DNA of 35,892 bases, taken from NCBI GenBank assembly GCA_029232285.1, contig JAOXFI010000035.1, forward strand, positions 1 through 35,892, given 5' to 3'. Made by a program: the position numbers and the translations under genes. The first letter of the stretch is position 1; each line of letters starts with the position of its first letter. This document shows, in pieces, positions 1-35,892 of this stretch. Below the pieces are notes generated by a model. The model ran no database searches. It saw only the letters and a list, made by a program, of their open reading frames with translations, and was not told the origin of the DNA. This stretch comes from Agmasoma carcini (nom. nud.) (lineage: Eukaryota > Microsporidia > Thelohaniidae).

Positions 1-145
1 TGACCGACATGACCGACATGACCGACATGACCGACATGACCGACATGACCGACATGACCGACATGACCGACATGACCTGACTAAGGCTGACCTGACCATG
101 ACTGACATGACCATGACCGACATGACTAACCTGATTAACCTTTAA
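1..145. repeat. 9-bp minisatellite (TGACCGACA)n
   Basis: Perfect tandem copies of TGACCGACA run from the window edge to about position 75, then decay into TGACC/TGACATGACC variants to about 135. Because the unit is three codons long, frames stay open: frame 2 is open from the edge to TAA at 143-145 (Asp-Arg-His repeats, then Asp-Leu-Thr and Thr-Met-Asp variants), and frame 3 gives Thr-Asp-Met repeats to TGA at 78-80. It could be the 3' end of a repeat-rich gene cut by the window, or simply a minisatellite; the sequence here cannot decide. Confidence 0.9.
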
Positions 146-531
146 GTATTGTTCTTTAGACTTAAATAAAACATATTTATAAGAATTATTAAATATTGCT
201 TTGCTGGCCTTTAGCTTAAATATTTTGATTTTTGTTAATGGACTTTGATTTTTCAAAAACAAACAAAATTAAAATTTTATATTAATCAAAATATACAACA
301 TAAGTATAAATCGTCTGATATAACTAACTATCAATACCTATACTTATACGACTAACTAACTAACTATTTAATATATTATAATTAACTAATTAACTAATAT
401 AACTAATTGACTAACTAACCAACTTAATATAACTAACTAATATAACTAACTTAATATAAATGACCAATTTATCATTAATTTTCTTTTTGTAAATTATTTG
501 TTTATATAATAAATCTAAAATAAACAAACAT
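146..531. other. Intergenic region with degenerate TAAC repeats
   Basis: AT-rich spacer upstream of the nucleotide transporter. Positions about 315-465 are dominated by a degenerate CTAA/TAAC repeat (ACTAACTAACT and TATAACTAACT units). No coding region is supported. The stretch just before the transporter start (AAATCTAAAATAAACAAACAT) is A-rich and probably contains its promoter. Confidence 0.6.
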
Positions 532-2253
532 ATGGAATCTACAGAAAATCTAAGAACAGAAGAAGAAATTGAAAGAGAGATATCTGAAGCTTCTAGAGAC
601 GCAAATGTACTCATGAGGAACTTTAGAGTCGCCAAGTGCGAACGTAAAAGATTCTTATGCTTCGGTATCATGTTTGGTATAATAGGCTTCATATATTCAT
701 TTATGAGAATACTAAAGGATAGCTTTGTATTTAGCAGGCAGGATCCTTCTTGTATTTTATATATCAAAATATTTTACATCCTCCCCCTAACCTTCTTGTT
801 CGTCTTTTTAATTCAATATATGATGAACACAAGATCTATTAACAGAATATTTAGCATATTTTGCATAGGTTTCATGCTTGCTTTCTTCTCATATGGTACT
901 ATCTTACTCTTTGAAGAAAGTATTTATGATGGTAAGGCTGTCTCAAATTCTGCCGTTACTTGGTTCGAATCCAAGGGAATGGGGTTTTTGAAAAACTTTG
1001 TATTAACTTTCTGTGAACCAATGGCAACAATCATCTTTATTACAGCTGAGCTATGGGGTTCACTGATTCTATCATATCTATTTATGAGCTATCTTAATGA
1101 ATCTTGTACAATAGGTCAACATAAAAGGTTCTTACCCCCTCTCTTTATCATTACTAATTTTGCTTTATTGATATCGGCAATCATCACCACCTTTTTCTCA
1201 TACATTATTAAGACAATTGATAAGGATAATCTTAAATTTTTACATTGTTTTGTCTTTCTAGTTGAAGGCTTCCTTACTTTAGGGATTTTATATACAAAAT
1301 ATTACTTAGAAAAATATTTACTTACAAAACCAATATTTATACCAAGACACTTTGAAAAGAAAAAGTCTAAGGGTAAGGTTGGCTTTTCAGAAGGTATTAG
1401 TATTATGTTAAGGAGTAAATTCCTCAAACAAATGTGTATAATGGTGTTTTTCTATGGTGTGGTCTATAATATGACAGAATCAGTATATAAATTGGGTATT
1501 AAGAATGCAGCTAAAAAATTAGGTAAGAATAAAGGAGAATATTCTATTTTGATCAATAATATAGATCAATACATTACATCTATATCAGTTATTCTTCTTA
1601 ATCTAACATCATTTTCTGATTTTGTTACAACAAAGGGATGGTATATGGTAGCCATGATATCACCGGTTATTGCTTTAATAGGGAGTGTTTTTATCTATGG
1701 ATTAGCTATTTATAACTCAGCTGCATCTGATAAGAGTTTTCCATTTTTTAACAATTTATTTGGATCAGCAGAGCCGATGTTTATACTTGAGAATGTATTA
1801 GGTCTTGTGTCGATGTCCTTGTCTAAGATATTTAAATATTCATCTTTTGATGTAGCTAAAGAAGCGATTAGTATGAGGATTGAAGATGTGTATAGACCTA
1901 AATTTAAGAGTGTTTATGATGGTATTTTTAATAAGTTTGGTAAATCAGCTGGTAGTATTTATGGTATATTGATAGATTCGTTGTTTAGTTATGATATAAG
2001 AGAGATGTCACCAATAACGGCAATGATTTCGTTATTTTTTACATATTTGTGGATGAATGCAGTGAAGTATCTTAGTCTTTCATATGATAAGAGTCTTAAA
2101 GAGGAGGTACCTGTTGATATAGAGTTGCTTGAGAAAGAGGATGCTAAGAAAGGGAATGATAGAGAAAATGCTATCAATGAGGATTCTATGAAAGGAAATG
2201 ATAGAGAAAATGCTATCAATGAGGATAGAAACCAAGAAGTTGAAAACAAATAA
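532..2253 (+). CDS. NTT: ATP/ADP translocase (NTT/Tlc-family nucleotide transporter)
   Basis: A 573-aa polytopic membrane protein of the plastid/Rickettsia/microsporidian NTT family. These carriers import host ATP or other purine nucleotides across the parasite plasma membrane, or the mitosome membrane for some paralogues. About 11-12 hydrophobic segments run from residue 42 to 512. The four charged family positions appear intact: K62 (in RILKDSFVFS), E173 (TAELWGS), E316 (NMTESVYK) and K471 (FGKSAGSIYG). The start is the first ATG after an A-rich leader. The C-terminal tail (from about 515) is hydrophilic and contains a duplicated 12-residue unit, KGNDRENAINED, at 540-551 and 554-565; the DNA copies are nearly identical, so the duplication is recent. 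Microsporidia usually carry several NTT paralogues, and substrate and membrane cannot be told from sequence alone. Family assignment is very secure. Confidence 0.97.
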   Translation: MESTENLRTEEEIEREISEASRDANVLMRNFRVAKCERKRFLCFGIMFGIIGFIYSFMRILKDSFVFSRQDPSCILYIKIFYILPLTFLFVFLIQYMMNTRSINRIFSIFCIGFMLAFFSYGTILLFEESIYDGKAVSNSAVTWFESKGMGFLKNFVLTFCEPMATIIFITAELWGSLILSYLFMSYLNESCTIGQHKRFLPPLFIITNFALLISAIITTFFSYIIKTIDKDNLKFLHCFVFLVEGFLTLGILYTKYYLEKYLLTKPIFIPRHFEKKKSKGKVGFSEGISIMLRSKFLKQMCIMVFFYGVVYNMTESVYKLGIKNAAKKLGKNKGEYSILINNIDQYITSISVILLNLTSFSDFVTTKGWYMVAMISPVIALIGSVFIYGLAIYNSAASDKSFPFFNNLFGSAEPMFILENVLGLVSMSLSKIFKYSSFDVAKEAISMRIEDVYRPKFKSVYDGIFNKFGKSAGSIYGILIDSLFSYDIREMSPITAMISLFFTYLWMNAVKYLSLSYDKSLKEEVPVDIELLEKEDAKKGNDRENAINEDSMKGNDRENAINEDRNQEVENK

Positions 2254-2437
2254 AATTGTAGAAAAAATTATAGAAAAAAATTTATATAAGAAATTATATA
2301 AGAAATTATATAAAAAAAATATATAAAAAATTATATATTAAAATTATATAAGAAATTATAAAAAAAATTATAGAAAATTATATAAAAAATTATATAAAAA
2401 TTATATATAAAATATTATATAAAAATTATATAAAAAA
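2254..2437. repeat. TTATATAARAAA-type low-complexity spacer
   Basis: Degenerate tandem runs of AAATTATATAAGAAATTATATAAAAAATT separate the convergent transporter and small membrane protein genes. It is simple-sequence DNA with no discernible gene; it may also contain both 3' ends or polyadenylation regions. Confidence 0.6.
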
Positions 2438-2671
2438 TTATTTATTTTTAGAAATATTTTTATATTGTTCAATTTTGTCATAATACGATTTTAGTTCTTC
2501 ATCCGTTGGAGATTTAAGACTTAATGCTAATTTGAATGATCTATGAAGCAATAATGCACCATATATCAAGCCTTGTACTATAAATGTAATGAAAGGGTTG
2601 ATATTTAGTATTTTATATAAAAATATTGAATTAATTGCCCATATGAAGAGGAGTACTTTAAAAAAATTCAT
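2438..2671 (-). CDS. Small two-helix membrane protein, unknown function
   Basis: A 77-aa ORF with two hydrophobic segments (about residues 4-20 and 26-43), then a charged C-terminal helix rich in Asp, Glu, Lys and Tyr (about 52-77). The ATG is preceded on its strand by an A/T-tract (AAAAAATTTACCT), matching other start contexts here. It lies tail-to-tail with the transporter across a low-complexity AT spacer. The two-TM-plus-helix layout resembles small ER accessory subunits such as DPM3, but no family motif supports that. Real gene status is likely from composition and start context; function is unknown. Confidence 0.6.
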   Translation of the reverse strand: MNFFKVLLFIWAINSIFLYKILNINPFITFIVQGLIYGALLLHRSFKLALSLKSPTDEELKSYYDKIEQYKNISKNK

Positions 2672-2694
2672 AGGTAAATTTTTTAAAGAAATTG

Positions 2695-2960
2695 TAAAAA
2701 TATAAAATATGTTAGAATTATATAGAATATATAAGAATATGTAGAATATATAGAATATATAGAATAATATAGAATATATTAGAATTATATAGAATATATT
2801 AGAATATATAGAATAATATAGAATTATATAGAATATATAGAAATATATTAGAATTATATAAGAATATATTAGAATTATATAGAATATATAGAAATATATA
2901 GAAATATAAAAGAATATATTAGAATATGTAGAATATATAAGAATATATAAGAATATATTA
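2695..2960. repeat. TATATAGAA microsatellite-like array
   Basis: About 260 bases made almost entirely of TATATAGAATAT, ATTAGAATATAT and ATATAAGAATAT units of varying length. No reading frame is supported. It probably grew by slippage. Confidence 0.75.
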
Positions 2961-2984
2961 AAAAGATATGATTAGTGAATACTC

Positions 2985-3065
2985 ATAACCTTTTAACTTA
3001 TAATTATAGATAGACGCCTCTTATTATTGATAAAGACAACTACATCATAACCTTGAAATTATAAA
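2985..3065 (-). repeat. Partial copy (F) of the interspersed repeat family
   Basis: The reverse complement reads AATAAGAGGCGTCTATCTAT and continues into a GGTTATGAG motif. It resembles the AAGAGGTGTCTATCTATCGA to GAGGTTATC segment of copy A (about 12395-12450) and AAGAGGTGTCGTCTATCGA of copy B (about 30100). Only this short segment is convincing, so it may be a remnant. Confidence 0.35.
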
Positions 3066-3473
3066 ATGATGGTTTTTTTTATTTTTATTATTTAAGAAGA
3101 CGTGATATTGTTTACTATAAGTCGCAGTTTTTAGATCATAGACCGAATTTCACCCAAAAATGTAAAATTATTAATAATTAAAGATAAACGAACTTTTTTA
3201 TTTAAAACATATAATAAAATACATGCCTTTGATCTATTACTTAATCGTTTCTCTTCTTTATTCTAGTTTTAGAAAAACTCAACACCCTTGCCATTGATAC
3301 TGCTATCTGAATATAAAGATATAATAAATCCTAATTGTACTACCCATAAGACTTGAGTATATACAATAAATGATAAAGTACTTTTATAGGCTTAAGTGAT
3401 TCCATAAGTACATTCAACAATGTAAATAACTTTTGTTGATCTAATCTTATGCCACCTAGCTTAAAATTAAGTC

Positions 3474-3594
3474 ACAAGGTGAAGTATCTTCTCTAAAAAT
3501 AAATTGGTTATTTTTAATCAACGTAAAACACTGGTCTAACTAATTTACAAGGTGAAGTATCTTCTCTAAAAATAAATTGGTTATTTTTAATCAA
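3474..3594 (+). repeat. 48-bp direct repeat, two identical copies
   Basis: The 48-base unit beginning ACAAGGTGAAGTATCTTC and ending ATTTTTAATCAA occurs at 3474-3521 and again at 3547-3594, apparently without mismatch, 73 bases apart start to start. The flanks differ, so this is a recent local duplication in non-coding DNA. Confidence 0.85.
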
Positions 3595-3837
3595 TGTCTC
3601 GTGGTCACTAAAGTTTGTTTTTTGTATAGTAAGAATTCTTATTAATACAATAATTATGATTCTCGTATTACAAGCAAAAATAAAATATTTCAATTGAAAA
3701 ATCTATTATTATTTTATATATATTGTAATATAATACATTAATTATCTCAAATACACACAAAAAAACCCCATTTAAATATTTTTTAATAATAATAAAGAAA
3801 TATACAATAAGGGTTATCTAAAAGAATAAATATAATA

Positions 3838-3970
3838 ATATAAGTATATAAGTATATAAGTATATAAGTATATGTATATGTATATGTATATAAGTATATA
3901 AGTATTGAATATAACTAATACAATAATATAAGTATATAAGTATTGAATATAACTAATACAATAATATAAT
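3838..3970. repeat. AAGTATAT tandem array and 38-bp duplication
   Basis: Short AAGTATATAAGTATAT and TATGTATATG units are followed by two copies of a 38-bp unit (TAAGTATATAAGTATTGAAT and following bases) at about 3891-3928 and 3929-3966. It is non-coding slippage and duplication DNA between 2671 and the RNA polymerase subunit gene. Positions 3066-3473 and 3595-3837 show nothing further that can be supported. Confidence 0.75.
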
Positions 3971-4066
3971 ATAACTATTACAATAAAAATATAATTCATT
4001 TCTATTAAAATTTGAACTTATTTATATAATCAATAAATTATAATATAATTTTTTTTAAAAATTTTT

Positions 4067-4366
4067 ATGTCTTTTTGTGAATGTGGAACACTACTTAAAT
4101 TCAACACTGATGGAGAGGTTCTATGCAAGAAGTGTCTCTATAAAACAACAAAGTATAACTTTGATCTCATTAAGGATGTGCTATTCTTAAAATACAAAGA
4201 ATTAGTCCTTGAGCAATCAAAAGGTGCTAAAATCAAGATGATTTGCTCTAAATGTAACAACAATGAAATGTTCTACAATACAGCTCAGCTTAGATCAGCA
4301 GATGAAGGACAAACCGTGTTCTACGAATGTACTAAATGTGGATATAAAGAAACTGTGCAATCTTAA
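4067..4366 (+). CDS. RPA12: RNA polymerase I subunit A12 (Rpa12/TFIIS-like zinc ribbon)
   Basis: A 99-aa two-zinc-ribbon subunit that gives RNA polymerase I its intrinsic RNA-cleavage and proofreading activity in the nucleolus. The C-terminal TFIIS-type ribbon is intact: C60, C63, C88 and C91, with the catalytic hairpin QLRSADEGQTVFY (acidic D79, E80). The LRSADEG...FYECTKCGYK pattern fits Rpa12 better than the Pol III subunit Rpc11. In the N-terminal ribbon the first cysteine pair is C4-x-C6 rather than the usual C-x2-C, with C20 and C23 as the second pair, so its zinc binding may be altered. Length matches the family. The ATG follows TTTTTTAAAAATTTTT, the start context seen at several genes here. 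The next gene begins only 27 bases downstream on the same strand. Confidence 0.9.
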   Translation: MSFCECGTLLKFNTDGEVLCKKCLYKTTKYNFDLIKDVLFLKYKELVLEQSKGAKIKMICSKCNNNEMFYNTAQLRSADEGQTVFYECTKCGYKETVQS

Positions 4367-4393
4367 TAAATATTTTTAAAAATTTTGTATGCC

Positions 4394-5281
4394 ATGTTAG
4401 AAAATCAAGTCTTAGATAAGAAAATAATTAATCTAGAGTCATCTAAGTTGGATATAATGGAAAATCTAGAGCCATCTAAGTTGGATATAATGGAAAATCA
4501 AGTCTTAGATAAGAAAATTGTTAATCTAGAGCCATCTAGACAATCTGAAATGGAAAATCAAGTCTGGAAGACCCTTGAAAAATACTATGAAAATCAAAGC
4601 TATAGTGAAGAAGAGACTAATAAAATATTAGAAATGGTTAAAAACATCAAATTTAGTCAAGAAAACGAAATAAAACTGATCAATTGTCTATCAAACCACT
4701 TCATAAACGGGGGATCACAATTAGAAGGGGCTAAAAAAATAGCAAGTGCTTTTTTTAATAAAAATAATATCAATTTTGATAAAGATGAGAAAATCGAGAG
4801 AATTGAGTGGATACGCAATAAATCAACAGTAAAGTTGCATTATTTACAGCAATTCCTTAATTCTTTAATTTCTAATGATGAAGGAGGTGTGTTGTATGGT
4901 TTGGATCACTTTAATATTATTTTAGAAAATACATCTGCACGTACCTTCAAAAATATTTCTAGAAAAATATTTAAGTTTTTGGTTTCTTTAAAATTTTATG
5001 ATTTTATGTATTTAAAGTTTAAATGTGTTAGATTTATGATTCTTAGAGATTGGACATTGATTGAAGACCTTTTTGTTAGTTTTAAAGATGAAGGTAACAT
5101 TATAAGAGCTTATATTGTTGTGTGTTTACAAATATTGTGTGATTTTATATGTTTTGATAAAAAAATAGAAATGAAAAACAGATTTTTTGAATTGATCAAA
5201 AATATAAAAATTGATGATGAATTGTTAAAGTTTGAGATTGATAAATTTAAAGATAAATTTAAAGGTGAAATTGATATGTAA
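4394..5281 (+). CDS. Hypothetical helical protein with N-terminal tandem repeats
   Basis: A 295-aa protein of unknown function. The start is taken as ATG 4394; an in-frame TTG nine bases earlier is less likely, and AAAAATTTTGTATGCC lies just upstream, as at other starts here. Residues 1 to about 55 hold imperfect repeats: MENQVLDKKI(I/V)NLE(P/S)S occurs twice around a shorter LEPSKLDIMEN unit, with nearly identical DNA. The rest (about 60-295) is predicted to be mostly alpha-helical and hydrophobic/charged, possibly ARM/HEAT-like, with no motif I recognise. It lies 27 bases after RPA12 in the same direction. Additional in-frame ATGs lie within the repeats, so a shorter product is possible. 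Confidence 0.75.
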   Translation: MLENQVLDKKIINLESSKLDIMENLEPSKLDIMENQVLDKKIVNLEPSRQSEMENQVWKTLEKYYENQSYSEEETNKILEMVKNIKFSQENEIKLINCLSNHFINGGSQLEGAKKIASAFFNKNNINFDKDEKIERIEWIRNKSTVKLHYLQQFLNSLISNDEGGVLYGLDHFNIILENTSARTFKNISRKIFKFLVSLKFYDFMYLKFKCVRFMILRDWTLIEDLFVSFKDEGNIIRAYIVVCLQILCDFICFDKKIEMKNRFFELIKNIKIDDELLKFEIDKFKDKFKGEIDM

Positions 5282-5994
5282 AAATAAAAAATATTTATAA
5301 TTATATCATATTATTAGTAAATATCTTATATTTGTATATTATTATATAATATTATTTATATGTCCTGTTATATATATTTATATATCCTTTATATATCCTT
5401 TATATGCCCTGTTATATGTCCTGTTATATATCCTTTATTCATCATTTATATATTATTAAATTATTTTGATATATTAACCAATCAACATGTCAAATATTTA
5501 TATATATATCCAAATCTATCATATTTAAGTTATTAATTTCAATAATCATCAAAATGTCAAATAATTTGAATTATTAAAAACAGCTAAATCAAACTCTTAT
5601 AAATCTATTACAATTTTAACATACTGTCAATATATCAAACATCTTTAAAATAAATTTTAATACAATTATATTGAAATATTTCTTTTTAGAGATAAAAAAT
5701 TTGCTATTTTAAAATTTTTTAAATATTTTCAAAATTTTAAATATTCTCAATTTTTCTCAATTTTTAAATATTTTCTTTTTTCAATCTTTTTTCAATCTTT
5801 TCTTTTCAATCTTTTTCAAATATTTTTTCAATTTTTAAATATTTTCTTTTTTCAATCTTTTCTTTTCAATCTTTTCTTTTCAATTTTATCTTTTCAATCT
5901 TTTTCAATCTTTTTCAATTTTTTTCAATTTTTTTTCAATTTTTAAATATTTTGATTTTTACTACAATTATCATAAAAATTTTCAAATATTACCC
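5282..5994. other. Intergenic region: TATATCCT repeats and a long T/C-rich tract
   Basis: Positions 5355-5445 contain a degenerate array of TATATGTCCTGT and TATATATCCTTT. From about 5690 to 5960 the plus strand is a strongly T/C-rich tract of TTTTTCAATC and TTTTCAATTTT units, ending about 40 bases before the TPR gene. No ORF is credible. The tract could be promoter-proximal or a slippage product. Confidence 0.6.
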
Positions 5995-7122
5995 ATGTTA
6001 GGACCCTATCCCAAACTCAAAATAATAAAGGACGACTCTGATAAGGAGATTTCTCACATTATAGAACGAGCCAAAAGATGCTTCTCCAAACAGGACATCG
6101 ATGGAATTAAAAACTGCTCATCTAAAATTTCAGAAATCGACCCCACCAGCAAATACATCAACATCATAGACGGATGCATCTCTCTATGCTTGGGCAATTG
6201 CGAAACCGCATATCTAAATTTTAACGAATATATAAAAAAATCAGATAGCACCTTATGTTGGGCTTTGTGGGGCATATCAACCTGGAATTACTACGCAGGA
6301 TTTGTTGATTTGGCCTATAGTCAATTACACGACCTATTGAAATTTTCAACTGCCTCTAAAATCGACATCGCTACTCTATACTTAATTGCCGTCATTAAAA
6401 AACAAAAGGGCTTTTACAGATCCGCTATTGAATATTTTAGCAGACTTGGCTTGTCTAAACTAGGACAACATATCTACCCCATATTTCAAATCAACATAAT
6501 ACACATTCATATACTAAGAAAGGACTACGTTACAGCTAGGCAAGCCTTAAAAGATTATAACATGTCCAATTCCACCATATTATCGATGAGGCTTTATGCC
6601 TACTTTTACTACATACACGGAGATTATGATAAATTAAATGAAATTATATCACAAAGATGTATTGATGATCCATATATCAATTATCTTATTGGTAGATGTG
6701 CTTTAAATAGAGGCGAGAAACCTGAAATAATTGATAAGCATCTTAATTTAGGGTTAAAGGGTTGTGAAGAATGCGAATACTTCTATAATACTTATGGTAT
6801 TTATTATATACTAACTGGAAGGTTATCAGATGCTGCCAGTTCTTTTAAAAGGTCTTTGAAATTCAACCCTGATTTTATTCCAGCCAAAAATAATTTGAAT
6901 TTTATTTCTAAATTTCTTAGAGACAAAAATGGTGAAATTTATGACACAGTGTTTGACGTATCATTGGAAGATTGTTATGATGTTGATCCTGATCCTGACA
7001 AGCTTGGTTTTTTTGATGGATTCTTTGTGTTTGGCTTTAAAAGCTTTCGTGTATCCAAAGAGTTTATGAGTACAGCCTTGCCATTAAGGCCTAAGCATAT
7101 TTGGGATGGCAAGAGTAGTTAA
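5995..7122 (+). CDS. TPR protein, Cyc8/Ssn6-like transcriptional corepressor subunit (probable)
   Basis: A 375-aa protein of tandem tetratricopeptide-type helices from about residue 15 to 310, then a short acidic/aromatic tail (VDPDPDKLGFFDGFF). The order of repeats resembles the Cyc8/Ssn6 TPR array: ALWGISTWNYYAGFVDLAYS, then LYLIAVIKKQKGFYRSAIEY, then an IFQINIIHI...DYVTARQAL repeat, and later YNTYGIYYILTGRLSDAASS with FNP. In fungi Cyc8 partners Tup1 in general repression. Microsporidian versions are short, and the glutamine-rich regions of yeast Cyc8 are absent here. An APC/C TPR subunit (Cdc16/23/27) is the main alternative. The ATG is preceded by AAAAATTTTCAAATATTACCC, combining both local start motifs. 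Confidence 0.6.
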   Translation: MLGPYPKLKIIKDDSDKEISHIIERAKRCFSKQDIDGIKNCSSKISEIDPTSKYINIIDGCISLCLGNCETAYLNFNEYIKKSDSTLCWALWGISTWNYYAGFVDLAYSQLHDLLKFSTASKIDIATLYLIAVIKKQKGFYRSAIEYFSRLGLSKLGQHIYPIFQINIIHIHILRKDYVTARQALKDYNMSNSTILSMRLYAYFYYIHGDYDKLNEIISQRCIDDPYINYLIGRCALNRGEKPEIIDKHLNLGLKGCEECEYFYNTYGIYYILTGRLSDAASSFKRSLKFNPDFIPAKNNLNFISKFLRDKNGEIYDTVFDVSLEDCYDVDPDPDKLGFFDGFFVFGFKSFRVSKEFMSTALPLRPKHIWDGKSS

Positions 7123-7465
7123 ATTAAAATTATATAAATAAAAAAGGCGGTGGTATTTTTTTTAATTAAAAATATTTAAGTTATATATTACTGTTATAGT
7201 TATTAGTGATATATATTAGTGATATATTTATGTATTAGTGTTATATATTAGTGTTATATTTATATATTAACGTTGTTTCAAATAAGTTACTAATATTAAC
7301 ATATACTACCATCTTAATATATGCTAACTGACTGACTGACTAACTAATCTTAATATACTATTATACTGTTATCTTATAAAATTATGATTTATTAACTAAG
7401 TTTGTTACATATTTTGTTACAAATTTTCATTTGAAACCATTTAATTTATCATTTATCACAATCAC
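7123..7465. other. Intergenic region with TTAGTGATATAT and ACTG repeats
   Basis: AT-rich spacer with four to five copies of ATATATTAGTG(A/T)TATAT between 7175 and 7265 and a GACTGACTGACTAACT run near 7330. No gene is seen. The last 60 bases presumably contain the promoter of the ceramide synthase gene. Confidence 0.5.
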
Positions 7466-8179
7466 ATGCCTAGTCCTGCCCTTATAATTACACTATACTT
7501 CATAGCCTTAGCATTTATCAAGTATTATGTTATGAATGATGAGAATATGAGCACTAAATATAATTTATCACTATATAAGACATATATTTACACCACAACA
7601 TCTATAATAGGCCTAAGTTATACAATAATAACCAATAATATAGTTAATTCTGATCCAAATAAGGTTTCCTTCTTTAAAATATTTTCATTTCTTTATGATA
7701 TTGAAATAAGCTTTTATTTTCTAGAATTGTATTCAATATTTTCTGAACCAAAGAAAAAAGACTTTTTTATGATGATAATGCATCATATAGTGACATTAGG
7801 GTTGCTTATTTTATCTAGAAATAATAATTTGACCTTTTTTGGAGGACCTGTGATATTTATACATGATATATCTGATCCTTTTCTTGAATATGCTAAATGT
7901 AATATATATATTCATAAAAAAAGTATAGCCAATAATTTTTTTATATTTTTTGCAATAGTTTTTTTTATATCAAGATTAATTTTTTATCCAATATTTTTGG
8001 TTAGACCGGCGTGCTTGTATCTTATGAAGAGAATAAATGTAGAAATTACGATAGTGATGGTATTTTTAAATTTATTAGTGATAATGCATATGATATGGAT
8101 GGTAATGATAATAAGAACAGCATTTAATATAAAGAGAGGTGATTATAGAGATGATAGGTCTGATAAATCTGATAATTAG
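7466..8179 (+). CDS. LAG1: Ceramide synthase, TLC-domain (LAG1/LAC1 family)
   Basis: A 237-aa polytopic ER membrane protein that should N-acylate a sphingoid base with acyl-CoA to make (dihydro)ceramide. The LAG motif is clear: DFFMMIMHHIVTLGL with the catalytic His pair at 106-107, followed by FIHDISDPFLEYAK (D134, D137, E141). Hydrophobic segments lie at about 5-22, 40-57, 76-92, 105-118, 150-176 and 190-217. It is shorter than yeast Lag1 (411 aa), lacking most of the N-terminal extension, as expected for a reduced genome. A hydrophilic C-terminal tail (DYRDDRSDKSDN) replaces the usual acidic tail. The ATG follows ATCACAATCAC. Only a general TLC (TRAM/CLN8) identity would be an alternative, and the HH plus HD..D..E set favours ceramide synthase. 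Confidence 0.88.
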   Translation: MPSPALIITLYFIALAFIKYYVMNDENMSTKYNLSLYKTYIYTTTSIIGLSYTIITNNIVNSDPNKVSFFKIFSFLYDIEISFYFLELYSIFSEPKKKDFFMMIMHHIVTLGLLILSRNNNLTFFGGPVIFIHDISDPFLEYAKCNIYIHKKSIANNFFIFFAIVFFISRLIFYPIFLVRPACLYLMKRINVEITIVMVFLNLLVIMHMIWMVMIIRTAFNIKRGDYRDDRSDKSDN

Positions 8180-8334
8180 TTAAATATTGATAAAAAAGGG
8201 TAAATAAATATATGAGATTGATTTTATTACATATTAAGTATAAAATTATAAAATTATAAGAATTATAATATAAATATTATAGTATAAAATATTAAGAATT
8301 ATAAGAATTACAAAATTATTAAAATTATTAATTT

Positions 8335-8748
8335 TTATTCAAAAATTGATGATATATCTTTACCCTCTCCAATCTTTATAAAATAAGGATTTTGTAAGGC
8401 ATCTTCTAATCCACCCATATATTGGCCATCAATAAGAACTACTGGTCTTGTATTGTCTTTATAAGTATCAATTAATTCTTTATTCTCTTCATAATTCCTA
8501 TCTTCTTCTATGTCTTTATATTTCAAATCTAAAATATTTAAAAACTTTCTCATCCCTCTGCTAAAAGGACAAGAGTCTCTTGTTATAATAACGATTTTTG
8601 GGGGTTGATTCATACCAAAGTCAGTCTCATTCTCTAAAGAACCCTCCATTTGTTTGGTCTTTATTGATACGACACCTTCTAATTCCATATTATCAAATTG
8701 GGTTGTATCTAACACTTTAGTAATAACATTTAATATATTTAAAAACAT
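8335..8748 (-). CDS. Monothiol glutaredoxin-like protein (CPFS)
   Basis: A 137-aa protein with a glutaredoxin fold from about residue 50. Active site C60-P-F-S63 sits after beta strand KIVIITRDS; the cis-Pro region is TRPVVLIDG (P102), followed by YMGGLEDAL, the GG-x-(D/E)-D glutathione-binding segment. Only one active-site cysteine is present (CPFS), so it is a monothiol type that may bind a [2Fe-2S] cluster with glutathione or catalyse deglutathionylation. The N-terminal 45 residues are extra and begin with a mildly hydrophobic stretch, possibly a targeting sequence. It is transcribed away from a second glutaredoxin-like gene 191 bases upstream, suggesting an old inverted duplication or shared control. 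Confidence 0.85.
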   Translation of the reverse strand: MFLNILNVITKVLDTTQFDNMELEGVVSIKTKQMEGSLENETDFGMNQPPKIVIITRDSCPFSRGMRKFLNILDLKYKDIEEDRNYEENKELIDTYKDNTRPVVLIDGQYMGGLEDALQNPYFIKIGEGKDISSIFE

Positions 8749-8939
8749 GTTTATGTTATATTATTCATTTTTATAGTTACGTTTCATATTTTATTTAATA
8801 ACATCTTAAAACTTTAGTATCAACTGTAAAAGATTTTGTATTAAATACTTAAAGAATACTAAAATATTTTATTTAAAAACATACAAAATATCTTAAAACT
8901 TTAGTTTCAACTTATAAAATAAATATTTCATAAATAAAC
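8749..8939. promoter_or_regulatory. Divergent promoter region between two glutaredoxin genes with a ~29-bp direct repeat
   Basis: The 191-bp intergenic region contains ATCTTAAAACTTTAGTATCAACT from 8803 and ATCTTAAAACTTTAGTTTCAACT from 8890, differing by one base over 23, with TATTTTATTTAA(T/A)AACAT just upstream of each. The two copies point the same way, towards the 8940 gene. They could be paired regulatory sites or a simple duplication; no factor can be named. Confidence 0.45.
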
Positions 8940-9350
8940 ATGCTCTTATTTCTAAATTTAATATTTTCTTCTATTATTGAACTAACAGACAATTCTAATT
9001 CATCAAACAATACCAAAAATTATGAAAAAATTAACAAAAATACTAACTATCATGAAGGTGATATAATACTTATAACTTTAAAGCATTGCAAGTTCTCACA
9101 AGCTGCAAGATTCTTACTCGAAGTAAATGGGCAAACCTTTAGAGAAATTGATGGTCAATCTGATGCAAAATTTCAACATCTTTCTTTCCCTTCAATATTC
9201 ATTGGTGAAAACTTTGTAGGTGGTTATGCTGATGCTATAAAGAATGGAAATGTATTTAAAAGATTACCATCAGACCTTAATAACTTACATTTACCAGAGA
9301 ATGTTCTTAATAATATTATTCATATTGTTGATCAACTTTATAAGAAATAA
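8940..9350 (+). CDS. Secreted or ER-lumenal glutaredoxin-like protein (CKFS)
   Basis: A 136-aa protein. Residues 1-15 (MLLFLNLIFSSIIEL) form a likely signal peptide or anchor, followed by an Asn-rich linker (19-40). The glutaredoxin core has strand DIILITLKH, active-site C50-K-F-S53, cis-Pro strand FPSIFIG (P84) and the NFVGGYADAI motif (G94, G95). A single active-site cysteine makes it monothiol. The core resembles the neighbour at 8335-8748 in order and spacing, so the two are probably diverged paralogues, one cytosolic or mitosomal and one secretory. Yeast Grx6/Grx7, the secretory monothiol glutaredoxins, are the nearest functional analogy. The ATG directly follows CATAAATAAAC. Confidence 0.82.
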   Translation: MLLFLNLIFSSIIELTDNSNSSNNTKNYEKINKNTNYHEGDIILITLKHCKFSQAARFLLEVNGQTFREIDGQSDAKFQHLSFPSIFIGENFVGGYADAIKNGNVFKRLPSDLNNLHLPENVLNNIIHIVDQLYKK

Positions 9351-9393
9351 AAAAAATTAATTAGTTAGTTAGTTATATATATTAGTTTTTAAA

Positions 9394-9549
9394 TATAGGG
9401 GCTCTCCATCTAATTACAAACTTTCATATCAACCGTTAAATACATATTTTCATTATTTCGTATCTATTTGCATACTTTTATACCAAATAATAAATTAGAA
9501 ATTTGTAAGTAGGTATGAAATATTTACAATTAGATGAATAAACCCTATA
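9394..9549. mobile_element. 156-bp MITE, copy 1
   Basis: A 156-bp element whose ends are inverted repeats: left TATAGGGGCTCTCCATCTAA (continuing TTACAAACTTTCATA) and right, read on the opposite strand, TATAGGGTTTATTCATCTAA (continuing TTGTAAATATTTCATA). The same element occurs in inverted orientation at 15683-15838 with the same length. No coding capacity; TA-flanked ends suit a Tc1/mariner-mobilised MITE. It lies between the CKFS glutaredoxin and the 3' end of the RING gene. Confidence 0.8.
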
Positions 9550-9586
9550 TTATAAAAAATCAAATAATATTTTTTAATTAATTTAT

Positions 9587-10357
9587 TTATATTTGTAAAG
9601 CTCCTTCATAGATGTGACCGTTGGGATAAACTCTCTCAATAATTGGTTCTCTACAAACAGGACAGTTCAATGTATTTTTTAACCAATTATCAATACAATT
9701 CTTATGATAACAATGATCACATCGTAATATTCGTACACACTCTCCATCTATAAACTTATCTAGGCATATAATACAATCAGTATGCTTATCATTAGCTTTA
9801 TATATCTCTTCAGGTAACTTTGCTATAGCTGCCCTATTCTCATCTAAAGACACAATAATCATAACTATCAATACTATAGACATAAATAAAGGAAAATGAA
9901 GAAATATTTGTAATATCATACCAACAGGCGTGTATTCACTGTATCTAAACAATATCTTAGGTCCTCTAACTGATATAAAATTAGATATCAATAATATCAA
10001 ATAATTAAACTTAGATATACTAAAAGAATTATTAACAGCTATCCTATGTTGCTTATCACGTATAATAGTCTTATTATCAGTCAAAAACCTTAAAAATTTA
10101 GCATTATCATCAATATCAAGTTCTTCACCAACTGTCCTATACTCTTTAACCCCTTTCGTCAAATTTAATCCATTAATTTCATCTATAGCTAAATTATCTA
10201 TTCTTAAATATCCATCATCACTAAAATACTGTATTTCAGTAACCTTTGGTATCTTAGTAAGCTTTACACAGTCTTTGACACACAAATCTGACTGAAATAA
10301 TGGTATTTTATAGCTAAATAGCAAAAAACTTACCACCAAGTATACCTTTTCCTTCAT
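9587..10357 (-). CDS. RING-H2 finger membrane protein, probable E3 ubiquitin ligase
   Basis: A 256-aa protein with an N-terminal signal or anchor (residues 4-22), a lumenal region of about 120 residues with three cysteines near its start, a hydrophobic stretch at 116-128, a transmembrane helix at about 146-170 and a cytosolic RING-H2 finger. The zinc ligands are complete: C195-x2-C198-x14-C213-x-H215-x2-H218-x2-C221-x10-C232-x2-C235 (CIIC...CDHCYH...NWL...CPVC). The layout matches PA-TM-RING or ER/endosomal ligases that ubiquitinate membrane cargo, though a protease-associated domain is not evident. It is divergent from the Sac phosphatase gene, with only 71 bases between the two ATGs. Confidence 0.88.
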   Translation of the reverse strand: MKEKVYLVVSFLLFSYKIPLFQSDLCVKDCVKLTKIPKVTEIQYFSDDGYLRIDNLAIDEINGLNLTKGVKEYRTVGEELDIDDNAKFLRFLTDNKTIIRDKQHRIAVNNSFSISKFNYLILLISNFISVRGPKILFRYSEYTPVGMILQIFLHFPLFMSIVLIVMIIVSLDENRAAIAKLPEEIYKANDKHTDCIICLDKFIDGECVRILRCDHCYHKNCIDNWLKNTLNCPVCREPIIERVYPNGHIYEGALQI

Positions 10358-10428
10358 TTACTTGTTATCATTTTATTTAGTTTTATACGTTTCATTTGTT
10401 GTTTTTGAAAATAAAAAAAATTTGAATC
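10358..10428. promoter_or_regulatory. 71-bp bidirectional promoter between RING and SAC genes
   Basis: Only 71 bases separate the ATGs of two divergent genes, so both promoters must lie here or within the coding sequences. The plus-strand start is preceded by AAAAAAAATTTGAATC, an A-tract/T-tract context shared with other genes in the window. Confidence 0.5.
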
Positions 10429-11637
10429 ATGTCTCAACTGTTTTTCTATGAGAAGTCAAAAAGACTATCATACCAAAAAGATGCAGATATTATAGATCTT
10501 AACCATGAAGGAATAGTTGATGGTGATTCTTTATACTCATTTAAGGTAGAATGTATATTAGGACTACTTAAGTATAAAAGATCAGATATATTAATGTTTG
10601 TAGAAGAGAGAGTGCCTATATCTGACTCAATGTCACAAATTAAAACTATAAATTATGTTTATCTAAAAGGATCAGATGATATATCGGGATTGAAGAATCT
10701 AATAGAGAATCATAGCTATTATTATACAAGAGATAATGTAGAAGATCATTTCATATGGAATCATGGACTTAAGCAAAGATTTATTGATAGCTTTGATATG
10801 AATCTAGACATTCCTAACCTGGTTTGTGGGTATGTAGAACTACAATTGTACAAAGAAAAGGTCACATTTGAACTTATGATTCAATCACTTATATCTACAA
10901 AGAAAATAGGTCCAAGAATGCTTTGTAGGGGTGTTAATGATAGAGGAAACGTAAGTTTCTTTGTAGAAACAAATTTTATCACTAAAACTAACAAAAATAT
11001 TGAAAGTTTTAAAATATTACGAGGCTCTGTACCTTTATATTGGTCACAAGACGATCCTATCAAACCACAAAAGATTATTTTTGAAGAAACATTCGATGAT
11101 AATATAAAAGCACTAAACAAACACTTTAATAAACTTGATGATGATTATGGCAAAATAGTAATCGTAGATTTGCTTGGTTCAAGGAGATATGAAAATAAGC
11201 TAAGCTGTATGTATGAAGATATTACAGCTGAAAGCGAAATAGATTATATAAAGTTTGATTTAAACTCATATATTAAAGATTTTGACCTTCTGAAAGAAAT
11301 ATTACATGAAAAATTATCTAATATAGATAAGAATAGCATATTTAGGGTCAATTGTTTAGATTGTTTGGATAGGACGAATCTTTGTCAATTTTTAATATTT
11401 GATTATTTTTCAAAATATGACTTTAAAGTGATAAAGACCATGTGGAAAAACAATGGTAATGCGTTATCAAACTTTTTAACTGGTTCAAATGCACTTAAAA
11501 GTGAAGTAGCGTCAGAGGGTAGGCAATCTTTTGTCAATAGAGTTGGTGATTTGGTCATATCAGCTAATAGAATGATAAATAATAAGTTTTATGATTCTAA
11601 GAAGCAAAATTGGATTGACGTTTTGTTATGGTCTTAA
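10429..11637 (+). CDS. SAC1: Sac-domain phosphoinositide phosphatase
   Basis: A 402-aa Sac-family lipid phosphatase that should remove phosphate from phosphatidylinositol phosphates, mainly PI4P. Family blocks are in order: LVCGYVELQ (132-140), CRGVNDRGNVSFFVET (166-181), LRGSVPLYWSQ (197-207), VDLLGS, then the CX5R catalytic loop RVNCLDCLDRTN (C309, R315). The protein ends about 85 residues after the catalytic loop. It has no C-terminal pair of transmembrane helices, so unlike yeast Sac1 (623 aa) it is probably soluble or recruited by partners. The Sac domain itself is also compact. It is divergent from the RING gene. SAC1 is used in the family sense; a Fig4-type function cannot be excluded. 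Confidence 0.9.
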   Translation: MSQLFFYEKSKRLSYQKDADIIDLNHEGIVDGDSLYSFKVECILGLLKYKRSDILMFVEERVPISDSMSQIKTINYVYLKGSDDISGLKNLIENHSYYYTRDNVEDHFIWNHGLKQRFIDSFDMNLDIPNLVCGYVELQLYKEKVTFELMIQSLISTKKIGPRMLCRGVNDRGNVSFFVETNFITKTNKNIESFKILRGSVPLYWSQDDPIKPQKIIFEETFDDNIKALNKHFNKLDDDYGKIVIVDLLGSRRYENKLSCMYEDITAESEIDYIKFDLNSYIKDFDLLKEILHEKLSNIDKNSIFRVNCLDCLDRTNLCQFLIFDYFSKYDFKVIKTMWKNNGNALSNFLTGSNALKSEVASEGRQSFVNRVGDLVISANRMINNKFYDSKKQNWIDVLLWS

Positions 11638-11959
11638 ATAAAAATTTGATGATTGAAATAAGTTTTTAAAATATTTATTGAAATAATAAATTAAAGGTGG
11701 TATGTTTTAAATTTACATCAGGAGAATGATTAGATTTGGATTATTATCATAAAGCGGCTTAATGACACGCAGCTCATTATCTAGTTAATCATAATGACAT
11801 AATACTAAAGTATTTACTAGACTATAAAAACTTTTTACAGAAATTACCCATCATTAACAGTCACATCAGGAAACAAAAGTACTCTACGCCATAAGGCAGG
11901 AATAATAAAACCTTTTAAACAAAGTTTATTTACATCGATAGACTCTTAGTACCACCCTT

Positions 11960-12565
11960 ACGTGTGGGTCATGACATGAAATAATAAAAGGTTATTTATA
12001 CAATATGCTTGTTCAAGCAAAAATATGAAACATAGTTGTATCGATTGCAAACCTTCTCCGCTAATATTCACATTTTTACAAAGAATCTTAATTATCAATA
12101 AACTTACATACGAGAAAGACCGAACCATCAGGTAAAAACACCCAAATCAAACAAAAAAACAAAATAATAAAATTTAATGTAAAAAGACAAAAATTAGGGA
12201 TAATGACTATATACTATTCGTGCTTCGGTAAAAGGCATTATAATTTTTTGATTGTCGATGCTATCTTAGATTGTGATAGTAAAATTTTATAGAAATCATA
12301 CTATAGGATGCATTATAACTGGGTTTAGTGGTATTACACACATGAATTAGCTTATATCTTCGAGATCCCAAAGTGGTATTTCCATGCCAATGGAAAAGAG
12401 GTGTCTATCTATCGACCGCGAGCCAGTTTCCCAGAGTATATGAGGTTATCTTTATTCCCCATGGTGGTGCTTTAGCCTCTGACATTTTATAGCCCAATAC
12501 TAATTGTTACAACTCCGCACCACGTGGAGGTCTGGACTCATCGAAGATGTGAGCCATGACAGCAT
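11960..12565 (+). repeat. Interspersed repeat family, copy A
   Basis: A non-coding repeat shared with copies B (29735-30252), C, D and E. Diagnostic blocks are a TTTACAAAGAATCTTAAT-like block, GACCGAACCATCAGGTAAAA, GGATGCATTATAACTGGGTT followed by TAGTGGTATTACACAC, GCTTATATCTTCGAGAT, AAGAGGTGTCTATCTATCGA and the distal block ACCACGTGGAGGTCTGGACT. The blocks keep the same order in other copies while the DNA between them drifts. No ORF is conserved. The outer boundaries are not sharply defined. 11638-11959 shows nothing else that can be supported. Confidence 0.8.
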
Positions 12566-12738
12566 TATCATACTTTCTTCATAACTGATATATCAATATT
12601 TTATAACCTAAACATTTTCTTAAAAGTATCTTTTTATACATATTCTATCCTATTACAATACTCCAAAAATAACCCATATACCCTTAAAAGTTGTTTTGAA
12701 ACCTTAAAAATATTAAATCAAAAACAATTATATACAAA

Positions 12739-13992
12739 GTTTCACGATATACATTCCAATTGTTTCAATCAAGTTTTCAATATTTTTAATTACAACTTTT
12801 TCAATATTTGAATCAAAATTCTAATCGTTGCAAACACGTTTCCAATAAAAAAATAATTATTTTAAACCATATGGTTAAGAGAAACTATGTTCGTATGCCA
12901 AATGAACAAAGAGAAAGGATATTGGTTAAAATCAGACAGAAATAATCAAACAAAAATATTTCAGAAATCCTGTGAATTAAATTATTGGTTTGTTATAAAA
13001 ATGGTAATAATTATCAAAAAACAAACCAAATAACCTTCAAACAACAGGGTGGTGACCATAAGCCTAAGTTTGATTCTGATCAAAAGGAACAAGTGAGAAT
13101 TGGGTTGATCAAAATCGTGTTATTTCACTAAAGAAACTTTGCAGAAGGATAGAAGTTAATTTAACTTTCAAGTATCTCGTAGCACTGTGGATAGGTTCTT
13201 GAGAGAGTTTCATTACACTATGAAACAGACGATAATAATCACTGCCCCTCGGAAGACAGAAATCAAAATTAGAGAACGTTCATTTTATGGACAAACGATT
13301 CGTGTATATAGAATAACTCATAACCCTGATCAGCTGGTGTTTTTGGACGAGGTTGTTTTGTCGTATTATTCAGACAAAAAAAGATGGTCTTTAATTAGAA
13401 CAACAGCTTTAGCAAGAACATGAAATATTTCTGTAATTGCTGCTATGAACTCTATGGTATGATATACTATAGAGTTCATGATAAGATTTTAACAGGGATG
13501 GACTTTTAGATTTGTCTTATTGGCATTGAAGCCGCTTGCGTTGAACATGCATTTTTGGTCCAGTTTTATAATAGATAATGCTCGTATACACCATTACGAG
13601 AGCTCGTCTGAAACTATTAACTGTCTAAGTTTAAAGATAGAATATCTTCCACCATATCCCTCTTCTTGAATCCAATTGAGAGTTGCTTCTTTAAATGTAA
13701 AATTTTTGATATTAAAGGAAAGGCAAAAAAACATAGTTGAATCTGGTTTATGGGAGATAAGTGCTTACAATTGTGATAAGTGTTTTAGAAAATTCCAAGA
13801 TATATCATCAAGTCGAGAAGACTAGAAAACATTTTTCAGTAAATGAGTTTAAGAATTTATTTAATTAAATAAAAAATATATTTGAAACCTGATTGCAATG
13901 TTGGCATAATAATTGCATATATTGAAAAAAAGTTGTTGATATGGAAATTATTAGAAATTTGATTGAAACAACTGCCAAATAGTTTGCGAAAC
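12739..13992 (+). mobile_element. Decayed Tc1/mariner (IS630-superfamily) transposon with ~110-bp inverted repeats
   Basis: The left end (about 12739-12850) and right end (about 13880-13992) are imperfect inverted repeats of roughly 110 bp. Both start at GTTTC(A/G)C, share TTGTTTCAATCAA about 24 bases in and then an ACAACTTTTT-TCAATAT block. Outside lies AATTATA on both sides, consistent with insertion at TA. The repeats enclose a broken DDE transposase (separate entry). Exact termini and target duplication cannot be fixed by eye. Confidence 0.75.
12871..13825 (+). pseudogene. Tc1/IS630-like DDE transposase, broken
   Basis: Begins with an intact ATG (MVKRNYVRMPNEQRERILVK) but hits stops and frameshifts throughout. 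Recognisable pieces, in frame-shifted order: the N-terminal helix-turn-helix region; VDRFLREFHYTM, and the longest open segment at 13187-13423 containing the first catalytic region (VFLDEVVLSYYSDKKRW); the second (FIIDNARIHHYES, about 13565-13600); and the third (IEYLPPYP, about 13635-13665). These are the D, D and D/E sites of Tc1/mariner-type transposases. No functional product is expected. Confidence 0.85.
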
Positions 13993-14219
13993 CCAATACT
14001 ATAATTTAAATTATTAATTATTAATTCGGTATGAATTATTTTATTACCAAAGACCAATAAAACTAGGCATATAAAAAACCATAAATTTCTCACCTGATTA
14101 AAATATAAATAATAACCACAATTAAAAAATATATTTCTGAATTCGACAAAGATTAAATTTCTGGTTGTTTTCTAAGGCATTTCAATTAATAAAATAAACG
14201 TAAAACCATATTAAAGATA

Positions 14220-14990
14220 TCTCTCCTACAAAAATGGGTTAGAAAACATAATAATGAAGAAAATGAAAAAAATGTGACAACTGGAATAGAACAGTTGATA
14301 TCAATAATATTTATTTAATTTAATATGATTGAATATGAATCAAGCGCCAGAGAATGAGCCTTTCATAAAGAAAAATACATCAATGGCGTTTCCCTAAACC
14401 AAAGTTATCAAATTTGCAAATGAGTGGTAGACTAAGAATTACTAAACAGTGATTATTTGAAGACGAATGCTACTATAGTTGTATTACTTTTTCGAAAAAA
14501 ATTTCTTTAAAATCTATAATTGCTCTAAGATGCAAAGGGTAGGGTAAAAGAAAAAAGACTATGCCTATAAACGAAACTGTTAAATTTGGTCAAAATAAAT
14601 ATTGGTCTAGGTTGCATGAGCAGAAATAAAGTTAAAAATTTGGTGTTTTACATTAAATTTAAAATATTTTATATTATACTAGAATGATTTAAATGAGAGG
14701 TACGAAAAATCCAATTTTAAATTTTAAATCCTATTAAGACAATAATATGTTAGACCAGATTTAATAGGAGCCGTATCTGAACTCAAACGAGCATCTGTAG
14801 GTTTATTTAAAGCAAAAATTAAGAAATATTGTTTTTTTAAATGAAGCAAATCTAAAAAATCAACATAGTTGAATATAATCTGGCATCTAGATTATATTGT
14901 AGAACACTGGTAGATTTTATGAGTGGCAGAATTAAAAAGGTTATATCATACATCATATCAAGAAATAGCACTGATATAATCCAAAAATGA
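14220..14990 (+). pseudogene. Highly decayed Tc1-like transposase remnant
   Basis: Scattered plus-strand frames resemble Tc1 transposase in order: GRVKEKRLCL...NLVKINIGLGCMSRNKVKNL (about 14530-14650), corresponding to the region just before and at the VWGCMS block, then LVDFMSGRIKKVISYI (about 14905-14955), like the C-terminal LVDSMPRRIQ block. Many stops and frameshifts separate them. No inverted repeats were found. Confidence 0.45.
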
Positions 14991-15059
14991 AATTTTAATA
15001 TTTTAAGACTTTCAAACAAACTTTTTGAGGTACTGTATATAAAATTTAAAAAAAATCAA

Positions 15060-15345
15060 TAAAATGTCTCTTATTCCCCTATTGAAACATATTTATCTAT
15101 CCATACATCAATTTTCTCATAAATGATATTAAATACTCCCAAAACCGTTCTATATTATTTGTGTATGTACCGTGTGAAGAAAATAAACCTCGACTATGAT
15201 TTACAAACCTATATTGTAGACTTTAATTGATTGTTATGAATGTATAATCACCAGCCATGAGAATACTACCCCACTAATAAATTGTTAGAGTGTATTTGAT
15301 GGTGTTGTGGTTTGTTTATTTTCAACACAAATATCTTTAAAATAT
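15060..15345 (-). pseudogene. IS1595/ISXO2 (Merlin)-type transposase remnant
   Basis: The minus strand encodes FVNHSRGLFSSHGTYTNNIE followed by RFWEYLISFMRKLM, the characteristic NHS..F..xxG.HTN.IE..W block that holds the last catalytic residue of ISXO2/IS1595 transposases. It is preceded, after a frameshift, by a degraded TIY*WGSILMAGDYTF segment corresponding to the T(I/V)xSDGWxxY second-catalytic block. The N-terminal zinc-ribbon part could not be found. Confidence 0.65.
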
Positions 15346-15682
15346 TGTCATTTTCTTCTATAAATGAATAAACATATATTAAAAAATTAAGGTTGATTTA
15401 TATATCAGCGTAAGTATGATTATACTTCGATAATAAAATAAAACCTGTTTTTAAGATTAACAATATGTAAATCTATCACAACAATAACACTTAAGACAAA
15501 ATATTTTGATTAATATCAAACAATGCTAATAATCTATTAATGAAAGCTGTTATTAAAATATAATGATTGTATTTCAAAGGTAAAATAATCCATTTAAAGT
15601 TATTTTTTTAAATACAATATAAGTTTAGTTTCAGTTGATCAAAGCTCTTTGTAAAATTAAAATAATTATTTTGTATATTTAT

Positions 15683-15838
15683 TATAGGGTTTTTCATCTA
15701 ATTGTAAATATTTCATACCTACTTACAAATTCATAATTTAGTATACAAATAGAGACTAACTAACTAATATTAAATTAATATATATATTTGTTTACCGATT
15801 GATGTGAAAAGTTTGTAATTGGATAGACAAATTCTATA
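15683..15838. mobile_element. 156-bp MITE, copy 2 (inverted relative to copy 1)
   Basis: Starts TATAGGGTTTTTCATCTAAT and ends with ATCTAATTACAAAC-like sequence inverted (GTTTGTAATTGGATAGACAA to TATA). Read on the minus strand it aligns with 9394-9549 end to end, including an internal block AATTTGTAAGTAGGTATGAA. Same length, diverged interior, with a TAACTAACTAAT run inserted or expanded. Confidence 0.8.
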
Positions 15839-15899
15839 ATAAATATACAAAATAATTATTTCAATTTTATAAAAATATTTAGATTTACGTTAGTTAAAT

Positions 15900-16035
15900 A
15901 TTATAAAATGTCCAATTTTGTATGGGGTGGTATTATAGGACGAAACAAAAAATGTTTCTTTTAAAAACAGTGAACTTCAGACGAGAATATTACAATAATT
16001 CAATTTTAGTGTATGAATTATTTTTTAAAAAAAAA
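15900..16035 (+). pseudogene. Possible Tc1/IS630 transposase fragment
   Basis: A plus-strand frame reads MSNFVWGGIIGRNKKCFF, then after a shift FRREYYNNSILVYELFF. This resembles the VWG.IS..GK...F...S..Y...L...L stretch preceding the second catalytic residue in Tc1-like transposases. It is short and only suggestive. Confidence 0.3.
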
Positions 16036-16140
16036 TTTTAATAATTTAAAATTAAATTTAAGCTTAAAATGCTGTTATTATTGATTTCAAGTGTAAAGAA
16101 GCCTTTTTTCAATATTTTTAAGATGTGTCGATTAAAAAGG

Positions 16141-16497
16141 TACTGCAAAGTGATAACGTTGGAAACAATGGCCAATTGGACCATAACAGATCAAGGGGCA
16201 GAGTATGACCATTAAAATACGAATAATCTTGCTCATTATGATTAACTAGTTAGCAGCCAATAGATATATACTTCAAGATCTCTCGTAATAGCACTAAGCC
16301 CAACTATAACACATCCTATAATATGTTGTTGTAATTTCAACATCATGAAGGCATAGCAATCAAATTTTTATACTTCCATTTACCAAAACAAGATAAGTGT
16401 ATGGTCGTTATTGTTTGATTTAATAACTTTTAACTTTGCCTGTTCAGCTTTATAGATCTATTGATATTAAGATTCTTTGTTAAAATAAGCGGAGAGT
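16141..16497 (-). repeat. Interspersed repeat family, copy D
   Basis: Read on the minus strand it carries, in the family order, ACAAAGAATCTTAATATCAA, an AACGACCATACACTTATC block, TTGTTTTGGTAAATGGAAGT, TATAGGATGTGTTATAGTTG followed by GGCTTAGTGCTATTAC, and TGGTCCAATTGGCCATTG with AACGTTATCAC. It lies 80 bases upstream of the thioredoxin start, so it may overlap that gene's promoter. Confidence 0.75.
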
Positions 16498-16576
16498 GTT
16501 CCAATTTATCCTACTTTGTTTAAGGTTTTTATATTTTTATTATTATTAGAAAGTTTTTAGTAAAAAATTTAACCCT

Positions 16577-16897
16577 ATGGTGTTAAGAAAGGAAAGCAAA
16601 GATAACGCTGTAATCTATAAATTCTACAATGTAAGTTGCCCACCATGCAAGCAAATGAGTGAACTTATGGCTAGTACAGGCATTGCAAAAGATGTAAACC
16701 TAGTAGAGGTTGATGTAGGAGCAGAGGAGGGTCTTAAAATTGCACGAACTTACTCAGTCTCATCACTACCTACATTAATTCTTGTTGATAAGTCAAATAA
16801 TGGTGCAGTTATTTCTAAAAGCGTAGGTTTCAACAGAGGTACATTTGAGAGCACGTTCAATGAAATGAAACAAAAATATTTTGAACTTAACAAATAA
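16577..16897 (+). CDS. Thioredoxin
   Basis: A 106-aa classic-sized thioredoxin, a general cytosolic disulfide reductase. Active site C21-P-P-C24 lies in FYNVSCPPCKQM; the usual WCGPC is altered (Ser replaces Trp before the first Cys and Pro replaces Gly), which should change redox potential. The cis-proline loop is intact (SVSSLPTLILV, P65), as is a central strand VEVDVG where the family has VDVD. The ATG follows AAAAAATTTAACCCT, combining the A/T-tract and CCC start signals. The repeat copy D ends 80 bases upstream. Reduction would need thioredoxin reductase encoded elsewhere. Confidence 0.92.
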   Translation: MVLRKESKDNAVIYKFYNVSCPPCKQMSELMASTGIAKDVNLVEVDVGAEEGLKIARTYSVSSLPTLILVDKSNNGAVISKSVGFNRGTFESTFNEMKQKYFELNK

Positions 16898-16940
16898 AAA
16901 ATTGAATGCATAAATCTTTAAATTATTTATATATTAGTTA

Positions 16941-17010
16941 GTTATTCTATATATAATTTTTAGTTATTCTATAGATAATTTTTAGTTATTCTATAGATAA
17001 TTTTTAGTTA
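16941..17010. repeat. 22-bp tandem repeat, three copies
   Basis: GTTATTCTATAGATAATTTT plus TA is repeated three times with a 22-bp period; the first copy reads ATATATAA instead of ATAGATAA. It lies in the 3' flank of thioredoxin. Confidence 0.8.
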
Positions 17011-17092
17011 ATATATTTTAAAGCTAATAACATATATTTTATATTCAATATATGATTAATCAACATATTTTAAATTCATAATTTTTATCCTT

Positions 17093-17356
17093 ATGATAAT
17101 TCAAAGATACATAAACGCAACTATAAATGATAAAATAAGTCAAAATGGCCTAATAATATTCTGTAATGGCCCATTAAGTGATAAAATACTTAAAATAAAG
17201 CTTTGGGACAACTGGAAGGCTTCTGTTGTTGATAAAAATTATGATGTCATCATAGTTGGAGATATTCAAGAAAGTTTTAAAAAATTATACAAAAATATTT
17301 ATAATATTTCAAATCCTTCATTTACTAACGATGGACCAGTTACATTTCTAATATAG
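17093..17356 (+). CDS. Short DTD-like protein retaining the Gly-cisPro motif (putative split DTD partner)
   Basis: An 87-aa ORF. Its N-terminus (IIQRYINATI...NGLIIFCNG) and the VDKNYDVIIVGD strand can be aligned with the start and the central strand of D-aminoacyl-tRNA deacylase. The C-terminus NPSFTNDGPVTFLI carries the DTD C-terminal signature NDGPVTF (G81, P82), whose Gly-cisPro excludes L-aminoacyl groups in DTD. The SQFT catalytic-site motif is not present (VGDI is in its place), and the middle of the fold is missing compared with the usual 145-150 aa. A true DTD gene lacking the Gly-cisPro motif starts 183 bases downstream, with tRNA-Gln between. Only the C-terminal motif is strong; the rest of the alignment is by eye. 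The ATG follows CATAATTTTTATCCTT, similar to the leader of the DTD gene (AAACAATCCTT). Confidence 0.55.
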   Translation: MIIQRYINATINDKISQNGLIIFCNGPLSDKILKIKLWDNWKASVVDKNYDVIIVGDIQESFKKLYKNIYNISNPSFTNDGPVTFLI

Positions 17357-17426
17357 TAAATAAATAATAATTCTATTTCTAATATATTTATAAATTATAC
17401 AAAACTATAATAATATATTAAAATTA

Positions 17427-17498
17427 GGTTCCATAGTGTAATGGTTAGCACATAGGATTCTGATTCCTGTAATCTGAGTTCGATTCTCGGTGGGACCA
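17427..17498 (+). tRNA. tRNA-Gln (anticodon CUG)
   Basis: A complete cloverleaf without intron: acceptor GGTTCCA/TGGGACC with one T-G pair, D arm GTGTAATGGTTAGCAC, anticodon stem TAGGA/TCCTG around the loop TTCTGAT (anticodon CTG, reading CAG), and T arm CTGAG-TTCGATT-CTCGG. Internal A and B box sequences for Pol III are present in the D and T arms. A T7 run follows at 17502-17508. CAG is a minor Gln codon in an AT-rich genome; the CAA-reading tRNA must lie elsewhere. Confidence 0.97.
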
Positions 17499-17501
17499 TT
17501 A

Positions 17502-17508
17502 TTTTTTT
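17502..17508 (+). terminator. Pol III T-run terminator after tRNA-Gln
   Basis: Seven consecutive T residues begin four bases after the tRNA 3' end, the standard RNA polymerase III stop signal. It lies within the 41-base gap before the DTD start. Confidence 0.85.
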
Positions 17509-17539
17509 ATTTTGAAAATTTTAAAAAAAAACAATCCTT

Positions 17540-17929
17540 ATGAAAGTTGTAGTACAGGAAGTTTCTAAAGCAAGTGTTTTTAATTTTGAAGATAATATAT
17601 TTGTTTCTTCTATTGATAAAGGAATAGTTATATATGTAGGAATAGCACTTGGTGAGTCTCAAGACTCTAAAGATTGGTTGATAGATCAATTAACTAACAT
17701 TAAGTTCAATGAAATTTTAGTTTTATCACAATTTACTTTATTTGGAAATCTTAAAAAGAATAGACCAACATTTCATAAGGCAGAGTCATGTGATGTAGCA
17801 AGAAAATATTTTTATGAAATTTGTGATCTTCTAAAAAGTAAATTTGAGAATGTAAAAACTGGAATTTTTCAAAAACATTTGCTAATTGAAATAGAAAATT
17901 GTTCAAAATGTTATTTATTAGAAAATTAA
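17540..17929 (+). CDS. DTD1: D-aminoacyl-tRNA deacylase (DTD) lacking the C-terminal Gly-cisPro motif
   Basis: A 129-aa DTD, the enzyme that hydrolyses D-aminoacyl-tRNAs. N-terminal MKVVVQEVSKASV, the catalytic-site motif LSQFTLFGN (S63-Q64-F65-T66), and KKNRPTFHKAE...ARKYFYEICDLL are all typical. Two things are odd. About 14-17 residues between the second helix and the SQFT strand are missing (KFNEILVLSQFT joins directly). More important, the invariant C-terminal N(D/E)GPVT segment is replaced by ENCSKCYLLEN (residues 119-129) although the preceding VKTGIFQKHLLIEIE aligns, so Gly-cisPro is absent. The stop is not obviously a frameshift. The neighbouring 87-aa ORF keeps NDGPVTF, suggesting complementary partners. 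The ATG follows AAAATTTTAAAAAAAAACAATCCTT. Confidence 0.9.
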   Translation: MKVVVQEVSKASVFNFEDNIFVSSIDKGIVIYVGIALGESQDSKDWLIDQLTNIKFNEILVLSQFTLFGNLKKNRPTFHKAESCDVARKYFYEICDLLKSKFENVKTGIFQKHLLIEIENCSKCYLLEN

Positions 17930-17973
17930 ATAAAAAATATTAAAATTTAATAATAATTGATAAATATTTGTAT

Positions 17974-18148
17974 ATTGCTTTTATATATTACAAGATAAGC
18001 TTGTAAAGATAATCATTATTAACACAGAAGAGGGTTACCCTTAATGATCACACACAATATCATTGCTTTTATATATTACAAGATAAGATGTAAAGATAAT
18101 CATTTTTAACACAGAAGAGGGTTACCCTTAATGATCACATATAATATT
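17974..18148 (+). repeat. ~88-bp tandem duplication with GAGGGTTACCCTT core
   Basis: Two head-to-tail copies, 17974-18061 (88 bp) and 18062-18148 (87 bp), beginning ATTGCTTTTATATATTACAA and containing ACACAGAAGAGGGTTACCCT then TAATGATCACA; a third partial copy (ATTGCTTTTATATA) begins at 18149. The AGGGT-T-ACCCT palindrome and ATTGC blocks are conserved between copies. The array fills the gap between the convergent DTD and 90-aa genes, so it is probably in both 3' regions. Confidence 0.9.
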
Positions 18149-18173
18149 ATTGCTTTTATATATAAAAAATATT

Positions 18174-18446
18174 TCAATATTTCTCAAAATAATCATCAGA
18201 CTCTAAAAACCGTTGTATCAGTTTTATGTTAACTTTGCTTAAAACCTCTACGAAATCACAAATAATTTCTTCACCATCCATTTTACCATGAAATCTTATC
18301 CATTCATTCCTTCTCAAACACTTACGTGTACTTACAATGACATTATTAGGTTTACAGGCCACTCTATATCTGTTATTTCCCATTCTATCTAATACATAGC
18401 CAATTGAATACACATCTGAACCATCTACCAAAATTTGAAAAAGCAT
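18174..18446 (-). CDS. Small protein, possible OB-fold (Rfa3-like)
   Basis: A 90-aa protein. Alternating strand-like segments (LFQILVDGSDVYSIGYVLDR, then RYRVACKP, NNVIVSTR, EWIRFHGKM, EIICDFVEVL) followed by a C-terminal helix (KVNIKLIQRFLESDDYF) match the strand order of a small OB-fold such as the 14-kDa subunit of replication protein A. No diagnostic residue proves this; Ten1-like or unrelated small OB proteins are alternatives. The ATG is immediately preceded by TTTTTTTTCCC, the CCC start signal, which supports it as a real gene. It converges on DTD across the tandem duplication. Confidence 0.55.
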   Translation of the reverse strand: MLFQILVDGSDVYSIGYVLDRMGNNRYRVACKPNNVIVSTRKCLRRNEWIRFHGKMDGEEIICDFVEVLSKVNIKLIQRFLESDDYFEKY

Positions 18447-18466
18447 GGGAAAAAAATAAAAATTAA

Positions 18467-18562
18467 TTTTATAATTAGAAGCATTAACTTTTTATAATTA
18501 GAAATATTGATTTTTTATAATTAGAAGCATTAACTTTTTATAATTAGAAATATCAATTTTCT
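18467..18562 (+). repeat. 46-bp tandem repeat, two copies
   Basis: ATAATTAGAAGCATTAACTT plus TTTATAATTAGAAATAT(T/C)(G/A)AT and a T-run is repeated with a 46-bp period starting at 18471 and 18517. It sits directly upstream of the 90-aa gene. Confidence 0.8.
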
Positions 18563-19489
18563 TTTATTTATATATAAAACTTTATTGATCAATGAATTTG
18601 TATAAATTATATATTTTGATATATTAAAGCTAATAAAGTGGTTTATGTTATATATTATAGTTTTAAATTGTTATAATTGAAATATTATGATATATCATAT
18701 AAGAAATAATAAACTTAATCATATTTATTTTATTAAAAACTGACTATAAAGAATATAAATACAACATATTTAATTCTTTTAAATGGGTGTTAGTGGTTAG
18801 TAAATATCACATTATTTATTTATGATATTTGTTGAAATTAAAGTTATTTTTTAATACTTTATCAAATTTTGATGTTGTATTTGTCTCAAAGCTTGTATCA
18901 TTCTTAAATATGTGATCTCGAGATTATAATGTATTAATTGTATACTATTGGTGTTGGGTTGAGATATTTAAGAGATTTGATATATATAAGACTGTAATTA
19001 GATTATCTCAATATCTGCAGGTGATGGATCAAGAAATATGAAAAAATAGATTCAAACAAAATATAAAAATCGGCATTTAATTATCTAAAAAATATTAACC
19101 TTTTAATATCAAATCATAATTAACTAACATTTTATTTATGGGTCAACATTGTTTATCACTGGTTTAAGATTATTCATATATTTTACTGTTATAATCATTT
19201 TTATAAAATTATTGTGATATATTTATATGTGTTGAAAAAATCTATATTAAATCTATGTTCTGGCATGGGTGAGGTCTCACAATTACTTAAATACTCTTGA
19301 GATAATGAAGATATATTATATATATGTTATTCTGATACAACAATATGTCATAAGTTATTTAAAAGAAAGATGCTGTCACAACTAAATCCAAATTCTTAAC
19401 TTTACTCGATTCATCCTATCAAGGGTTATACCATTTTTATATCAAATATATTATAAAGTCTTGAGATATTAATCAATCATTTCTTAATC
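18563..19489. other. Gene-free AT-rich DNA
   Basis: Read on both strands; no coding region, RNA gene or clear transposase block was found. Only short AT runs are apparent. It forms the left part of a 5-kb gene-free zone of decayed repeats. Confidence 0.4.
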
Positions 19490-19700
19490 AGCATAAGTGT
19501 AATAAATAATTATGTAGTTATTATTAGGACAAAGGATTGATATAAATATTTAATTGATCAAGATATTATGAAATACTTGGAATTTAATATCAAAAATTTA
19601 AGAGTTTTACCCTTGATACCATGGACGGTGATCAAGCATCCAAGTTGAATAAACGGTTTGAATATATTTGTTACAACAAATACCACACAATAATTTGGTG
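19490..19700 (-). repeat. Partial copy (G) related to interspersed repeat copy E
   Basis: The plus strand ATGGACGGTGATCAAGCATC with CAAGTTGAATAAACGGTTTG matches ATGGACGATGACCAGGGACG with CAAGTTAAATAAACAGTTTGG in copy E (about 22255-22295). The upstream blocks (GATCAAGATATT, CTTGGAATTTAA, TTACCCTTG) also follow in the same order. It covers only a part of E that is not obvious in copies A, B or D. Confidence 0.5.
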
Positions 19701-20009
19701 GATGTATAATATAATGTGTTTTTTAAGAGAGTATAAATCACGTTTAATAACTTTGAAATAAAATAATCTATAAGTAAATCGGTAAAAGTCTATTATAGGG
19801 CCAGGGATATTTTTCACAATAAAATAATTTTATCAAATGCTCAACTCAAAACGATAATAAAACAATATAATTCGTATTGATAAAATTCTAAGAGGATCTT
19901 TGACATCTCTCCTAAACTTAAATAGATCATCGGTAAAATTTTTTAATCTTGGTATTTAAAATTTTATTAATAAAAAGATCGAATCATATCTGTATGACAC
20001 TGATAGTTG

Positions 20010-20740
20010 CATCTTTATTTTACAAGAATTGGGTCTGCTATATAACGTTTTTCACTTACCAATTTATCACATCTCTTGTAATGTTTGAAATATACAAGAA
20101 ATGTTAATGACAAAACATTCAGATGCCTAAACAATATATATTATGGATATAAAAACATTTACAATTTGTAGAAATATTTTTTTGGGAATTTAAATATCGG
20201 GATTTCGATGATTTATAATATAAAATTATCAATAAGATATATAAAAAGCTTGATTTTAAATGTTTAGATCATTTTGATAAAAATCTAATACGATCAGGAT
20301 GCAGAAACGTAGTGTCAAATTGACGAGAGTTAATTCAAGCATAAAAGGAAAAATAGGTAAAGATGCCCTAATAACTGATGCTTAGATCTTTGGTATGGTA
20401 GATACATCTTCTAAAGTGTATTTGGAATATGTTCAAGACAGAAGTGAACTGTCTTTATCGTCTATAATCTAAAGAGTATGTAATGAAGGTACTATCATTC
20501 ATTCTGACGAATGGCGTTCAATTAAATCAAATATTATGGGGTTTCGCATGATACTTTTAATCATAGTATCAATTTTGTATATCCTATCACACCCGCTCAT
20601 ACTAAAAATATTGATGGACAAAGGTTAAGACATTAATCAAAGAGCGCAGAGGGTTGTTATCCACCAATTTAGATGCGTTTTGACTGGAATGATGTTTAAA
20701 GGCAGCATTATGGAAATGATTTTTTACAGATTATTGACTT
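20010..20740 (+). pseudogene. IS1595/ISXO2 (Merlin)-type transposase, broken, plus strand
   Basis: Successive frames carry the family blocks: an N-terminal remnant (SCNV and TFRCLNN-like segment, about 20060-20140), CQIDES-FKHKRK (first catalytic Asp block, about 20310-20350), VFGMVD-like IFGMVDTSSKVYLEYVQDRS (about 20385-20450), GTIIHSDEWRSIKS (second Asp, about 20488-20530), and HSINFVYPITPAHTKNID (about 20560-20620). Stops and frameshifts interrupt it at least four times. It faces the second copy at 20840-21660. Confidence 0.75.
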
Positions 20741-20839
20741 ATTAAAATACGTAGATCAGGGGCAAAATTTCCCCCCTGAACAAAAATATTATTTTAATTT
20801 AAATCATTTTTCAAAAACACCTCTAATGATACTGTCTTT

Positions 20840-21660
20840 TGCCATCATTTCCACTAGAAAACTTCTATTCTATTAGTTTGTGAAACCTTGCTTTTATACA
20901 TGTCTTGATCTTTCTCCAATATGACTCAAAATTCTGAGTATGAGTGGAGGTTAAAGGATCAACAAAGTTAGCACTATGATTAATTGTGCGATAAATCAAA
21001 CCACGCCGAGAGTATATTCTAGAATATGTTTACTATTCATCAGAATATATCACTGTACCCTCTCTACAGACAAGTCTGATAATAGGTAATAAACTCAGCG
21101 CACTTCTATCATCAATATGTTTTATGTATACTATGGAAGGTATTAGCGACACCTAACCCATATAGATCATTATTCTAATACCCATCCTTTGAATTTTTTT
21201 GTGTTTGAATTGATTTTCATCAACCTGACAAACAACGCTCGTTCCTCCCAACATCATCGTATGTGCATCAAAATAATCCACACCCTGAAATTAAATTATT
21301 TATAAATTTTAATTATCGTTTTATTTGAAAACCCAGTCAAATTGACAACTTTGATAACTGTTGTATCATTTAACCAAAAAACAATTATTTTTAATATATA
21401 TCTAATGATGTATTAAAGTCATCAAAAAACTATTTTTACGAATTGAGAAATATTTTTTTAAAATTAGTGCAAGGTTTATAAAAACATCTAAAAGTCTTCT
21501 TATATACTTTTCTTGTATAATTTGATATAATACACGGAACACGACAGATTGGACATGCATAGTTCCTCTATAATACACCCAAATCTTGTATAAATATAAT
21601 TAATTTTCGTTAATATTTAACAATGGCTCAATATTTCTTAAAAATAATAAGTTACACGGT
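20840..21660 (-). pseudogene. IS1595/ISXO2 (Merlin)-type transposase, broken, minus strand (best preserved)
   Basis: On the minus strand, in order: zinc-ribbon-like CPICRVPCIISNY...FRC...C (about 21555-21460), a helix-turn-helix like region with DTTVIKVVNLTGFSNKTIIK (about 21370-21310), MMLGGTSVVCQVDENQFKHK (first Asp, about 21265-21205), DDRSALSLLPIIRLVCREGT followed by VIYSDE (second Asp, about 21110-21040), and TINHSANFVDPLTSTHTQNF plus ESYWRKIK (last catalytic Glu, about 20985-20910), ending at a stop near 20865. Several stops and one or two frameshifts remain. This is the clearest ISXO2-type element in the window. Confidence 0.85.
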
Positions 21661-22009
21661 ATTATAAAAATTAAAAATATTTTTTTTGAAAAAGAGGAGA
21701 ATTTATTTATTATCTTCTGAAGAGAAATTTTACTGATGATCCAAAAATTCTAAGCTAAATAATAAGAATATTGATATTTGGGTTGATAACAAAAAAACCT
21801 TTAATGAATGGTGTAATATTATACTGAATTTTTCATTTTAAGCTTAAAGTAAACAATAGAAAGGGTTAATTTTTTAAAACAAAATATGAAAAGAAGTGTA
21901 TCAATGTAATTATAAAGTGTGGTCTTGGTTGTTTAATATATTAGGGTGGATGTATGAGAGTAGTCAAGAAATTTGGTGTTATTAAATGATAGATTTATAT
22001 TATAGCATT

Positions 22010-22594
22010 ACTACGAGTCCAGATCTTTACGTGATACAAAGTGATAACGTTGAAAACGATTGATAATTGGACTGTGACAGGTTAGGATTGTTGAAGATAA
22101 CTGTTGTGATCAGCAAGTATAAACTAATGATTTATTGTATAAGAAATAATTCTAGCTGATCAACATTAATTATATTCAGTAAGATATCTCAATTAAAATA
22201 GAACAATATCTCAAGATATATTTGGAGTATTTAAATGTTCTTAACCTTGGCAGGATGGACGATGACCAGGGACGCAAGTTAAATAAACAGTTTGGTTTTA
22301 GTGGCGACAACAATAACTTTGTTCATATTGACAAATAGTTTATATTCGATAGACAGAAAAGTGCTACTTCTTGAATATAAATTTGGTTATTGTGTGTAAT
22401 AGCATCAAACCCAGCTACAACCGCATCCTATGATATGGTGTCTTTAAAATCTTATTGTCGTCACCTATAAAAAGTATGAAAATTAAGTTTTTACACCGTC
22501 TTTTACCAAACCAGAATAAATATCTGGTCATCACCTCTTGCCGTTTGGCTCTTTCACGTTTTATTTATTTATAGATTTTTTTGTAGAATAAGCT
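22010..22594 (-). repeat. Interspersed repeat family, copy E
   Basis: The minus strand carries AATCTATAAATAAATAAAAC, GATGACCAGATATTTATTCT followed by GGTTTGGTAAAAGACGG, CATAGGATGCGGTTGTAGCT followed by GGGTTTGATGCTATTACACAC, and near its other end GTCACAGTCCAATTATCA with AACGTTATCAC and TAAAGATCTGGACTCG. These match copies A and D in order. It also contains the segment shared with copy G. Confidence 0.78.
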
Positions 22595-22699
22595 TAAAAA
22601 ACAGTGGGTTTCTGATCGATACTATATTATGTTTTCATATTTTTACCTGAGTAAACATATTAAATAAATAATTTTATTATTATTAATAAAATTATAACA

Positions 22700-23060
22700 G
22701 TATAATTGTTATTCTGGCACAAATTCTGAAGATATATATCTTTAGGGCAACTTATCCTTCACTATGACAATATTATTTTAACTAAAATGATATTAATAGT
22801 ATGGATTAGTCAGCTCAGTCACCTGATTTGAATCCAATTGAATATATTTGGTTATATTTGAAAAAAATTAATATTTCTATAAAAATCAAATTTATAATTA
22901 GTCTTGACATGAAAAAGGGGAATATTTATATTAACCGTTCATATCAGAATCTGCTATATCCTGATTGAGAGGGTCACATTAATTTTTTTATCAAAATAAT
23001 AAGAAAAACTTATATCTTAAAATATAGTAACATTTTGTATTTAAAATTTATATTAATAGT
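22700..23060 (+). pseudogene. Tc1/mariner transposase C-terminal fragment
   Basis: The plus strand near 22803-22875 encodes MD*SAQSPDLNPIEYIWLYL, the highly conserved third catalytic block of Tc1-type transposases, followed by KKINISIKIKF. Frames upstream are too decayed to follow. No inverted repeats were found. 23061-23779 holds only AT-rich DNA with no supported feature. Confidence 0.7.
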
Positions 23061-23779
23061 TTAGGGTTATCTGATTTTCTATTAATGTATAAACAATATG
23101 ATTTACTTAGCCCTTTTTACATGATCTTGAATAATTTATTAAGCTATAACAGCATAATTGATAATATCTAAAGGAAATAATTATTCAATATCGTAACAAT
23201 CAAGATAATCCTAATAAATACAAAATAGATAATAACAATTGTATTATTACTAGAATTTGATCATCAAATGCCATAATTTTCAATATTTTACATTTTATAC
23301 ATAGTTAACCAAAAATAATCATACATAATCAATATATAAAAAAATTTACAAAATTTGTATAATATAACAAAATAAAATACAATTAATCAAATATGTTAAA
23401 TATTAATAAATGTATTATGAATGAATAAATAGTAAGCCAAATATAATCAGCTTATGTTATTTTGTTTATTCTTAACAATAAAACATCACCATGTTAAAAA
23501 AAATTAATTATAACAATATTAAATCTTATATTATATTCATTAATAAAATATTTGTTTAAAAAATGATATTTTATTTATAACAAGCAAATATTATTAATAA
23601 TTGTTTATTATATTAATTCAAATTAAAATATCATGATTTATTGCTAAATTATAGAAAATAACACATAAATGAGCTATATATCTAATTAATAATAAAAGGA
23701 GAAATATCACAGACGAATTATTAAATCTTTATTGTATTTTCTTTCTATAAATAAAAAAAAATTTATCAAACCTCAAACT

Positions 23780-25363
23780 ATGTCAAAAAAGATCTCAGCA
23801 AATTTGAATGAAGAAGAATTCTACGTTCAAAGAAGAGAAATGTTAAAGGAATTTGAAGCACAGGGCTTTGCAACACACCCACACAAGTATGAAGTAAAGG
23901 ATTCTTTCTCTAACTTAGTTGAGTCAGCTAAAGACATTCCTTCTGGTGACATAACAGATAAAATAGTACAATCAGCAGGTAGAATCATTTCATTACGTGA
24001 TTCTAGCTCAAAACTTAAGTTCTACACTTTGGAAAGCAATGACATCCCTTTCCAACTTATATACAAGGCTGATCTAGCACCAACTGAATCACTCAAAAAA
24101 CTAACAGAATACCTCAGAAGAGGTGATATCGTAGGATTTAAAGGCTCACTCGGCAAGTCACAAAGAGGTGAACCTTCCGTTTATGTTAGTGAAATAGTAC
24201 TACTAAGTCCTTGCTACAGAGTCATACCTTCTTCAGCTAAAAATAGCTTAACAGACCCTGAAATCATCTATCGTAAAAGATACCTTGATCTTTTGGTCAA
24301 CAAGGACTCTAAGGAAAGATTCAAGCTAAGATCAAAAATAGTTCATTACTTAAGGGACTTCTTCGTTAGCAGAGATTGCATAGAGACCGAAACACAAATG
24401 ATGAACCTGATCTCAGGCGGTGCTACTGCTAAACCTTTCATCACCCATCACAATGAACTCAAAATGGACCTCTTTTTAAGAGTTGCTACCGAAATATCCC
24501 TAAAAATGTTAGTTATCGGTGGCTTTAATGGTGTATTCGAAATTGGTAAAGTTTTTAGAAATGAAGGTATAGATTTAACTCATAACCCAGAATTTACTTC
24601 ACTTGAGGCTTATCTTGCTTATCATGATTATAACGACTTAATGAACATCATTGAAGAATTATTAAACGGACTTGTTAAAGAGATAAAAGGCTCTGAAAGT
24701 TTTGTTTATAAGCCAAAAAAGAGAGGCACAAAAGATTTCGAAGCACCTTTGAACTTTTCAAGACCTTTCAAAAGATTTGATGTTCTTGACGAGATCAATA
24801 AAAATTTAAATCTTAATCTTGATGGTGAGGCTATTAACAATCCTGAAAACTTGGATTTGTTATTACAGAAAGCAAAGGAGCTTAACATTGAAATCAAAGA
24901 GCCAATAACTCTTAACAGAGTTCTTGATGCATTTATTGGTGAGTTTATAGAACCACATTGTGTTTCTCCTACTTTTATCACTGGTTTCCCTATTTGTATG
25001 TCTCCACTTGCCAAAGATGATCGTAATAGGCCAGGATTGACAGAAAGATTTGAGCTATTTGTCGCTGGTAAGGAGTTGGTCAATGCTTATACTGAATTGA
25101 ATATACCTGATGTTCAGAGGGAAAGATTCCTTATGCAGGCAGATGATTCTAAAGCTGGTGATGAAGAAGCAATGCCTGTTGATGAAGACTTCTGTGTTGC
25201 TTTAGAATATGGTTTGCCTCCTACTGGTGGTTTAGGAATTGGTATTGATCGATTGGTCATGTTCTTGACGGATGCTGCTAATATTAGGGATGTTATACTT
25301 TTCCCAACAATGAAACCAGATGCACAGCCTGATATTTCAAATTTAAAGGTGTCAAAAGAATAA
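23780..25363 (+). CDS. KRS1: Lysyl-tRNA synthetase, class II (cytosolic)
   Basis: A 527-aa class IIb aminoacyl-tRNA synthetase that charges tRNA-Lys. Start chosen at ATG 23780 (MSKKISANLNEEEF); the frame is open 48 bases further up to a TTG, which has no support. An N-terminal helix is followed by the anticodon-binding OB fold (about 50-145, with SAGRIISLRD), then the catalytic core: YRKRYLDLLVN (about 164-174), the GGATAKPF block (213-220), motif 2 FRNEGIDLTHNPEFT (about 260-274) and motif 3 GGLGIGIDRLVMFL (483-496). The C-terminus FPTMKPDAQP fits eukaryotic enzymes. All motifs are intact. It is isolated on the left by the gene-free zone and converges on the phosphate exporter gene. Confidence 0.97.
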   Translation: MSKKISANLNEEEFYVQRREMLKEFEAQGFATHPHKYEVKDSFSNLVESAKDIPSGDITDKIVQSAGRIISLRDSSSKLKFYTLESNDIPFQLIYKADLAPTESLKKLTEYLRRGDIVGFKGSLGKSQRGEPSVYVSEIVLLSPCYRVIPSSAKNSLTDPEIIYRKRYLDLLVNKDSKERFKLRSKIVHYLRDFFVSRDCIETETQMMNLISGGATAKPFITHHNELKMDLFLRVATEISLKMLVIGGFNGVFEIGKVFRNEGIDLTHNPEFTSLEAYLAYHDYNDLMNIIEELLNGLVKEIKGSESFVYKPKKRGTKDFEAPLNFSRPFKRFDVLDEINKNLNLNLDGEAINNPENLDLLLQKAKELNIEIKEPITLNRVLDAFIGEFIEPHCVSPTFITGFPICMSPLAKDDRNRPGLTERFELFVAGKELVNAYTELNIPDVQRERFLMQADDSKAGDEEAMPVDEDFCVALEYGLPPTGGLGIGIDRLVMFLTDAANIRDVILFPTMKPDAQPDISNLKVSKE

Positions 25364-25788
25364 AAAAATCTTTCTATTTTTATCTTTTTAACTAAATATT
25401 GAATATTTTATTTTAAAACTTTATATTCTACTTAATATGTTGAAGTAAGAACATGAATAAATATTTTTTATTCTTTTCTGCACATTTTCAAAAATTTCTG
25501 ATCACTTATATTCTCATATGACAGTGGTTGTCGAATGAAACAATAATCAGACATATTTTTATTAAAATTGAACCAAAAATAAATGTATTTTACTTACTAT
25601 ATAATAATATTATTATTAATGATGCTCTTCTATCTTAAAGGATTTCAAAATAGTTTACATTCGGCTCATGTCCGATTTAAGAGACTTTTGAAAATCCCTC
25701 GTGTCCCTTGAAACGAACATAAGCCTTATATTCTTTAGTAATTTATTTATATGGGTTTTCATAATAAAATTTATAGTTTTTAATTTTT
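25364..25788. other. Intergenic region with a nested inverted repeat
   Basis: Between the convergent LysRS and exporter genes. Around 25640-25705 an inverted repeat AGGATTTCAAAA / TTTTGAAAATCCCT encloses a second stem TCGG-CTCATGT-CCGA. This block is less AT-rich than the flanking DNA and is followed by CTCGTGTCCCTTGAAACGAA. It could be a structured RNA, a 3' processing element or a short mobile-element remnant; nothing else is seen. Confidence 0.35.
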
Positions 25789-27801
25789 TTATTCATCTTC
25801 GTCTTTATAAGTATTATCTAAGTGCTCATCTTCTGATTCATAACTACTATGTGTTATTTCATCCCTTTTTATAGTATTTTTACATTCCATGCTATCATTT
25901 CTATCAGCATTTGACTCATATGAACTCTCCTCTCCTTCTTCATCAGTCTCACTTAAATTATTATTTTTGATTCCATCCCCATCATTCTCATCTAAGTCGG
26001 TTGAACTAAGAAGGTCTTCAGTTATTTCATCATCTGCACCTGTATCAAATAAGCTCGATGAGTCAATATTCATTCGATCACCAATCATAGTATCATTTTC
26101 ATTCTCTGTTTCAGTTTCTGTTTCTGTCTGAAGATAAATCTGATCTACTTCTCTTTTATAGAACAATTCACCAGCAGCTAGATCCATATCAGTAAGTAAT
26201 TTAAGCTTACTACAATTATTTAGATGCTCCACCTCAACCCGAATTACAGACCAGACAAATCTTCTTAATATTTCTATTATTGATTTTTCAAATTTATGGT
26301 CTTTAATTTCATAAACCCAAAGAAACCTAGCAAATAAATTATAAACTATGGCCATACCATAAACATATTTGTAAAAAAGAAACTTCTTTCGCGTCAAAGC
26401 CCAATCAACAGTTAAATCCCAAGTAAAGGATGCTATAGTAGTAGCTAAGCCTAAGAAAAACATTATTCCGTGATTAACATTTAAAAGACCTTGATCACTA
26501 ACAAAAGCTATATACGAGGAAATGAAGCCCAATACATATTTTAAAGAGTTAAGGACTTGTATCTTTGATTTGGGGTTCCCAACAAATCTAGTTAAGCACT
26601 GTACTATTCTAATTATATGGAAAGATGATAAAACACAGAAAATGCAATATTCATTTTCAATTCCAGAAAACCTTAATAAAATCTCAAAAGGATACTTAAA
26701 ACTTTGCGCTACATCAACAAAGAAGAAATGTCTGAACGAAACTTTAGACCAAGGAATTAACAGCACACGACAAATCACACTCAAGAAATATATTCTAGAA
26801 GCATTAAAAAGTGTATCAAATGGGATACAAAATACTATAACGTTTATTAAAGGGATAAAATTTACGTAAAGTTTTGGTAATGTAAGTGTTAAAACAAGAT
26901 TGGCCAACATAAAACACGATACCACCATCATATATCGTTGATTGTTCATTGTTGAACCTTGATTGAAATTAAAAATAAATTTATAATTGATATTCATAAT
27001 CTTAAATAACTTACAACACAACCCAAATAATACAAATCCGCACATTATCAGAAAACAAGAGAAATAAGAGATATAGTCAATCATGTTAGAATATGAGTAT
27101 GATGTGCACACTCCTATGAAAAAGAAGCTAAAAATATATAAAAAGTCACTCGATTGGACACCGCTCTGTATTCTCTTGAATAAGGACAAGACCTGTGCGT
27201 CTGTCTTAGCAAAAACCTTCTTATATATTTTTTTTGTCTTAGTCTGAACATCATCAATAATTGTTGATGTGTAGATTGATGAATTTTCAAGCTTAAAAAA
27301 GAATTCATTCATGTTAGAATCATAAGGACAGTTTTCAGCATGTAATTCGGCCAATTTCTTAAATGCGCGTATGTTTAAGTCTTTAAATCCGTTGATTTTA
27401 ATCAGACTATGAAGAAATTCAGACACCTCCTTTTCCTTCTTCCTGATGTTTATAGCATTTGGTAATTGAAATATTCTTCCCAGTAATGAGATTTGTTGAG
27501 GTGGGCTTGGAAATAATGCTGTGATGTCGGTCGTGCCATCAGCGTCTCTCTTTACACTTCCTTTTGCTGTTTTTTGTGTGTTTCTATTGTGATCTCCTAT
27601 TAGATAGTTAAATAATTTTTCTTTGTCTGACAGTGCTTGTTTTTCCAAATAATTGTAAAAGTCGTTAACTTTTCTTAATTGATCCTCCATCATTAAAAAG
27701 AAGTCATCATGCCCAATTACTTTTTCTAGAAGCTCGTATTGTACGTAAAATTCTCTCCACTCGCTTGCTCTACAATTTTTTAGAATGTAAGAGAATCCCA
27801 T
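25789..27801 (-). CDS. SYG1: SPX-EXS phosphate exporter (SYG1/XPR1 family)
   Basis: A 670-aa membrane protein of the SYG1/XPR1 family, inorganic phosphate exporters gated by inositol pyrophosphates through the SPX domain. Start set at ATG 27801 (MGFSYILKNCRASEWREFYV), which matches the usual SPX beginning; a TTG 33 bases upstream is not credible. Residues 1 to about 190 are the SPX domain (EWREFYVQYELLEKVI; INGFKDLNIRAFKKL). Hydrophobic helices lie at about 222-270 and 288-350; the EXS domain spans about 365-530 with RIVQCLTRF, LKYVLGFIS, WDLTVDWAL, RFLWVYEI and RRFVWSVIRVEVEHLNN. The tail (about 550-670) is strongly acidic with a TETETETENEND run. Diverges from a 48-codon ORF whose ATG lies two bases away. 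Confidence 0.93.
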   Translation of the reverse strand: MGFSYILKNCRASEWREFYVQYELLEKVIGHDDFFLMMEDQLRKVNDFYNYLEKQALSDKEKLFNYLIGDHNRNTQKTAKGSVKRDADGTTDITALFPSPPQQISLLGRIFQLPNAINIRKKEKEVSEFLHSLIKINGFKDLNIRAFKKLAELHAENCPYDSNMNEFFFKLENSSIYTSTIIDDVQTKTKKIYKKVFAKTDAQVLSLFKRIQSGVQSSDFLYIFSFFFIGVCTSYSYSNMIDYISYFSCFLIMCGFVLFGLCCKLFKIMNINYKFIFNFNQGSTMNNQRYMMVVSCFMLANLVLTLTLPKLYVNFIPLINVIVFCIPFDTLFNASRIYFLSVICRVLLIPWSKVSFRHFFFVDVAQSFKYPFEILLRFSGIENEYCIFCVLSSFHIIRIVQCLTRFVGNPKSKIQVLNSLKYVLGFISSYIAFVSDQGLLNVNHGIMFFLGLATTIASFTWDLTVDWALTRKKFLFYKYVYGMAIVYNLFARFLWVYEIKDHKFEKSIIEILRRFVWSVIRVEVEHLNNCSKLKLLTDMDLAAGELFYKREVDQIYLQTETETETENENDTMIGDRMNIDSSSLFDTGADDEITEDLLSSTDLDENDGDGIKNNNLSETDEEGEESSYESNADRNDSMECKNTIKRDEITHSSYESEDEHLDNTYKDEDE

Positions 27802-27808
27802 AGATGGG
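27797..27808. promoter_or_regulatory. Palindromic double start CCCAT-AG-ATGGG
   Basis: The 12-mer CCCATAGATGGG contains the exporter's ATG on the minus strand (27801-27799) and a plus-strand ATG (27804-27806), each with CCC five bases upstream. Microsporidian genes often carry a CCC- or A/T-tract motif within about 15 bases of the start, so one palindrome could serve both genes. Upstream A/T tracts (ATTTTTTAG on plus, AATTTCTTCAAAATTA on minus) lie inside the opposite coding region. Confidence 0.45.
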
Positions 27809-27950
27809 TAATTTTGAAGAAATTTGTATTTCAATTGAACGTATGGAAAAAGAGCTAAAAAGGATGGAAAACAACATATCAGAGCTAGTAGGACAGTATA
27901 AGAAGATAAGTGAGTTTGTTGAGGGTCAAAAGAGCTTACTTTTTGAATAA
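27804..27950 (+). CDS. Tiny coiled-coil protein (48 aa), possible gene
   Basis: ATG 27804 to TAA 27950 encodes a 48-residue, charge-rich helix starting MGNFEEICISIERMEKELKR and containing NISELVGQYKKISEFV with heptad-like spacing. It overlaps none of the exporter's coding region except for its shared start region. The size and the NISELVG...ISEF pattern weakly recall the small DASH/Dam1-complex subunits such as Dad1 (kinetochore), but this is only a by-eye resemblance. Support for a real gene is the CCC start signal and clean codon composition in otherwise non-coding AT-rich DNA. Confidence 0.42.
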   Translation: MGNFEEICISIERMEKELKRMENNISELVGQYKKISEFVEGQKSLLFE

Positions 27951-28683
27951 ATTCTAAAAATGTTTGTATTTTTTTAGTGTATGAAAATTTTTATAAAAAA
28001 ATGAAAAAAATAAATTTCAAGCAAAATATACTAAAAGATGTTGTTTTTTATAAATTAGTATCTATAGTTAATAAAAAAACGCTTTATTGATGATATAATT
28101 ATGTATATACAAAGATATATTTATAAAAATGCTACAAGGGGTAATTTTAATAAAAATTGTATTTTATCCATATAGTAAGTAATATAATGTGATGTTTGAG
28201 TATTTATTTTGAATCTCTCCTGGTATATCCAAATTAAGTCAAAAATTTAAGAATTAAAATATTTTTTAAATTTACATACAAACAAAAACAAATAATATAT
28301 AAGATTCATGTATCATTTTTATTTTGTTAAAAGTTAAAATTAACCATGTTTATTTTATTACATCAAATCTATGATCAAAGGCTAACGAAATATAGCAAAA
28401 ACGCAATTATAACATTAATAGAAGTGATATAGACAAATATCGGATCCAATAACCATAAAAATCACAAATATTTAAACGTGTATAAATGATTATACATTAA
28501 TACTCAATATGAATATACCGTGTTGTTGATATTAATGTTAATAAAAGGTTTGGGGTTACAATTCAATACAAAAACTCATAAAATATTATAAAATATTCAA
28601 TAAGCAACCCAATAGCACAAATACATTCATATTTTACAAAAAATGAATGCCTTAAGCAATGATGACCAAATTTATCAAAATAT
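27951..28683. other. Gene-free AT-rich spacer
   Basis: No ORF of convincing length, RNA gene or repeat block was found between the tiny coiled-coil ORF and the 3' end of the pseudouridine synthase. Confidence 0.4.
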
Positions 28684-29688
28684 TTATTTAATATATGTAA
28701 AACCATCAGCATGATAACTCACTATATCTAAAAACTTCAACCATTCATCAATGTTATCCTCTTTCAGTATTTCTTTATAAATAAAATCCTTACAAAATTG
28801 ATCTTTTCCATCAGTAGCAAGATATCCATATTCCTCACCATAGTGCTTGTTATAATCATCAAACTTAATATCATATAAGAATAAATACTCAGATGGTGAT
28901 TTTGGTATATTGTAGTCGGATTGCTTATCAAAAGCAGAATTGAAATCAATATTATTATATCTTGTACACATTACAGCATATGACATCATTTTTCTAATTT
29001 GATGTAACAAAAAACTTTGACCATGTATAATAATCTCTAAATATTCAATATCATTATCAATAAACTTATTAATATCAATACTAATGATATTTCTACTTTT
29101 AGATTGTGTATTTGATTTTAAAGTAAAGTTATGAAATAATTTAGTACCGACAAAGTTCATAACATTGGCTTTGAACTTATCATACTGTTGATCAGATAAT
29201 CTAAATTTATGATTATCAAATGTATATTCTCTCTTAAATTTCTCGCTATCACCATCCTTTTCAGTTAAAGACTCTTTGTCAGATTGCAAATCACTTTCTT
29301 CAAGAACAAATGTAGGTATATGATATTTATATATTCTGCTTCGAGCTCTTGTATGAGGAAAGAATGACTTTGGGTGTTTAACAATAGAATAGAGAAATAT
29401 ATTGTGGACTAAAAGGTCCTTTTTAAGGTTTGAAATCAATTCATCTGTAATGGGGACGATAATCTTAGCAGTTGTCAGATTAAATGCTGCGTGTACGCCT
29501 TTATCAGTCCTTGAGGCTGATTTCATTCCAATTTTAGTTGCTTCCTCAGAATTCTCCTTCTTAATGCAATTATTTTGAAGTAATACGTCAATAATAACCT
29601 TCTCTATTGTATGCAATTCCTTGTTGAACTGCAATCCTTTAAATTCTGTGCCTAAATAACCAGTTAACAGTCCAATCTTTTTCTTCAT
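28684..29688 (-). CDS. PUS1: tRNA pseudouridine synthase, Pus1/TruA family
   Basis: A 334-aa enzyme that isomerises uridine to pseudouridine in tRNAs (and U2 snRNA in yeast). The N-terminus GLLTGYLGTEFKGLQFN is the Pus1-type G-Y-x-G-T-x-(Y/F)-x-G-x-Q block, HTIEKVIIDVL follows, and the catalytic motif SASRTDKGVHA holds the active-site Asp62. Later blocks FFPHTRARSRIYKYHIP (about 107-123), GTKLFHNFT and IHGQSFLLHQIRKMM (about 222-236) complete the family set. A low-complexity acidic insert (ESDLQSDKESLTEKDGDSEK) lies at about 129-148. Shorter than yeast Pus1 (544 aa) but the catalytic domain is whole. The ATG follows an A/T tract (AAATTTTTTTTTAAAAAAAA). Interspersed repeat copy B begins 47 bases upstream. 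Confidence 0.93.
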   Translation of the reverse strand: MKKKIGLLTGYLGTEFKGLQFNKELHTIEKVIIDVLLQNNCIKKENSEEATKIGMKSASRTDKGVHAAFNLTTAKIIVPITDELISNLKKDLLVHNIFLYSIVKHPKSFFPHTRARSRIYKYHIPTFVLEESDLQSDKESLTEKDGDSEKFKREYTFDNHKFRLSDQQYDKFKANVMNFVGTKLFHNFTLKSNTQSKSRNIISIDINKFIDNDIEYLEIIIHGQSFLLHQIRKMMSYAVMCTRYNNIDFNSAFDKQSDYNIPKSPSEYLFLYDIKFDDYNKHYGEEYGYLATDGKDQFCKDFIYKEILKEDNIDEWLKFLDIVSYHADGFTYIK

Positions 29689-29734
29689 AATTTTTTTTTA
29701 AAAAAAATTTATAAATAAATAATTAACAGACAAC

Positions 29735-30252
29735 GGTTGGGTCGTTATATAATAAAAATAGATTTATTTATCCAATATGCTTTGGACAAAAGTACGAACG
29801 GCACAAAGTGGTATCAATAATCTTAAAAAAGGAGAAAAACCGAACCAGCAAGTAAAAACTTCTAAATTAAAAAGGAATGTAAAAGGAATATAAAGCGGGG
29901 AGAAGTAATGACCATATACTTATCGTCCTTTAATAAAAGGTAATAGAAAAACAACCTTGATTCAAAAATTTGATTTTCTTGCTTTTATATATGGTAACAA
30001 TAACATTTAAGACAGCATACTATATTGTAGGTGGTTTAGTGTTCTACGCACAAACCCAATTTATATCTTCGAGAAATGACACTTCCCTGGCAATGAAGAA
30101 GAGGTGTCGTCTATCGACCATAAAACAATTTTACAATGTTAAAAAGCTTATCCGTATTACTAAGGTCCTGCTTTAAACCTTGACTTGTTATAGTCCAATT
30201 TTATCACTCTTCACCACGTGGAGGTCTGGACTCCTTGCAGATAACCGTTAAT
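29735..30252 (+). repeat. Interspersed repeat family, copy B
   Basis: Closest to copy A. Shared blocks in order: GGTTGGGTCGTTATATAATA and ATTTATCCAATATGCTT; AAAACCGAACCAGCAAGTAA; TAATGACCATATACTTATCG followed by TCCTTTAATAAAAGG; GTAGGTGGTTTAGTGTTCTA with CGCACAA; TTATATCTTCGAGAAATGAC; AAGAGGTGTCGTCTATCGAC; CACCACGTGGAGGTCTGGAC. A 68-codon frame within it is not shared by other copies. It abuts the 5' side of the pseudouridine synthase gene. 30253-30695 shows nothing further. Confidence 0.8.
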
Positions 30253-30695
30253 TAATATTGCCTGATGTTGCTCGTTCGCATATTTTTATAAAATAAATAA
30301 CACTACCAATGTAGTATACTTCAACTGGTGGGTGGTATGATAATGATAATTTGTTTATGGTTGTCCTATCTATGATATACATTTTATTAGTGTTTAGTAT
30401 CAGAAATGATACTTAATACAATCTAGCACTTGTATGAATACTTCTATAGCTATTAAAAGACTTATTTATTGTATTTTTTAATTTATAACATGACTAAGTT
30501 GATTGTCTAAAAAATTGTTTTATCTTACAAGATACTTTAAAATAAGATTTATTTTTACTGGATTACAGCAGTAGTCTTTGATGGAGTGCATTTATCGATT
30601 TTTATAAATAAAATACTTAAATGTGATGTATTGATATATCTATAAAACTTCATTAGATTATTTTTTTCTAATTTATTTATATTGAAAAATTAAGA

Positions 30696-32381
30696 TTAAA
30701 TTTTATTTTTTAAACAGAACATCTTAAAAACAGTTTGAAGATCAACCTCAAAACCAGAACAAGCATAAGGCACTTTGAAATGCTTACATACATCAGGATG
30801 GACAACACCCATTCTACCAACACACTCTCCTTCAACAAATACATTAGCGCACTGATTATCAAGATAAAATTTATCACTTGTGGCTTCATAATAAAACTCA
30901 AGATTTGCTTTCATCATTACATAAGATAAGGGACCCTGGAGTTCTTCAAGAGAAGCCTTTTGACCCGCATATACAGCAGTAAAATATCTTTTATTCTCAG
31001 ATTCTTCTTCATTAAACACATAATTGCATATATCATCTGCAATAACACCCTCCTCAATAGAATTCTTAAGATGAACAACATCAGAAATTTCAAATAATTT
31101 CAAAGGAAGAACAGCAGACAAATTATTTGCAATTGATTTCATCAGTCCTGGAAGTAAAGACGTTCTGACAACTTCACACTCACTAGATTTGTAATTTTCC
31201 AGCCTTGCCTGCTTATGTTGATCAATTATGTTATCTGAAGAACTTATTAGAGATAATGTCAGTGCTTCATTATAGCCTGCTAGTGCCATATCTTCTCTAA
31301 ATTTTCTAGAGAATTTATTTAAGGTATTTTCATGACCTAAATTGAAAATAGTTGGCAATCTCATTCTAATATTATTAAACCCATAGGAAATAGCTATGTC
31401 TTCTAATATATCACACTTTGCCATAACATCTGATCTTATATCAGGTACATATACAGTAAGATCATCAGACACTGAGTATAACATTCTATTTAAGTGATAA
31501 TCAATCTCTTTTCTTTCTAATTTAAGACCCAAACCTTCGTTTATTTCATCAAGTGTAAATTTCCATTCAAGATTATTCATAATGGGTGATAACGTAGATA
31601 CGCCATCTTCAATTATTTCTACAGATTCACAATATTCACCTTTGAATAAATACATTATAGTTTTCAAAACAGTATTTACTTTGTTGATATTATCACCTGT
31701 GACATCAATAAATATATTTTTAGTATCTAATGTGATCTTAGTCCTTTCAGAATTAATAATAGGAGGAACAGACATGACTTTATTATCATTTCTGAACACC
31801 ACAAAATCTTCTTTGCAGAGTTTAAAGTATTTGGAAATAAAAACATCATTTTCGTAAAACTTCTCAAGATCAGAACCATTTACTTCTTTCTCTCTATTTA
31901 ATGGGATGAAATCAATATTTTTTCTTGGTACTTCAGAGTATGTGATTTGACCTTCAACTTTATCTAAGTCATGGGTACCAACAGCCACAAGTGATCTATT
32001 TCGTCCTATAGTTAAATGTAACTTGTCCTGAAATTGAATAAATGAATCAAGTTTTTCTTTTGTTAAATTTATGTTTCTAATGACTCCACAGGCGATACAG
32101 TTCCTATATGAGGTTTTTGATTTTATAACCTTAATAGAGCCCTTCCTTAAGTTAATATCAGTAAATTTGGTATTATTCAAATATGAATCTAAAGAAATCA
32201 CTAATCCTTCTAAGGATAATAAATCATATCTATTAGCTGCTATATCTAATTTATATTCGTCTCCTACTATGTCATCTAATTCAATACCAAAATCAAACAG
32301 AACCTGTTCCCATTTCTTATCATCAAAGTTCTTTCCTAAGCTTTTATTAAGTATTTTTCTGCTTATTGTTATTGATGGCAT
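30696..32381 (-). CDS. FRS1: Phenylalanyl-tRNA synthetase beta subunit (cytosolic)
   Basis: A 561-aa PheRS beta subunit of the eukaryotic/archaeal type; with the alpha subunit, encoded elsewhere, it forms the alpha2-beta2 enzyme charging tRNA-Phe. Start set at ATG 32381 (MPSITISRKILNKSLGKNFD), the usual beginning; the upstream in-frame TTG would add a spurious Phe/Lys-rich stretch. Domains: N-terminal B1 (about 1-75, FDFGIELDDIV, LDIAANRYDLLSLEGL), the B3/B4 editing-like module (about 88-258, with GTHDLDKV), B5 (about 271-335, DEINEGLGL...DIRSDVMAKCDILEDIAISY) and a catalytic-like domain to the end (VVRTSLLPGLMKSI, FEISDVV, GRMGVVHPDV). All are in order. The leader TTTAAAATTTTTTTTTTAAA and AATTTCC precede the ATG. 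Confidence 0.96.
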   Translation of the reverse strand: MPSITISRKILNKSLGKNFDDKKWEQVLFDFGIELDDIVGDEYKLDIAANRYDLLSLEGLVISLDSYLNNTKFTDINLRKGSIKVIKSKTSYRNCIACGVIRNINLTKEKLDSFIQFQDKLHLTIGRNRSLVAVGTHDLDKVEGQITYSEVPRKNIDFIPLNREKEVNGSDLEKFYENDVFISKYFKLCKEDFVVFRNDNKVMSVPPIINSERTKITLDTKNIFIDVTGDNINKVNTVLKTIMYLFKGEYCESVEIIEDGVSTLSPIMNNLEWKFTLDEINEGLGLKLERKEIDYHLNRMLYSVSDDLTVYVPDIRSDVMAKCDILEDIAISYGFNNIRMRLPTIFNLGHENTLNKFSRKFREDMALAGYNEALTLSLISSSDNIIDQHKQARLENYKSSECEVVRTSLLPGLMKSIANNLSAVLPLKLFEISDVVHLKNSIEEGVIADDICNYVFNEEESENKRYFTAVYAGQKASLEELQGPLSYVMMKANLEFYYEATSDKFYLDNQCANVFVEGECVGRMGVVHPDVCKHFKVPYACSGFEVDLQTVFKMFCLKNKI

Positions 32382-32579
32382 GGAAATTTTTAAAAAAAAA
32401 ATTTTAAAGAAAAATTTGAATACAAAGAACAAACATAGTCAAGGGTTGTATTAATACAGTTTTATATAATAGTAAAATTATTGAACCAATATAATTATCA
32501 AGAAAGATGAAACCCCATAAAATACAGAGTAATAGTGATTGAAATTTATTCGCCTTTATACGTTTCCTATAAAAAGATC

Positions 32580-32870
32580 AAAAGTAATTAATATTGTACT
32601 ACAAGAAAGAAAAAAGTTAACCAAGATGTAGAAACTTTAAGAAATGAAATACATCAACAAAAAAGTCAATAAAAATATAGACACCTATCATAGGAGGCGT
32701 TTGCAGCTGGATTTAGTGCTTTACGCACATCAGCCAGCTTATATTTTCTTGATTATGAAGTGGCTTTCTCTGCCAATAAAGAATGGTTACCTATTGTCTT
32801 CCCTAAAGCCCGATGTAGTCTAATTAGATATTATTTCCATTCTTCATCACATTAAGTTCTGGTTTCATCA
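32580..32870 (+). repeat. Interspersed repeat family, copy C
   Basis: Partial copy with the core CTATCATAGGAGGCGTTTGC, AGCTGGATTTAGTGCTTTAC and GCACAT, then CAGCTTATATTTTCTTGATT and AAGTGGCTTTCTCTGCCAAT, then a diverged end ATCACATTAAGTTCTGGTTT matching the CACCACGTGGAGGTCTGG block. It lies some 200 bases upstream of the PheRS beta start. Confidence 0.72.
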
Positions 32871-33242
32871 ATATATAAATTTGGATTCGGTCAATATCAT
32901 TTATACACTACCAGAAAACAAATATGTTTTTTTGATTAACGAAAATATGATTTTAATAAAAATAAGTATTATTATATCATTATATATTAATGAATAATTG
33001 TATTGGTATTCTAAATTTTTAAAAATGCTTGATGTAAAGAATGGTTGTACCTCAAGCGCAAGATATTTTTACCAGGAAAAAGATTCTTAAGATGGGTTTT
33101 TTGGTTAGGCTATTAAGAAATTCGTTTAAGGTGGAAATTAAAATATATTAAACAGAAAAGATTATTGAAATATAACAATGTAAAGGAATGAGTGTTGACT
33201 ATAATTCATTGAGAGTGGTAGTAAAGAATTATAGACTGGAGG

Positions 33243-34315
33243 GAAAAAACGAACACCCTTAAAACGATTGATTTTTAATGAAAAATATAAGTATAAATAT
33301 AAATATTGTTACGATTATTAACTTATTTTAATTTTTCTTAATTAATAATTTATTTTACCACCATTGGCTTTAATAACTGCTATACATCTATTTCTTAGTG
33401 TGGAATCAATTTTTAACATGTTATTGGGTATATTAGACCATAATTCTAATATTTCATTATTAAAATCATTTAATGATTTAAGCCCTTTTTTAATAAAATT
33501 TTTTTTCATATAGCCTCAAATAGACTCGTTTTTTTTAGATAACTGAGCTGGCCAATTCATGACAGTAATATTATTTTCATTAAAATATGACCTTGTCAAC
33601 CTATAAGTGTTGCAAGATGCGTTCTCTTGTTAAAAGGTAAACTGATCTAATGACAATATTTGTGCTAAAAAATGTAAATTTTATGCTAAAAAATCAATAT
33701 GACCACATAAAATCAATATAAGCACATAAAATCATCTTTTCATTTACTAGCACCGAATTTCCTAATTCTTTACCTGACATACAACCTCAATACATAAAAC
33801 TAACCCACCCGAATTATGTAGTTTTATTGATACACTCTTCTTTATGCCCATCACTTTCATTTAACTCAAACTTGCACTCATTGTTTTGTATTTGAAATAT
33901 TCACCTTAGACGAATTTCTTTGCGTATCTTAGTCAAAAAGCAATATTGTATGAATATTTATATTATGCAATGTTATTTTTTATTAATATCACTCACCTCA
34001 ATAGTCTTATGCCTTCTAGAACCTTTTTTTTTAAATATTTTGCACTGATGACCGAGGTAGAGAGTGTTTTTAGAAATGTCTATTATTGGTATTTTATCCT
34101 CTTTATGTCTCAAAATAAGATTTTAAATGTCTAAAGACTAATAAATACTCATAAATGCAATAATTTATAAAATAGAAGGAAATGGTCTTTTTCCATCAAA
34201 TATACAAAATTCGTAAAATATATATAATACAAAAAATTAAAATAAGTTAAACATTAACAATATTTATTAAATTATTTTAATATTTCACTAAAATCAATCA
34301 TTTTCGGTTTTTCTC
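33243..34315 (-). mobile_element. Tc1/mariner-type transposon with ~95-bp inverted repeats
   Basis: Left end (about 33243-33340) GAAAAAACGAACAC...AACGATTGATTTTTAATGAA and right end (about 34225-34315, read on minus) GAAAAACCGAAAATGATTGA...TTTTAGTGAAATATT align as inverted repeats; both continue into AATATTGTTA and TTAACTTATTTTAATTTTT. They enclose a broken Tc1 transposase on the minus strand. A unit of about 1.07 kb. Confidence 0.78.
33342..34140 (-). pseudogene. Tc1-type transposase, broken
   Basis: The C-terminal third is nearly intact on the minus strand: DNASCNTYRLTRSYFNENNI (second catalytic Asp region), TVMNWPAQ (with the SPDLNPIE block altered to LSKKNESI), GYMKKNFIKKGLKSLNDFNN, LWSNIPNNMLKIDSTLRNR and CIAVIKANGGKINY before the stop at 33342-33344. 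Upstream pieces (DGHKEE; WVSFMY-GCMSGKELGN) are frame-shifted. The loss of the SPDLNP block makes it inactive. Confidence 0.85.
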
Positions 34316-34779
34316 AAATGTAATAAAATTATAAAAATTGAAAGAATTAGTTAATATGCTGAGGTTGAATATCACATAAAGTTGGGAGTTATAGTGTTGA
34401 TAAATAAAAATATATATTTATAAACATAGTCTATAGTATAAAATTTATATAAAAGCTTGTTAAGACATGAACTGAAGTAGTTAAAGAGGCAAATATTGAT
34501 CTTATGAATATTAAAATAGACCCTTTATTGAATTTGTTTTTTTTCGATAGTAAAAATATGTATTTAGTTAGAAAGGTCCTGTAGTATATCATCTTTCCAC
34601 ATATACCCATCAATTGAACGTGTATACAGGGTTGATAAAATCAGTAAAACTCATTATGATTCTACCTGAACAGGTCATATTTAAATAACTAACTAATGAT
34701 TTAAGTAAAAATTATCTATATAATTATACAAGCATTTTTATTTTTTTAAAAACATAATAATTTTAGCTCTACAGAAAAA

Positions 34780-35260
34780 CAAAGATGCACAATTATATTA
34801 AAGAATATATTTTAAAGAGTTTATACTTTTATTGACGTAAATAATTCCTGAGTATGCTTTAAAATATGTTTTGATCATTATCTTGTTGAAAAATATGAAT
34901 TATTAAATAAAATATCATAAATTATTAACTAAAATATCACAAACTATTAACTTAAATATCAAAATGGTTATTTTTATCAATTTTATCATCTATTAAAACT
35001 AAATTATCAACCCCAGCATATGAAAAACAACACACCATAATTTTACTGCATCCGTGTTTAATTATTGGCACAAGATATTATAATTATAATCCACACACAC
35101 TCTCCAGCAACAATACCGTTTTCCTTTGTAAATGATGGTTCATTATCTCATAATACACTACTCACGTATTATTATTATAAATCAAAAAATCTTTCGAAGA
35201 AGAGACTTATGTATAACAACATAGATTTTCAATTTTGAATAATGCGTTGTACTATTTAAA
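34780..35260 (-). pseudogene. Tc1-type transposase remnant
   Basis: Minus-strand frames read GECVWIIIIISCANN, HGCSKIMVCCFSYAGVDNLV then LIDDKIDKN (about 35058-34970), and IFQQDNDQNIFKAYSG (about 34905-34845). These are the VWR, VMVWGCFSY..VGNLVFID and FQQDND.KHT blocks of Tc1-like transposases. The C-terminal third was not found. 35261-35892 and 32871-33242 show no further supported features. Confidence 0.6.
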
Positions 35261-35892
35261 CATTAAATCTTCTGATAACATATTTTTTGATGCAATTTAG
35301 TGATAGTCTTACCTTAAATGGTATTATTAGCTTTTAATGAAATCAAATGTGATTAACATATATATTAAGGTTTTTATAAAATGAATATTGTATAAGTAAA
35401 TATAATTATTTTTTCTAATATTAATATATATTCAATACAAATATATTTTGCTTTGGTGAGTTATAATAATTTCTCTGTTTTTGCCAACCTTATATATATT
35501 TAAAAATATTTTCTAGCTCGGCAAGATGATTTATGAATTTAGAAATAAAAAATCGTTTTATATTCTTAGTTTATATACAGAACAGCAATTCTATTCTAAT
35601 CAACCCGGTTATTATATAAAATGTTATCATTAAATAAAATATTATCATTAATTAAAATCTTTTTACAAAGACAAATATTTAACTTATAAATATGGGGTTT
35701 TCAACCAAGGTAGCTACACATTAGTTAATGAAGTTATATAGATTAGTTAAATAATTCGTATACAAAAAAAAGTTATTAAATTATAACAAAAAATAAATAT
35801 TATTGATCAGTTCAAAATAAAAAATACAGCACACAATGTTCCCAAGTGATCGCTCGTCTTAGTACTTAATTGAGCTCTTACTGTCTTGACTT

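Follow-up and report, generated by a model that had tools for sequence, protein, structure and literature searches.

Two adjacent D-aminoacyl-tRNA deacylase-related genes in Agmasoma carcini as candidate complementary subunits of a split enzyme

Genes at the locus

The window, meaning the whole stretch of DNA analysed here, comprises 35,892 nt of Agmasoma carcini (nom. nud.) (assembly GCA_029232285.1, contig JAOXFI010000035.1, positions 1-35,892, forward strand) and has a GC content of 26%. Two small open reading frames (ORFs) related to D-aminoacyl-tRNA deacylase (DTD) lie in it on the same strand, with a tRNA gene between them. The features of the locus are as follows:

17085..17095, forward strand: start context of the 87-aa ORF, TTATCCTT-ATG, with CCTT immediately 5' of the ATG
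17093..17356, forward strand: 87-aa ORF, putative shortened DTD paralogue and 'Gly-Pro donor' in the proposed heterodimer
17427..17498, forward strand: tRNA-Gln (anticodon CTG), found by ARAGORN and matching Rfam RF00005 at 62 bits, between the two DTD ORFs
17532..17542, forward strand: start context of the 129-aa ORF, CAATCCTT-ATG, with CCTT immediately 5' of the ATG
17540..17929, forward strand: 129-aa ORF, DTD paralogue and 'catalytic pocket' subunit in the proposed heterodimer

When the sequence and the ORF translations were re-read, the coordinates, frames and motifs given for both ORFs in a preliminary description of this DNA proved correct, and the tRNA that it had placed between them was recovered as tRNA-Gln(CTG) by both ARAGORN and Rfam. 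CCTT abuts the ATG of both DTD ORFs and of only 1 of 674 intergenic ATGs. More generally, CC occurs at most eight bases upstream of the ATG in 8 of 17 genes (both DTD ORFs counted), versus 81 of 674 intergenic ATGs.

Repeats are present on either side of the pair. A 22-bp tandem repeat (16938-17010, 3.3 copies, 98% match) is found in the region upstream of the 87-aa ORF. Just 3' of the 129-aa ORF, an 87-bp unit containing GAGGGTTACCCTTAATGATCAC is repeated 2.2 times (17974-18163, 94%), and a DNA search of the organism's own genome found this repeat only at that site.

The 129-aa protein

SQFTLF, NRPTFHKA and TGIF are all present in the 129-aa protein, and SQFTL and the adenine-pocket Phe and Ala occupy their expected columns (Pf 87-91, 112 and 137). 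The protein scores 83.5 bits against Pfam PF02580 (Tyr_Deacylase), for which the cut-off is 25, and 60 bits against NCBIfam TIGR00256, which is under the 101.5 cut-off of that family. Structure prediction gave the 129-aa part a DTD fold with high confidence, at 1.1 A, from an input alignment that was itself composed of DTDs.

The C-terminus of the protein reads ENCSKCYLLEN, with NCSKCY in place of NxGPVT. The Gly-Pro of this motif is present in 85 of the 85 comparison DTDs and absent from the 129-aa protein. Two further losses were overlooked in the preliminary description. Sixteen residues are missing before EILVLSQFT (the LRIFEDEEGKMNLSV region), and the Arg7 position, which is Arg in 84 of the 85 comparison DTDs, is occupied by Glu. 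The sole comparison DTD with Glu at that position (P0001) retains Gly-Pro.

Where most DTDs have FGADMxV, a bacterial DTD (HR23; L038 601-1041) has FQEHMLVEV, which is near the FQKHLLIEI of the 129-aa protein. This change is therefore found in a DTD that keeps Gly-Pro.

The 87-aa protein

The 87-aa ORF ends in TNDGPVTFLI. Its product keeps Q4-R5 (R5 being the Arg7 position), KILKIKLWDNWKASVVDKNYDVIIV, whose counterpart in Plasmodium DTD is LRLWNNDNKTWDKNVKDLNYELLIV, and NDG81P82VTF. It also retains most of the LRIFEDEEGKMNLSV region that is missing from the 129-aa protein, a point not made in the preliminary description. GDIQ is found where DTD has SQFT, and both the helix-1 stretch and the TGxFGAxM adenine-pocket stretch, with its Phe and Ala, are lacking.

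At E<=10, Pfam reported Tyr_Deacylase and nothing else for the 87-aa ORF; the match scored 17.4 bits (E 0.0058), short of the 25-bit cut-off, and covers residues 28-78, a span that leaves out GPVT. No NCBIfam match was obtained for this ORF, and phmmer against the PDB returned chance-looking rows only. A profile of 80 DTDs matched the protein in two colinear pieces with a single-test E of 5.4e-5. With each of two profiles, this one and one with 5 further rows added, 2 of 20,000 shuffles reached the score of the 87-aa protein (about 16,900 received any score), and among the 66 six-frame stretches of at least 60 aa in the window the 87-aa stretch ranked second against the DTD profile. Profile-profile comparison with DTD gave P 6e-4, with a probability of just 28.5% over 31 columns; one control ORF gave P 0.15.

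In pairwise gap-tolerant alignment the 87-aa protein reached z 9.8 with Plasmodium DTD and z 9.6 with human DTD (0/5000 shuffles each). With the last nine residues (NDGPVTFLI) removed, the values were z 5.5 for Plasmodium (1/5000) and 7.05 for human (0/5000). None of 707 natural fragments from 15 other window genes matched the score of the 87-aa protein under either gap scheme. The pairwise shuffle and natural-fragment tests thus indicate, at a level below the PF02580 cut-off, that the 87-aa protein is a DTD relative with similarity beyond chance, and the resemblance noted in the preliminary description extends beyond NDGPVTF.

The structure run was made on a read-through chain, with alignment rows from 47 of the 80 loci plus P0001 that were usable by the 129-aa part alone, an assignment that follows our reading of the invariant alignment columns. 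The 87-aa part of this chain had block-mean pLDDT values of 36-55. Much of the DTD fold has been lost from the 87-aa protein, a point against the proposed heterodimer, for which it would have to fold and dimerise.

Division of the active site

DTD forms a symmetric homodimer, and each subunit's chirality filter completes the pocket of its partner. The DTDs described in two published accounts are homodimers with two sites and with both halves of the site on each subunit (PMC3845328, PMC5802732). In PfDTD, any one of the changes F137A, A112F, G149A and P150A leaves the enzyme inactive, and the E. coli equivalents have the same effect; single side-chain changes in SQFT are tolerated, save for a partial loss in S87A (PMC3845328). 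Arg7 contacts the Gly-cisPro of the same monomer (PMC5802732).

Both ORFs exist at the A. carcini locus, both are DTD-related, and the essential residues are divided between them. The 129-aa protein has the Phe and Ala equivalents and no Gly-Pro; the 87-aa protein has Gly-Pro and no Phe/Ala stretch. The Arg goes together with Gly-Pro in the 87-aa protein, and both are gone from the 129-aa protein. Among 45 columns conserved in at least 85% of the 85 comparison DTDs, 17 are lost from both proteins and 8 retained in both; of the rest, 12 survive only in the 129-aa protein and 8 only in the 87-aa protein. The preliminary description understated how sharp this split is, since mutation-sensitive residues and Arg7 are among the positions divided. 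Complementarity in two elements is not itself improbable once each gene has kept one of them, so it is the open reading frames, and the fact that the retained parts make functional sense together, that carry the weight. Gly-Pro works on the opposite subunit, so a single complete site could be assembled by the pair, though by neither protein alone.

The likeness to DTD/DTD1 (PF02580; PfDTD, EcDTD) lies in the fold, SQFTL and adenine pocket of the 129-aa protein and in the Gly-Pro and its Arg in the 87-aa protein. Unlike in DTD/DTD1, the halves of the site here sit on different polypeptides. The Animalia-specific tRNA deacylase (ATD) is similarly a DTD paralogue with an altered Gly-Pro region and without Arg7, but it is a homodimer that keeps Gly-Pro (in its trans form) and is marked by the motifs PQATL and TNGPYTH (PMC5802732). 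Identity with ATD was rejected, as PQATL and TNGPYTH occur in neither protein; the 129-aa protein has SQFTL and NCSKCY, and the 87-aa protein has GDIQ and NDGPVT. The archaeal ThrRS N-terminal editing domain was rejected as well: it is fused to ThrRS, whereas the 129-aa protein stands free, shares 12-16% identity with it and is closer to DTD. Paralogue pairs that passed from homodimer to obligate heterodimer include ADAT2/ADAT3 and Trm6/Trm61, which resemble the present pair in a duplication followed by a division of labour between subunits. We know of no such pair for DTD.

A possible split DTD

That the two ORFs are diverged DTD copies turned complementary subunits has close to an even chance of being right. 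The full proposal is tentative and stands somewhat under even: duplication would have turned DTD into an obligate heterodimer that has just one composite site, with one subunit forming the pocket and the other a minimal scaffold for presenting the Gly-cisPro selectivity filter across the interface. The 129-aa protein would supply the aminoacyl-adenosine pocket, with the adenine-stacking Phe, the pocket Ala and SQFTL. The 87-aa protein would be a cut-down partner, left with the task of placing Gly81-Pro82 in that pocket from across the interface, and Gly81-Pro82 would be held by Arg5 of the 87-aa protein itself. Such a pair would have one composite active site, as against two in a homodimer, and may clear D-aminoacyl-tRNA, and also Gly mischarged on tRNA, as DTD does. 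We infer an origin by tandem duplication, expression of both genes, formation of the heterodimer and catalysis by the pair.

A split DTD heterodimer had been put forward in the preliminary description. The division of the site halves stands at the level of residues, whereas the view that the proteins work only as a heterodimer is better worded as a proposal, and the two ORFs are not sister to each other in the tree, which covered 35 of 88 rows with rough support. Their branch lengths are 6.42 and 4.65, versus a median of 0.4, and no mutual similarity of the 87-aa and 129-aa proteins was detected by BLASTP or by pairwise alignment (z -0.2).

A family search of the 4.26-Mb assembly gave one Tyr_Deacylase match, the 129-aa ORF. 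PF04414 (DTD2) had 0 matches in the same genome and was matched in 4 of 14 control genomes. No intact DTD was thus found in the assembly that would make the pair redundant; a third copy as diverged as the 87-aa ORF, on which the family search was silent, would have escaped that search. Protein searches, whose word filter copes poorly with short proteins that have diverged, found P0001 as the only relative of either protein (for the 129-aa protein), and no microsporidian DTD surfaced in them. The Nosema ceranae gene AAJ76_2000104532 is annotated as a D-tyrosyl-tRNA deacylase (PMC13273367).

If the proposal is true, the locus would present a natural separation of the DTD catalytic pocket from the chirality filter, in which filter and pocket could vary independently, and would offer a direct test of Gly-cisPro acting in trans. 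A lineage known for sloppy translation would then have kept chiral proofreading by post-duplication complementation, not lost it.

Alternative explanations

The best surviving alternative, although an unlikely one, is that both are decaying DTD genes in a mistranslation-tolerant parasite, the 129-aa gene having lost its selectivity motif and the 87-aa ORF being a remnant that keeps NDGPVT by chance. Microsporidia are reported to have lost synthetase editing and to have error-prone translation (PMC11415595, PMC7644102, both citing Melnikov 2018), and decay must for that reason be taken seriously. The very long branches of both ORFs fit decay, as do the 17 of 45 conserved columns gone from both proteins and the low codon score of the 87-aa ORF (0.052 bits per codon; 0.134 for the 129-aa ORF and 0.001 for the gene at 7466). 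Among the control ORFs, higher scores were seen in 2 of the 20 intergenic ones and in 6 of the 21 overlapping ones, and codon usage is therefore not decisive.

Several results argue against decay. Neither reading frame is interrupted, and the predicted structure of the 129-aa part is still a DTD fold. Stops make up 8.3% of intergenic triplets, which puts the chance of 87 open codons at 5.3e-4, and in a substitution-only neutral simulation from the present 87-aa ORF 34 of 3000 frames were still open at <=45% identity, so that a frame of this length rarely survives neutrally. In the same simulation, open frames that also kept QR and NDGPVT numbered 0/3000. What survives in the 87-aa protein includes the functional pair of Arg and Gly-Pro. 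Moreover, tRNA_SAD domains (the AlaRS/ThrRS editing-site family) are still matched at two places, and the genome has thus not lost every such editing domain.

It is improbable that the 129-aa protein functions by itself, as a homodimer of altered specificity comparable to the archaeal ThrRS DTD-fold editing domain or ATD, clearing some L-aminoacyl-tRNA while the 87-aa ORF is functionally unrelated to it. More doubtful still is the view that the 129-aa protein has become non-catalytic and serves in tRNA binding only, the 87-aa protein being inactive and either regulating it, acting on it in a dominant-negative way or folding with something else. A complete site is found in neither protein alone, as this view would have it, but the 129-aa protein keeps the adenine-pocket Phe, Ala and SQFTL, presumably more than a mere binder should need. 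That the apparent loss stems from a mistake in sequencing or assembling the 129-aa gene, or from a chimeric contig, is very remote: the frameshift that the preliminary description had allowed for is not visible in the sequence by eye, GPVT is seen in neither of the other forward frames over the 129-aa 3' end, NCSKCYLLEN preserves the frame and the number of residues between the conserved Asn and the C-terminus, so that a simple frameshift is not hiding the motif, and the 16-residue loss is in frame and at a separate place.

Other features of the window

The placement of the organism with Nosema/Vairimorpha in the preliminary description is unsupported by the window LysRS, a single gene, which is nearest to that of Enterospora canceri (62% identity), with 60% to Enteropsectra breve, 60% to Pancytospora philotis and 59% to Vittaforma corneae, and 53% to Vairimorpha necatrix and 52% to Nosema granulosis. 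Translation-related genes, namely LysRS, PheRS beta and a tRNA pseudouridine synthase, are clustered at 23780-32381. The B3/4 editing domain of PheRS beta is matched over profile positions 36-126 of 174. A weak eIF1A-like ORF, below the cut-off, lies at 18174-18446.

Two stretches of about 5 kb each (11638-16576 and 18447-23779) are nearly without ATG-started ORFs of at least 60 aa, holding one of 67 aa, and have no Rfam matches. They are unusual for a compact microsporidian genome and may represent mobile elements or genes in decay. The contig end (1-126) carries about 14 copies of a 9-bp tandem repeat, TGACCGACA, which could be subtelomeric.
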